This document shows, piece by piece, positions 1-64,000 of a stretch of 64,000 bases of DNA. The stretch spans positions 77,001-141,000 of the forward strand of contig CAUJNA010000522.1 of assembly GCA_963377175.1 (NCBI GenBank). The letters are read 5' to 3'. The DNA is from Effrenium voratum (lineage: Eukaryota; Sar; Dinophyceae; Suessiales; Symbiodiniaceae). Position 1 is the first letter of the stretch, and every line of letters starts with the position of its first letter. A program made the position numbers and the translations under genes. The notes beneath the pieces were generated by a model, which was not told where the DNA came from, searched no databases, and was given only the letters and a program-made list of their open reading frames with translations.

Positions 1-870
1 ATGGTCATCGTCATCTCTTATTAGCCGGCACTGGTGACGCCGAGGAAGCTACGATGATAGTTATCGTGACTGTCCTCATCCTTGGCATCATTATCATCAC
101 TGTCATCAAGGTCATCATCATCTCTTATTAGCCAGCACTGGCGATGCAAAGGATGCTACGATCATGATGGTCGTCATCATCATCATCACTCTTCTCATCG
201 TCATCACAATGGCTATCATCATCTCTGTCTTGTTCTTACATGCATTGTCAAACGTAACGTTAGACAGCATTGGCAATGCAGAGGATGCTACAATGATAGT
301 TATCATCACAGTCCTAGCCGGCACTGGTGATGGCGAGGATGCTACGATGATAGCTATCATCACAGTCCTCAGCCTTATCATCATGATCATCACGGTCATC
401 ATCATCTCTTATTAGGCAGCACTGGTGATCCAGAAGGATGCTACCATGATAATTATCATCACAGTCATCATCATGATCTTCCTCATCATCATCATGATGA
501 TGGTCGTCGTCATCATCATCATCACTCTTCTCATCATGATCGTGATGGTCATCATCATCTCTTTCCAGTTCTTATATATTTGAAAAGCAACGTTAGACAG
601 CATTGGCAATGCAGAGGATGCTACGATGATAGTTATCATCACAGCCCTCATCTTTATCATCACTATCATCACGGTCATCATCATCTCTTATTAGGCAGCA
701 CTGGTGATGCAAAGGATGCTACCATGATAGTTATCATCACAGTCATCATCATGATCATCATCATCTCTTATTAGCGGCACTGGTGATGCAAAGGATGCTG
801 CGATCATCCTTCGAAAGATGCGTGGACGCGATTATCGTCATGACTGCTGGTGATGCTGAGGATGCGCCAT
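1..870. repeat. ATC-rich degenerate tandem repeat block
   Basis: A degenerate higher-order repeat is built from a core reading roughly GCACTGGTGATGCAAAGGA followed by TGCTACGATGATAGTTATCATCACAG and runs of CATCATCAT. The core recurs at about 27, 135, 270, 320, 420, 605, 700 and 778. Open frames here are only His/Met/Ile-rich translations of the repeat, so no gene is called. Confidence 0.85.
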
Positions 871-879
871 GATGCTTAT

Positions 880-1262
880 CAGCCGATTTGATGTCAACAG
901 CATCGGCTTCTTCATCATGTCGTAATCAATCTCATCGTATCATCACAGGCATCGTCCTTGTCACCATCGTCATCAATGTCATCATCATCATAATCATAAT
1001 CATCACCATCATCATCATGGTGGCCATAAGCGTTGTTAGGGCCACCATAAGCGTAGTCGAGGCCGCCCGGCTTGCTTTTTGTTGGGGGGGTCTGATGCGG
1101 AAGATGTGTCATGATGATTCTCAGCCGATTTGATGTCAACATCATCGGTTTCTTCAGCATCCTTTTCACCATCGTGATCAATGCCATCGTATTCATCACA
1201 GTCATCGTCCTCGTCACCATCGTTGCAAAGTCCAACAAGACTATTGTCGACAATTGATGATG
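880..1262. repeat. Second ATC-rich block with a duplicated ~120-bp segment
   Basis: A segment beginning CAGCCGATTTGATGTCAACA occurs near 880 and again near 1121. Each copy is followed by a similar stretch of CATC repeats, so this is a local duplication within simple-sequence DNA. The overlapping open frames, acidic on one strand, are judged to be repeat translation. Confidence 0.7.
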
Positions 1263-2480
1263 GTTTCATCTCCCTTGCCTGGCCAGCATCGCATGCGTGT
1301 TCGCCCCCCGGGTTATTTTACTACTGATTCCCCCCATGTCGAGGTTCGCGTTGGATGAGTGAAAATATGGCTCGGTCTGGGCGGCAGCCCTTAAATCCAG
1401 CTACGCCTCCTGGGGTAGCATGTCGCTGCTAGGCAATTAGCCTCCTAGCTTTTGCTATAGGGAGTGCACCCTGGTGCCGCCGACCCTCGCCACTCGGTCG
1501 TGATGCGCGGCCTAAATCCGGCACCTCTGCATCACCAGCTCGGGCTTGCGGTTTTGCTTGCCTGTGGGAAACCCTCGCAAAACATCGCGTATATGCAGGG
1601 TTTAGGCCATGCGGCTGACATCATCAGGGTCTGGGTTGGGCCTGGGTGATGCTTCAGCGGGGCTTGGTCTGCATCATCAAGACTTCCTTCCAAAAAGCCT
1701 TTCAACCCATGAAGCACTGTTTTTTAGAAGGTATCGGAGGGATATACGCAAGGCTCATTTTTGCGCATTTTGGCGCCAAGCGCTGCCGGGCGTGCCGGGC
1801 CCTCGCTCTCCAAAACGCTTTAAATACAGCCAAAAACTGCTGCGCTGAGCGTTGGGCTGTTGTTCTGTCCGTTTTGTTCTTGCTGTGGCTGGCTCGCGCG
1901 CTGCGCGGTCCTTGCTTTTTTCTCGTTGGTTTTCGGGCCTTCTGGCGCGCGCGCGCGCGCGACCCCAGCCACAAACCGCTGCTATTTGCGGTGTTTTGTT
2001 GCGTTTGCGTTTCCGGGCTGGTTTGCGGGCTGTTCTTTTTGGCCTCTGGCGCGCGCGCGCGCGACCCCATGTCAGCCTTCTGGGTTGGGGCCCGGCTGGG
2101 GCCCAGAAAGCTGGCATCCCCGGCATCATCTGGGGTTGGGGTGGGCAACACGCAAAACCTAACCAGGCATAACATAGCACAGGATACGTTTCTCATACAA
2201 AAACCATGACATGACATGGTCTAACTTCAAAGAGGCGTAGCTGGCTAGAGGCCGCAGGCCCAGAAAATAAGAAAGCAGGCCTGTAATGTCGGCGGCCGAG
2301 CCGGAGGCGTTAAAAGATATTTAGATTGATTTGAAGCCTACATCATAATATTTGTAGGCCTTGTAAAGCTTCGCGCCGCCCGGTGTTACAGGGTGTAGTT
2401 GTGGCGCACATGGCTTGAAGACTGTGCGCTCACAAAGCGGTGCACAGTCCTGTTGGCCACCCACACTCCAGCGCATCTAT
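1263..2480. other. GC-rich stretch without a supported gene
   Basis: No coding region is supported. Two (GC)n tracts sit inside a duplicated phrase, GCGCGCGCGCGACCCCA, at about 1945-1976 and 2048-2070. Several overlapping open frames exist on both strands across 1646-2217, but they are Arg/Ala/Cys-rich low-complexity translations of the GC tracts. Confidence 0.5.
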
Positions 2481-2484
2481 CACT

Positions 2485-4190
2485 TCACTTTGACGGAGTC
2501 AGGATTTCAGAAACTGCACTGCGCAGATTTGTGAGCGAAGTGAGAAACGCATCTTGGAGACGACCGGGTTTTCTGTTAAGATCCGAGAGAAGAAGCATTT
2601 GCATGTTCTGGAGATGCTGGCAGCAGTAGCAACAACGACCAGCCCCTCCAAGTTGCCAGCTGATATCAAGCTTCGTCAAGCTGGCAATTGCACTCCGCAC
2701 GCGCTGGCATCTCTTAGATTTGCGTCGCTGGAGAAAGTGGCGGCGAAGCTATCTCAAGATTCTCTCCCAGAGAATGTGTACATGAAGGAGACGTACAAGC
2801 AATCATCGGTCTTGCGCGAGTGCGAGTGCCGGAACATGGCTACTACACCTCTAAAATGGGAACAGTCCGCACTGCGTGCGGTGGAGCGCCTCGATGCTGC
2901 CTTTCAAATGACAGATGATGCTTTTTTTGGATGCCTTGCGAGGTGGTGCCGACACGTAGCATTCTTTCTTCTCAGCGCACCGCCTGAAAGTGCCGTGGGT
3001 AGCGCAGCGCAGCTGATTGACCGAGGTCGGGCAAACGCTGGACCTGGCAGCGGGCGCTTTGAGCCCTGTCTTGCGCATCAATGTCTCGAGCGAAGAGCCT
3101 GTCATGGTGCCCGACAGCCATGAAGAAATGCAGGACAGTGGACTATGGCGAGTTTCACTGGCTCGACAAAGACGCTAGGGGGACTGTGGACAAGATTCTC
3201 TTGAGTGAGCTTTAGCAAATGCAAAAGCAAGGGCAACGCAGGCGGGCACAGGAGCATATCCTTGCTTGGGCTGCCCTTTCCTCGCAGGGAAGCGCCAAGG
3301 GAACTACTTGCAGCGCTCCGGCGCTCAATAAAGCCCTCGCTGTCATCTACTATGAGCCATGTTGATCGGCACGTCCGCCTCCTGCTGTACACAAAGGGCC
3401 CAGGCATTGCGCACATTGAGATTGACTGTGCAGGAACGAGTTTGTAGGTCACGCATTTGGTTAGAAATTGTTCCAGGAAACGCTTCTGCGCAACGCAAAG
3501 GCTGGGCGCTCCCACACGTTGTTGAACACAGTGTGCCTTTGTGCTAGATTTGTTTTCAGATTGCAAAACCGCAAGCGCCCCTTGAGGTCAAGGCAATCTG
3601 GCCAAGGCTTATGCTGGACTCCGTGAATGCAGGAAACACGCTTACAAATTTGACTCCCCACACGAGCTGGTGGCCGCTGGTCGAAGATGTCTGTGATTCG
3701 CCTGCGTGTGATTTCGTTGCTAGACGAAGCTGCAGAGAATCAAGAGTTCCAGCACCTATCCATTGAAGGCACTTTCCGAGTTTGCCTTTCCATCATGGGC
3801 CAAGCCAAGTTCAACGAGCCGAAAAGTTCACGGGAGAACGCCGCGTTTCAAGACGTGCGAGCCCGGACGACGTTGCAGCGTGCTTGAAAACAAGCTTGCC
3901 TGCTTCTTCACGTGCGCTAACACAGCATGTGGCCACACACACAACCAGGGTTGTCGCTCGACCCAACACATGCCGCTACGCATTATGAGCAAGCGCGGTT
4001 CCGCAGCGTCTCCTCTTCTTCGCCGTTTCGCTGAGTTGAACTCATGGTTTGGTCAGGCGCAGCAGCTTCATAAAAGTACGTTGCAGCTGAAGCTGCGCGT
4101 GCTCTTCCTTGGCAAGCTCCCAGTGCATTATATCACCCCATCTGGCACGCCGCCTGGGGCAGTCCTTGTGGACCAAGGATGAGTGGTCCG
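2485..4190 (+). pseudogene. Decayed transposase-like gene (tentative)
   Basis: Coding-like plus-strand segments lie in different frames. A 189-residue frame (2554-3123) is followed by a stretch reading DYGEFHWLDKDARGTVDKIL near 3143, then by a frame near 3687 containing SIEGTFRVCLSIMGQAKFNE. The pattern 'DGT-RVCL--xGQ' followed by Ala-Ala-Phe resembles, from memory, a family repeated in dinoflagellate genomes that looks like a MULE/ISXO2-type transposase, in which the Asp/Glu before Gly-Thr would be catalytic. Here that position is Glu, and stops and frameshifts break the rest. The family assignment is an inference; that this is broken coding sequence is more secure. Confidence 0.35.
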
Positions 4191-4626
4191 AATGGGCAGC
4201 GCAGACCCGAGAAGCAAAGTCGTGTCAAGGTAGCTCATGAGCAAGCAGCGATTGCGGCTTCTGGCTTGAAGCGGCCAGCTGCTGAGGGCAAAGCCCGCAA
4301 GCGCACTCGCACGGCATAGCCAGGCTTGCTGTGGACGCGAGGAAGAGGCCAGCAGACTGTGTGCCAACATAGAACTCGCAAATACCTGGCGAGCAGTTGG
4401 GGCTGTGCATAGCATGTGTAACTTCGCCTGACATGTCTGGGTGACGCAGTGGATGCAAGGCTGCAGATCTACAAGTGTATCTGCGCAAGTGGGGCCACCT
4501 TAAAGGCTAAAAGTTGTGGCGGCGCTTCACGCTGGGCGTGGTGTGTGTGTGTGTGGATGTGTGAGGTTTTGCTTTTGGCGCGGATAGTGCTTGGCTTGGC
4601 CCTTTTGGAGAGGGTTGGGATAGGGC

Positions 4627-4699
4627 TGGGACAGACCTGGAACAGAGCGGGAATGCTGGGACAGAGCTAGGACAGAGCTGGGACAGAGCTAGGACAGAG
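4627..4699. repeat. ~11-bp tandem repeat (GGGACAGAGCT)
   Basis: Short units of GGGACAGAGCT / AGGACAGAGCT repeat about six times with small variations. No coding role is apparent. Confidence 0.8.
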
Positions 4700-4751
4700 G
4701 GCAAGGTGAAGTGTGTTGACGTGGGTATGTATGTTTGTGCGCCTGCGGTTC

Positions 4752-4803
4752 TTGTTTGTTTGTTTGTTTGTTTGTTTGTTTGTTTGTTTGTTTGTTTGTT
4801 TGT
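4752..4803. repeat. (TTTG)n microsatellite
   Basis: About 12 uninterrupted TTTG units, flanked by GT-rich sequence. The window from here to 5151 shows no supported gene. Confidence 0.95.
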
Positions 4804-5151
4804 GTGGGTGTGCGCTGTGCGGGTGTGTGCGCTGACTGCCCTGAAGTACAAGTTTAAAATGTATTTGGAGCCGCAAACTGCTCGCCTGGTGCGGTGTTGC
4901 ACGTCCGTGCGCAGTGTCATATTTTCACGGGTCAATCCAGGCGGTGTGCTCATGAGATAAAGCAAAGCAATGTTGAGACTCAAGTGGGTTTTCGCCTTAT
5001 ACCTATGAGACCAAGCCTGACGACAATTAACTTGCGCCATTGCGCTAGGCAAATGGGCTTCAGGCTCTTGATCTGTGCAACGCGTGCTGCCTTGAATGCC
5101 AGGGGCACGCGCGCCTCATTATACATGATCTACCCTTCCACCCCCTCCCCC

Positions 5152-5411
5152 TGTGGTGCTTTTGCTTCGCAATTGACCCTGCACCACACATTGCTGTTTG
5201 GCTCGAGGCCCATCTTGTATTATAGTTGCATTCATCCCGCAGCCATCACAAAAGGACCTAGCAGAGCACCTTGCAGGGGTATATCACACAGATTCTCAGG
5301 ACCAGGGACTTCCATTCTCAGTTTTTCCAGTATTGTCATATTGGACTCTCTTGCAGAATAGATCCGGGGACCTACCAATACATTCTCTACTACCACAAGG
5401 TACATGCTCCC
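5152..5411 (+). repeat. 5' LTR of Copia family B
   Basis: Direct repeat of 55563-55821. It begins TGTGGTGCTTTTGCTTCGC and runs through the shared phrase GATCCGGGGACCTACCAATA to ...TGCTCCCA. It differs from the 3' copy by scattered substitutions and a small indel near 5260. A mutated spliced-leader-like stretch (GCTGTTTGGCTCGAG) lies at about 5193-5207. The exact ends are approximate. Confidence 0.75.
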
Positions 5412-5425
5412 ACCAAAACTTATCG

Positions 5426-6636
5426 ATGACCGCCAAGCAGCCGCCATCGTACGACGGACGAGTCAGCTGGTTTAGATATGAAGAACTTGTAGATGCTTGG
5501 CTGACATTCACAACACTTGATGCATCCAAGAGAGGATTAATCTTCAAGAGCCGTCTCACGGGAGACGCTCACATGTACAAGGCCGTCCTCCAGAATGACC
5601 TCTTGCAAGACCCTGACGACGGGGCCAACTATTTCAAGAACACGCTGAAAAAGTTCTTCCTGAAAGGGTCGACCAACGTGTACTTGTACAGACTTCTCAG
5701 TTTCTTCAACCACAGGAGGCAGAACACCGAGTTCCGCATATTCACATCAAGGCAGCCTGGATGGACCTGATGCCAGTTCATACGGCACCGTCACCGGAGT
5801 TCATAGCTTCAGTCCAGGAGGCCAATGCAAGAAGAATTGCCGCGCCCTCCAGACAATCTAGAAGTACTCAGACAGTACCTTACAGGCACGCAGACAAGGC
5901 GCCGGGACGCATTTCCCCTCAGCGACAACCTCATTGCACAGTTTTTCCTACTCATAATCCAAAGTGAGTTGTCAGCTCAGCAGAGAGAAAGACTGATCAG
6001 CGCAATGTCATTGAGAAACATCTCGCTTGAGAACTATACCCACAAGATGATGAAAACGCAGTACCACGACCTCTTCATCACGACCAGAACATCCATCCAA
6101 GATCCGTCACTCCGACCATCCGGAGGAAACCAAAGCAACACCTTCTACATTCTTGAACAAGGAGAGTATGAAGGCGAAGAAGGCTTCTGGGTGGAAGACG
6201 AAGAAGGACTGGAAGGTTTTATGCCAACCAACGACGAGGAGACTTTTTGGGTATTGGAGGAGAACGATGCGTTCATTGCGACCAACAGAAAGTTTGGGAA
6301 AAGCGGTAGCGCTACATGCCCATGGTTGAGTTCGTGGCATCCATTGCGCGATATCAGATGAAGCACAGAAGGTATTTCATCAATCCCCAAACTTCCAGGA
6401 TCTGGAGATGCAACTCTTTTCAGATCCATCCGTGACTTGGGGAGATTTCCATTTCTGTGCGTACGGACTGAAAGATCCTGAATCCGGACTCAGATGTCTC
6501 AAGCCAACAAGCTTGATGCACTGCTTGCCTCCCGAGGTAATGAGACCGATTTACCGAAAGTGTACAAACTTCACACGAGCATCAACCCCTTGAAGGAAAT
6601 GCCGGCAGAACTAAACTGGCACAGGTGTATCCTTAC
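5426..6636 (+). pseudogene. Gag region of Copia family B, frameshifted
   Basis: An ATG shortly after the 5' LTR opens a gag-like frame with a Trp/Tyr-rich start (YDGRVSWFRYEELVDAWLTF), as in Copia capsid regions. The frame breaks near 5740 and continues in other frames at 5825-6361 and 6494-6636 (for example LISAMSLRNISLENYTHKMM and an acidic GEYEGEEGFWVEDEEG stretch). The gene is cut at 6636 by insertion of copy A. Capsid assembly is the inferred original role. No zinc knuckle or protease survives in this segment. Confidence 0.65.
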
Positions 6637-6977
6637 TCTCAAGAGACGGCAAGGTGACGTCCCGTGGGACGCTGTCCACCGAACCCTCCAGCTTTGTGAA
6701 CTCAACCACGTAGAAAGGTGTATACGGTCAAACCGTTATAGCCGAACCAGTGTAAATTGTTGTAAGGGTAAAGACCAATAACCACGGTTGTACGCTCGGT
6801 ATCCGCAGCACGAATGAAACTGTTTTCCACTCTATCAGATCGATCACGCGCGAACGTAGTTCATGCAAGACCTTGAGCCCTACTTGAGCCTTGAGCCAAA
6901 TGGCATTCAATGGAACATTCTAACCAACAAGAACATGGACCTCCCAATTTAGGCACGGGGCCATGAGGGTTTTAACA
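6637..6977 (-). repeat. 3' LTR of copy A
   Basis: About 341 bp, aligning along its length with the LTRs of copy C (34814-35163 and 52562-52909). On the plus strand it runs from CTCAAGAGACGGCAAGGTGA to GAGGGTTTTAACA. It is clearly more diverged than the copy C LTRs are from each other, so copy A is older. The plus-strand TCTC at the left edge replaces the TGTC of copy C. Confidence 0.9.
6890..6904 (-). promoter_or_regulatory. Spliced-leader-like sequence in the copy A LTR
   Basis: Read in the element's sense direction this is GCCATTTGGCTCAAG. It matches the 3' end of the dinoflagellate spliced leader (…AGCCATTTTGGCTCAAG) apart from one missing T. It is followed by further GGCTCAAG/GCTCAAG repeats, like tandem leader relics. 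Confidence 0.6.
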
Positions 6978-7651
6978 TCCCCCATTTGGGTCGCATCGTT
7001 CATCATGCGGTCCAAACATCATAGCACGTTCCACTGGCCACGGCTCCGACTACGAAACTGTGTCGAACACTCTTTCACTCACTATTGCTACACCGTGCAT
7101 TCATTGTGAAACTTGCCGGGTTCGATTGAGACAGAAACATGCATCCGCAATTCGTAGCACATTCCCATACACAGATGCAATAGGCATTTTGCCTCGCACC
7201 ACCACGCAACCATTGGAAAACCCGGCTGCCGCATTTGCGCATCGCGCAGCCGTCATCCATAGAAATGGGTTGGCCATAGAAATCCGTAGCAGCGCATGGT
7301 CGTAAAAGCCATCTGTATATCATCGGCAAAGAAGATTTGGCGAGCAATATATGCAAAATATTCAGTCCAGATACCACGAATAATATAAGGAAAAGAAATC
7401 ATTAACGAGGTAATAGTGCTCATCCAAATGTCATAGCCGTCGGAATATGTAAATACATACACATCCATTCACCCTGGACGCATGAAATTATATCATGTCA
7501 AAGAAATGTTCCATCGTAACGAAATCGATGAGATGCAAGCGATGGATGGGGACTAGCCCACATCATGCTGCAGTCTATATCGAAGTGAATTTTATACGCT
7601 GCTGCTGATGGATGCACCATACCGCATAAGCAATGATAATCCACATCTGCA
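6978..7651 (-). other. 3' untranslated region of copy A
   Basis: Lies between the LTR and the stop codon of the KptA-bearing reading frame. It is homologous to 35164-35791 of copy C, including the purine-rich strand (ATGGGGGA in sense) that abuts the LTR and would be the polypurine tract. No ORF is supported. Confidence 0.7.
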
Positions 7652-10600
7652 TCACGTAGGTCGGTCCACAATGGACATCCTGTTGATGCGTCGACGGAAC
7701 TCCTCGTCCAAATGTTGTTGGGCATCTTGTGCCCGGACGCACTTCTTGTGATGCTCTTCTGGTAGCCAGTGTCCCTTTCGGAGACACCAATCCAGCAGGG
7801 GTGCGTCGCATTTGTTCGGGTCAGTGGCCGCGATGATGGCGCTCACGTTGACCGAATAACCATGTCTGCCAAGGTTCAAGCCTGCCCTTGTGAACGATAT
7901 ATATTTGCAGTTGAAAGCTACGGAGAAGCATCTGTAAACAATATCACCCGCCGGGTGTATGCGATCCTTGACCAGGAGCTTCATCTCGTCTTTGGTGATG
8001 TCGAGGATCTTCGCTGCAATCCACAGTTTGTAGAATATGTATAGTCCCTCGCATTTGGATACCAAATAACGGATGTATTGGTTGCGCTCCTCCATCGTCC
8101 GGAAGGTCCTTGCCCGGACGTTCTGAGATTGGGTAACCTTTTGCTCCGTTGATGGCATAAGGATCCCTTCCTGATCAAACACAGTGACGTTGGGGTACTT
8201 CCCGAAGTCGTTGTGGTATGGGCAAGAGATGGTTCCCTCGATCGCGGCTTCGATCGTTCTCTTTTCTCCACCCTCGAACATCCCCCACATCTTTGACATC
8301 TGCAGTGCGATGAATCCCGCCATGTATTGAGCCTCACGTGGCTCGTCCAGGCAGATCGCGATCCGCTGGGAATTAATAATATCCCGTGGTGCCATGTCAT
8401 TGTCGCGGTACTCCCAACCACCGTCTTCTTCTTCGGACATGTAACCAGATGTGTATCCTTGCGTGTCCATGTCGTCGTCTTCGGAATCATTCTCCGTCCC
8501 ATCACCCTCTTCCTGCTCCGCCGCGTTGTCGTTAGCCTCATCTTGTGCTCGTCTGGCGTCACTTGACACATTGGGTTTATGGTCGTCCCCTTCGTCATCG
8601 GAAGTAATGTGGATGCAGAATCTCCCGGTAGAAAAAAATTGCGCCCCACATTCCAGGCATACACAGAAGCACGTGGGAATCGCGGTTGCACATGACGGAC
8701 AAATTCTGCATCGTAGCCCCTCCCATGTCTCGTCGTTCAGGATGATGGTCTTGCTGATCTCGTCCCTGATCTCGTTGGTCAGAGTATCAAACTCTTCTAG
8801 TTTGTTTTCCCGAAACAGTTTGCAGGCACGATCCACCATGTCTTGAACGTAGTGCAGATTGTCGGCGCCCGCCTCTGTTTCAGGCATCCCCTCGATGATC
8901 TTTGCGATGTTCTGAAGGAACATCGTGGCCGACTCGTGGGAAGAACCAACGAAACCCGGACAGATCTCATTCTCAACACATTTTGAGTACGCCCGCTTTG
9001 CTCTCGTACTCCAGGCATTTCCCTCCGTTGCTCTTGCCAATCCAAATGGATTTGACCTCATAGAACGGGATCACGTCAAACACCATAAATGTCCCGTTGA
9101 ACGCGACTCCAGCTCCGTATCGCGCGAGGGTCGCACTGGGAATGTAGATGCTGGCAAGCGGACGTCCAGCCCTCAAATTTCGTAGCGTCGTCTTCGTTGC
9201 TACGTTCATCTCATCCCATGGAGCAAACGCCCCGAAGTGCAATGCCAGCCTGTTTCCGCCATCGATTCCTAGCCCACAGCGTACAATGCTTGGCAGGTTC
9301 TCTACGTATGTCACATGGAATGCTCCTCCGAGAGAATCACCCATCCTTGCAGAATACCTATTTGCCAATGCGGATGAGCTCATGAAGCCAAAGTCACTGT
9401 GACCAGTTGTGACTCGGATGCACCAAGGCCTGTACCATCCATCGCATCTGTTGAATATCCTTTCGATGTCACCCCGATCCAGGCCAATGTAGTTCAACTC
9501 CTCTCTGGCGGCCTTCATGTCATTCGGGTTCATGATGCTTGGAAACCTTGCTGCTAGGATCTGGAACCTTGATTTCTTGTACCCAGATTCCTGCCACTTG
9601 ATCACTTCCATGATGGCCATGTAGCGTCTTGCTTTCGAAGTCGTCGGTGGAAATATGTCGTTATTCCGGTCGTTGATGACTGCGTCAATGTCAACCCATC
9701 CACCTTCATCACATCTGAAAGCACTTCCTCGGCAATTGCCGATCTTGCGTCGAAGGACTCTGCATAGATCATGAGATAGCTGATTTGCTTGATCTCTCGA
9801 TGCAAACACTGAGCGTTCGTCGCCGATCTTGCAGTGCGGAGCGCCGTCGAAGAAGGGAGCGATGCAGAAATTGATACTCTTGCCAAGCTGTATCACATCA
9901 ACCTGCTCCAGGACGGCACCCTTGGGGAAGAACCTGGGATCTACCATAGACGTATACGCCCGTGGCATTTGCACGCTGCTCACGTCGCGGGATGTAGCAT
10001 GGAATGGTGTCACATCCCCGCTCTAGCGCCGCCTTGAACGTCCTGTGATCCCCGCACGGATTGTAGGTGAGATCCACGCCACCGCATTGTAGCTCTCCCC
10101 CTTCAGCCGTGTCAGCCATCTCCACCAGATTGATGGTATAGCTACACATTTCTATTACTTCTTTCCCCTTCTGTCCCCCTTTCTTGCGTTCCTTGGATGT
10201 CGATGATGATGGTTCTTCAGCATCCCCCATTTCTTCATCCGAGGAAACGTGATCGCTGCTGAGAAGCTCACGGATCTTCTTCATCGCCTTCTCGTTTCCA
10301 GCAGCTTCCTCATTATTCTTGCAGTCGCCGTCGTGGGCCAGGTTCGCGCACTTTGCGCAAATTCCAATTTCTCCCATGCACTTCTCCATTGAGTCCAGGA
10401 ACTTGAGTGCAGCTTTTCGCCCATCAATCACGCGCTGCTTCTTCTCCTCTTTCTCTTCATTGGGCTGAGAGCTTCGGCTCTGGTCTGGCTCTGGACCAAA
10501 ACCATCGCCTTCACTCTCAGTCGCCTTCCTCTTGGACCCTTGGTTGGCCTGCTCGGTCACCAGGGATTGCGGATGCCTGGGCTTGATCGAGCTCATGATG

Positions 10601-10712
10601 TCCAACAATTGCGGGCGCTCCGAGCTGGGCGGACGGCTTGTTCCGCTTTCGGTTCTGGCCCGTCGTGTGGTTCACGTTTTTTGCGAGGTGCCGCACGATG
10701 AAATGCTCGAAC
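7652..10712 (-). pseudogene. Copy A: 3' part of the KptA-bearing region, frameshifted
   Basis: Three overlapping minus-strand frames (9898-10608, 8973-10013, 7652-9061) together match the last ~1,000 residues of the copy C ORF3. The order is a Lys/Glu-rich linker, the KptA-like domain, a Cys-rich zinc-ribbon-like segment (CRICPSCATAIPTCFC), an acidic stretch, and a conserved C-terminus ending near LDEEFRRRINRMS. In the KptA domain the catalytic Arg-His of copy C (VLRHK) reads VLRRK, so the key His is lost. GGWVDIDAVI, TGHS and the FHVTY/LALHFGAF segments remain. The 5' side ends at the transposon insertion at 10713. Confidence 0.85.
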
Positions 10713-11110
10713 CCAATAGACTAGATTAGACTATTTTCTGCCTAATAGTTAAATCTTATTTTTCTGACTATTAGTTAAATCCATTTAGTTTAAATTCTTG
10801 TTTTTAGACAAACGTGATTCTAACTAATATACACATCGATTCTGACTAATAGTTTATTTTTCCGGGCACAAAAATTCTGACTAATAGTCAGCCCGGAATT
10901 CTAACTAATAGTCAGGAAAAATCTGACTAATAGTTAGAATTTGTGTTGCTTTTGGGGTCGAAGTTTGGTCGAAACTTCGACGAAACTTCGACCCATACCA
11001 TGTACACACATTTCAAACTGCGACCAAACTGCGACCCCTCCAGAAACACATATTTAAAACTGCGACCAAACTGCGACCCCCCAGAAACACATATTTCAAC
11101 CAAACTTTCA
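10713..11110. repeat. Left subterminal region of the DNA transposon
   Basis: After the terminal repeat come at least six near-palindromes of the type TTCTGACTAATAGTTAGAA between about 10740 and 10940. Iterons of GGTCGAAGTTTGGTCG (10957-11000) and of AACTGCGACCAAACTGCGACC (from 11020 and 11060) follow. The same two motif classes occur inverted at the right end. Such arrays are typical places for transposase binding, which is an inference here. Confidence 0.7.
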
Positions 11111-11423
11111 CTCCCAAGTTCAACCTGTTTTGAGAGCCGGCTTTCACGCGCAACAGCCTTCTTGGCTTGTTCTTGGTGCGTGTCTTTCTTTCACGCTCGA
11201 ATTTGGCCGCAGGGCGCCTTGTGTGCAGACTTTTGCGAAGCGCGTCGTCAAGCCGCAGTCTCTGCACAAGAGCTTCTTTCATCACACAAGGCGCTACATT
11301 TCTGTGAGCGCTTTCACGTTTCCTTGCTTCACGCACTGTCACGCGGGCGTCTGTTTGTGCGCACGTGTGCACATGTTTTGTGCACTATACCCGTTTAAGT
11401 GACACAGCGAGGGAACACACCTT

Positions 11424-11960
11424 TCACGAAAAAAACATCTCAAGAGACCACACTGTGGGGCAGAACAATTGCGAAATACCACTTGGCTTTGAGGGGCAAA
11501 CTGTCAAACACAACCTTCGGGGAAAACTGTTTCGGGTCGTTTGATGGACACATGTGAGTTTACATTGTTGAGAAACAGCTGGAAGAGTTGCGAAAGACCA
11601 CTTTGAGGGACAAACATTTGGAGGGACTGCCACCACGAGAAAATTTATATTGAAGGGAACCAGTTTTGTGAAAGCCCCCTTTGAGGGACAACTGCGGGAG
11701 ACCACACTTTGAGGGGAAAATGTGAGAGACCACACTTTGAGGGACAGCTGTGAGACACCATGCTTCAAGGGGCAACTGTGAGAAACCACATTTTGAGGGG
11801 CAGCTGTGACAGATCACTTTGAGGGACAACTGTGAGCCACACTTTGAGGGACAACTGTGAGAGAGGGACCACACTTTGAGGGACAACGATGAGAGACCAC
11901 TTTGAGGGACAACTGTGAGAGACCACAGCTCGAGGGGCAACTTGAGAGCCTTGCGCAAAA
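11424..11960. repeat. Array of TTTGAGGGACAACTGTGAGAG-type repeats
   Basis: About 18 degenerate units of roughly 30 bp read CACTTTGAGGGACAACTGTG followed by AGAGAC. They belong to the same family as the CTTGAGAGACA arrays further into the transposon. Long open frames on the minus strand (up to 144 residues) are Ser/Pro-rich translations of the repeat and are not called as genes. They sit upstream of the Lys/Gly-rich gene at 12209. Confidence 0.8.
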
Positions 11961-12208
11961 GGTTCGCACGGACATGTGGGAGAGGCAGGGTCAAAGCATG
12001 TGTTTGCTCACCAAAAAAGGTTCCCTTGTAGAGGCGCGGGCTTTACGTCAGAAAAGAACATGTCACAATGTGTGTTTTTGGAAAAGAGGGGGCCCTTTTA
12101 ATAGAGATGCATTGTATTATGTGGCCTCGCGGCTTTTCCAACCTCCGTTCACCCGCAGTTTTCTGTTCACAGGTAGTTGGTGTGACAGCCTGTGGGTTTC
12201 ACACAAGC

Positions 12209-13501
12209 ATGCTCGTAGCCAAATCCCGCTTGATTGCTGACCCATCAGTTGGCGTCAGTGACCTGATGGAACCCCTGACGAAGCTGATCAAGGAGAAGAA
12301 CGAAAAGAATATCTTCAAGCTGATCAGCCCGCCCGCCAATGTTTCATGGAAGTCAGCGACGCCAGTGGCTTGGATGGCTTCTTTGGCACCCCTCTTCAAA
12401 GAGTACATCAAAATTGCTCCCAACAGCATCATCTCCGGCAAGAAGCACAAGCTAGGCGTCACTCGCTTAGAGGAGGGTCAAAAAGTGAACTTCACTCGCA
12501 AAGCAACGGTCGACTTTGTCGACTGGGTTGATGACACGGTGAGAATGGGCTTGTCTCACTTTCGCACCTTGAAGCAGCAGCCAGATGCAAAGGAACGTGC
12601 CTTCAAGAGAGCCGACAACAGCCAGAAAACAATGCTGGACTCTGTGCTGGACATCATGTGTGTCAAGATGGGCCCCACTGAGGAGCAAGTAGCTACAATC
12701 ACAGAGCCCGCATCCGACCATGAGAGCTCAGCCGCGTTGGAGCCCTATGCCCTTGTCCCAACGGAAGCAAAAGGCCCCTTGAACCCCGAGGACATCTTTG
12801 ACAGTGTCCTGTCCAAGTACGGCAACGAGAATGAGAAGACGGCTTCCGCGCTCAATGACCTCAAGCCTACAGCCTCGCCAACCCCAGAAAATTGTGGCCC
12901 TCTCAAACCTTCCCTTTCCGATGTGGACCTGAAGATCCTTGAGGAAGCCCAGTCTGCATCGCCCATTTGCAAAGAAGGAAAGTCGCAGCAAAGGCTGAAC
13001 ATGGTCAAGAAGAGCATCAATCCAACGGGAAAGAAGCAGGGGCAAGGCAGCAAAAAAGGGAAAGGAAAAGGACAGGGGAAGGGCAAAGACAAAAAGAAGG
13101 GCAAGGATTCCAACTCAGGCAAAAACACAAAGCCTGCTGCCAAAGCCACATCCAGCGGCGCCAAGGCAAAGGACGCGAAACATGCAAAATCAGCTGGTGT
13201 GAAACGACAGCCCCCGGCATCGAGCAGCAAGGAGCAAGACCAGTTCGTTTTGCGAGTGCCCGAAGTGGTTCCAGACCCGGCCAAATGCGATGTTTCCAGG
13301 CAAGTGGCAAGGAACAGATTTGTGTCCAAGGCCTATTACGACACAAAGAACTCCATGAGGGCCCAGGGCTGTGAGGATGCTGAAACTCTTGGCTCCGCGG
13401 CAAGGGCTGCTCATGCCAAGGCCGGAAACATCTTCAATCAAGCCTGGCCCCTTCTCAAGAAGGCTAAAGCCGATGTGGTGGAGCCCCCGGATGTTGACTG
13501 A
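12209..13501 (+). CDS. Lys/Gly-rich protein of unknown function (transposon cargo)
   Basis: A 430-residue product if translation starts at the ATG at 12209. The open frame extends upstream, but that part overlaps non-coding-looking sequence and a possible splice acceptor (TTCACAG near 12171). Residues ~20-160 form a probably globular region with conserved-looking hydrophobic positions. A disordered middle follows, then a strongly basic low-complexity tract near residues 270-330 (GKGKGQGKGKDKKKGK), and a C-terminal helical segment with VSRQVARNRFVSKAYYDT. The composition suggests nucleic-acid binding or nuclear localisation, but no family is recognised. It is the first gene after the left terminus. 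Confidence 0.7.
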   Translation: MLVAKSRLIADPSVGVSDLMEPLTKLIKEKNEKNIFKLISPPANVSWKSATPVAWMASLAPLFKEYIKIAPNSIISGKKHKLGVTRLEEGQKVNFTRKATVDFVDWVDDTVRMGLSHFRTLKQQPDAKERAFKRADNSQKTMLDSVLDIMCVKMGPTEEQVATITEPASDHESSAALEPYALVPTEAKGPLNPEDIFDSVLSKYGNENEKTASALNDLKPTASPTPENCGPLKPSLSDVDLKILEEAQSASPICKEGKSQQRLNMVKKSINPTGKKQGQGSKKGKGKGQGKGKDKKKGKDSNSGKNTKPAAKATSSGAKAKDAKHAKSAGVKRQPPASSSKEQDQFVLRVPEVVPDPAKCDVSRQVARNRFVSKAYYDTKNSMRAQGCEDAETLGSAARAAHAKAGNIFNQAWPLLKKAKADVVEPPDVD

Positions 13502-13825
13502 AAGAAGAACAAGGTCCATTGAGGCTCCGCGCATTTCCTTTGATGTGGGGTTATATTCTTCTGCTGTGCGCGCGCATGAGTGTTACCTCCTCAGTTTCCA
13601 CCAGAATGTTTCGCCGTTTCATGCTGTGATCAGTGGATCAATCAGTTGTTCATGACCAAATGTTGGCCGTGTCATGCTCTGAAATGCGCCTGTCAACAGC
13701 CGTGAATATGTCAAGTGCATCGTCTCAAATGCCTCTGAGAGCCGGGGAGGGAAACTTTAGGAGCTTGCTGCTGCGCTGGGCGACCGGAAGTTGCGAGTGT
13801 CCCAGGTGTACTCTCTTGTTGTTTC

Positions 13826-13827
13826 CT

Positions 13828-13858
<31 letters not shown>

Positions 13859-14140
13859 CTGTCGCGCTCTCTCTCTCTCTCTCTCTCTCTCTGTCCTTAG
13901 GTGTCTCTCAAGGTAGTGTCTCTCAAGGTGGTGTCTCTCAAGGCATGGCGTCTCTCAAGGCGTGGTGTCTCTCAAGGCGTTGTGTCTCTCAAGATGGTGT
14001 CGCTCAAGGCGCGGTGTCTCTCAGAAGGTGGTTCAAGGTGTAGTGTCTCTCAAGGCGCCGTGTCTCTCACGGTGTGGCGTCTCTCAAGGTTTTTGGTGTG
14101 TCTCTCAAGGTGGTGTCTCTCAAGGTGGTGTCTTCAGTGA
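13826..14140. repeat. CTTT and CT microsatellites followed by a TCTCTCAAGGTGGTG array
   Basis: (TTTC)n at 13826-13858 and (CT)n at 13866-13893 lead into about 15 units of GTGTCTCTCAAGGTG or GTGTCTCTCAAGGCG. These are the reverse complement of the CCTTGAGAGACAC units at 15893-16210. The region is immediately downstream of the Lys/Gly-rich gene. Confidence 0.9.
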
Positions 14141-14263
14141 CTCTGTGTGGTAACAGTTTGGGAGGGGCTTGGGGGCGTTTGTTTGGAATTTGCCTTGAAG
14201 ATAAGGCTCTAGAACAATTTGGAAATGACCTTATAGGGTAACTGGTATGAACTTGGTGGGTGG

Positions 14264-14412
14264 AAGAATCAAGCTAACCTAAAGTCACTGGAACCCCTTT
14301 TGACAATTGCCTTTGTGTTTGAGAAACACCTTTACCCCAGAGAGACCGCACCGTGAGAGTGACACTTTGAGAGTGGCCTGCAACCTTGAGAGATGGCACC
14401 CTGAGAGGAACC
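14264..14412. repeat. Left arm of a ~145-bp inverted repeat bounding an internal cassette
   Basis: The phrase CTGCAACCTTGAGAGATGGC with ~50 bp around it reappears inverted at 17537-17678. Further matches are GAGAAACACCTTT, AGAGAGACCGC and CTAACCTAAAG in the same order. The enclosed 3.1 kb holds the RRM-like gene and the small Lys-rich gene. 14413-14814 has no other supported feature. Confidence 0.75.
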
Positions 14413-14814
14413 AAAGCACTTTTGACAGCGCCATGGGAGAGCCATTTCATGCACCCTTGCGTATGTGCGTGTGACTCGAGAACAACAAGCGCCTATGTAC
14501 AGCCTACGAATTACAAACCCTGTTACGCCACTGTCCCCTGTGAGCCGTCATGATGTTTTACCACCTGTGCTTGCTTGTGATGCCCCCGGGGTGTGCGACA
14601 GGCGCAGGCTGTGTGAGTGAATGCATCTGAGAAGATCGGTTTGTTTTGAATCTTTAGGCTCTGACTATACTTTGAGGGACAACGTGAGCAAGTATACTCA
14701 AAGACAAAGGAAACACAGGAAACACAAGCTAGCCAACAAGCACAGCTCCTGGGCGACACCGCTGCCTGCATGCAGACCAGCTGAAACACAACTGGTACGC
14801 TTGTGATCTTTGCC

Positions 14815-15690
14815 ATGGCTGAGCCCCCGTGCAGGCTGTTCTTAAAGAATGTGCTTGCGCAATACACCCCGGCGGATTTGGAAGCAGAGCTGCGGCAACG
14901 GGGGCTGGGCTACGGCCTTCTTCATATACACCCCGTCCGGAAGGGCGCGCTGGTGGCAGACAAACCGTCTGTCTTCTTCTTGACCTTCGAAACGTGGGCT
15001 CAAGTTCACAATGCGGCGGTGTCGCTGGCCGGAACCTACTTCCTGTCAAAGTACCCAGTTGTCGCGGAGGCAGCTCGCCCGCGAACAGACGGCGCTGTTT
15101 ACCCTGTCAACCTGGCTCCGGTAGCTCCTGCGGCGCCGATCGTGGGTTCGCAAGCCAAGTCTGCCTCAGGGCCACCTTCTTGGCGCGGGGCAGCAGCGGG
15201 GCGCGGCGCAGCGGGGCGTGGCGCAGCGGGGCGTGGCGCAGCGGGGCATGGCGCAGCTTCACCAAGCGGCTGTGGCAGGCGGGGCCCGGTTGACCTTGTC
15301 CCTCCAGCTCCTCCACCTCCTCCAGCTCCTCCAGCCCCTCCAGCTCCTCCAGGCCCTCCAGCTCCTGCATCACCTGTGTCAGATACACTTGAGACGGAGG
15401 AGCGCTGCACTCATGATGACTACATGGTTGATCCAACGGAAGACGCGGACGACTCCGACGATTTGCCTACCACGCCAGAGACAGATGCAGAGGCGGGCAC
15501 CTTGCTGCCACTTCCAGTCGGGCCTGTCAAGCTCGAGCCTGCGTTGCCATCGCCATCATTACAGGTTCAGAGGAGCCCAGCATCATCGGCGGCTTCGGAC
15601 TCGCGCTCAGCGCGCAGGAGGCGAACAAGGCCCTGGTCTTCCCGTGGCAGAGATCGCTCGCGTGGGCGGAGGAGGCGGAGGCGAAGCTAA
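14815..15690 (+). CDS. RRM-like, Gly/Ala-, Pro- and Arg-rich protein (transposon cargo)
   Basis: The start is chosen at the second ATG (TTGCCATGG context), giving 291 residues. Residues ~5-75 fit the RNA-recognition-motif pattern: a first strand CRLFLKNVL like RNP2, a helix (TPADLEAELRQRG), then SVFFLTFETWAQVHNAAVSL resembling RNP1 and the second helix. A GRGA repeat follows (about residues 125-150: AGRGAAGRGAAGRGAAG), then a proline stretch (PPAPPAPPGPP), an acidic middle, and a C-terminus of dense Arg/Ser (RDRSRGRRRRRRS). The design recalls RS/RGG-type RNA-binding proteins. The RRM call rests on pattern only. It could alternatively be a nucleoprotein peculiar to this element. Confidence 0.65.
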   Translation: MAEPPCRLFLKNVLAQYTPADLEAELRQRGLGYGLLHIHPVRKGALVADKPSVFFLTFETWAQVHNAAVSLAGTYFLSKYPVVAEAARPRTDGAVYPVNLAPVAPAAPIVGSQAKSASGPPSWRGAAAGRGAAGRGAAGRGAAGHGAASPSGCGRRGPVDLVPPAPPPPPAPPAPPAPPGPPAPASPVSDTLETEERCTHDDYMVDPTEDADDSDDLPTTPETDAEAGTLLPLPVGPVKLEPALPSPSLQVQRSPASSAASDSRSARRRRTRPWSSRGRDRSRGRRRRRRS

Positions 15691-15892
15691 CGCATGTACA
15701 CATTGGAGTGAAAAAGGAAAAAGGCGCGCTAGTGTTGTTTTCAAACTTGCTGTGCTGAGATACGTTGAGCGCCAAGCTTTGGGTCATAAATCCTGAGCTG
15801 TCAGGGGGCACACCTCTAGAAGACTTAGGAGATGAGTCTGCAAAGCGCTGTATGCATGAGTGTGATCTAAAGACAAGCGCTGCCAAACTTCT

Positions 15893-16210
15893 TGAGAGAG
15901 ACACCTCAAGGCTCAAGTCAAGGAACCTTGAAAGACACATTGAGAGAAGCCCCCAGGAAACCTTTAGAGGGAAACCTTGAGAGACACCTTGAGAGACACT
16001 TTGAGAGACACCTTGAGAGACACCTTGAGAGACACCTTGAGAGGGATCTTGAGTGACACCTTGAGAGTGACCTTGAGAGAAACTGTAGTAAGAGAGACCT
16101 TGAGAAACCCTGAGAGAACTTTGAGAGATACCCTAAACAACAGACTGTTTGAGAGAATTGTGTGGAGCTACTTCAAAAAAACAACTTGAGGGTTGCCTTG
16201 AGATCCTTGA
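15893..16210. repeat. CCTTGAGAGACAC tandem array
   Basis: At least 12 units of CTTGAGAGACAC with variants (TTGAGAGACACT, CTTGAGAGTGAC) are densest at 15970-16060. The array is in opposite orientation to the one at 13895-14140, so the two arrays flank the RRM-like gene as an inverted pair. A short Arg/Thr/Leu repeat frame here is an artefact. Confidence 0.9.
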
Positions 16211-16567
16211 GAAACTATGAGGGGCAACACGCTGTCAGGACACTGCTGAGAGGGATAATGTATCCTTCACGGCGCAAACCAAATCCAACCCTCCTTTGTT
16301 GGAAGCCAACGCCATTTGATTGAGTTGGGGGGCTGGAGCCACGCAAATCACATGAGGCCTCAAGCAACAGTAAGCCTTTGAAGTTTGCTCTCAAGGCACG
16401 CTTAAGCACTCACAGTCGACGTGAAAGGCGGTCAACTTTCTCATGGCCCCAAACCCTTATACATGTTTCGACGGTTTCTCTCCTTGTTTGTGCTGACCTT
16501 TGCCACACGCAGGCGTTTGGGAGACATTGCGCACGCATAGCTGCTGCGCAGCTCATTCCATCGCGCC

Positions 16568-16933
16568 ATGTCCTCGCAACACTTTGAGGGCGACTCCCAA
16601 ATGCTTGATCTTGATGCTCTTGATGCTGAAGATGGCGATGAGTTGGGGCCACCTGTTGGCTTCGCAGTCATGAACGATGGAAGCACCCGGGGAACCTTGC
16701 CAGAATTCCTCAGCCCCGTCACTGCCAGCCTTGCCGACAGCTTGCTCAATCTCATCAAGGACAACAAGAATCAAGACAAGGAGGAGAAGTCTGTGGAGGG
16801 CAACTGCAACATGCAGGAGGAAGAGTGCGGAAAGGGGAAGAGCAAGGCAAAGGACAAGGGTGGCCAAGGAACAAACAACAGTGGCAAGGGCGCGTCCTCA
16901 TCATCTACTAAGAAGACAAAGACCAAGAAGTGA
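16568..16933 (+). CDS. Small Lys-rich protein, unknown function (transposon cargo)
   Basis: 121 residues from an ATG in CGCGCCATG context, a context shared with the transposase gene start at 21087. The N-terminal half is acidic (LDLDALDAEDGDELG) with a hydrophobic helix (TASLADSLLNLIK). The C-terminal half is Lys/Ser/Gly-rich and ends KKTKTKK, resembling a nuclear localisation tail. No family is recognised. A second overlapping frame exists, but the compositional break and start context favour this one. Confidence 0.55.
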   Translation: MSSQHFEGDSQMLDLDALDAEDGDELGPPVGFAVMNDGSTRGTLPEFLSPVTASLADSLLNLIKDNKNQDKEEKSVEGNCNMQEEECGKGKSKAKDKGGQGTNNSGKGASSSSTKKTKTKK

Positions 16934-17228
16934 GGCCGGGCGCTTTGCCGACACAGATCGCTCTCCTGAGAGAAAAACAACAATGGGTCTATTTTGCCAT
17001 AATGAAGCTAGAGTTCCAGTGTAACACTGGCCACCACTCCCATGGCCACAGCTACGCGCCCACAAGCATGATAACTTGTTTGAGAGCCGGAATGCCCCTG
17101 CTGCGCCAAAGCAACTTGAGGCTCGTCATGCCCCGCAGCCCCGAGTTTGTTCTTAGATATCGATTTCCCAGTAAAAAACAAAGCTGAGTTTCCAGAAACA
17201 TACGTTGACAACATGTCTCTCCACATAG

Positions 17229-17417
17229 GGGGGGTCGAAGTTTGGTCGAATGTTGGTCGAAACTTCGACCCGTAGTTTGATCGCACTTTGGTCGTAGTTT
17301 GGTCGCAGTTTTGTTAAAACACTGTAAACACCAATGTTTTATGATATGAGCATGTAAAACTACGACCAAACTGCGAGTCGAAGTTTCGACCAACATTCGA
17401 CCAAACTTCGACCCCCC
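17229..17417. repeat. Perfect 41-bp inverted repeat with 107-bp spacer
   Basis: The left arm (17229-17269) begins GGGGGGTCGAAGTTTGGTCG. The right arm (17377-17417) is its exact reverse complement. The spacer also contains GGTCGTAGTTTGGTCGCAG. The arm motif is the same iteron as in the subterminal region near 10957. It would form a cruciform or could be a nested terminal-repeat remnant. It lies just inside the right arm of the 3.4-kb cassette. Confidence 0.9.
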
Positions 17418-17536
17418 TTTCAACTCCCTTAAATGTGGCAATGAAAAACTGTACTAAAATGGTTGTGAATTTTGAGAGGAACAGTCTTGGGAGGGGCTTG
17501 GGGGCGTTAAGATTCTTTAGGAAACCAATATGTTTT

Positions 17537-17678
17537 GGTTCCTCTCAAGGTGCCATCTCTCAAGGTTGCAGACCACTCTCAAAGTGTCTCTCTCACGGCG
17601 CGGTCTCTCTGGCGCAAAGGTGTTTCTCCAACAAATGCAATCGTCAAAAGAGTTTACACTTTAGGTTAGTTTGATTTT
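17537..17678. repeat. Right arm of the ~145-bp inverted repeat
   Basis: Inverted counterpart of 14264-14412. Blocks appear in reverse order: GGTTCCTCTCAAGGTGCCAT, CTCTCAAAGTGTC, GCGGTCTCTCTGG, AAGGTGTTTCTCC, then CTTTAGGTTAG. A 20-bp phrase GGGAGGGGCTTGGGGGCGTT occurs in direct orientation at 14160 and 17490. 17679-17848 has no further supported feature. Confidence 0.75.
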
Positions 17679-17848
17679 CAACCAGCAGGATTGGGCTCGT
17701 TTGTTTGGGCTCACAGGGGTGAGAAGCGACATCGAAAGTGACTGAGAGGAACATGTTGTGAGCAAACCACTGCGCAAACTACGCCTCTCACCTTTTGCAC
17801 TGAGTACGTCACCTCCCCAACTTCCCCCGAGTCTTGTTTTCGCCACTC

Positions 17849-18958
17849 TCACGTCTCACACCTCCTGAGGAAGCGCTCGCTCAGAGCTTCAAGTACCCTA
17901 ATGGCGTGGTGTCCTTGGTCCTGTGTAAGCTGCATCAGCGCATCCGCAACGTCTTTGCCGAAGTAGTGCTTAATGCTCGCAAAAGCACCCTTGGTTCTTT
18001 TTTTACCAGGCATATACAATGTATTGCTCGAGTCAAATGTAAAGTGGCCAGCGTCAATAAATACAACTTCAAGCTCGCCGCGTTCACGAACTCCGAGGTT
18101 ACGAAAGCCAACGTCCATCACCCGAACGCCTGCAAGGGTCGCGCGCGCCAAAATAGCAACAACGTGCTCAGCGAAGTAAACATCAGCGGGAGGATGCCGT
18201 TCCAAATACTCCTCAGCAGTTTCAAAGCGATCTTGCACCACCGCGTGCAACGGGAATGCCATGTGCCCCTCAAATGAGCAGGTGCCATGCCAGCTACCAT
18301 AAACGCCAGGCGCTAGGTCAGGAGCCCACAGGCTCAGCTTCATGTCAGGTTCGTTATCTGACAGGCTTCGCGCAAACTTGATGACCTTTCCAGGTGGATA
18401 TTCATACACAATTCTTTGCGACCCCCACGCCACCCTTCTGATAGAGATTTGCTCGCCCCCCACCCACGTAATCGTTGCCACCTCAGGGAAATGGCTATTC
18501 CACTTTTTACCTGAAGAGCATGCCTGGCCATTCAAAATGAACTGCCATGCGCTAGAAGAACTAGATGCTTCCTGCGGTCCCAGCTCAGCGCCCTTGCAGG
18601 CATCCTCACTACTACACAATGCAGGCGCAGGTGAGGCTTCCCTGTGCAAGTAAGCTTGTTCTTGAAGAGTATCAGCTTGTTCTTCCCTGGGCAACTCAGC
18701 TTGTTCTTGAAGAGTATCAGCTTGTTCTTCCCTGGGCAACTCAGCTTGTTCTGGAACAATTGTTGCAACAGATTCACTGCAGTTGCTGCCTTCGTCTGAA
18801 AAGATAGTCTTGTTGTCTTCATCTTCTACAGGCGGTTCTTCTTCTACATCGTCAGCTGCTTGTATCCCAGCGCGTAGAAGTGCGTCAAGATACCAACGGC
18901 GTCTCATAGCTTCAAGGAATGCGCTGGTGATCAAGTGTAACGCACTCACAAGCGACAT
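17849..18958 (-). CDS. Divergent protein-kinase-fold protein (transposon cargo)
   Basis: 369 residues. The N-terminal third is acidic and contains a 15-residue tandem repeat (EQAELPREEQADTLQ twice, then a partial copy). From about residue 165 the order of kinase landmarks is visible. A glycine-loop-like WGSQRIVYEY is followed by VIKFA with a candidate ATP-binding Lys near 191. MDVGFRNLGV near 280 has Asp and Asn five apart, as in HRDxxxxN. FIDAGHF near 302 has an Asp-x-Gly reminiscent of DFG, about 20 residues after the catalytic Asp. The spacing fits a eukaryotic-like kinase fold, but HRD and DFG are not canonical, so the enzyme may be atypical or inactive. It is the only gene of the transposon transcribed leftward. 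Confidence 0.65.
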   Translation of the reverse strand: MSLVSALHLITSAFLEAMRRRWYLDALLRAGIQAADDVEEEPPVEDEDNKTIFSDEGSNCSESVATIVPEQAELPREEQADTLQEQAELPREEQADTLQEQAYLHREASPAPALCSSEDACKGAELGPQEASSSSSAWQFILNGQACSSGKKWNSHFPEVATITWVGGEQISIRRVAWGSQRIVYEYPPGKVIKFARSLSDNEPDMKLSLWAPDLAPGVYGSWHGTCSFEGHMAFPLHAVVQDRFETAEEYLERHPPADVYFAEHVVAILARATLAGVRVMDVGFRNLGVRERGELEVVFIDAGHFTFDSSNTLYMPGKKRTKGAFASIKHYFGKDVADALMQLTQDQGHHAIRVLEALSERFLRRCET

Positions 18959-19233
18959 GCTCCCGACCTTGTTTCATGTAGGGTCTAGCCAATTACTGAA
19001 GGCCAAACTATAATCGCACGTCTTGCCTGTTCGTGTTCAGAACACATGTGAATTTCAAACAAAAAGGTGTGCTCGAAACTGTGAGGGTGGGATGTGTTTC
19101 CAGGGCAGCGGCCGCCCTTCCCCTTGAACCATGAGAGGTGTGTCACACATTGAGTTGCTTTGCCTCTGCCTGCCTTGTTCAGCATCCAGCCGCTGTGCAA
19201 AGAAACAGCACATTGCCAATTCCCCGCTTGGCC

Positions 19234-20650
19234 ATGCCAGCTATGAAGAGGCCTGCGGCCAGCGAGGCTACGTCTGGTGCGCCCACGAAAAAGCCAGCTG
19301 CGAACAAGCTGACCATCAATGCCATGGTGGATGACATCAAGACGGCTGCTTCGTCCAAGGATGATGAGGAAGAGAACCAATTGCGCGACAAAGGAAAAGC
19401 CGAGAAATTCGGCAAATTAATGAAGGCTGGGGCATTGCCGCTAGCTGTGGTTCACATGTGGCAAATCGAGTCCAAGAAAGCGCAGAGCCAACGGCAGTTC
19501 CAGACGAATCTGATCAATGGACTGTTCAACAAGCAAACTGATGGATCCTACAAGATGAACACGGAGTCTCACCAGTTCAAAGAGTACCAGAAGATCTACG
19601 TCCAACACGTCGCCAAGGACAAGAAGAAGGGAATGCCGCGGGGGATCATGTTGGCTTCCGTTTTCCATGGCGACTCCAGGGCCATGGAGGCTAGCCTTGC
19701 TAAGGGTATGGAGTACCTAAGCTTCCGTGAGCTGCAAACCATGGAGGTCAAGACCAACGAACGTGGTGAAACAGTTGAGGGGTCCAAGAAGCTCAAAAGC
19801 CAGGAGGCCCACACGTTGGCGGGGCTCATGTCGAAGATGAAGTGGGAGTGGGTCTGCAAGAAGGCAGGGTCCGGGCGTTGCTCTCGGGGCTTGCCTTTTG
19901 TCACTATTTGTCACACTCAGGGTTTCTGTGTCGGTGCTGTCAGTCGCTTCGCTTATCAGATGACCCCAGGCTGCCCCCCCCCCCAATCACTCTCAAAGTC
20001 GCATTGCTCTGAACGTGTTTTTGGCTCTCACAGTTTATCGTTTCTCTCAAAGTGTGTGGTCGCTCTCAAGGTGAGTCTTTGTGCTCTCAAGGCAACGCTC
20101 TCACAAGGAAAATGAATGGTTTACGCTGGTTGTGGGTACCTTGAGAGAAACAGTTTCCTGAAACAATTGGATGGGGGATAAACATTGCAAAGCTAGCATC
20201 CATTCGCCCTTTTCCAGTTTATTCTTACTCTGGACATTCCTTTGGAGAAGTAAAGCTGCAACAACTGTGTCCCCACCAGCGCTGCAAGACTTGTGGGCTA
20301 AGGCTGATCAGACTCGGCTTGAACAGGATGCTCATCTGCCTGAAGGGTTCCTCAAGACGCTGGCCAAGGCAGCCACGGCGTGCGACAAGTTGCTGAAAGA
20401 GGGCTTGAAGCTTTCCAAGGAAAGGGGCTTGGCGGAGAAGGAGGGAGCCCTCAAGGCTGCCTACGCCGACCTGACCAAGCACCAGAGCCAGATTGAACAC
20501 GTCAAGACTTGGAAGGAACTCCCGAACACCGATGGCCCACTCACCAAAGGCGCCTTGGACAACTTCTTGCTTGACATTGCCCGGGACGTTGACAAGTACA
20601 ACAGGGAGATCGAAAGCGTCAAGGGCATCCTCAAGGCAAGGCGCAACTGA
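19234..20650 (+). CDS. MKRPAA-type protein, probably two exons (transposon cargo)
   Basis: The start at 19234 gives MPAMKRPAASEATSGAP, a beginning familiar from many dinoflagellate nuclear proteins. The first coding block (to about 19863) holds a Lys-rich region and a probable globular domain (FKEYQKIYVQHVAKDKKKG; LMSKMKWEWVCKK). A GC dinucleotide after AAG at 19863 is a possible donor. The second block, in the frame spanning ~20255-20650, is helical and Lys-rich, from LQDLWAKADQTRLEQD to VKGILKARRN and a stop. The two ORFs probably form one spliced gene because neither is complete alone, but the junction could not be phased exactly. The putative intron contains CTCTCAAAG/CTCTCAAGG repeats. 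Function unknown. Confidence 0.55.
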
Positions 20651-20759
20651 GCCGCTGCTTCCGTTTTTGTGTTTTGAAGCACCTTACGGGGCTCCACCTG
20701 GCCACAGCAGCTATAAGCGCAAGAATATACTTCAGGCACACCCGTGAATGCGGCGCAAA

Positions 20760-21080
20760 ACATTGCTGAGCCTCGAGAGGCACACGCGCTGTGGCCCTTT
20801 TGAGAGACAAACGCTTGGTAGCTGCGCACACCTTGAGAGACACCCTGAGAGATACCCTGAGAGACACCCTGAGAGACATATGCTGTTTCCTTGATGTTGC
20901 GTAGAACACTGCGACGCACAAAGTTCTTCATATACACACACAAAGGTAACCTTTGAGCGCAAAGGAGCAGGATTTGTCAATTGTTGCATGGGTTTGTCAA
21001 TTGAGCAGAAAACGCTGATTTTACCACACTGAGCATTGTTTGAACATATAAACAAGACTTGCTTCACACTTTCACCCAGC
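20760..21080. repeat. Short CTTGAGAGACACC array and intergenic spacer
   Basis: Four units of CTGAGAGACACC lie at 20830-20880 between the MKRPAA-type gene and the transposase-like gene. A direct repeat GGTTTGTCAATTG / GATTTGTCAATTG is at about 20973-21003. No gene is seen. Confidence 0.7.
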
Positions 21081-21086
21081 CGCGCC

Positions 21087-23093
21087 ATGGATCGCTTACC
21101 TAAGCGCAGAAAGATTGGGGGAATCAGGCAGCGCATGGCCAAAGCCACCGCCAACGAACAGGCAGGCAATTTCACCAATGAAAGCCAGCTTGCCGCGCTC
21201 CTCCTGGAACTTTTTGCTTGGGGGGCTATGTCTCCCCAACTGATCCAAGAAATTGCTGCCCTGGCTGTTCGAGACTTGGAAGCCTCTATAGAAAATGGCC
21301 AAGTCCTTGGAGACTTGCGCGTCCTTGCTGGCATAGGCACCAACGGCGCTTACAAAAACAAGTGCCATGCTGACCTGATGAACAAAGTCGAGCACTTGAG
21401 CCAACTACCAGAGCCATTTCGAGTTCGAGTTCCCTTCGCCCTGCCTTTCGGCGAGTCGCTGCAGGGAATGCTCTTGCCACACCAGCTCTTCGCGTCTTTG
21501 TGGCGGGACTACCCAGAAACTTGGCGATCGTCTGTTCTTCCTGATGAGCAAACCCTGCAACGATTTTGGAGCGCAGTGGATTCTCATCCACAGATGGAGA
21601 GCCACCCCATCCGGGACGTTGCCGATTACAAGTCCAAGGTTGTGCCGCTCGCCGTCCATGGAGACGGCGTGCCGGTGGTCGGTCTTGGCAAAGGGTGGTC
21701 CAAAGTTATGACCATGTTTTCGTGGTATTCGTTGATAGGGCAAGGGCAGACCAAAGAAATCTTATTCTGGGTCTGGAGCATGTATGACCGCATGAGCAAA
21801 GGCTCTGTCTCTGAAGGAACCAGAGGCGTTTTCTTTGCAGTGCTACGATGGTCCTTCCTGTGTTTGATGGAAGGGAAATGGCCAAGCGCCGACTTCCAGG
21901 GGAAGAGGCATCTCGGCCACCACAAAAATCATTGGGCGTGGTTTTGTCTTTTTTGTTCTTGTTTAAGGCATTTTTGTCGCATGCATGGCACCCACACCAA
22001 AATAGGAACAAAAGCGTACAAATACAACAAGCTGCGCCCCCCGCAACAACTTTGACGGCCGCCGCAGGTATGTTGCTGGAAGTGAAGGCACAGGCTGGCG
22101 GGAAAGTGGCTAGCTGGAGGATATCGGGGAGTATTGTTTGCCCTCACAGGGGACCTGGATTATTACAATAAAATATTGGGCCTTCCAAACTACTCTTCTG
22201 CGGCAGGGCCGTGCTCGCATTGTCAATGCAAAAAGGCGGGCGATGACACATGGACAGATTTTCGGGCAACTGCAAGCTGGCGAGCCACCAAGTGGACTCC
22301 TAGCGCGTGGCGTGCTTGGGAAGAGCATTCTCGATGCCCGCTGCTGTCCCTTCCAGGTGCCTCTTGCTGGACAGTCGCCTACGATTGGATGCACGTCAAA
22401 TACCTAGGCACTGACATGTATCAATACGGATCTGTCTTAGCTTTTCTGTGCCATACGGTCATGGCGAACGAGCCCGAAGAGAATCTCTCACAGTGCTGGA
22501 CGTTCTTGAAACAGTTTTTCAAGGACCATGGCACCCCATCGCCTTTTCGATATTTGAACCGTCTCTCTATGTTTGTGAGGCAAGGCGGCCGCTTCCCCAA
22601 ATTGCGGGGCAAAGCTGCCGAGGTCAGGCACTTCGGGGCAGCTTTGCACGCTTTATGGAATGCTCACATGAACCCTCATTTGATTCTTCATCGCCGGATC
22701 AACTTGATGTTGCAGTTAAACTGCCAGCTGGAGAACATGATCACAGAGTACAAAGACGACTTCGCGTTCCCCCCTGGGCCTGCTGAGGACTTCGAAAACA
22801 CATGCACGACAATGCTCCAATTGCAAACCCAAGTTGCTGAACATTTCTTGGAAGAAGGTATTGCCTATTTCGACGTGACTTCGAAATGTCACATGCTGCA
22901 AGAGCTCGCCATCCTGGCTCGTCACATCAACCCTCGGCTCATTTGGGTGTTTTGCGGGGAAGACATGATGCAAAAGATGCAACAAGTGGCGCAGAGCTGC
23001 ACCAGGGGCAACACCCCGGGCCAAACCAATTTGAAAATGGCCCGCCACTACCGCCTCGGATTGCATTTCTTGTTCAAGAAACGTCACGGATGA
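21087..23093 (+). CDS. DDE-type transposase-like protein, two exons
   Basis: Exon 1 runs from an ATG in CGCGCCATGG context (21087) to about 21905. Exon 2 probably begins at 22094 after GGCACAG and ends at the stop at 23093, giving about 600 residues. Landmarks are LAVHGDGVPVVG (first candidate catalytic Asp, near residue 191), LFALTGDLDYYNKILG and a CSHC pair at the start of exon 2, AYDWMHVKYLGTDMY (Asp-x-Met-His), and KCHMLQELAILARHIN followed by VFCGEDMMQKM (candidate Glu). A D...DxMH...KxH...E order recalls CMC/Plavaka/KDZ-type transposases. The family seems highly repeated in dinoflagellates, but a superfamily assignment is not certain. Its position next to the right terminus fits a role in mobilising the 13.2-kb element. 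Confidence 0.65.
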
Positions 23094-23269
23094 AGGCGTT
23101 GCTCTCTGTCTTTCTCACACCCCAAAGCACTTTGCGCTCGCGTACTGTGTGTGCAAAAAAAGGCGCGCCGTCAAGCTGTCTTTCATGCAACAGACAAGAA
23201 AACACGAGGAGCCCGCCAAAGGGGTCATCGCAAATACTTTTCGCAGAAGATCTAAGAGGTTTTTTTTAG

Positions 23270-23335
23270 GGGATCACCTTGAGAGACACACCTTGAGAGA
23301 TGCATCTTGAAGGGTTTGCTTCGAGAGAGGCGCCT
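23270..23335. repeat. Short CCTTGAGAGACACA array downstream of the transposase gene
   Basis: Three degenerate units (CACCTTGAGAGACACA, CCTTGAGAGATGC, TTCGAGAGAGGC) follow the transposase stop. Sequence from 23336 to about 23555 holds no supported gene. Confidence 0.7.
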
Positions 23336-23559
23336 TTGTTAAGAATGCGAGACGAAAATCTCATGGCCTAGCGCTGCCGAAACGGCGCATGGGAGTTATA
23401 CCCTCACAGTGTATCTGCGCGCAAATGCGCTCACATGAAAATATTGTCACATGAACGGGGGGGGAACAAGATTTGTGTGTAAGAGTGAGAGAGCTTGCGC
23501 ACAGCGAAAGGCCACAGCAGCGCACGCATGCGCGCGCGCTGTGAAGGGCTGTCAAACAT

Positions 23560-23920
23560 GAGGGGTCGCAGTTTGGTCGCAGTTTGGTCGTCAAACATGA
23601 GGGGTCGCAGTTTGGTCGCAGTTTGGTCGCAGTTTGGTAGAAATTTGTCCCCGGCACATTCTAACTAATAGTTAGAAAATAGTCTAAACTATTAGTTAGA
23701 AAATCGTGTGTGTTTTTGGAGCCAAAAAAATAGACTATTAGTTAGAATCGCGCCGGGCCAAATAGTCTAAATATACTATTTTTTCGGCGCAACAACGAGA
23801 CTAAATAGTTAAAAAAAATAAACTATTTTCCACCACAAAAAAATCTACCTAATTTATAGAATTAGATCTAATTCTATAAATTCGGTAATTCCTAGTTTTC
23901 TGACTAATCTGGTCTATTGG
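23560..23920. repeat. Right subterminal region and terminal inverted repeat
   Basis: A duplicated phrase GTCAAACATGAGGGGTCGCAG with GTTTGGTCGCAG iterons (23548-23640) is followed by palindromes TTCTAACTAATAGTTAGAA and ACTATTAGTTAGAA (23660-23750). Next comes AT-rich DNA and the terminal repeat ending ...GGTCTATTGG at 23920. The motifs mirror the left end in inverted orientation. Confidence 0.75.
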
Positions 23921-26900
23921 GAACTCCCTCTTGATCTTCCACGCATCTCTCCACAATGGAAGTTCGTGTTGAAAGTGTGACATCACCTCGAAGAATCCCA
24001 GTATCATCTCAACGACGTCCCCCAAAGACTCCTCATTCGTAGTCTGTCCCAGGAGTTCACACATCGTCCCCTGATCAAGCACGCTCTTGATCCAAGATGA
24101 ATAGGCCACGTTGCCAAGATCTCTGTCTATCACATAGATGGAGGTCCTCTCCTCAACCCCTTCGGAATTCTTGCATATGACCACATCTCTGGCTGCGCAC
24201 AATTGCTTTCCCGTGCCCGTGACCATAAAACTGCGCCGCCTGATCCACCGTCGTGCTCACGAAACCCACGTGGGACAGCTCCTTCTTCAGCTTGGAATAT
24301 GCCAGTTCCCGTAAAATCGTGGTCATGGCCTGAACATTGTTGACGTTCACCATGAGATGTTGGAGGTTGGGGATCGCGATCTTGCACTCCGTGAAAGTCG
24401 TGTGTACAGTTTCCTCCCCTCGGTTGACCTCACGACACCGTTCGTGTCCGCATTCCAGTTCGCGCAACAGTTCACACAAGAAGTAGGGTTGAATACCGAA
24501 CTTGATCCGAGCACCTTCGACTTGTTCCTCTGCATCTCTTTCTTGCAAAGTTCGCAGCTTAACTCATTGAGCTCGGTGACCGTATACCATCGAAGACGCT
24601 GATCGTTGGCGTCAATGTTCCCAAATGCATCTTGCCCACCGTAACCTTCGTTCTGCCGCTCTTGCTTCCGTCTTGACTGAGCGGTGAAGGTCGGCTTGTA
24701 CTCGAATTTCACCTTCGACTCTTCCATGTTCTTAGGGACGTTGAAGCGAAGGTCGGGCTCGCTGATGCATATCTCCTCCAGATCGCACACGAACGCATGG
24801 CTCGGCGCGATCACATCAATGGATTTCTCCACCAACAGCCGCTCCAAGAGGAAATGTTGCAGGTTCGAGCTCCCGGGGATCTTGTAGTTCTTGCCCGTGA
24901 GCGCGTGAGCAACACGCCACAAGCGATCATTCTCGGTCACCAACGCGCCTGCCGCCTTGCAGATCTCGCTCACTTTGTTGGCGATCGTCCCCAAGTCCCC
25001 TCTTCCACCATGGAAAGCCACATCGCGATTCACGCACACCACAACCATACCCTTGCACGTGTTGACGAGTTCCGATATTGTCTTTTGCAAGGAGTCGATG
25101 ATGGGGTTGGCGGTCACTTGCCATCCGCATCCTCTCATGCATCCAGATGTGCACCGACACAGGCGAATTATCCATGTCTCGCCTCCGTCGTTCGACGATG
25201 AGCTTTTCCAGTCGTTGTATCGGGAGATGATGTTCATCGTATCTGTGGGTGAGGAGACTGGCTCACTCGACCCGTAGTACGATCTCTCCTCGATGTTCGT
25301 CCATTCGTTGACCATCATCTGGAAGGTCTTCGTGCTCCCTTTTGCATTGACGGCCAGCTCTTCTTCTAAATCATCATGTCGCGTATCGTTGCCCCACCAA
25401 TGAGGCCCCTTCTCTGCTCCTTGATGATCGGTTCAATTGTCCAGGTGCGTTGTCGGGGTTCTTCTCCGCCTGAATCAACGCGTTGATGGCTTTGGCGCCC
25501 GGAAGGCGTCCAGTAATCAAGCATCCTGTTTGAGCACACAGGAATGCATATAGCTGAAGCCATGCTGCATTTCCTTTGCTGACATAGGAAAGGATGATCT
25601 TTTCAGCACTAGTCTTCTCTTCGAAATGTACCAGTGATGAAGTCAGGCTTCTCAGCATGCACTCCCAGTCTGTCGCGCTCTTTCCATCTGCGAGACATGG
25701 CCCAAACATGGTCTGTATGATTGGGTACCCTGTGTTGGCGTCTATGTTGAACTTCACGTTGACCGATGCGCCACGCAGGGTGATACCTCCCTCGAATGAG
25801 GTGTATGTATCGTGCCCAGCAGTCGCGTTGATGATCTTCCATCTGTCGTCATCACCGCCGGAGTTCATGCGGAAGATTGAGTCAATAATCTCGTTGTCAA
25901 TCTTGTTGGCATCGCTTGCAGACGATCCTCCGCCTGAAGCTCCCTGCTGGGGGTTTGACCCACCAGAGGTTTGCTTTCTTTGCCCAGAGCTTGATGTCGA
26001 CTTCTGCTGTCGCTCCGTCTTTTGCGGCGGCTCGGTCTTTGATGAGCCCATCACCCGCCATGTCGGCTCTTCGCCTACTGCGAAGTCCTCAGGGTACCTT
26101 TCCAGTTCCCTATCCGCCTCATTGTAGGTGCAGTATTAATTCATTCTGGTCGAAGTCGATTACGTGCCCCTTCTCTGCCTCCTTCTCAGTCTCCTTCAGC
26201 CAGCTCAACCATTTGCGCCGATCTTGATTCTCAGCAGCCCTATCAGCTGCATGTGGCGCCAGGCTGATGGAGTTGATGTTCATTGCAGGCAGTGTGGACT
26301 GATCGATCATATCAATACACCACAAGAAATCCCTTGCCCTTCGATTTCCCGACACAGGTCCTTCAACTCGGACTTGTCCGGACGGAAGCAAGTTGTGTAT
26401 GATTGATCCGAAGCGTGCTTCTCCCCGACCAATGGCTGCAACCTCCTCATGATGAAGGAAACGCACATGAGTGAGTTCACCGCCCCGATGCATGCGTCAG
26501 AGATGTCGCTGGGAGTTGATCCACAAATCATCCAGCGCAAAAGGTTGTGTTGGTGAGCGCTTTCATCTCTCCTCATTGCATACGCCAGGTTCTTCATTGA
26601 CGCGCGCAGCTCGTTCTGGTAGGCCAATCCGAGGTCCCAGTTCTTCTGGTAGTCGGCCCTCAGGCCCCGCCCATGGGGGTCAACCTTGGGAGTTTTGATC
26701 ACGCCCAGCGTGAACACTTTCCCCCAATTCCGATCTCTGAACTTCGCAATTCTTCGATCGTGCCTCTTGAGTTCTGCAGTTGTCAGAAACTCCTCCGAGT
26801 TCCTCCACCTCCTCGATGACGAGGTTCTGGTTGACTCGCCGATGACGAACTCTTTGTAGACTTCCCCAACCGGTGTGTCCTGGTGGAATGCAGCTTTGAA

Positions 26901-27440
26901 GAATCGCTCGTCGTTGTCCTCGGCCACACCCGAGGCGAGATCCCAGATATCTGTGATGGACCTCAGCATATCGGCTCCCTCGATGCAATACTTGGTAACA
27001 TTAAGCAGTTCAGGATTCTTCGTCAGTAGCGATGCCTCACCACAGAGCTGGTTCAGCGCCGCGACTATCTTTTTCCCTTTGCTGCAAAATTCCCTCCATC
27101 CAAGCATGCATTCTTCAGCAGAGAGGAGTCCGAAAATCTTGCTGAGGAATTCCAGTGCAATCCTCATGGATTGCCCTTCTCCTTTCATCGTTCCACGGCA
27201 TTTCGCAGAGTAATACGCTGAGTATGCATAGATGACGGGGACGCCGATGTCCTCGATCCATTTTGTGCACGTGCCCAGGTCGCTGCTCATCTCCATTCTG
27301 TTGGGAATTCTTTTGCCCTCCTCGATAGCATTCTTCACGAGGTTTCCCAGTCTGGATTTCCCAACTGGCACGCAGAAGAATTCATTTGTATTGACGACGG
27401 TCGCATTGGCAGTCATCTTGATGATATTCTCCAGAACCAG
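23921..27440 (-). pseudogene. Copy A: N-terminal half of the KptA-bearing region, frameshifted
   Basis: Minus-strand frames 26307-28049 (C-terminal part), 25374-26054, 24347-25318, 24153-24548 and 23849-24226 match copy C ORF3 residues ~100-1290 in order. Shared stretches include VNTNEFFCVPVGKS, ADMLRSITDIWDLA, VVVCVNRDVAFHGGRGDLG and LPLWRDAWKIKREF. The reading then runs into the transposon at 23920, and the homology resumes at 10712. At least four frameshifts separate the segments, so no functional product is expected. Confidence 0.85.
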
Positions 27441-30400
27441 GAAAAACCAAAATAGCCAGCTGTAAATAAAGCCACAGAATGGTCCCGATTTGTACCCAGC
27501 TTCAACTTGAGGTTCGGGACTAGCCCAGTCCCTCGTTGAGACCTGAGGTTCGGGTCTGGCCCAGCCCCTCGTTGGCACAGTCGAAGCGGTGTGACTCTCA
27601 CACGTAGCAGCTCGATGCTTCCGTGGATTTCCTCGCGCAATGCAAGCAAGAGCGAGTTTCAATGGCGCCGGTTGGAGGCACTTTGCTCGAGCACGAAAAC
27701 GCCGGAGGATCACACACACAATTAATGACGTGTACAACTGGATTTCTTTGGTTTCCCGACCAGCACAAGGTCCATGTTCATGGTTTCCATTACACTTCTT
27801 AGACAACGAGCTACCAAGTTCAAAACTCCATGAAACAACTCTCCATGGTTTCTTGATTGGCAGGGGTTTCTTCGCATACCTTTGCTTCAAGCCGTAGCGA
27901 CACCCATCAAACTCATGACTGGTGCCATCATGAACAACCTCATGCAGTCTCTCGTCCTTCCAATAATCGCAACTTCCAGGCAACTCAAACAAAATCGCAG
28001 CACGTTTCGTCATGGCATGTCGCTTGATTTCAACGAATCGTCCAAACAATTTCCAAAATTCCTTCTGTTTGGCCTCGGTTTTCTCTGCGGTATCGATTCC
28101 GCGAGTCTTGTTGAGGCGTGCCCATGTTGAGGCGTGCCCAAGAACAACAAATCGGAAGGTTTAGTAAGCACATGTCTAGCGATTCTCCCCCCGTACTCGC
28201 TCATTAAGTCATCGACCAAAGTGACGGTCACGACCTGCGGCCCCGTATGACGGGCAAGGGTAGTGAACCAGTTACGAGGCTCGGAACATGCCAACAGCAC
28301 GATGGGCCGAGACAAGTCAACACTATACAAGGTGACGATTGTGCGAGTTCTCATACCAGGAAGCGAGACATGCAGCGGAGCGCGAAGCACACCACCGTCA
28401 TGTTTGAACCATCGCGAGTTCAATACCCGGTGCTAACTGTGGTTTGTGCTTCACCGCGATGCGATATGGAACAAAACAACGACCAGGAACAAATTGCTCA
28501 TGACTGGTATGCAGACAGCGCATAAGCAGCTTCAACCGGAGCAAAGTTTCCAAAGCAAGGTCATTGACACATTTTAAGTCAACACGCTCGTTCGACAGCT
28601 CTTCAACGAATGCAGCCAGCACGGACTGCATGTCGACATCACCGGACCCAACATGAATTGGTCGTGGTCGCGGAGATCGCTCCCGCGCCGGTACAGCAAC
28701 CGGGACGGGGTGAAATTGCCAAACTGCGCGTTCAACCCACCCATCGATCCGTTCACATTGCAACCCAGAGTCAACCCTGTCCTCAACCTTAAGCCATGAC
28801 CCGTTCCTCAGAAACCAAGTGGAACGCAGCCACTTGCTCCCGAACGGTGTCACAACCGCGAGTGGAGGTTTCACACGCATCAGTCTGGGCCCTTTGGCAA
28901 CAACAACCGGATCATGTCTTTCATGCTCATGCAATCCTTCTTTAGATGTCAGGCCGGACCACCACAGGTCCGGGGGCATGATCGGAATGTGTGTGTACGG
29001 AAATGTGGGAACTCCGTCAACTGTTCCCGAAGCAGTCTGCATGGTCCCTTTTATGGGATCACACGTGGGTGTGAGCGCCTTGAGGGTATCCGGGTCAGAC
29101 AGCAAACTCGGGTCGAGCAGACCAATCTGCAAGCATGCATGTTTCCACTTGCGTCCATCATTGAACGCCTTGGTGTAGATGTCAGCCGCCATTCTGTCGG
29201 TGACTTCATACGCCAAATACATGTAATCACGTGGTGAACATCTCATGCATCCACGAAATGCAAACACCATGGCTTCTCTCAAGGTGGCGCATCGTAGGGT
29301 TTCTCCCCGACCGCACGACACCGATCATAGCCTTGTTGTCGTCATAGAACACAAAGTTCGGTGACTTCTTGAGAATCCGCTGTAACAACTTTAGAGCAGG
29401 CATACCCGTAGCTCTCATGGCAACATCGGCCGCAACAATTTCGGCCTCAGGAGTTGAGTGACTCACACAACCCTGTCTTTTCGAGCTGCCAGACAACGGA
29501 AACCGAGTATTGGGCCCTTGTATATTTAAGTGTCCACAAGAGGTGGAACGCAATGATTCAACACATCCCGCAAAATCAGCCTCTGCGTACAAGGCCAGGT
29601 GCACGTCGTCCATGGGGTCTCCGACCCAACCGACCATGAGCCAATGTTTCGTATGATGCACATAACACATCAAATGGCGCAAACCCCGATCATCGGAGTC
29701 GGTCCACCTGTGCACACATTTCGTGCCAAGCGATTCACTTGCCGCAACAAATCGAAGCGGGCAATCCGCGCACCGTACAGCAACTTCATTAGTACGCTAG
29801 CGGCATGCGGAGCAAGGTGTCCACGCACGGGCTCCTTCGTGGCCAACTCAGGAGTCCCTCCCCGCTGGTCCGGCGCTGTGGCAGAACCGTCGGTGGGCAC
29901 AAGATTGTTACACCAATTGCACACGACTGACGGTCCCTCTTTTGCAGGCTTCCGTGAGACGTGATTCTTTGTTTCCTCGTGCAACTCAGGAGTGACAACC
30001 TTATTCAATTTTACATCGCCCGCCACCTCAAGATAGCGGTCGACACATGAACGTAGGAACTGTTCCATGTCATAGGTCACCGTTGTGACGCGGTGTCCGT
30101 TCCCGAGGGTGACGTTTCCCTTGCTTTGATTGCAACCAAGGTACATGTCAAGTCCAGTCTCGGGTTCAATCTTTAAACGTGTACGCAGCATGCTCCATCC
30201 CTGGGCAAGGTTCTTCTGTGGCCCTGCCATTTTGAAGTCATCGACATACACAACCAGAACAAGCTGGAGCTTTTCATGAATGTACACTGACGGCCATTCC
30301 TCACCGATGGGTTCAAAGCCAACGGCGCGCACCGATTCATCACAGTGCTGCTCCCAAAATGTTCCCGCATCAGGATGTCCGTACAGTGCCTTCCTCAGTG

Positions 30401-31640
30401 GAACAACTGGCCTCCTGTACTTGCCCCAATTGCATTCACTCGGCACAGCCTCAGGTGGCAATTCTATCCAACATGGCGTGCCTCTCAGTGTGGCCTGAAT
30501 GTACGCTTGCACAGCGTCGGCCATCTGCACATCCCAACCATCATGACAACCCAAGAAATCCGCCCAACGCGAGGCCTCAAACGAAGCAGGAGAGTTCCCC
30601 AGGTCTTGAAACATCGCAGCTTCAAAGCTTTGATTCTTCACTTGGTTCCCCAGCAACACGCCTCTACCTTTGAACTTCCTCTTGGGATCGCCGACAGGCA
30701 ACTGTGAGTGCTTTTCAACGCAAATACCATGCGCGCGAGCCATGTGTGTCTCTTCCCCTTTCGCTTTTGCCTCCTTGGCCACAGCGTCGTATTCTCGCAC
30801 TGCACCAAGGTCGAAGACGCCCTGGTCGATTAATCCCGACCATTCTTTCTTCAGATGCCAGGGCATCAGGGTTGGTCAACATTTCTTTTCGGCCAACCGG
30901 CCTGGACACCAATGCGTCGAAGAATCGAACAACTTTCTCGGCTTTCTCTCTGTGCTGTATTAGCTCAGAGGTCACACGCGGCATCGATGGGTATTTCTTG
31001 GCTTCGCCGTCTTCTCCTATCGCAGGTAACGCGAGCGGCACTTTTCCTGAGACTACCTCAGCATAATTTTTTCATTCGTGCCAGGTAAAATCCGTCGGCG
31101 TATCATCTGCAGGATCCGTCCCCGATATCAATTCAGCTTCGTCTCTCTGACGCCCAATGACTGACGCAACTGCCTTCGTCCAATTTGGAGTCGACCTCGA
31201 CCGCTCCTCAGACTTGAACTTCCAGGCATATATTACTACCAGACACACAAATTCTTTCTCAAGCTGAACGTTTCGTCTCAAGACATCTTGGGATTGCTAG
31301 GATTTACAACTATCCTGACCCAGTCAAGCTCAGCCAAATGTTTCCCATCCTGTGGGTTCTTGATCTTTACTGCCATTCAACTCCACCCCAGCGGTTCCGA
31401 AGCATTGCTCGAATTCTCTTACCACCGGGCATCTGCAATGTCTGCGTCTCAGCTGGCGCAGAAACCTCAGATTCCTTACTCTTGGGTCCATCTTTCTTCT
31501 TCTTGCCACCACCCTTCACCTCGGCTTTCTCTTCCTCGGTGTAGTATTTTCTCATCATTGCCCATTCATCAGGAGTGTGTTCTGGAGGTCTCGTTGTCTT
31601 CATCAACCTGAAGCCATCCTTCCCAACGGGATATGGCCTT
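27441..31640 (-). pseudogene. Copy A: RT, RNase H and methyltransferase-like region, frameshifted
   Basis: The 398-residue frame at 29670-30866 carries Copia RT with the VVYVDDFKMAG box. 29227-29715 carries RNase H (YAEADFAG, STPEAEIVAADVA, YDDNKAMIG). 28398-29321 and 28010-28423 continue into the C-terminal extension. The PCTGGSS motif seen in copy C has been replaced by a short duplication near 28125-28142. The 580-residue frame 26307-28049 runs without a break from the FELPGSCDYW part of the extension into the ORF3 N-terminus. This shows that the two regions were once one reading frame. Confidence 0.85.
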
Positions 31641-33107
31641 CCACCTTGTCGATCTTAACCTCCCTGCCATCATCGTTGATATATGTTACGCCATCCCCAG
31701 GTAGTCCAGCTGACACATGTGGAAGATCGGGCTTCACAACTTCCTCATCGCCCTTGGCATGTCCATCGCCTTTCCCTCTCGAAGAACTCGGCCTAGCATC
31801 CTCTTCCTCCACGTGACCCCCCTGATCTCCGACGGTTACTTCCGGACCTTCATCAAGCAGTAGACCAGCGATCTGATCGACCTCATCGTGCAACAGTCGC
31901 TTTTCGTCACTCTGCAATAACTCGGGCTCGTAGTCCTCATCTTCGATCAGGTGATCACGTGCGTCCAGACCGATTGCATCGACAGACATCTCAATTCCCT
32001 CCAAAGTTTCATTGGCAGCTTTGTGCTTCTGTTGTATCGGGAATGTCAGAAGTGACTTGAGGATCATCCTCTCCGTCTGATGTGGCATTCTCAATCGAGG
32101 TGGAACCTTTGCCTTCTTGATGTTCAGCTCTGCACCCGCAAACGCAGTGAGGGCCCAAGCCCGATACTTGTTCGCCCAATGCATCCCGGTACTCAACACA
32201 TATCCAGCAAATATACCAGTTTCTCCCCTTGGCTCGAATTTCTCCCTCTTCTCCCCTCGTGCTTCGCTCGGCTTGAAGTCCACAAGCGCACCAAAAGGTA
32301 TCTTCTCGCCTTTGAACTCCTCACCATGCAGCCTCAACCAAGCGCGTGATCCATTCACCTCTTCAACGTTCATCAGATGGCACAGCGTGGTGATGGCCTG
32401 CACCCAGTAGCACGTGGGTAGACTGGCATGTACAAGACAAGCAGAAGTCTGGTCAATGATGAACTGATTTGTTCTCTCAGCAAGGGAATTGTTCTCGGTC
32501 GTCCAGGCAAGGACAGGTCATGGTTCAGCTTCAACTCAACGCATGCGTTGATCAGTTCTGGACCATCGTCCGAGTACACCTGCTTGATCTTCCTCCTCCC
32601 GCAGAAGTGCTTGATGGCCCTGACAACAGAGTCAGTGTCCCTTCTCGCAGTTGGATAAGCCGTGATAAGCCCGGTATATATATCTCGAATGATGAGTGCA
32701 TATCTGCCTTCCACCTCATGATCCCCTGATACCGTCACGAAATCGAACGTTACCAGGTCCCCGAACGTCTTTACCTCCCTCGAGAAGGACCCTTCGTATA
32801 CATCAACTTCGATTCCAGCATCTGGATCATCCTCATCAACCTCTTCCCCGTTAGCTTCGGCATCAGCATGACGACATGGGTCTGGCCCAACGTCCACTGG
32901 TACTTCCTCAGCTACGGGAGGCGGGCGCACCGGACCGGCACCTCCGGGTGGTCCGAAGTCGAACGCTCCATGATGATGTTCGCCCTCAACCTCTGCGGAT
33001 TCACCGGCAGCGGCGGGTATGGCATCATTGTCACCATCATCATCTTGATCCGCCTCATCGTCCGTGACCAATGCCAATACTTTCGAAAAGTGCTCCTTGA
33101 TCTCAAC
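31641..33107 (-). pseudogene. Copy A: integrase remnant, 5'-truncated
   Basis: Frames 31603-32403 and 32373-33206 match the integrase part of copy C: TFGDLVTFDFVT (first Asp), VYSDDGPELINA (second Asp). A frameshift just after LPGRP destroys the LAERTNQ motif that holds the catalytic Glu in copy C. The His/Cys zinc-binding segment upstream (about 47 residues in copy C) is cleanly missing. Homology ends near 33107, where plus-strand family B coding sequence begins, so protease, gag and the 5' LTR are lost. Confidence 0.8.
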
Positions 33108-34808
33108 CAATTCTTCCGACTGTCGTGGTGCCATCACCACCTGCCATTCTGACGAACCCCAAAGCAGAAAACGATGATGAAGAGCTTGAACTGCCCAACC
33201 TTGCACGCAGAAGAAACAACTGCACCTCCTGCGCAGAGCAGTTCATCCAAGAAGCAGAAGACAGGAAAGAAGAAGAAGCCAGCTGAGAACCCAGACGACC
33301 TAGATTCGCCTGGCTCATCTCTCAAGAACGAACCTGCAGCTTCGTCCAACTTCAATCCGAACAATCCAGTTAACTTGCCGATGCAATCCGACAGTGAGGA
33401 AGAACTCCTCCCTTACGTTCCAACTTCATCCGGCACTGGAAGTTCACAGAGGACTTTGCAGTACACTGACCGAGAAGAAGATGAATCTGAAGACTCTCAG
33501 GGGACGAGGCAGTACGATGATCAGGAAGCCGACCTTGTTCTTGATGAAGCACACTGGTCAGATCTGTGCCAACATTGGGTCCTTCACGGTTCTGAGAGAC
33601 ATCGAAGGAAACCCTGTACTTCTTGGACAAGTGAAAGGGACCTTCAAACCATCCAATAGACTTTTTCATCAGAAATACACAGCCAAGGATCATGTTGACC
33701 GGCTTTGCAAGAACATGACAGACGATGACCGAGCACTCTTGGTATTGCGTTCGTCCAAAGAATCCTTGAAGGCTTCATCCACATCCGCACTTATCGGCAA
33801 GAAGGGAAAGAAGCAACAGCTACTGAGACGAAAGCTTACCAGAAGCAATTCCTTGAAGCTAAACACCTCGAGTGCAAATCTTGGCTTGACAATGAAGTGT
33901 TCGACCGACACACGAAAGATTCAGGTCAGGAATTGGGTCACCGGTCGCTGGGTTCTCGCCCTGAAGCGAGACAAAGACGGGAACTTCCTGAAGACAAAAG
34001 CCCGATGGGTCCTTCGACGTTTTCAAGATAAGCAGAAGAACGATCAGCAGACAGACAGTCCTGCTGCATCCAGCCGCCTTGCAACCCAAGCAGCCGCAAA
34101 CAAGACCTGGAATATATTTCACATGGATTTGAAGACAGCATTCCTTCAAGGCGAAGCATACGATCAGAATCGTGACATTATTTGTCAGACCCCTCCTGAA
34201 ATGGGATATCCGCCACACATCGGCGCGCGTATGAAGAAGCCTGCTTATGGCCTGCGTGATGCACCACGCAGATGGTGGAACATCCTAGATTCGGCACTCC
34301 GTTCATACGGATTAGTGCCAACGCGAGCAGATCGTTGTACATATGTTTACTACGGTAAACAGCTTCCAACATCCTCGCCGAGCAGTGAAAAGAAGTCATC
34401 CAACACATTTGATCTTGAAGGAGCAGTTGATTACCTCATGGGCCCCGTTTCCGGTAACAACGCTAAGAACAAGTTCATGGAGCACTTCTCTTCATGTAGA
34501 TGATCTTCTTATGACCGGGGATGACGTGTTTGAGAAGAAAATCATGGGACGACTTCGTAAAGATTTCAAGTCGGTTCAGAAGACAAGAATGATTGCCTGT
34601 TCGTTGGACAACGAATCCAATGGAAGCATGACGACAAGCACGGTTGGTACATCAATGTCCACCAGAACGTTGCCATTGACGAACTTCAGGAGATCACCTT
34701 TGACAAGTATCTACAGGATGTCCGCTGAGTATGAGATTCTGGCTTATTCGTGGGAAGACCCGAACAGTAGGCTATCCAGATGCCTCCTATCGCAACGTGC
34801 ACATGTTA
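33108..34808 (+). pseudogene. Reverse transcriptase region of Copia family B, frameshifted
   Basis: Plus-strand frames carry a pre-RT acidic linker, then Copia RT motifs: KARWVLRRFQDKQK, NIFHMDLKTAFLQGEAYDQN, GARMKKPAYGLRDAPRRWWN and, in another frame near 34490, SLHVDDLLMTGDD (the Asp-Asp active site). At least three frame changes occur. The sequence is distinct from the RT of the giant family (VVYVDDFKM), so B is a separate lineage. It stops at 34808 where copy C is inserted and resumes at 52915. Confidence 0.8.
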
Positions 34809-34813
34809 TCTTT

Positions 34814-35163
34814 TGTCAAGAGACGGCAAGGTGACGTCCCGTGGGACGCTATGCACCGAACCCTCAAGCTGTAATACCAACCACGTAGAAAGGTGTATAC
34901 GGACGATGCCGTTATAGCCGAACCCGTGTAAACGTTGTAAGGGAGAAGGAATGATAGTTACAACAGTGGTCCTGACAAATGCAGCGCAAGCGAAGTGTTT
35001 TCCGCTCTCAATGCCGATCACGTATGTATGCAGTCACACATCAGATCTTGAACCTCAATTGTGTCTTGAGCCAAATGGCGATCAATGGAACTTGGGAAGC
35101 AACACCAACAAGGACCTCAGAACAGCTACCCAATTTCGGCACGGGGCCTAGAGGGTTTTAACA
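34814..35163 (-). repeat. 3' LTR of copy C
   Basis: 350 bp, TG...CA ended. Identical to the 5' LTR except for a patch at about 34984-35007, where the 3' copy reads GCGAAGTGTTTTCCGCTC and the 5' copy GCAAGAGTTTTCGCTC. A polypurine run (AATGGGGGA in sense, plus-strand 35164-35172) abuts it. Confidence 0.95.
35065..35079 (-). promoter_or_regulatory. Spliced-leader-like sequence in the 3' LTR of copy C
   Basis: Sense strand reads GCCATTTGGCTCAAG, the last part of the dinoflagellate spliced leader with one T missing. It lies about 85-100 nt into the LTR. The identical copy in the 5' LTR is at 52811-52825. Confidence 0.6.
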
Positions 35164-35791
35164 TCCCCCATTTGGGTCGCATTGTTCATCATGCGGTCCA
35201 AACACCACAAAACGTTCCACTGGCCACGGCTTCAACTACGAAATCGTGTCGTGCATTCTTTTACTTGCTATCACTACACCGTTCATTCGCTGTGAAACAT
35301 GCCGGGTTCGATTGTACGAAAAGTGAAACATTCATCCTCCAATCGAAGCACACATCCATATGCAGGTGTATATAATACACAATCGTCACGTCATTTGACC
35401 ACCAATGAACAATCCAGCTGCCGCATTTGCGCATCGCGCAGCTGTCATCCATAAATGGGTTGGCCACAAAAGTCCACCAGAGGCGCCTGCTCGTGATCGG
35501 TCTGCATATTCCGGCAAAGAAACATCGGTGAGTAATCAATGCAAATCATAGCCATTCCAGATACCATGGACAATGCATAAATAATGAAAAGATATCATCT
35601 ATAAGGTAATAGTTCCATCCATGAATATCCAGAGCGTCATAGTCATCGGAATATGTAACCATGTACACATCCATTCAACTTGGATATATGAAATCATATC
35701 ATAATGTAGAGTCGTTCCGTCGCAATGGTGTTGATGAGACGCAAGCAACAGATGGGGACTAACCCACATCGTGCCGCAATCAGCATCTTCA
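35164..35791 (-). other. 3' untranslated region of copy C
   Basis: Between the stop codon of ORF3 and the 3' LTR. Conserved with copy A (6978-7651), including the terminal polypurine run. No ORF is supported. Confidence 0.75.
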
Positions 35792-38700
35792 CTACGCATA
35801 CCGGTCCCCAATGGACAGTCTGTGAGTGCGTCGACGGAACTCCTCGTCCAAGTTCTTCTGGGCTTCTCGTGCCCGGACACACTTCTTGTTGTAGTCCTCT
35901 GGCAACCAGTGCCCTTTCCGAAGGCACCAATCCAGCAGGGGTGTGTCGCATTTGTTCGGGTCGACGGCCGAGATGATGGCCGACGTGTAAGTGATGACCC
36001 GTGTAACCATTTTGCCAAGGTTTAGGCCATCCCTCACGAATGATATATACTTACAGTTGAAAGCTAGTGCAAAACATCTGAAAATAATATCACCCACCGG
36101 GTGCACTCGGTCCTTGACCAGGAGCTTCATTTCTTCCTTGGTGACATCGAGGATTCTCGCTGCAATCCACAGCTTGTAGAATGTGTAAAGTCCCTCGCAT
36201 TTGCACACCATCATACGAATATATTCGTCACGCTCCTCAACCGATCGGAAGGCTCTTGTCCGAACATTCTCCGACTGAGAAATCTTCGTTATTGTTGATG
36301 GCAATAGTATACCTTCCTGATCGTGCTCAGTGATGTTGGGGTACCTCTTGAAATCATTGTGGTAAGGGCAGCCCTCTCTCCCCTCGAGCTTGGCATTCAT
36401 CGTTCTCTCCTCACCACCCTCGAACATCCCCCACATCTTGGACATCTGGAGTGCGATAAATCCTGCCATGTACTGAGCCTCACGCGGCTCGTCAAGGCAG
36501 ATCGCCATCCGTTGGGAACTTATAATGTCCCGTGACGCCAGATCGGTGTCGCGGTAATGCCAACCGCTGTCTTCTTCTTCTGACGCATAGCCGGATGTAT
36601 ACCCTTGCGTGTCCATGTCGTCATCTTCTCCCGGAACTTCCTCCGCTTCGTCTTCATCCTCCTGTGCTGCCGCATCGTGGTTAGCTTCTTCCTGTGCACG
36701 CCTGGCATCTCCAGAGACGTTGGGGTTTTGGTTGTCCTCCTCGTCATCGGATTTGATGTGAATGTAATACCTTCCGATGGAGATCAGTTGTGCTTCGCAT
36801 TCCAGGCATAAGCAGAAGCAGGTGGGGATCGCGGTCGCACATGATGGACATATTCGGCACCTCAGTCCTTCCCATGTCTCGTCATTCAGGATGACGACTT
36901 TGCTGATTTCGTCCCGGACCTCGTTGACCTGTGCATTGAACTCTTCCATCTTGTTGATTCGATAGAGTTCGCAGGCACGATTAACCATGTCAACGATGTA
37001 GTGCAGATTATCGGCACCTGTCTCAGTCTCCGGCATCCTCTCGCTGATCTTTGCGACGTTCTGGAGGAACATCGCAGCCGACTCTTGGGAAGAGTTGACA
37101 AAGCCAGGGCAGATCTCGTTCTCCACACACTTCGAGTACGCCCTCTTGATGTCAGCGTACTCCAGGCGCTTCCCTCCGTTGCTTTTGCCAATCCAAATGG
37201 ACTTGACCTCATAGAACGGGATCACGTCAAAGACCATGAAAGTCCCATTAGCCGCGACTCCAGCCCCATACCGCGCGAGGGTTGCACTGGGAATATAGAT
37301 GATCGCAATCGGATCCCCTCTCCTCACGTTCCGTAGCGTTGTCTTCGTCGCCACGTTCATCTCATCCCATGGAGCAAACGCCCCGAAGTGCAGTGCTAGC
37401 CTGTTGCCGCCATCGATTCCGCCGGGGACTAACCCACAGCGTACGATGCTTGGCAGGTTTTCCACATACGTCACATGGAATGCTCCTCCGAGAGAATCAC
37501 CCATTCTTGCGGAATACCTATTCGCCAGTGCGGATGAGCTCATGAATCCAAAATCACTGTGACCGGTTGTGACTCGGATGCACCAAGGTCTGTACCATCC
37601 ATCGCATCTGTTGAACATCCTGTCGATGTCGTCCCGATCCACGCCAGCTTCGGTCATTTCCTCCCTGGCTGCCCTCGTGTCGTTCGGGTTCATGATGCTC
37701 GGAAACCTTGCTGCCAAAACCTGGAATCTCGATTTTCTGCTTCCGGATTCCTGCCACTTGATCACCTCCATGATGCCCATGTATCGTTTCGCTCTCGTGG
37801 TGTATGGTGGGAATATGTCGTTGTTCCGGTCGTCAATGACAGCATCAATGTCGACCCATCCACCCTCGTCGCACCTGAAAGCACTTCCTCGGCAATTGCC
37901 GATCTTGTGTCGAAGGACTCTGCATAGGTCGTGAGATAGCTGGTTTGCTTGGTCCCTTGTAGTAAATACCGAGCGATCATCACCAATCCTGCATAGTGGA
38001 GCACCGTCGAAAGGAGCAATGCAGAAGTTGACACTCTTGCCAAGTTGCATCACGTCCACTTGCTCAAGGATTGCACCTTTGGGAAAGTATTTGGGGTCAA
38101 CGATGGACGCATACGCCCATGGCAAGTGCACATCACTCACATCGCCATACTTCGGGATGTAGCACGGGATGGTGTCGCATCCCATCTCAAGCGTCTTCTT
38201 GAATGTCCTGCTGTCCCCGCACGGGTTGTAGGTGAGGTCGACGCCACCACATTGTAGCTCTCCTCCCTCAGCCGTGTCAGCCATCTCCACCAAATTAATA
38301 GTGTAGCTGTACATCTCAATTGTTTCTTTCCCTGCTTGTCCCCCTTTCTTTCTTTCCTTGGACGTTGATGAGGACGGTTCCTCCGTATCCCCCATGTCTT
38401 CATCAGATGAAACAGGGTCACTGCTGAGTAGCTCACGGAGCACCTTCATCGCCTTCTCATTTCCAGCAGCCTCCTCAATGTCCTTGCAGTCGCCGTCGTG
38501 GGCCAGGTTCGCGCACTTCTTGCAGATTCCCATATCTCCCATGCACTTCTCCATTGACTCCAGGAATCCTAGTGCCGCTCTCCGCCCGTCGATCACTCGC
38601 TGCTTCTTGTCTTCCTTCTCAGCATTGGTTTGAGAACTCCGACTCGGGTCTGGTGCTTGACCAAGACCCTCATCTTCGCCCTCCGTGGCCTTTCTCTTGG

Positions 38701-41700
38701 AACCTTGTGCAGAGGGCTCGGTGATCAGGGATCGTGGATGTCTGGGCTTGACCTTGTTCATGATGTCAAGCACCTCCTTCGTGGGCACGCCGAGCTGTGC
38801 GGACGGTCTGTTCCGCTTTCTGTTCTGGCCCGTCGTGTGGGTCACGTTCCCAGCGAGGTGTCGCACTATTGACTGCTCGAACTCCCTCTTGATCTTCCAT
38901 GCATCCTTCCACAGTGGCAGTTCGTGCTGGAAGTACGACATCACCTCAAAGAATCCCAACACCATCTCGACGACGTCTCCCAAGGATTCCTCGTTCGTGG
39001 TTTGTCCCAGGAGTTCATACATCGTTCCTTGGTCGAGCACACTCTTGATCCAGGACGAATATGCCACATTGCCAAGATCCTTGCCTATCACGAAGATGGA
39101 CATCCTCTCCTCGACTCCCTCGGAATTCTTGCACACGATCACATCCCGGGATGCGCACAATTGCTTCCCGTGACCGTTGTTGTAGAACTGCGCTGCTTGA
39201 TCCACAGTCATGCTCACGAATCCCACGTGAGAAAGCTCCTTCTTCAGCCTTGAATACACGAGCTCCCGTATGATCGTGATCATGGCCTGGATATTGTTGA
39301 CGTCCACCATGAGGTTTTGAAGGTCGGGGATTGCCACCACGCATTCCGCGAAGAGGCGCGTGTACATTTTCTTCCCCTCGATAGACATTGCAATACCGTT
39401 CGTGTCCGCGTTCCAGTTCGCGCAACAGTTCACGCAAGAAGAGGGATTGTACTTCGAATTCGGTCCGAGCACCTTCGACTTGCTCATCTGCATCTCTTTA
39501 GCGCAAAGTTCGCAGATAAACTTGCTGAGCTCCGTGACCGTATACCATCGAAGACGTTGATCACCGACATCGGCTTTCCCAAAAGCATCCTGCTCGCCGT
39601 GTCCTTCATCTTGCTGCTCTTGTTTCCTCTTCGACTGTGCAGTGAAGGTCGGCTTGTACTCGAATTTCACCTTCGATTCCTCCATGTTCTTCGGGATGTT
39701 GAATCGAAGGTCGGGCTCGTTTATGCACGTCCCCTCCAGCTCACACACAAACGCGTTGCTTGGTGCGACCGCATCGATGGATTTCTCAATCAGCAGTCGC
39801 TTCAGGAGGAAGTGTTGCAAGTTCGAGCTCCCAGGGATCTTGTAGTTCTTTCCTGTGAGCGCATGGACCACGCGCCACAGGCGATCGTTCTCGGTCACCA
39901 GCGCGCCTGCCGCCTTGCAGATCTCGCTAACCTTGTTGGCGATCGTCCCCAAGTCCCCTCTTCCACCATGGAAAGCAACATCGCGATTCACGCACACCAC
40001 GACCAGGCCCTTGCATGTGTTGACGAGGTCAGATATCGCCTTCTGCAGGGAGTCGATGATGGGGTTGGCGGTCACCTGCCATCCGCATCCTCTCATGCAC
40101 ACCCAATCATATAGCGACATCCAGATGTGCACCGACATTGGTGAGTCATCCATGTCTCGCCTCCGCCGTTCAGCGATGAGCTTATCCAGCTTCTGCAATC
40201 GGGAGATGATATTCAACGTGTCGTTGGGTGAGGAGACTTGCTCACTCGACCCATAGTATGATCTCTCCTCGATGTTTGTCCATCCCTGTTCGTTGACCAT
40301 CATCTGGAAGGTCTTCGTGCTCCCTTTCGAGTTGACGGCCCTCAGGGGCCAATCCAGGACCAAGAAGCTCTTCTTGTGGATCATCATGTCGCGAATCGTC
40401 GCCTCGCCAATGGGGCTCCTCTTCTGCCTATTGATAATCCGGTTCAACTGTCCAGGTGCGTTGTCCGGGTTCTTCTCCGCCTGAATCAACGCGTTGATGG
40501 CTTTGGCGCCCGGAAGGCGTCCAGTAATCAAGCATCCTGTTTGGGCACACAAGAAAGCATACAGCTGTAGCCATGCCGCATTTCCCTTCCCAACATAGGA
40601 AAGAATGATCTTCTCCGCGCTGGTCTTCTCCTCGAAGTGCAATAGCGAAGAGGTCAGGCATCTCAGCATACACTCCCAATATGTTGCGTTCTTGCCTTCT
40701 GCAAGACACGGCCCAAATACAGTTTGTATGATTGGGTACCCCGTATTGTTGTCTATGTTGAATTTCACATTGACAGTCGCTCCGCCCAAAGTGGTACCCC
40801 CTTCGAATGAAGTGTAGGTATCGTGTCCAGCAGTTGGGTTGATAATTACCCATCTGTCGTCGTCACCGCCAGAGTTCATTCGGAAAATGGAGTCGATGAT
40901 CTCGTTGTCGATCTTGACAGCATCGCTGGCTTGCGACCCCCCACTTGGAGCTCCCGGCTGGGGGACTGACCCACCAGCGGTTTGACTCCTTTGCCCGGAG
41001 CTTGATGCCGACTTCTGCTGTCGCTCCGTCTTCCGTGGCGGCTCCGTCTTCGATGAGCCCATCACCCACCATGTCGGCTCTTCCCCAACCACGAAATCCT
41101 CGGGGTACTTCTCCAGTTCCCTCTCGATTTCATGAATCGTGCAGTATTTATTCTGGAAGAATTCGATCATGACGTCCTTCTCGGCCTTCTTCTCGATCTC
41201 CTTCATCCAGCTTACCCACTTGCGCCGATCTTGGTTCTCAGCGGCCCTGTCAGCCGCGTGCGGTGCCAAACTGATGGAGTTGATGTTCATCGCAGGCAGC
41301 TTCGACTCATAGATCATATCGATGCACCATAGGAAATCCCTGGCGTACTCAATCTCCCGGTAGAGATCGTTCAGCTCCCTTTTGTCTGGACGGAAATAAG
41401 CTGTATACGACTGATCTTTGGAGTCCTTCTCACCGAGCAATGGCTGCAATCTCCTCATGATGAACGATACGCACATGAGCGAATTGACCGCCCCGATGCA
41501 CGCATCAGAGATGTCACTGGGGGTTGACCCACAGATCATCCAGCGCAATAGGTTGTTCTGGCTGGCATTCTCATCCCTCCTCAGTGCATATGCGAGGTTC
41601 TTCATCGATGCCTGCAGCTCATTCTGGTAGACCAACCCAAGGTCCCAATTCTTCTGGTAGTCGTCCTTGGAACCACGACCGTAGGAGTCGATCTTGGGAG

Positions 41701-42742
41701 CCTTGATCACGCTCAACGTGAACACTTTCCCCCAGTTTCGATCTCTGTATCTTGCGATTCTCCGGTCGTGCCTCTCAAACTCTGCAGTTGTCTGGAACTC
41801 CTCAGAGCTCCTCCACCTTCTCGATGACGATGCCCTAGATGACTCGTCGTTGATGAATTCTTTGTACACCTCCCCAACCGGGGTGTTCTGGTGGAATGCT
41901 GCTTTGAACGACCGTTCATCGTTGTCCTCGGCCACGCCTAGTGCGAGATCCCAGATGTTCGCGATTGATCTCAACATATCCGCCCCTTCCATGCAGTACT
42001 TGGTTACGTTGAGCAACTCGGGGTTCTTCGCCAGCATCGTTGCCTCACCGCAAAGTTGGTTCAGCGCCGACACGATCTTCTTTCCCTTGCTGCAGAATTC
42101 CCTCCATCCAAGCATACATTCGTCGGCAGAAAGCTGTCCGAAAACTTTGCTGATGAACTCTAAGGCAACCCTCATAGACTGCCCTTCACCTTTCATCATC
42201 CCGCGGCCCTTGGCAGAGTAGTACGCAGAGTATGCATAAATAGCGGGGACGCCGATGTCCTCGATCCACTTCACGCACATACCCAGGTCGCTGCTCATCT
42301 CCATCCTCTTGGGTATCCTCTTGCCTTCCTCGATGGCGTTCTTCACCAAATTTCCCAAGAAGATTGCTGCTTGCCTAGATTTCCCAACAGGCACGCAGAA
42401 GAACTCATTTGCATTGACGACATTCGGATTGGCAGTCATCTTGATGATATTCTCCAGAACCCAGGAAAACCCAAAATAAGCAGCTGCAAATGAAGCCACG
42501 GAATTGTCCCAATATGATCCCAGCTTCAGATTGAGGTGACGAACTCGTCCAGCTCCTTCCTTGAAGCTTGGGGTTCGGGACTGACCCAGCTCCCCGTATG
42601 CACCAGAGGTTCGGGACTGGCCCAGCACCTCGGTTGTGCAGTTGGGGTGGTGCAGATTTCGCTCGCAGTAGCTTGGTGCTTCCGCGATCTCCTTCGCGTA
42701 ATGCAAGCAAGAGCGAGTTTCAACGGTGCCGGTTTGAGGCAC
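35792..42742 (-). CDS. ORF3: 2,316-residue accessory polyprotein with a Tpt1/KptA-like domain
   Basis: About 100 residues precede a conserved start-like IIKMTANPNVVNANEFF; a hydrophobic stretch (SFAAAYFGFSWVLE) lies just before it. Residues 100-1500 are mostly unrecognised. They include a low-complexity linker (570-620), a hydrophobic-strand segment VVVCVNRDVAFHGGRGDLG near 950 and a CELC...CVNCC cluster near 1080-1110. Residues ~1595-1865 match RNA 2'-phosphotransferase: QLSHDLCRVLRHK (catalytic Arg-His), DEGGWVDIDAVI, CIRVTTGHS, FHVTYVENLPSIVRCGLVPG, LALHFGAF, then a strand pair ending in NGTFMVFDVIPFYEV. A Cys-rich ribbon (CRICPSCATAIPTCFCLC, ~1965) and an acidic stretch follow. The family removes 2'-phosphates from RNA using NAD+. 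The role in a retroelement is unknown. It lies -1 relative to ORF2. Confidence 0.85.
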   Translation of the reverse strand: MPQTGTVETRSCLHYAKEIAEAPSYCERNLHHPNCTTEVLGQSRTSGAYGELGQSRTPSFKEGAGRVRHLNLKLGSYWDNSVASFAAAYFGFSWVLENIIKMTANPNVVNANEFFCVPVGKSRQAAIFLGNLVKNAIEEGKRIPKRMEMSSDLGMCVKWIEDIGVPAIYAYSAYYSAKGRGMMKGEGQSMRVALEFISKVFGQLSADECMLGWREFCSKGKKIVSALNQLCGEATMLAKNPELLNVTKYCMEGADMLRSIANIWDLALGVAEDNDERSFKAAFHQNTPVGEVYKEFINDESSRASSSRRWRSSEEFQTTAEFERHDRRIARYRDRNWGKVFTLSVIKAPKIDSYGRGSKDDYQKNWDLGLVYQNELQASMKNLAYALRRDENASQNNLLRWMICGSTPSDISDACIGAVNSLMCVSFIMRRLQPLLGEKDSKDQSYTAYFRPDKRELNDLYREIEYARDFLWCIDMIYESKLPAMNINSISLAPHAADRAAENQDRRKWVSWMKEIEKKAEKDVMIEFFQNKYCTIHEIERELEKYPEDFVVGEEPTWWVMGSSKTEPPRKTERQQKSASSSGQRSQTAGGSVPQPGAPSGGSQASDAVKIDNEIIDSIFRMNSGGDDDRWVIINPTAGHDTYTSFEGGTTLGGATVNVKFNIDNNTGYPIIQTVFGPCLAEGKNATYWECMLRCLTSSLLHFEEKTSAEKIILSYVGKGNAAWLQLYAFLCAQTGCLITGRLPGAKAINALIQAEKNPDNAPGQLNRIINRQKRSPIGEATIRDMMIHKKSFLVLDWPLRAVNSKGSTKTFQMMVNEQGWTNIEERSYYGSSEQVSSPNDTLNIISRLQKLDKLIAERRRRDMDDSPMSVHIWMSLYDWVCMRGCGWQVTANPIIDSLQKAISDLVNTCKGLVVVCVNRDVAFHGGRGDLGTIANKVSEICKAAGALVTENDRLWRVVHALTGKNYKIPGSSNLQHFLLKRLLIEKSIDAVAPSNAFVCELEGTCINEPDLRFNIPKNMEESKVKFEYKPTFTAQSKRKQEQQDEGHGEQDAFGKADVGDQRLRWYTVTELSKFICELCAKEMQMSKSKVLGPNSKYNPSSCVNCCANWNADTNGIAMSIEGKKMYTRLFAECVVAIPDLQNLMVDVNNIQAMITIIRELVYSRLKKELSHVGFVSMTVDQAAQFYNNGHGKQLCASRDVIVCKNSEGVEERMSIFVIGKDLGNVAYSSWIKSVLDQGTMYELLGQTTNEESLGDVVEMVLGFFEVMSYFQHELPLWKDAWKIKREFEQSIVRHLAGNVTHTTGQNRKRNRPSAQLGVPTKEVLDIMNKVKPRHPRSLITEPSAQGSKRKATEGEDEGLGQAPDPSRSSQTNAEKEDKKQRVIDGRRAALGFLESMEKCMGDMGICKKCANLAHDGDCKDIEEAAGNEKAMKVLRELLSSDPVSSDEDMGDTEEPSSSTSKERKKGGQAGKETIEMYSYTINLVEMADTAEGGELQCGGVDLTYNPCGDSRTFKKTLEMGCDTIPCYIPKYGDVSDVHLPWAYASIVDPKYFPKGAILEQVDVMQLGKSVNFCIAPFDGAPLCRIGDDRSVFTTRDQANQLSHDLCRVLRHKIGNCRGSAFRCDEGGWVDIDAVIDDRNNDIFPPYTTRAKRYMGIMEVIKWQESGSRKSRFQVLAARFPSIMNPNDTRAAREEMTEAGVDRDDIDRMFNRCDGWYRPWCIRVTTGHSDFGFMSSSALANRYSARMGDSLGGAFHVTYVENLPSIVRCGLVPGGIDGGNRLALHFGAFAPWDEMNVATKTTLRNVRRGDPIAIIYIPSATLARYGAGVAANGTFMVFDVIPFYEVKSIWIGKSNGGKRLEYADIKRAYSKCVENEICPGFVNSSQESAAMFLQNVAKISERMPETETGADNLHYIVDMVNRACELYRINKMEEFNAQVNEVRDEISKVVILNDETWEGLRCRICPSCATAIPTCFCLCLECEAQLISIGRYYIHIKSDDEEDNQNPNVSGDARRAQEEANHDAAAQEDEDEAEEVPGEDDDMDTQGYTSGYASEEEDSGWHYRDTDLASRDIISSQRMAICLDEPREAQYMAGFIALQMSKMWGMFEGGEERTMNAKLEGREGCPYHNDFKRYPNITEHDQEGILLPSTITKISQSENVRTRAFRSVEERDEYIRMMVCKCEGLYTFYKLWIAARILDVTKEEMKLLVKDRVHPVGDIIFRCFALAFNCKYISFVRDGLNLGKMVTRVITYTSAIISAVDPNKCDTPLLDWCLRKGHWLPEDYNKKCVRAREAQKNLDEEFRRRTHRLSIGDRYA

Positions 42743-45700
42743 CTTGCTCGAGCACGAAAACGGCGAAGGATCACACCCACAATTATAGACGTGTACAACT
42801 GGGTTTCTTTGGTTTCACGACCAGCACAAGGTCCATGCTCATGGTTTCCATTGCATTTCTTAGACAACGAGCCACCAAGTTCAAAGTTCCATGATACAAC
42901 TCTCCATGGTTTCTTGATTGGCATGGGTTTCTTTGCATATCTTTGTTTCAAGCCATAGCGACACCCATCAAACTCGTGACTAGTCCCATCATGCACGACC
43001 TCATGCAGTCTCTCATCTTTCCAATAATCACAACTTCCAGGCAACTCAAACAAAATCGCAGCTCGTTTTGTCATGGCATGCCGTTTAATTTCAACGAACC
43101 GTTCAAATAATCTCCAAAATTCTCTTTGTTTGGCCTCGATTTTCTCTGCGGTGTCAATGCCGCGAGTCTTGTTGAGGCGTGCCCATGATGATCCCCCCGT
43201 GCAAGGCCCGGCGAAGAACAACAAATCGGAAGGTTTGGTAAGCACATGTCTGGCGATTCTCCCCCCGTACTCGCTCAGTAAGTCATCAACCAGAGTTATG
43301 GTGACAACCTGCGGCCCGTCATGGCGGGCAAGAGCAGTGAACCAGTTACGTGGTTCGGAACATGCCATCAGCACGATGGGCCGAGCCAAGTCAACACTGT
43401 AAAGAGTGACGACTGTGCGAGTTCTCATACCAGGAAGCGAGACATGAACAGGAGCGCGAAGCACACCACCGTCATGTTTGACCATCGCGAGTTCAATACC
43501 CGGCGCTAACTGTGGCTTGTGCTTCACCGCAATGCGATACGGAACAAAACAACGACCAGGGACAAGCTGCTCGTGATTGATATGCAGACAACGCATGAGC
43601 AATTTCAATCGGAGCAACGTTTCCAAAGCAAGGTCGTTAACACACTTCAACTCTATGCGCTCGTTCGACAGTTCTTCAACAAATGCGGCCAGCACGGACT
43701 GCATGTCAACATCCCCGGACCCGACGTGAATTGGTCGTGGTCGTGGAGACCGTTCCCGCGCCGGTGCAGCGACCGGTACGGGATGAAACTGCCAAACTGC
43801 GCGTTCAACCCAACCATCAATTCGCACACATTGTAGCCCCGGGTCAACTCTATCCTCAACTTTGAGCCATGACCCATTCTTCAGAAACCAAGTGGAACGA
43901 AGCCACTTGCTCCCAAACGGTGTCATAACCGCGAGTGGAGGTTTCACACGCATCAATCTGGGTCCCTTGGCAACAACAACCGGATCATGTCCTTCATGCT
44001 CATGCAATCCCTCTTTGGATGTTAATCCAGACCACCATAGGTCCGGGGGCATGATCGGTATGTGTGTGTACGGAAATGTTGGAACTCCGTCAACTGTCCC
44101 CGAAGCGGTCTGCATGGTCCCCTTTATGGGATCACACGTGGGTGTGAGCGCCTTGAGGGTATCCGGGTCAGACAGCAAGCTCGGGTCAAGTAGACCAATC
44201 TGCAAACATGCATGTTTCCATTTGCGCCCATCATTGAACGCCTTGGTGTAAATATCGGCCGCCATCCTGTCGGTGACCTCATACGCCAAGTACATGTAAT
44301 CACGTGTGAACATCTCATGCATCCACGAAATGCTAACACCATGGCTTCTCTCAAGGTGGCGCATCGTGGGGTTCCTCCCCGATCGCACGACACCGATCAT
44401 AGCCTTATTATCGTCATAGAACACAAAGTTCGGTGACTTCTTGAGAATCCGCTCTACCAGCTTGAGAGCGGGCATACCCATCGATCTCATGGCAACGTCG
44501 GCCGCAACAATCTCGGCCTCGGGAGTGGAGTGACTCACACAACCCTGTCTTTTAGAGCTGCCAGACAACGGAAACCGGGTATTAGGCCCTTGTATATTCA
44601 AGTGTCCACCGGAGGTGGAACGCAGCGAGTCAATGCATCCCGCAAAGTCAGCGTCCGCATACAAGGCCAAGTGCACATCGTCCATAGGGTCTCCAACCCA
44701 ACCGACCATGCGCCAATGTTTGGTATGATGCACATAGCACATCAAGTGATGCAAACCCCGATCATCGGAGTCAGTCCACCTATGCACGTTCCGTGCTAGG
44801 CGATTCACTTGCCGCAACAAATCGAAGCGAGCAATCCGCGCACCGTACAGCAACTTCATCAGTACGCTAGCGGCATGCGGAGCAAGGTGTCCACGCACGG
44901 GCTCCTTCATGGCCAACTCAGGAGTCCCTCCCCGTTGGTCCGGCACTGTGGCAGAACCGTCGGTGGGCACAAGATTGTTACACCAATTGCACACGACTGA
45001 CGGCCCCTCTCTGGCAGGCTTCCGTGAGACGTGATTCTTTGTTTCTTCATGCAACTCAGGAATGACAACCTTATTCAACTTCACGTCGCCCGCCACTTCA
45101 AGATAGCGGTCGACACAGGAACGTAGGAACTGTTCCATGTCATAGGTCACCGTTGTTACTCGGTGTCCGTTCCCGAGAGTGACGTTTCCCTTGCTTTGAT
45201 TGCAACCAAGGTACATGTCAAGTCCAGTCTCGGGCTCAATCTTCAAACGTGTACGCAACATGCTCCACCCTTGGGCAAGGTTCTTCTGCGGCCCTGCCAT
45301 TTTGAAGTCGTCGACATACACAACCAGAACAAGCTGGAGCTTTTCGTGAATGTACACTGAAGGCCATTCTTCGCCGATGGGCTCAAAACCAACGGCACGC
45401 ACCGACTCATCGCAGTGCTGCTCCCAAAATGTTCCCGCATCTGGGTGTCCGTACAGCGCCTTCCTCAACGGGACGACTGGTCTTCTGTACTTATCCCATT
45501 TGCATTCACTTGGCACGGCCTCCGGTGGCAATTCAATCCAACACGGCGTGCCTCTCAAGGTGGCCTGTATATACGCCTGAACAGCGTCGGCCATCTGCAC
45601 ATCCCAGCCATCATGACAACCCAGAAAATCCGCCCAACGCGAGGCTTCAAATGAAGCAGGGGAGTTCCCCAAATCTTGAAACATCGCAGCCTCAAAGCTT

Positions 45701-46848
45701 TGGTTCTTCACTTGGTTCCCCAGCAACACGCCTCTACCCTTGAACTTCCTCTTAGGATCACCAACAGGCAACTGTGAGTGCTTTTCAACGCAAATGCCAT
45801 GTGCGCGAGCCATGTGTATTTCCTCCCCCTTCGCTTTTGCTTCTCTGGCTACAGCGTCATATTCACGCACCGCGCCAAGATCGAAGACCCCCTGGTCGAT
45901 TAATCCCGACCACTCTTTCTTCATTGATGCCAATGCATCAGGGTTGGTCAACATCTCTTTCCGGCCTACCGGCCTGGATACTAAAGCGTCGAAGAATCGT
46001 ACAACTTTCACAGCCTTCTCTCTGTGCTGTATTCGCTCAGAAGTCACGCACGGCATCGATGGGTACTTCTTGGCTTCACCGTCCTCGCCTATCGCAGGCA
46101 TTGCGAGTGGCACTTTTCCAGAAACTATCTCAGCAGACTCCTCCCATTCATACCAGGTGAGGTCCGTCGATTCGTCGACCGATGGATCCGTCCCCGATGC
46201 TGTCTCAGCTTCGTCTTTATGACTCTCCATGACTGATGCAACCGCCTTCGTCCAGTTTGGAGTCGACTTTGATCGCTCCTCAGACTTGAACTTCCAGGCA
46301 TAAATTACCACCAGACACTCAAATTCTTTCTCAAGCTGAACGTTTCGTCTCATGACGTCTTGGGACTGTTGGGAATCCATGAGAACAACCACCCCGTCGA
46401 CAGGATTAACAACAATCCTGACCCATTCAAGCTCAGCCAAGTGCTTCCCATCCATTGGGTTCTTGATCTTTGATATGTTCTTCCGCAATCCCCAATTGTA
46501 CTGCCATTCTACTCCACCCCAGCGGTTCCGAAGCATCGCTCGAATTCTCTTACCACCGGGCATCTGTAATGTCCGTGCCTCTGCCGGCGCGGAAATATCA
46601 GACTCTTTACTCTTGGGATCTTCCTCTTTCCTTTTGCCACCGCCCTTCACCTCGGCCTTCTCTTCCTTGGTGTAATATTTACTCATCATCTTCCATTCTT
46701 CAGGAGTGAACTCTGGAGGTCTCGATGTCTTCATTAGCCTGAATCCGTCCTTCCCGACAGGATACGGTCTCCCGGCCTTGTCGATCTTAACCTCCTTGCC
46801 ATCGTCGTTGACGTACGTGATACCATCCCCGGGTAGCCCAACTGACAC
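42526..46848 (-). CDS. ORF2: reverse transcriptase, RNase H and methyltransferase-like extension
   Basis: About 1,440 residues. The first codon listed is not a real start (GTG read in VSVGLPGDG); the frame continues upstream to a 1-nt lesion near 46888. RT occupies ~305-560 (KFKGRGVLLGNQVKNQ, VQMADAVQAYIQATLRG, VVPLRKALYGHPDAG, VVYVDDFKMAG near 511). RNase H is at ~680-860 (YADADFAG, STPEAEIVAADVA, YDDNKAMIG, MAADIYTKAF). A long extension follows. At ~1105-1390 it contains FFAGPCTGGSSWARLN, FELPGSCDYWKDERL, HEFDGCRYGLKQ and KCNGNHEHGPC. The Gly-Pro-Cys and Glu-Leu-Pro motifs resemble motifs IV and VI of cytosine-type DNA methyltransferases. The RT assignment is secure; the methyltransferase one is an inference. 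Confidence 0.9.
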   Translation of the reverse strand: MSVGLPGDGITYVNDDGKEVKIDKAGRPYPVGKDGFRLMKTSRPPEFTPEEWKMMSKYYTKEEKAEVKGGGKRKEEDPKSKESDISAPAEARTLQMPGGKRIRAMLRNRWGGVEWQYNWGLRKNISKIKNPMDGKHLAELEWVRIVVNPVDGVVVLMDSQQSQDVMRRNVQLEKEFECLVVIYAWKFKSEERSKSTPNWTKAVASVMESHKDEAETASGTDPSVDESTDLTWYEWEESAEIVSGKVPLAMPAIGEDGEAKKYPSMPCVTSERIQHREKAVKVVRFFDALVSRPVGRKEMLTNPDALASMKKEWSGLIDQGVFDLGAVREYDAVAREAKAKGEEIHMARAHGICVEKHSQLPVGDPKRKFKGRGVLLGNQVKNQSFEAAMFQDLGNSPASFEASRWADFLGCHDGWDVQMADAVQAYIQATLRGTPCWIELPPEAVPSECKWDKYRRPVVPLRKALYGHPDAGTFWEQHCDESVRAVGFEPIGEEWPSVYIHEKLQLVLVVYVDDFKMAGPQKNLAQGWSMLRTRLKIEPETGLDMYLGCNQSKGNVTLGNGHRVTTVTYDMEQFLRSCVDRYLEVAGDVKLNKVVIPELHEETKNHVSRKPAREGPSVVCNWCNNLVPTDGSATVPDQRGGTPELAMKEPVRGHLAPHAASVLMKLLYGARIARFDLLRQVNRLARNVHRWTDSDDRGLHHLMCYVHHTKHWRMVGWVGDPMDDVHLALYADADFAGCIDSLRSTSGGHLNIQGPNTRFPLSGSSKRQGCVSHSTPEAEIVAADVAMRSMGMPALKLVERILKKSPNFVFYDDNKAMIGVVRSGRNPTMRHLERSHGVSISWMHEMFTRDYMYLAYEVTDRMAADIYTKAFNDGRKWKHACLQIGLLDPSLLSDPDTLKALTPTCDPIKGTMQTASGTVDGVPTFPYTHIPIMPPDLWWSGLTSKEGLHEHEGHDPVVVAKGPRLMRVKPPLAVMTPFGSKWLRSTWFLKNGSWLKVEDRVDPGLQCVRIDGWVERAVWQFHPVPVAAPARERSPRPRPIHVGSGDVDMQSVLAAFVEELSNERIELKCVNDLALETLLRLKLLMRCLHINHEQLVPGRCFVPYRIAVKHKPQLAPGIELAMVKHDGGVLRAPVHVSLPGMRTRTVVTLYSVDLARPIVLMACSEPRNWFTALARHDGPQVVTITLVDDLLSEYGGRIARHVLTKPSDLLFFAGPCTGGSSWARLNKTRGIDTAEKIEAKQREFWRLFERFVEIKRHAMTKRAAILFELPGSCDYWKDERLHEVVHDGTSHEFDGCRYGLKQRYAKKPMPIKKPWRVVSWNFELGGSLSKKCNGNHEHGPCAGRETKETQLYTSIIVGVILRRFRARARCLKPAPLKLALACITRRRSRKHQATASEICTTPTAQPRCWASPEPLVHTGSWVSPEPQASRKELDEFVTSI

Positions 46849-49800
46849 GTGTGGAAGGTCGGACTTCGCAACCTTTTCATCGCCCTTAGGTGTCCATCTC
46901 CTTTCCCTTTTGAGGAGCTCGGTCTAGCATCTTCTTCTCCTGCATGATCCCCCCGATCTCCGGCGATTACTTCCGGGCCATCGTCGAGCAGTAGACCAGC
47001 GATCTGATCGACCTCATCGTCAAGCAGTCGCTTCTCGTCACTCTGCAACAATTCAGGCTCGTAGTCCTCATCATCGATCAGGCGGTCACGTGCATCCAGA
47101 CCGATTGTATCGATAGACATCTCTATTCCTTCCAAAGTCTCGTTGGCAACCTTGTACTTCTGTTGTATTGGGAATGTCAGAGGAGATTTCAGAATCATCC
47201 TCTCCGTCTGATGTGGCATTCTCAACCGAGGTGGAACCTTTGCCTTCTTGATGTTCAGCTCTGCACCCGCAAATGCAGTAAGTGCCCAAGCACGATACTT
47301 GTTTGCCCAATGCATACCGGTGCTCAACACATATCCAGCAAATATACCAGTTTCCCCTCTCGGCTCGAACTTCTCCCTCTTTCCCCCTCGTGCTTCGCTC
47401 GGCTTGAAGTCCACTAGCGCACCAAAAGGTATCTTCTCGCCCTTGAACTCCTCGCCATGCAGCCTCATCCATGCACTCGATCCGTTCACCTCTTCGATGT
47501 TCATGAGATGGCACAGAGTGGTGATGGCCTGCACCCAATAACACGTGGGTAGACCGGCATGTACTAGACAAGCCGAAGTCTGGTCAATGATGAATTGATT
47601 TGTTCTTTCAGCAAGGGAATTGTTCTGCGGCCGTCCAGGCAGCGATAGGTCGTGGTTCAGCTTCAGCTCCACGCACGCATTGATCAGTTCCGGGCCGTCA
47701 TCTGAATATACCTGCTTGATTTTCCTCCTCCCGCAGAAGTGCTTGATAGCCCTGACGACTGAGTCAGTGTCTCTTCTCGCGGTGGGATAAGCCATGATAA
47801 TTCCGGTATATATGTCCCGGATGATGAGCGCATACCTGCCTTCCACTTCATGATCTCCTGATGCCGTCACAAAGTCGAACGTCACCAGGTCACCGAACGT
47901 CTTCACTTCTCTTTTGAATGCTCCCGTTCGTGATCTGAAGTGTCTCATCTTTGCCTTGACGCATGATTCGCAGAAGGGATTTCGGTATCTGTGTGTAAGC
48001 AAATGAGCTATGGAGTTGGCGTCCTTCTTGAGGACTCCCACTTTCCTCTTTATTGATGATCCTTCGTACACGTCTACTTCGATTCCGGCATCTGGATCAT
48101 CTTCATCAACCTCTTCCTCGTGAGCTTCGGCATCACCATGTCGATGCGGGACTGACCCAACATCTACAGGTATTTCCTCAGCCACGGGAGGCGGACGTAC
48201 CGGACCGGCTCCTCCGGGTGGCCCGAAGTCGAATGCCCCGTCGTGGTGTTCGCCCTCGGCCTCTGCGGACTCACCGACAGCGGCGGGTGTGACGTCGTTC
48301 TCATCGTCACCTCCCTGATCTGCCTCGTCGTTCGTTACCATCGCCAATACTTCCGAAAAGTGCTCCTTGAGGTCGTCTATCGTAGGGCGATGCCTGTTAC
48401 TCCGAAGTTTACCATCACTCACTAGGTACGGGATGTCGTCCTTGACCTGCAAGTGCACGAATCCCTGCTTTGGCGTAACCATGAAAGGTAGTTTACCAGG
48501 CATCCAGTGAAATGCATAACCCATCTTCATGCATCTCCTCCCCACTGACAATACCGTGGGTGTCTCATCCAATACATGCGGCTCGACAGTCTCGTCCAAC
48601 TCGTCCACGACTATCTTGGCCACATCAGATGTGGAAGTGGAACCATTCGCGGTCTGGAACACGATCTCGTCGTCATCTTTCACGATGTCGACACCCAGGC
48701 TCTTCGCCTTGGCTCTTCCAATGAGATCATGACCACATCCGGTGTCCATCAACCATTTCACCCGTTTGCTGATGCACGTTGACATGGCGAAAACGTTCTT
48801 CGGCATACCATGCTGCTTCTTCCAGTCGACAGCCGATTCCTTGATCTCGTCCTTGTTCCGATCATACTCGAACATTATGCTGCTCTCCTTGGTCACCGGG
48901 AAGTAGTGCTTCTTATATACATCATCCACTACTTCTCTCAGTATCTTCGCACGTATCAATGATCGTTGGACTTGATAGGCTGACAATTCACGATGATCAC
49001 TGCTTTTGAACTTTTTCTCGTCGACGTACACGTACTGATAAGGCTCATTCTCATTGTCCTCATAACCGTACCATTCCCCTTTTCGTTCCCATTGCCTTCT
49101 CTCGTCTTCGAGGTAGGTGATCTCCCCATTCTCGTCGACGTCGAGCACTTCCTTGAACCACACCATTTTCTCGGGGATCTCGGACTCGCCAGACCATCTC
49201 GATGATTCGCTCATCGCGTCGTCATCGTGCTCGTGGTAGACAGTCTCGGCTTCGTCCGGTTCGACCTGATCAACGTCCTTCTTGAAGCTTACCTTCCCTG
49301 CAGGAGCCGATTGCTTCAGGACTATCGCGGGCATTGCGATGGCCCTCCTCGCAATGGCAGGCGCTGCGGCTTTGGCGGCAGCCTTCGACTTGGCTTGCGC
49401 CTTATCATTTGACGTTGCTGGAGCTGAATTGTTCTTGATGAGCTCATGCCTGTACTTACAAGCGCTTCCCCTATCGCACTTCCCCTTCTGAAACGCGAAG
49501 CATGCTCCATCATCCCTCTTTGGTGACGATGATCTGGACTTGGATTTGCCCTTTCCTTTCCCCTTGGACATGCTCTCCAACTTATGCTCCGTCTTCTTGC
49601 TGTGGGAAAAAGTGCATTCATTCCCTTTCACGCACCCCTTCGCCGATTTGAAGTGGTACCAGCAGGGGTTATCCTTGCTTCCGCCCGGACTCTTGCCTCT
49701 GTCGCTGGCACCGTCGGACTTGCCGTTCTTGCCAGCGTGGCCCTTTGCCTTGGCTTTTGGGAGCACAGGAGCGGCATCAGGTCCACCGGGTTTCCCCTTT

Positions 49801-52463
49801 CTGCCCTTGCCACCCTGGTTCTCCTGTTTGCCAGTTGCTGGAGCCGCATCCTTCCCGCCTGACTTCATCATCGACTTGACCGATTTCTCCTTCATGTCGA
49901 GCATCAGGTCTTCCCGATCTGCCTTGATCTGATAGTCGATCAACGCCAATAAGAATTCATACGTCTTCTGAGGATGCTTGTCCGGTAGTCTATGGTAGGC
50001 ATTGAGGCCGAACTCCATCTTCTTGCTCCCTTTGATCTTCCTGTAAAGGATGTCTCTGAGAGCCAGCTTACTGGGTCTGTCCTCGCTCCTCATCTTCAGC
50101 AGCAAATCATACCATTTGTTCCTGAACATGACCAAGTTCTTGTCGCCAGGAAAGTCAAGGTTGAATAGATGCTCGATGTGGTAGACAAGATCCGTTCTAT
50201 CGGAAGTTCTGAATGATTGCATAACTAATGCCACCAACTCTCGTCCCTTCACGATCACCCCTTGTTGATGTCGTAGTTCAGAGTGTCGTGTAGCATCGAG
50301 GTATACGTCCTTGGCTTCGTCAGGTGCTTGTTTCAGCATGTTCTGCATGCCCATGGCCATCTTAATATCTATCGTAGCAAATCTGTCGCCACCTGAATCG
50401 CTAAGCAAATCCAGGTCTGGGTTCAACCCAAGAGCCTGCTCCAGCCATTTCGTCCATGCGTCGGTATCTGGATCCGCACATGCGCTCAGAACATTCATCA
50501 GCAGTTGCATCTTCCAGGTATCAAGTTGATGGATCTTTGGCCAGGCCGGAATAGATACTCTCTCGGCCTCTTTCCTCGAGATTCTCGGTCGATCATTCTT
50601 GATCTCTCGGTTATCTCTCGATCTCCTTCGTCTCCTCCGTGTCCGATCGTCTTCTTCCTCTTCTTCTTCCTCGTCTTCCTCATCTCCTTCGTCGTCGTCA
50701 TCCTCATCCTCATCATCGGGTGGATCATCCGGAGGTCCTCCTCCGCCACCAGCGAGGCTCAACTGACGTCGACCCGCTCCCTGCCCATTCCCATTGGGCG
50801 GGAATCCACCGTAATCCAATGGGGGCGTAGTACCGTTGTTTCCCCCCCCATCACCACCACCAGTCGTAGTAGTGGATTGTGGGACATGCCCAACAACCCC
50901 TTGCATCTGGGATAGGTGTACATCGATCATTGGATCACCGAAAGACGGAAAGAGGATCGAACCTGGCATCAGCGACGAATTAGGGATTTGATTTGAAGAC
51001 GATGACGGGACTGACCCAGCCACCTTCTTGTCTATCCTATTTGAATTAGCCTGGGTTCCTCCCTCAGCGCGTTTCACTACTGCTCGTTCACGATGTCCAT
51101 CTTTGCTGCTGGAGGCTTCCTGTGTCTCCAGCTTCTTGTGTGCACGTAGTTCCTCGTTGTCAGCATCGAGTTGGCGTACAAAACTCTCTTCTTGCTTGAG
51201 CGTCGCCTCTCTTTCTTTCAGTTGTCTCTGAAGCTCATGCATCTCCTCGAGGTACTCATCGTACATTCCCTTAGCTGTCAATCTCCAGTACTCAGCCTCC
51301 TTCGACTTCTCGTCCATCGTGCACCGTTCCTCTTGTTTCTCTTCTTTGACCTGGGCTAACTCCAAGATCGCATCCTGACGATGACCACCTTCGACAGCAA
51401 TCATCTGGTCCTTCATCGACACGTCGGACTCATACTGTTTGACGATCTCTTCTTTTTCGCGAAGCAAGCAATCTGCTCTCTTCGATTCCTGTTCCGCAAA
51501 TACTGTAACGTCATTCAGCCTCGCCATCAGCTGTTCCCTGGAGTCCTCCAAAGAGTACGTCTCGGGGCGCTTGACGAGTGCATGCTCCAACTGTGATTTC
51601 AGACTTTGGACCATCTCCTCCTCGTTGAACTTCTCGATAGATGTAGAAGATTCTATGCCTCTGATCTGTTGCTGATAAACTGATATCTGTTGTGAAGCCT
51701 CACGGTGTATCTGATTTGCACGTATAGCTGATTCCTGCGCGGCCGACTTCTCGCTTGCCATGTAGGATTTCATCAATGCAATCTCCCGCTTCTGCTCCAT
51801 GATAGTTCCTTCAGCTTGCCTCATCTGTTGCATTATAATATTCGACTCCATGTCTTTCTTCTCCCCGTACTGAAATGCGTTCATTTCCACCTTGCGCATC
51901 TGTTGGGCTTCTTCCTCAAACTTGCGCCATGCCTCAGCCATGTGGTGTTGGTGGTGACTCACTAGATGTCCCGACTGCTTGCTGGCAATCTCGCATCGTC
52001 TTTCCAGCTCCTGGATCCGGATGGTGCTTCCATAGTCTTCTTGGTTAAGATTCGCCATTGCTGCCGACATCTCATCAAGTGTCTTCTGATATTCCCCGAT
52101 CTCCACCTCCATCTTATTCTTCTCTTTGATCACGGCGCGAAAATCTGCACTGGTGGGTGATTTTGACCTCCCACCCTTCGATGTCGATCTCACGCCCTTC
52201 TGCGACGTCCGTGGTGTCGCAGGCGAAGATGATGATCTTCTCGGTGGGGATTCTCTTTTCTTCGACTCCTGATGAACATCGATCTGCTTCCATGATCTTG
52301 TGGGAGTAGATATGTCGCTGAATAGCGCGGAACCTCCGCTCCCAGGTTCATCCTGTGAATCTGCAACCATATCCATCACCGCAGGAAGAGCCATCAATCC
52401 ATTGGATCCCTCTGAGCTGCTGTTCCCAAAAGTTGCAGTACTTGGGCTCGCCGAAGACGCCAT
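46734..52463 (-). CDS. ORF1: coiled coil, gag, CCCH fingers, protease and integrase
   Basis: 1,909 residues. ~105-450 is a long coiled coil unusual for Copia gag. ~570-620 is Gly/Pro then acidic and Arg-rich. ~625-880 is a capsid-like domain (IPAWPKIHQLDTWKMQLLM; LVYHIEHLFNLDFPGDKN). Two CCCH zinc fingers (CWYHFKSAKGCVKGNECTFSH split about 931-950; CFAFQKGKCDRGSACKYRH, 988-1006) replace the usual CCHC knuckle. The aspartic protease motif is WLMDTGCGHDLIG (~1238). Integrase has its His/Cys zinc site (HLLTHRYRNPFCESC, ~1490), then TFDFVTAS, VYSDDGPEL and LAERTNQF (D, D, E). The last ~60 residues are out of frame because of a single-base deletion near 46888 relative to copy A. The ATG lies 99 bp after the 5' LTR. 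Confidence 0.92.
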   Translation of the reverse strand: MASSASPSTATFGNSSSEGSNGLMALPAVMDMVADSQDEPGSGGSALFSDISTPTRSWKQIDVHQESKKRESPPRRSSSSPATPRTSQKGVRSTSKGGRSKSPTSADFRAVIKEKNKMEVEIGEYQKTLDEMSAAMANLNQEDYGSTIRIQELERRCEIASKQSGHLVSHHQHHMAEAWRKFEEEAQQMRKVEMNAFQYGEKKDMESNIIMQQMRQAEGTIMEQKREIALMKSYMASEKSAAQESAIRANQIHREASQQISVYQQQIRGIESSTSIEKFNEEEMVQSLKSQLEHALVKRPETYSLEDSREQLMARLNDVTVFAEQESKRADCLLREKEEIVKQYESDVSMKDQMIAVEGGHRQDAILELAQVKEEKQEERCTMDEKSKEAEYWRLTAKGMYDEYLEEMHELQRQLKEREATLKQEESFVRQLDADNEELRAHKKLETQEASSSKDGHRERAVVKRAEGGTQANSNRIDKKVAGSVPSSSSNQIPNSSLMPGSILFPSFGDPMIDVHLSQMQGVVGHVPQSTTTTGGGDGGGNNGTTPPLDYGGFPPNGNGQGAGRRQLSLAGGGGGPPDDPPDDEDEDDDDEGDEEDEEEEEEEDDRTRRRRRRSRDNREIKNDRPRISRKEAERVSIPAWPKIHQLDTWKMQLLMNVLSACADPDTDAWTKWLEQALGLNPDLDLLSDSGGDRFATIDIKMAMGMQNMLKQAPDEAKDVYLDATRHSELRHQQGVIVKGRELVALVMQSFRTSDRTDLVYHIEHLFNLDFPGDKNLVMFRNKWYDLLLKMRSEDRPSKLALRDILYRKIKGSKKMEFGLNAYHRLPDKHPQKTYEFLLALIDYQIKADREDLMLDMKEKSVKSMMKSGGKDAAPATGKQENQGGKGRKGKPGGPDAAPVLPKAKAKGHAGKNGKSDGASDRGKSPGGSKDNPCWYHFKSAKGCVKGNECTFSHSKKTEHKLESMSKGKGKGKSKSRSSSPKRDDGACFAFQKGKCDRGSACKYRHELIKNNSAPATSNDKAQAKSKAAAKAAAPAIARRAIAMPAIVLKQSAPAGKVSFKKDVDQVEPDEAETVYHEHDDDAMSESSRWSGESEIPEKMVWFKEVLDVDENGEITYLEDERRQWERKGEWYGYEDNENEPYQYVYVDEKKFKSSDHRELSAYQVQRSLIRAKILREVVDDVYKKHYFPVTKESSIMFEYDRNKDEIKESAVDWKKQHGMPKNVFAMSTCISKRVKWLMDTGCGHDLIGRAKAKSLGVDIVKDDDEIVFQTANGSTSTSDVAKIVVDELDETVEPHVLDETPTVLSVGRRCMKMGYAFHWMPGKLPFMVTPKQGFVHLQVKDDIPYLVSDGKLRSNRHRPTIDDLKEHFSEVLAMVTNDEADQGGDDENDVTPAAVGESAEAEGEHHDGAFDFGPPGGAGPVRPPPVAEEIPVDVGSVPHRHGDAEAHEEEVDEDDPDAGIEVDVYEGSSIKRKVGVLKKDANSIAHLLTHRYRNPFCESCVKAKMRHFRSRTGAFKREVKTFGDLVTFDFVTASGDHEVEGRYALIIRDIYTGIIMAYPTARRDTDSVVRAIKHFCGRRKIKQVYSDDGPELINACVELKLNHDLSLPGRPQNNSLAERTNQFIIDQTSACLVHAGLPTCYWVQAITTLCHLMNIEEVNGSSAWMRLHGEEFKGEKIPFGALVDFKPSEARGGKREKFEPRGETGIFAGYVLSTGMHWANKYRAWALTAFAGAELNIKKAKVPPRLRMPHQTERMILKSPLTFPIQQKYKVANETLEGIEMSIDTIGLDARDRLIDDEDYEPELLQSDEKRLLDDEVDQIAGLLLDDGPEVIAGDRGDHAGEEDARPSSSKGKGDGHLRAMKRLRSPTFHTCQLGYPGMVSRTSTTMARRLRSTRPGDRILSGRTDSG

Positions 52464-52539
52464 TGTACTGTGTAGGTTATCGTTCCTTTATTGTCCCTGT
52501 ACCCGCAATAAACCAGCTGTCTCCCAGTCCAGTGTAGAG

Positions 52540-52561
52540 CTTGTAGTTACGGCTGATAACC
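52540..52561 (-). other. Candidate primer-binding site of copy C
   Basis: The sense strand directly after the 5' LTR reads GGTTATCAGCCGTAACTACA. With the terminal A of the LTR it loosely resembles the initiator-tRNA site used by many Copia elements (TGGTATCAGAGC) but diverges after ATCAG. An internal-tRNA or other primer remains possible. Confidence 0.45.
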
Positions 52562-52909
52562 TGTCAAGAGACGGCAAGGTGACGTCCCGTGGGACGCTAT
52601 GCACCGAACCCTCAAGCTGTAATACCAACCACGTAGAAAGGTGTATACGGACGATGCCGTTATAGCCGAACCCGTGTAAACGTTGTAAGGGAGAAGGAAT
52701 GATAGTTACAACAGTGGTCCTGACAAATGCAGCGCAAGCAAGAGTTTTCGCTCTCAATGCCGATCACGTATGTATGCAGTCACACATCAGATCTTGAACC
52801 TCAATTGTGTCTTGAGCCAAATGGCGATCAATGGAACTTGGGAAGCAACACCAACAAGGACCTCAGAACAGCTACCCAATTTCGGCACGGGGCCTAGAGG
52901 GTTTTAACA
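52562..52909 (-). repeat. 5' LTR of copy C
   Basis: 348 bp, TG...CA. It matches the 3' LTR except for one short patch. It contains the spliced-leader-like GCCATTTGGCTCAAG at 52811-52825 in sense. TCTTT at 52910-52914 is the target duplication. Confidence 0.95.
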
Positions 52910-52914
52910 TCTTT

Positions 52915-53469
52915 CTTGCAGAACAAGGAACTCGGGAGGCTCACTGGTCGACTATGAGACGCATAAGATTACCGCCACAACCATGTCGTACTGTTGCTGA
53001 ATTGCACGGACTGATGCGTTGTTACAGTTGGGCCTTATTTCTTCGCGGACTCTGGTCAGACATTACAGGCGAAATCGCGGATGTCCATATCCGCACAGAT
53101 GCTTTCAATCTTGTTACAACAGCATCCACAACACATCAACCAGAGCAGAAAGAAACAATGCACTTAATCCAAATGTTGCGAGAGGAGAGCAATAGCGGAC
53201 AAATGCACGATCTCGCACATGTGCGAAGCGAGGATTGTCTAGCAGATTCGCTGACCAAACACTCAGCAAAGGCAGATGAGCTCATCAAAGCAGTTTTGAC
53301 AGGCAACCTCATGAATGTGGACGCTCATCCACCCTTCACCATGTTGCAGAACAAGGCATTTTTGGTTGAATGGCTAGCGCGCAATACGAAGCACGGACCC
53401 GATCCAACTGCATTCGCAGGAGTCGGGATAGCAGAATCCATGTTTGCTTATTGGGGAACTTGGGCATGA
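52915..53469 (+). pseudogene. RNase H region of Copia family B (continues from 34808)
   Basis: Reading resumes after the TCTTT duplication with LAEQGTREAHWSTMRRIRLP and continues through a Copia-type RNase H C-terminal half: LFLRGLWSDI, VHIRTDAFNLVTT (third acidic position) and HVRSEDCLADSLTKHSAKAD (final Asp, with the Leu-Thr-Lys typical of the family end). The frame then closes at 53469 after about 60 further residues. This segment proves that copy C interrupted a once-continuous RT-RNase H frame. Confidence 0.8.
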
Positions 53470-53548
53470 TCCACATGTCCATGAGTTTTCAACTCCTCAA
53501 TGCCGTGGTGAGTGTTTCGCACGTGACCTTTCTTGAACCTCAAGAAAT

Positions 53549-55240
53549 ATGTGTCTGCATCCGCAGCCAGTTTCCCCTTGCGATCGTGTGTGCTTTTTTC
53601 CGATTGACATCGACATGCCGCTCCTTGCAAGCCTGTTCGGAAGCAGCAAGTCAAAGCCATCCACTCCGAAGCCGGCCGGAAAGAGACGAGCTTCTCCACT
53701 CAAGGACTCACCCATCCAGAGCGATGAAGATGACGAATCATCCGCATCCGATTACATCATGGGCAAGACCAAGGACGACAAGAAGCCTAAATCCGACCGT
53801 CAGGAAGAAGAAGACATTCCAATGGAGCAGGCAGATTATGATCGAGATTCCGACAGCGATGAAGACAAGAAGCCCTCGGAAGGCACAGCCATCCATAGAG
53901 ACGGAATCCGACAATGTCAAGCATCATCATGAAGAACGGCCACCATTACCAAGACGGCCAACGATGAAGGCACCTCCTGCATCCCTTGAACAAACCAAGT
54001 GGGTGAGCCCCAACAAGCCAGAGCAGATGGGAATAAAGATTTTGAGGGATACCGCGAATCCTTCGCCATTCTGGAACCACAAGTTTCTGAGCATTGTGAA
54101 GCGGCACTACCGTGAGTGCCGCACCATCCAAGAGAAACATCCAGAATTCAACTATGTTCCAGAGCATCTGTGAGGGAAGCCAAATGTGACCTGTGGGAAC
54201 CTACCATTTGTGGAGAACACCCAGGGAGAGAATGCGTACATGGCCTATATCAAGAAGATCTACGGTATGTGTTGCCTGATCAACGACGATCCCACGAGTT
54301 TCAGCACTGAGGCCATACCAACGGTAACCCGCAACGGGCAGATCGACATGGACAAGACCATCACCAATGACGAATCCATCTGCGTATATTACTCAGTGGA
54401 TCAGTCCTATGCGAAGCCCATCGCCCACTTCATCCTCTGGAGAGTGGAGCAGACTGTTTTCTGAATGCCTTGACACCATCCACGAGAAGGACGAGAATTG
54501 AAGAGGGCAATCCATTTCAACCTTGATGGATCATGCGAACTGTGTGAAGCATTGTGTGCGATCACCCATGCGAGAAACTTCCTCGGCACCATACCAGGCA
54601 TATTCCTGATGACCATGCTTCCATCCTTTGGAGAATCCAGATTGGAGATAGTGTTTGTGTGTGCGAAGTTTGATGGATCGTGCCAAGAACGGGAAGCAAG
54701 GGACGCGATTGTCCCCAGAGACCGATGGATTGACAACCTCACAGCCCAAGCAGCATTCCATGCACTCAGGCCTGATGGCAAGTCATTCTACAACGACGAC
54801 AACACAGAGCTTTATGTGAGATGCAACAGTGGTCACTCACGATATGTTGAGCTGGAAGCCATGGAAAGACCCTTGTGGAAGAACGCCTGGAAAGAGCCAT
54901 CATACGACTTGCCCAACGCATCCAAGCCTCGTGATCAAGACCATGAAGATGAGAGCACGGCAGCGCCGAAATCCATCGAGCAGGACAGGAAAATCGTTCC
55001 GTTCAGGAAGAAGGCCGTCACATTCATGTTCCATGCCACCTATGGAACTCAGATCGGGAAAATCATGCAGCAAGGCATCAAGCCAGGACGGACTAGCACC
55101 CCTCAGTGAAGACAACACGTTCACATGGCGCGCATGGTATCATCTACGATGATCAGGAGTCAGACGCAGTGCTGACCCATAATCCGATAGCAGCTACCGT
55201 TGGTACTCGCAGAAGCGATGAGCTACTATGACTACAATCC
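53549..55240 (+). pseudogene. Family B accessory ORF with a KptA-like remnant
   Basis: After RNase H comes a Lys/Ser/acidic disordered segment (KPSTPKPAGKRRASPLKDSP) and a segment in another frame with KWVSPNKPEQMGIKILRDTA. A 203-residue frame (54498-55109) follows, in which ELYVRCNSGHSRYVELEAM resembles the RxxQGHS region of Tpt1/KptA. VTFMFHATYGTQIGKIMQQG then matches the His-x-Thr and 'I---GI' part. In the same frame just past a TGA, RQHVHMARM matches the Arg-x-His-Val-His strand. The N-terminal Arg-His is not recognisable. This is a broken gene, placed between RNase H and the 3' LTR exactly as in the giant family. Confidence 0.6.
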
Positions 55241-55562
55241 ACGCTGAGAACCATCACACAGAAAACGACACCACAAATTCCAATCGATCCTCCTGCACAT
55301 CAAGACTATGCTTGTGAGTGACCAATAGTTTCACACAATCCCGCGTGTATCAAAATGTTTCTCACATTTCCGTTTTAGATACGGTTAGGTTTCTCGTCCA
55401 ATCAGTACAGAGCATTTTCCATTCTCCCAACAAGACATTTCACCCGCGCCAGAAATAGGATGATTTAAATTTCGATATGGCTACGGCAAGCGCACCGGCT
55501 AAAGGCCGTGAAGCCAAGAATGCCATTTTGGTGTTCAGGGTCAAAAGAAATTGTGTATGTTT

Positions 55563-55821
55563 TGTGTTGCTTTTGCTTCGCAATTGACCCTGCACCACAC
55601 ATTGCTATTTGGCTCAAGGCCCATCTTGTATTATAGTTGCATTCATCCTGCAGCCATTACAAAAGGGCAGAGCGCCTTGCAGGGATATATCACACACATT
55701 ATGAATCAGGACCAGGGACTTCCATTCTCAGTTCCTCCACTATTGGCATATTGGACTCTCTTGCAGAATAGATCCGGGGACCTACCAATACATTCTCTAC
55801 TACCACAAGGTACTTGCTCCC
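55563..55821 (+). repeat. 3' LTR of Copia family B
   Basis: About 259 bp, direct repeat of 5152-5411. It contains GCTATTTGGCTCAAG at 55604-55618, again resembling the end of the dinoflagellate spliced leader in the element's sense direction. The ends are approximate. Confidence 0.75.
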
Positions 55822-56180
55822 TTCGGGGATACGGTACCCCTGGCGGTGGGTCTCACCCCCCCCCCAAACGGCCCCGAACCATATTTGTTTGAGATGTCTA
55901 TTCATGAATCAGTGTGACATGCGAACGGACAGCAAACGGACGGACGGACGGATGCACGGCCGCCCAGATGCACGGACCCCCCCCCTTTTTCGCACTCCTT
56001 CCCGCACCCCCCCGCGCCCCCCTCAGCCAAGGGAATATATTTATCATATGCAAACATTAGCGGCACTCGTACAGTACTCATCACTCTTGCAGCTCTGTTG
56101 CGCCCCTCAATAAGTTCCATCGCCAAATTACGGTGCCTGGAGAGCACTTGGGACACAAATCTCACGTGGGCTGAGTATAG
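55822..56180. other. Intergenic stretch with poly-C runs
   Basis: Homopolymer C runs occur at 55855-55865 and 55977-56022, with a GACGGACGGACGG repeat at 55930-55950. No gene is seen. Confidence 0.6.
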
Positions 56181-56189
56181 CAATGATCT

Positions 56190-59100
56190 ACTGGCTGAAT
56201 GGATAAAACACGATTGACACACGGGAATGCCAGAATGCCTGCAAAAGATCGGGAAGCCGTCGTAATCTGTGGCGATTGCCCGTCCCCATCCTGAGCCAAA
56301 CGTCGCTCCTTTCTCCAACAGGTTCCTGCTTGGCGTGGATTCCATCAATTTCAGCCAAGCCTCTCTTGAAAACAATACGGTCTGGGTCTACCAGTTCCTG
56401 CTTTGAAGCCACACCAGTCGACAAACACACGTCCAGTTTTCTGTCATGTCCTCTTGCAAATTCTGTGTAAGTGTTAATGCGCGCTATCTGCCAGGTCCTT
56501 GTCAGCCGTGAGCAAGCTGTCTTCCACCACCCAATCTTCCTTGCTGACACGTGCGTCCGTGCGAAGGCTGTGAAGGAGTCTTGGTCCGAGGCTGAGGCAC
56601 CCCTTCTTGTTTTCCGAAAGCGCAAAAGGTGCGACTGTAAAGCTTGTAAGCCAATTGAGCCAATCTGCGAATTCCAGCTCGCTCTCGTCTATGTTGGAAC
56701 ACAGCAGGCCTGCGGAGAAGCCTGCGCTGGGGAGCAAAATTGCACATGCAAAATTGCACATCTGCCTTTCTGTTGACTCCGACTCCTACCTACGTTCATT
56801 GAACTGCATGAGCATGGGCTTCGCATTATGTCGAAGGTTTCCTGCAATTTGATACACATTTGGTGCGTATTGCTTTGCATGCTTGAAATTCCGCCCAATC
56901 AATGCAAACAACCCAGCAGGCCCTATTTTGCAGCCAGACAATGTGGGTTCCATTCCATGTCTGTCGTCTCGCTATCCTACAATTGCAAGCTGACTTGCCC
57001 GCCACACGCAGCTCACGTTCAAAACAACAGGGTGGATATTGCCAATTGCACTGGTGGATTTTCGCCTCAAGAGTTGCAGAATATGCGCTGCTCTCACGCA
57101 AAAGCCTCAAATGGCCTTCGCACAAATTGCCCAAGGGGTACTGAGGTGTGACATCTAGCCAAACGGTGCCACTTCAGCCTTCTCCGGGCATGGCTTCAAA
57201 CAGAAGCCGTCCAATTCCTGCGATCGCTTGGATCGATCGACGGCCATGCGCGGCGCCTATGACGGCGTGCAAAAGCCCGAACCATATCAAGAACCTTGGA
57301 ACCAACAAGGTTTGCTGCTGGACCCATATTGATGCCAAACATGCGACAGGTTGAAGCCTAAAGATTGGCTGCTGCAAATCCCTGGCTTGTCAAGGTGTCG
57401 CCATCGAGATGCTTTGACAAAACATGACGGAATCAGGCAAGCGCAAGCTGCAAAGCATCCATGTCTGGAAGAGTAAAGTTCATGCATCCGACACTCTGGA
57501 CATTTACTGAAGTGACATCCCTGTCATGCTGCATTCTGCATCGGGCATGGCGCAAGTTCAGAAAAGGAGCAACAAATACGCGAGAACACACGTTGCTCCT
57601 TGGCTCATCTTGAATCAAAACAAGTGTTGAGTCCCCTGTCTTGTTTGGGCACAAGCAGCAGGCAGCCAGAAGCAAAGGCTGATTGTGCGCCAAACGCCTG
57701 AAGGCAGGCAAGTGGCCGCTGTCTGCTTCAAGCTCGAGCATATAAGATAGCCACGTCTGGATATTTCGGAAGCCAAACAGAGAGGTGAATGTGGAAATAG
57801 CGATACCTGCACAGTGATGCAAGTCGCTTGTCAAAACTGTCCACATATGGAACAAAGCTTGACTCCAGTCCTGCGACTGCTTTCGCATTGAAAGCGCCCA
57901 AGGCACTAAGGACCTCCCAGGCGTAGCGCCTCACATCGTCATCATTCCAGTGCACAAGGTACACAGTCCTGAGGCGAGGCGAGGCCGTTTGACTTAAGCC
58001 GGAGTCCGATTAGCCAAGTGACTGGCTCTAAGTCTGACAAGCCCAACTATGCGAGCCTTTAGGGCAGAATTAGTGTGTGTGTGTGCGTGTGCCAATGTTC
58101 CCCTGGTGAGGAATGGCTGAGCGCCGGCAGCGATCCACTCACTAGAGTGCAAACTCCTTACCTGTTGATGGGAGGGGGACTTTAAGTATTGCTTGCTTTC
58201 ATTCCGAAGAGGGATTGTTTAAGTGAGCAATGATAAGCTGATTCAATTGAAAGGTCTGGCACGTGTGTGTGACAAGGACAACAATGATGGGCTTGCATGA
58301 AATCCCTGGCAAGCCTTTGACTGAAATGCGGCAATCAATGGACTAGAAAGCGCCTCCGTTGAAATACAAACCCCGGATTGTAGTCAAATTTCCGCGCGAC
58401 CCGCCTATGCACGAAACGAAACTGGGGACATGTAAACTGGCAATTCCAAAAGAACGCACGCTGCGGTCTTGCTCCATAATCTCCATGCCTTCTGAACTGC
58501 AAAAACAACAAGAAGCAAGCCACCGTGGTATTTGCACAGCTCGAAGGCACTTGGACGGATTTGAAGCGCATCAGCATAGTCGGTGAATTCTGCCCGAGAT
58601 GTGCAATCCCACGCTATGCAATTAGTTGTCATCCCCGGCACAATGAATCTTTGACTGCTCAATGCAAACGGGGCGCATCATGGCGAAGGCAGATATGCCC
58701 AGCAGGGTGTAGGCCACTCCTTGCCCTTCATGGCCAAACTCCTGAAACGAGCAATCACCTGCAGTCCGATGGGAATGAGCCAACGCAAATGCAGTCCTCC
58801 CGCTCGACCTCAGTCACACTCGTGACATCTACACAGTGGCCAAAAAACCTGGCAACACACAAAAGCGGCCCTTGGTTAACTCGGCTGAGTGTCTTCCCTT
58901 TTCTCGTTCTCCTGGCATCAAACACATCAAGTTTAGCAAGCTGTAGCGATGGCGCAGCAGTCCTTATCCTGCCCGGTGGCAACTTGCAGCTGTCTGTCCC
59001 ACATCTGCTCGTGCGTGCCATGATCAAATGGCCTCAGAAAGCTTATTCCAACAGATGGCTTTGTGCCAAACACCACCTTCACCGCGCCTACCAGTAGCCT

Positions 59101-59190
59101 CATTGTTGGCTCCGGCCGGCACAAGAAATACCTTGGAGCGGCTATGAAAAATAGTTTACTCTTCCGATTCTGTAAAGACTCACGCAAAAA
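56190..59190 (-). CDS. Putative multi-exon gene of unknown function (possibly decaying)
   Basis: Several minus-strand blocks read as coding and have plausible splice borders. Block 58759-58940 (after CTACAG, before a CAG-GTGATT donor) encodes KLDVFDARRTRKGKTLSRVN and GPLLCVARFFGHCVDVTSVT. Block 57807-57968 (after GCCTCAG, before CAG-GTATCG) encodes VYLVHWNDDDVRRYAWEVL and AFNAKAVAGLESSFVPYVDS, which looks helical and HEAT-like. A block starting at 56726 after TTTGCTCCCCAG encodes ESELEFADWLNWLTSFTVA. Further blocks lie near 59140-58960 (VGISFLRPFDHGTHEQMW), 58650-58545 and 56450-56220. The last needs a frameshift between IVF and SREAWLKLMESTPSRNLL, so the gene may be a pseudogene. No family is recognised. 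Confidence 0.4.
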
Positions 59191-61640
59191 TCAGACTAGT
59201 GCTGACGGGCTCTTTGCAAGGCCCTACCACCTCCGTTGTCTCTTGCAAGCCAAACCGGGCTAAACCTCTGAGTGCCTGGAATCTAAGGCAGGCACGGCCA
59301 AGACACGCACCACATGCAGCATAGGGAACGCTATGCAGTGCTGACTGAGGTGGTTGTCAATGCTTTGCAGTGTCTTGTCTCATGACCTCATCGTAATCAT
59401 GGTAGCTGGTATGTAGCATTGAGCCATCGAAATGTATAACCAAGTATTCTAAGTTTTGCGCAAATGGACGCATCTGTTCGCAGGTATTTTCTACTGTACA
59501 GAACCCGAGCGCCATACCTTTTTTTTTTGCAGATACACAAACACACAAACACACGCATGGCTTCGTGCCTCTCAGGATGAGGCAAGCGTTCCTTCATCTC
59601 CGCCGGAAACCCACCTGGTAACACCAGGTGGCGGGGCCTGATCGGCTGAGGGGATCTTTGGGGTGTATTTCCCTCATCTCACTTTGACCATACAGTCAAG
59701 CTCCCAAATGGCTGGCTTGATCTGACCAGGGTTGCCTCCCGTCCATTTCGTTCTGACAGGGTTGGGCCTAGGCCATATGGTCAAAACATGTATCCATGCC
59801 ACCCTGGAGCCAATAAACAAATCGTCAGCCTCATTGGAGCGATTAAAATACGCGCCGCGACGCCCAGGAAGACGTCATGCAACATGAGCAACCATGCCTG
59901 CTCCGTGTGGCAAGGCCAATGCCCAAAGGGATGCACTCCCATCTAGAACACCGGCGCGGCAGTGCAAACAGGATATGCCACCATCAGAATGATATACTCC
60001 GTGAAAGAGTGCATATAGTTTAGCACTTCATCACTGAAGCTTGCCAAAACAATACAGCAACAATTCACAGGTTCATGGAACCTGCCCTACACAAACAAAA
60101 GAAGCAAACCTTGTTGACTGATTGATTGGAAGCGCTCCAAAATATGAATTCGCGGCATCGCAATGACGATTTGATGCTATCTACACAGTGTACATCTGCT
60201 CAGGCCATCCTAGTTGTACTACTTCAAACACCCATGGGGCGTCGAGTAGATTGTGCAAAGCTGCGCACATCCTCCTATCTGCCTACCTCGAAAACCTAGA
60301 GAGCGTAGACTCAACTGTTTGGGGTAGGTCAGCCGCCCAGAGCCATTTCAGAACCTCAGCCGCTGAGGACCTGGCAGGGAGGCTAAATCGAGCTGGCAAA
60401 GTACTGCATAGTGCGGCATCCATCCGTCTCTCCCTCTCTCCCCCTTGTCCAGCTACCGCCTTTCTGAGTGGTTTGCATAGCGCCCCACACTTAATATCCA
60501 GGCCTTCTGCTCAAACGCATTAGCAAGCTTTGGCATGTTGTCCTATGCAAGCCGCAGCAACACAAGTTCTGCCCCCCCTGTAAAGCAAGGTCATACTGCG
60601 ACTGAGATTAACATGCCCATAGCATGTGACAGCAATGTCAGTCGATCGTGTGGTTGCTGCGGTCAGCATCAGTCCTCATTCAAAGCATGGCCGTGCAGGC
60701 CGCTTAGCACCTGTGATTGCATGACAAGCACGCGCTCCCTTCATGTAGCGTGAAGCTCGCAAACGAACTCGACATGCGCTTTGGAACGCCACTGCAGGTA
60801 TCTGCACGGTAAACACGTCAGCAAGACCATGTTCTGAAATCGGTGCACTGGCCAGTCGTACTTTGGGATGAATTCACCATGCATGCCTGGCACCACAGTG
60901 AGGCAGAACAGTTCTCAAGGTTGATCAGCTTAGGGCCCTATCTGCCAACCTCAAGCTGGAAGGTGGCAGGAAAGGGTGGGGGGAAACATGCATCACATTA
61001 AATTGCGTTGCGTTACGCTGCATTACATTTCCTGACAGTACGGAGCATTACATGAAGGACGCGGGCAAGCAACAATCTGGTTGTCCTTGATAGATGTTGG
61101 GTGGTGTTCGGCCATACTGGGGCACGCCCTCTTTGGAGACAATTGGTGCAACATTTATATGAGAAATTGCCCTAACTGTGGTGGTGGGCTATTTGGAACA
61201 ACCATTGGGTTGTGTTTGGCTTGACAGGGGCAAGCCCGTGTTTGGCCGCCATTGGGATGAAAAATTGGCTTACAAAGGCACCCCGCAGCCGTCTACTGGA
61301 AAAGTGGCAGTCAACATCTGACCTCCGCGCCGAGAGCGCAAAAGCTGACAGGGCAAGTCTGGCAGGTCAAGAAGCTAGGCCATCTGTGCCAAGGCCGTGA
61401 ATCCGCCGACCCCATCCAAGGGGGAGATGAATGGGTGGCTGTCAGGACACGGAATTCACACCCCGTAATTATATATATATATATTTTAAAAAAAATGTTG
61501 CTCGAAAGAGGGCGAGGCAGGCGGTGTTGAACCAACGTGGTGTGCTGGTGGGGATGCGGGGGATGCTGATTATGAGGCAGCGACGAAATCCTCGGCGGCA
61601 ATCCTCAGGCCGCGCTTTCCCCCGACTAATTGTACCACCC
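59191..61640. other. No supported gene
   Basis: Short open frames only. Minor features are a T run at 59518-59528, a small TA run at 61470-61484 and two imperfect CATTACATT-type repeats near 61005-61055. No coding region, RNA gene or mobile-element end could be supported. Confidence 0.5.
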
Positions 61641-61645
61641 TACAC

Positions 61646-61676
61646 AAAACTTTCGCGACCTCCATCGCGAAGTTTT
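61646..61676. other. Hairpin-forming inverted repeat
   Basis: AAAACTTTCGCGA (61646-61658) and TCGCGAAGTTTT (61665-61676) pair with a single bulge around a 6-nt loop. No U-tract terminator context or RNA gene is evident. Confidence 0.6.
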
Positions 61677-62059
61677 CGCGGAGGGCAACACTAAGACAAA
61701 AAGGTCATCCCCTTCAAGCCTGAATACAAGGACCTTTCGGACGACTGCCATATAATATACCGGAGGTTAATGTTACAGTCGACACTTGTGCCCAGACCGA
61801 CCTATATCCATCTCGGGCCAGGTTCTGCGGCGTTCGAGCGAATGCGTGCGCCTGTTTTTGGCAATGTCTAGGGCCTAGGGTTCGATTCCACCCTGGAAGC
61901 CTGGCAGCGTGGCGGGGAATGTGCCCATCAAATTCTCCTCAGCCCCCCACGGTTGCAGACCCTCTTCGCGATCTTCTAAAAAAAAACGATCAAACCGCTT
62001 TAAAACCGTAAAAACTGGTCAAATCCACCGACATTGCTCGGCGTGTCGGATACTTACTA

Positions 62060-62160
62060 GAGGATAGAGGATAACCCCCCCCCCTAACCCCCCCCCGCCC
62101 GACGTCTATTACGTAGGTTTTTTTTTTGGGGGGGGGGGAGGGGGGGGGGTCCCCCACGTA
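62060..62160. repeat. Poly-C and poly-G tracts
   Basis: CCCCCCCCC TAA CCCCCCCCC-type runs at about 62076-62097 face a T9 G13 A G10 run at 62119-62151. The two could fold back on each other. Length errors are likely in such homopolymers. Confidence 0.85.
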
Positions 62161-62390
62161 CGCGATTTTCCAGCCGGAGCTGCAGGAGCACGCTCCGCGT
62201 ACCACGTTTCTACTTAAAAGCTGCGATTTTCAAGCCGGAGCTGCCCCGGACCAGGGGGGAATCGAACCCGCAACCGCGAGATTGCCAAAGGCCATTTCGC
62301 GAGCAACAAAATCGCACGGCGCCACAGCGAGAGCGCTTCGAGACTAAGAAGAATTCGAGAGGCACCACAGCAAGAGCGCTTCGACACGCA

Positions 62391-63150
62391 CGATCTCCGC
62401 AGAGGGTCGCGCGGGCACCGCAAAAGACGCAAAAAAACCTGGAGTTTTTGCACCTTGAACACGCCGATCTCCGCAGAGGGTCGCGCGGGCACACCAAAAA
62501 ACGCAAAAAAAAACTCGAGTTTTTGCACCTCGACCACGCCGATCTCCGCAGAGGGTCGTGCGGGCATATCAAAAAATGCAAAAAAACCTCGAGTTTTTGC
62601 ACCTCGACCACGCCGATCTCCGCAGAGGGTCGCGCGGGCACACCAAAAAACGCAAAAAACCTCGAGTTTTTGCACCTCGACCACGCCGATTTTCGCAGAG
62701 GGTCGCGCGGGCACCGCAAAAAAACGCAAAAACCTCGTGTTTTTGCACCTTGAACACGCCGATCTCCGCACAGGGTCGCGCGGGCACACCAAAAAACACA
62801 AAAAACCTTGAGTTTTTGCACCTCGACCACGCCGATCTCCGCAGAAGGTCGCGCGGGCATATCAAAAAACGCAAAAAAACTCGAGTTTTTGCACCTCGAC
62901 CACGCCGATCTCCGCAGAGGGTCGCGCGGGCATACCAAAAAACGCAAAAAAAACCTCGAGTTTTTGCACCTCGACCACGCCGATCTCCGCAGAAGGTCGC
63001 GCGGGCATATCAAAAAACGCAAAAAACCTCGAGTTTTTGCACCTCGGCCACGCCGATCTCCGCAGAGAGTCGCGCGGGAATATCAAAAAACGCAAACAAA
63101 AAACCTCGAGTTTTTGCACCTCGACCACGCCGATCTCCGCAGAGGGTCGC
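62391..63150. repeat. ~73-bp minisatellite, about 11 copies
   Basis: The unit contains GCCGATCTCCGCAGAGGGTC, GCGCGGGCA, an A-rich run with CGC, then the palindromic CCTCGAGTTTTTGCACCTCG. Copies start near 62391, 62465, 62540, 62612, 62686, 62761, 62836, 62908, 62982, 63055 and 63130. Long Arg/Ser-rich and Arg/Phe/Cys-rich frames on both strands (up to 270 residues) are repeat translations. Confidence 0.95.
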
Positions 63151-63189
63151 ATTCCCGATCGCCGGCAACATCCCCACCCCCCGCCTTAA

Positions 63190-63700
63190 AAGAGATTCTT
63201 AATAGAGTCACCAGCATGGAGATGTCAGCATGGAGATACTTGCGCAGAGTCACCAGCATGGAGATACTTGCACAGAGGCACCAGCATAGAGTCACCAGCA
63301 TAGAGTTACTTGCGCAGAGCCAAGCGCATAGGGCCAAGTGCTCAGCGCGAAGTGCAAAGAGCAAGGTGCAAGGAGCCAAGTGCACAGAGCTAAGTGCACA
63401 GAGCCAGTGCAAAGAGCGAAGTGCATCGAGCCAGGTGCATAGAGCCAAGTGCGTATTAGGTGCATAGAGCTAAGCTAAGCTAGGTGTAGAGGCTCGGCGT
63501 TAGCAGCTGTGTAAGCTAGGTTAAGTAAGTTAGGTTAAGCGCTTAACGCGCGGGAAAGAAAGAGAAAGAGCTCGAGTATCTCCCTGCTGGTAACTCTGTG
63601 CAAGCTACTCTGTGTTAGTAAATCTGCGCGAGTATCGCCATGCTGGTATCTCCATGCTGGTCAACTTGCGCAGAGTAGCTGCGCAAGTCGACCAAGAGCT
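63190..63700. repeat. Short degenerate repeats (CACCAGCATGGAGATACTTG; GCCAAGTGCACAGAG)
   Basis: Units of CACCAGCATGGAGATACTTGC occur about four times to 63310. Units of GAGCCAAGTGCACAGAGC occur about eight times to 63460. A GTTAGGTTAAG stretch is near 63515-63540. Reverse-oriented relatives of the first unit (ATCTCCATGCTGGT) appear at 63638-63661. No gene is seen. Confidence 0.75.
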
Positions 63701-63775
63701 CCGCACGGAAGAACCCTTCGCAATGCGTTCGGGGAAAAAATCTAACAACCCCTTCCTGTCGGGTGGGGAAGAACA

Positions 63776-63806
63776 ACATCAGCAGCAGCAGCAGCAACAA
63801 CAACAA

Positions 63807-63843
<37 letters not shown>

Positions 63844-64000
63844 AACAACAACAACAACAACCACAACCACAACAACAACAACAACAACAACAACAACCGC
63901 AACAACAACAACAACAAGAACAACAACAAGAACAACAACAAAGAGAACAACAACACATAGAACAACAACCAACAACAACCAACAACAACTAACAACAAAT
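63776..64000. repeat. (CAG)n/(CAA)n microsatellite running off the window
   Basis: (CAG)5 passes into CAACAA with CGACAACGACAA and CAAGAACAA variants to the window end. A frame from 63612 translates it as poly-Gln, but nothing upstream supports a gene. Confidence 0.9.

Follow-up and report, generated by a model that had tools for sequence, protein, structure and literature searches.

The window analyzed here, a stretch of 64,000 nucleotides of a dinoflagellate genome, holds a whole Copia-type LTR retrotransposon (copy C) and parts of an older, diverged element of the same family (copy A). The features of copy C, each with its basis where one applies, are as follows.

34814..52909, minus strand: whole Copia-type LTR retrotransposon, 18.1 kb (LTR pair, TG..CA ends, target site duplication)
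52910..52914, minus strand: target site duplication AAAGA, 5 bp, 5' side
52562..52909, minus strand: 5' LTR, 99.1% identity with the 3' LTR (352 aligned bases)
52548..52561, minus strand: primer binding site GGTTATCAGCCGTA, 14 bases, directly after the 5' LTR
46734..52463, minus strand: ORF1 of the preliminary description, with gag (CCCH-type zinc fingers), aspartic protease and integrase (Pfam matches below cut-off; Copia order)
42526..46848, minus strand: ORF2 of the preliminary description, with Copia reverse transcriptase (RT; Pfam RVT_2), RNase H (by eye) and a C-terminal extension
35792..42742, minus strand: ORF3 of the preliminary description, the 3' part of the polyprotein, 2316 aa, containing the KptA domain
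35164..35173, minus strand: purine-rich tract AAATGGGGGA before the 3' LTR (by eye)
34814..35163, minus strand: 3' LTR (LTR comparison)
34809..34813, minus strand: target site duplication AAAGA, 5 bp, 3' side

The older element is represented by three features.

6619..10712, minus strand: 3' half of an older member of the family (3' LTR near 6636-6979)
8973..10013, minus strand: KptA domain of copy A, the older diverged copy (Pfam, 33.2 bits)
23921..33100, minus strand: remainder of the older element, 5' end missing; its stretch of similarity to copy C begins at the point where that of 6619-10712 stops

The carrier is a Copia-type LTR retrotransposon, as had been proposed from the sequence. 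RVT_2 scored 36.5 bits in ORF2 (cut-off 31.6), and LTRs, target site duplication, primer site and purine tract are all present. In ORF1, Asp_protease_2 (22.3 bits), rve (19.6 bits) and zf_CCCH_4 (20.7 bits) all remained below their cut-offs. Copy C shares with Ty1/copia the TG..CA LTRs, the 5-bp target duplication, the primer site, the purine tract and the order protease-integrase-RT. The family differs from Ty1/copia in its length of 18.1 kb, in its one frame of about 5,560 codons, and in the more than 2,500 residues, KptA included, that lie downstream of RT. In their matches to copy C, 6619-10712 and 23921-33100 adjoin each other, and they apparently form one older element that was split by a 13.2-kb insertion.

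A set of motifs typical of the RNA 2'-phosphotransferase Tpt1/KptA had been noticed at 37150-37965. Indeed, all of them (LSHDLCRVLRHK, GGWVDIDAVI, IRVTTGHS, FHVTY...SIVRCGL, LALHF and NGTFMVFDVIPFYEV) occur in the minus-strand translation of 35792-42742, and the domain could be placed as follows.

37187..37954, minus strand: Tpt1/KptA (PTS_2-RNA) domain of copy C, residues 1597-1852 of the 35792-42742 frame (profile, alignment, model)
37907..37912, minus strand: Arg-His of the catalytic tetrad, Arg1611 and His1612 (alignment; tetrad from the accessible part of PMC6333775)
37574..37576, minus strand: third tetrad residue, Arg1723, in IRVTTGHS (alignment)
37400..37402, minus strand: fourth tetrad residue, Arg1781, in GNRLALHF (alignment)

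The domain of copy C gave a significant match to Pfam PTS_2-RNA (PF01885; E 1.9e-7, 31.8 bits, residues 1599-1811), above the curated cut-off of 26 bits, and thereby bore out the proposed KptA identity at the level of the profile. Similar scores were obtained for copy A (33.2 bits) and for a copy on another contig, C700 (31.2 bits). Tetrad positions were transferred by aligning E. coli KptA with 6e3a, a solved structure that we take to be the Clostridium thermocellum Tpt1 of PMC6333775. In the accessible part of that study, Arg18, His19, Arg68 and Arg121 are given as the essential tetrad, and this Arg-His-Arg-Arg set engages the 3'- and 2'-phosphates of the splice junction (PMC6333775). The tetrad is complete in copy C (Arg1611, His1612, Arg1723 and Arg1781 of the frame) and incomplete in copy A, which has Arg-Arg in place of Arg-His. 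When both window copies were aligned with 50 KptAs of our choice, 12 columns were identical in 52 of 52 rows, among them the first and the fourth Arg of the tetrad. The key residues also line up with seven prokaryote and phage KptAs.

Identity to known KptAs is low (22-31% across alignments), with insertions, and the more distant comparisons gave mixed results. With a small HMM built from 12 prokaryote and phage KptAs, the cut-out domain scored 15.0 bits, whereas none of 2,000 shuffles exceeded 3.2 bits. When the same HMM was run over all six frames of the window, the frame of copy C scored only 11.5 bits (E 0.0096), a different stretch (54474-55106, plus strand) ranked first, and copy A was absent at E ≤ 10. 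Against PDB sequences, phmmer with the domain of copy A matched no chain and a two-row profile matched no Tpt1; hhalign of the same domain with seven KptAs was weak (24% probability, E 0.0008). Scanning IMG/VR with the KptA and the RT part of the window element and with the KptA of the LINE described below revealed no relative.

The window domain thus has the profile match, the tetrad and the predicted fold in common with Tpt1/KptA (E. coli KptA, Clostridium thermocellum Tpt1, human TRPT1). It differs in being embedded in a retrotransposon polyprotein, in having HVT for HGT, and in its length of 256 residues compared to about 180, with about 75 extra residues in several insertions, the longest of which precedes IRxxxGHS. 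Taken together, we are highly confident that the domain is a Tpt1/KptA.

Two AlphaFold2 models of the domain were computed. The first was based on 31 close bacterial KptAs together with both window copies and was of poor quality (pLDDT 52.8, pTM 0.40); when it was searched against the PDB with Foldseek, the 17 top-ranked of its 68 matches belonged without exception to Tpt1/KptA, but with E values no lower than 0.017. To widen the alignment, IMG/VR was scanned with two KptAs, which contributed little, while an alignment query yielded 69 loci. The second model reached pLDDT 71.1 and pTM 0.58, from an alignment with 50 more diverse true KptAs that favors the KptA fold, so that it is not an independent test. 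All 18 PDB chains matched by this model at E ≤ 0.001 were Tpt1/KptA, mouse and human included (best E 1.7e-6), with TM scores by target length of 0.31-0.70 and 253-276 alignment columns for the 256 residues. The next match beyond them was DarT1 (E 0.11), an NAD+-using enzyme; Tpt1/KptA itself belongs to the ADP-ribosyltransferase superfamily. Both a winged-helix RNA lobe and an NAD+ lobe are predicted to be present. The expectation of a KptA fold was therefore confirmed in part: only Tpt1/KptA was matched at E ≤ 0.001, but by a model with KptAs in its alignment, and the other model came no closer than E 0.017.

To place the element in its genome, the assembly (1.156 Gb, 3,699 contigs), the only genome covered, was searched for further copies. 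The KptA domain gave 1,856 first-look candidates, of which 138 were scored, copy C included. All 138 were 99-100% identical and free of stops, and 92 had the top score; as the best candidates, these places are biased toward young copies. The RT part gave 4,567 candidates, of which 121 were scored. For at least 32 of the 121 listed RT matches, a KptA on the same strand was listed 7.68-7.77 kb downstream. Open frames of 5,562-5,563 codons were found at 5 of the 138 scored KptA places and at 6 of the 121 scored RT places.

The C700 copy is 99.4-99.7% identical to copy C, and its frame is open from the ATG at L126:1541 to L127:8704 (5,554 codons). This single frame contains RVT_2 (33.6 bits, cut-off 31.6) at residues 2240-2426, with PTS_2-RNA after RT. 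The integrase match (rve, 19.1 bits, below the cut-off of 32.6) lies upstream of RT at 1542-1612, and the protease is sub-threshold as well. The three ORFs of copy C are accordingly pieces of one frame of about 5,560 codons that encodes protease, integrase, RT and KptA. The domain does lie in the 35792-42742 frame, as had been described, but this ORF3 is a fragment of what is a single frame in unbroken copies, and KptA sits near the C-terminus of the Copia polyprotein. The family was recently active, because the C700 copy has identical LTRs (349 bases). It is flanked by a 38-bp direct repeat and not by a target duplication of about 5 bp.

Selection was assessed by comparing copy C with the older copy, which belong to two diverged subfamilies. 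For KptA (278 codons), dN was 0.065 and dS 0.65 (dN/dS 0.10). The ratio was 0.017 for RT, 0.025 for integrase, 0.09-0.16 for the rest of the 3' part, and 0.13 for the whole 2316-aa part, with 5 stop codons set aside. Between the subfamilies, KptA is therefore constrained less than RT and about as much as the rest of the 3' part. Thirty loci, copy C itself among them, showed 26 silent and no replacement changes relative to copy C; the loci were picked by top protein score, so that this count is not evidence for selection. Likewise, the identity of the copies says little about selection, because those listed are the best-scoring ones.

A genome-wide search with Pfam PTS_2-RNA gave 558 candidates, and all of the 150 that were scored exceeded the cut-off, in several score classes. 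Among the carriers is a second Copia family. Its element on C1112 is 11.5 kb long, has 143-bp LTRs (99.3% identical), a target duplication GAGAC, and the same 14-base primer site after the 5' LTR as copy C. PTS_2-RNA (61.4 bits) lies in a 1114-aa frame whose end closely precedes the 3' LTR. The RT frame of this element had no Pfam match and is 41% identical to the window's RT (blastp); in a related copy, on C3199, RVT_2 remained below its cut-off (21.4 bits, compared to 31.6). Similarity between the two families extends to integrase (31%) and gag (23%). A whole 3' module common to both was considered and rejected, as blastp similarity in this part is confined to KptA (E 1.8e-4). In the tetrad of the second family, the His is missing and Lys replaces the third Arg.

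The domain was also found outside Copia. On C1887, a 2048-aa frame with PTS_2-RNA (E 2.4e-46, 158.4 bits) is followed by Exo_endo_phos (29.9 bits, cut-off 24.5) and RVT_1 (57.6 bits, cut-off 29.6). The three are consecutive open frames on the same strand of one contig, and we read them as ORF1, endonuclease and RT of a LINE, a class assignment made from the frames alone. Its tetrad is complete. Seven high-scoring copies of this LINE have 28 silent-only and 5 replacement variable codons among 182. C502 carries a frame similar to the LINE ORF1 (27% across 377 aligned columns), and C1386 a frame whose KptA is nearly identical. PTS_2-RNA further occurs in a 1958-aa frame, together with a sub-threshold AAA_30; a helicase-like family and a short solo gene retain Arg-His-Arg-Arg. 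The best PTS_2-RNA match of all (174 bits) is a 266-aa ORF on C276, perhaps the host's own Tpt1. The KptA domain thus occurs in two retrotransposon classes, Copia and LINE, of one genome; the Copia element of the preliminary description does carry it, but not exclusively. A KptA tree of 20 rows, in which the branch leading to the window family is 7 changes per site long, left the deep forks open and recovered neither the source of the domain nor the number of captures.

The primer site offers a possible link to RNA ends. Its 14 bases are common to both Copia families, and its complement reads CTGATAA in loop position, fitting an anticodon arm. Drosophila copia primes from a half-tRNA, to which this arrangement may be likened. 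Among the 15 tRNA genes examined of 63 listed, on contigs that may include non-dinoflagellate ones, none matched the primer site in full; the closest was an Asn(GTT)-like gene, which agrees in 10 of 11 core bases, at the anticodon arm, and in 11 of all 14 bases. A pattern search for the primer tRNA gave 3 matches, and its control likewise gave 3.

We propose that the KptA of the Copia polyprotein clears 2'-phosphates from element or primer RNA, and we give this reading, the best overall, a probability of about one half. The domain would be released by polyprotein processing and, inside or close to the virus-like particle, work as an RNA 2'-phosphotransferase that depends on NAD+. There it might strip 2'-phosphates that host cleavage and healing leave on genomic RNA. 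Alternatively, it might remove the 2'-phosphate from the end of an anticodon-loop tRNA fragment that serves as primer. In either case, reverse transcription would then be able to start or to read through. The window domain probably performs some Tpt1-type chemistry; a role in the repair of RNA ends or scars is a more tentative proposal, to which we give somewhat less than even odds. The preliminary description, too, offered the repair or marking of RNA or cDNA ends only as an inference, and it keeps that standing here. LINEs are not known to prime from tRNA; no tRNA primer is expected for the LINE found here either, and priming therefore is not the common reason for all carriers. Repair of the RNA template or evasion of host RNA cleavage would fit all of them better. 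The altered tetrad of the second Copia family, without the His and with Lys as its third residue, means that some carriers may be inactive. The broader statement, that at least two unrelated retrotransposon classes of one dinoflagellate lineage recruited an active Tpt1/KptA and with it an NAD+-dependent RNA-repair or marking step in retrotransposition, appears to us evenly balanced.

The strongest alternative, though an unlikely one, is that KptA counters a defense by reversing host cuts, or ADP-ribose or phosphate marks, on retrotransposon RNA or tRNA. Its presence in Copia and a LINE of one genome suggests a need that is not tied to one replication route. Against it, Pfam revealed neither an RNA ligase nor a cyclic phosphodiesterase as a partner within the polyprotein, and no RNA-cleaving defense is known from dinoflagellates. 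For viral KptA, repair of host-inflicted RNA cuts has been proposed in the accessible text of PMC9503650, where the enzyme is described as a clean-up enzyme for RNA ends.

Less probable again is that the domain modifies the 5'-phosphate ends of the element's RNA or cDNA with ADP-ribose and thereby protects or tags them. A 5'-phosphate is an acceptor for ADP-ribosylation by KptA, and a fold with both lobes is predicted, but the window family and the LINE keep the full tetrad, which capping alone might not need. Slightly less probable still is a domain retained without catalysis, as a module that binds RNA or NAD. The second Copia family, with its altered tetrad, and the Arg-Arg of copy A are in line with this, whereas Arg-His-Arg-Arg is kept in copy C, its 100%-identical copies, the LINE, the helicase-like family and the short solo gene, and copy A is an old, interrupted copy. 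Finally, although dinoflagellate genomes are rich in retroposed genes (accessible part of PMC11453091), a piece of host Tpt1 carried along in some copies, or a joining error in the assembly, is highly improbable and already contradicted by the KptA in frame within open frames of 5,562-5,563 codons at 5 of 138 scored places, the near-constant distance from RT to KptA, and the dN/dS of 0.10 between subfamilies.

Most retrotransposons manage with gag, protease, integrase, RT and RNase H. In agreement with the preliminary description, which knew of no LTR retrotransposon with a KptA, no report of a KptA-carrying retrotransposon was found in the open-licence literature, a search in which 2'-phosphotransferase spelled with the prime may be missed. 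The nearest precedents in dinoflagellates are SymbioLINE-Dnmt and SymbioDIRS-Dnmt3 (PMC5890265, in part), in which, as here, a host-type enzyme was captured by more than one class of retrotransposon. There the enzyme acts in DNA methylation and the carriers are LINE and DIRS elements, compared to an RNA-repair enzyme in Copia and LINE here, and Copia is described in the same study as lacking DNA methyltransferase. Viral KptAs are reported, in the accessible text of PMC9503650, from jumbo phages, sawfly baculoviruses, Bodo saltans virus, and the polyproteins of Beihai picorna-like virus and a nidovirus. They share with our case the carriage by a selfish element, in two instances inside a polyprotein, but their carriers are viruses, and the main text of PMC9503650 does not mention retrotransposons, retroelements or transposition. 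Within the searchable literature, then, captured accessory enzymes in retrotransposons and KptA in viral polyproteins are known, and KptA in retrotransposons is new.

That retrotransposons of two classes in one genome carry a constrained RNA-repair domain suggests a difficulty at the RNA level which the elements have to overcome by themselves, be it damaged RNA, primer ends or an RNA-directed host defense. If KptA works, copying of the element may involve an RNA-repair step. This also bears on the puzzle, raised for bacteria in the accessible part of PMC6333775, of what Tpt1 does where no yeast-type RNA ligase leaves 2'-phosphates.

Two further observations concern the wider setting. Copia elements of another dinoflagellate, Symbiodinium microadriaticum, are reportedly activated by heat, according to one study. 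That the genome searched here belongs to a dinoflagellate follows from the 21-base dinoflagellate spliced leader, which had 251 exact matches, compared to 0 for the reversed control.

Four LTRs of the window's Copia family, namely both of the KptA-bearing element (copy C), one of its older, diverged relative (copy A) and one of the near-identical copy on contig C700, were found to contain the motif GCCATTTGGCTCAAG. Its positions in the window are:

6890-6904, minus strand, LTR of copy A
35065-35079, minus strand, 3' LTR of copy C
52811-52825, minus strand, 5' LTR of copy C

Apart from one missing T, this motif is the spliced-leader 3' core of dinoflagellates. It is conserved despite a likeness of just ~74% between the LTRs of copy A and copy C, and is absent from the LTR of the second KptA-bearing Copia family. 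The motif may mark the RNA start, as a relic or mimic of trans-splicing.

The flanks of the C700 copy consist of a 38-bp direct repeat, whereas those of copy C are a 5-bp duplication. The repeat units are identical and lie immediately outside the LTRs:

L126 1056-1093 and L127 9683-9720 (two loci on contig C700), 38-bp direct repeat

Copy A seems to be interrupted by an insertion with six ORFs of 295-477 aa, none of which matched Pfam at E<=0.1:

10712-23921, 13.2-kb insertion, inverted ends near CCCAATAGAC[T/C]AGATTAG

The window also contains a further KptA-like stretch, which matched a small HMM built from 12 prokaryote and phage KptAs (E 5.4e-5) and reached only 16.5 bits with Pfam, under the cut-off:

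54474-55106, plus strand, degenerate KptA-like stretch with GHS and HAT...GIKPG motifs

Elsewhere in the genome, another frame combines KptA with a helicase-like part:

L129 (C1241:45300-55200), 1958-aa frame, helicase-like part and PTS_2-RNA

Here, PTS_2-RNA scored 64.5 bits and AAA_30 remained under the cut-off; more genome matches score like this PTS_2-RNA domain among the matches listed. In the LINE-type ORF1 (L130, L134), a stretch upstream of KptA resembles an OTU protease by eye, and Pfam returned no match for it at either locus.

Since many of the 63 tRNA genes listed are concentrated on contigs C1 and C2223, the assembly of this alga (G000) appears to include bacterial contigs. The window itself also contains a tandem array:

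62381-63150, tandem array, unit of ~75 bases
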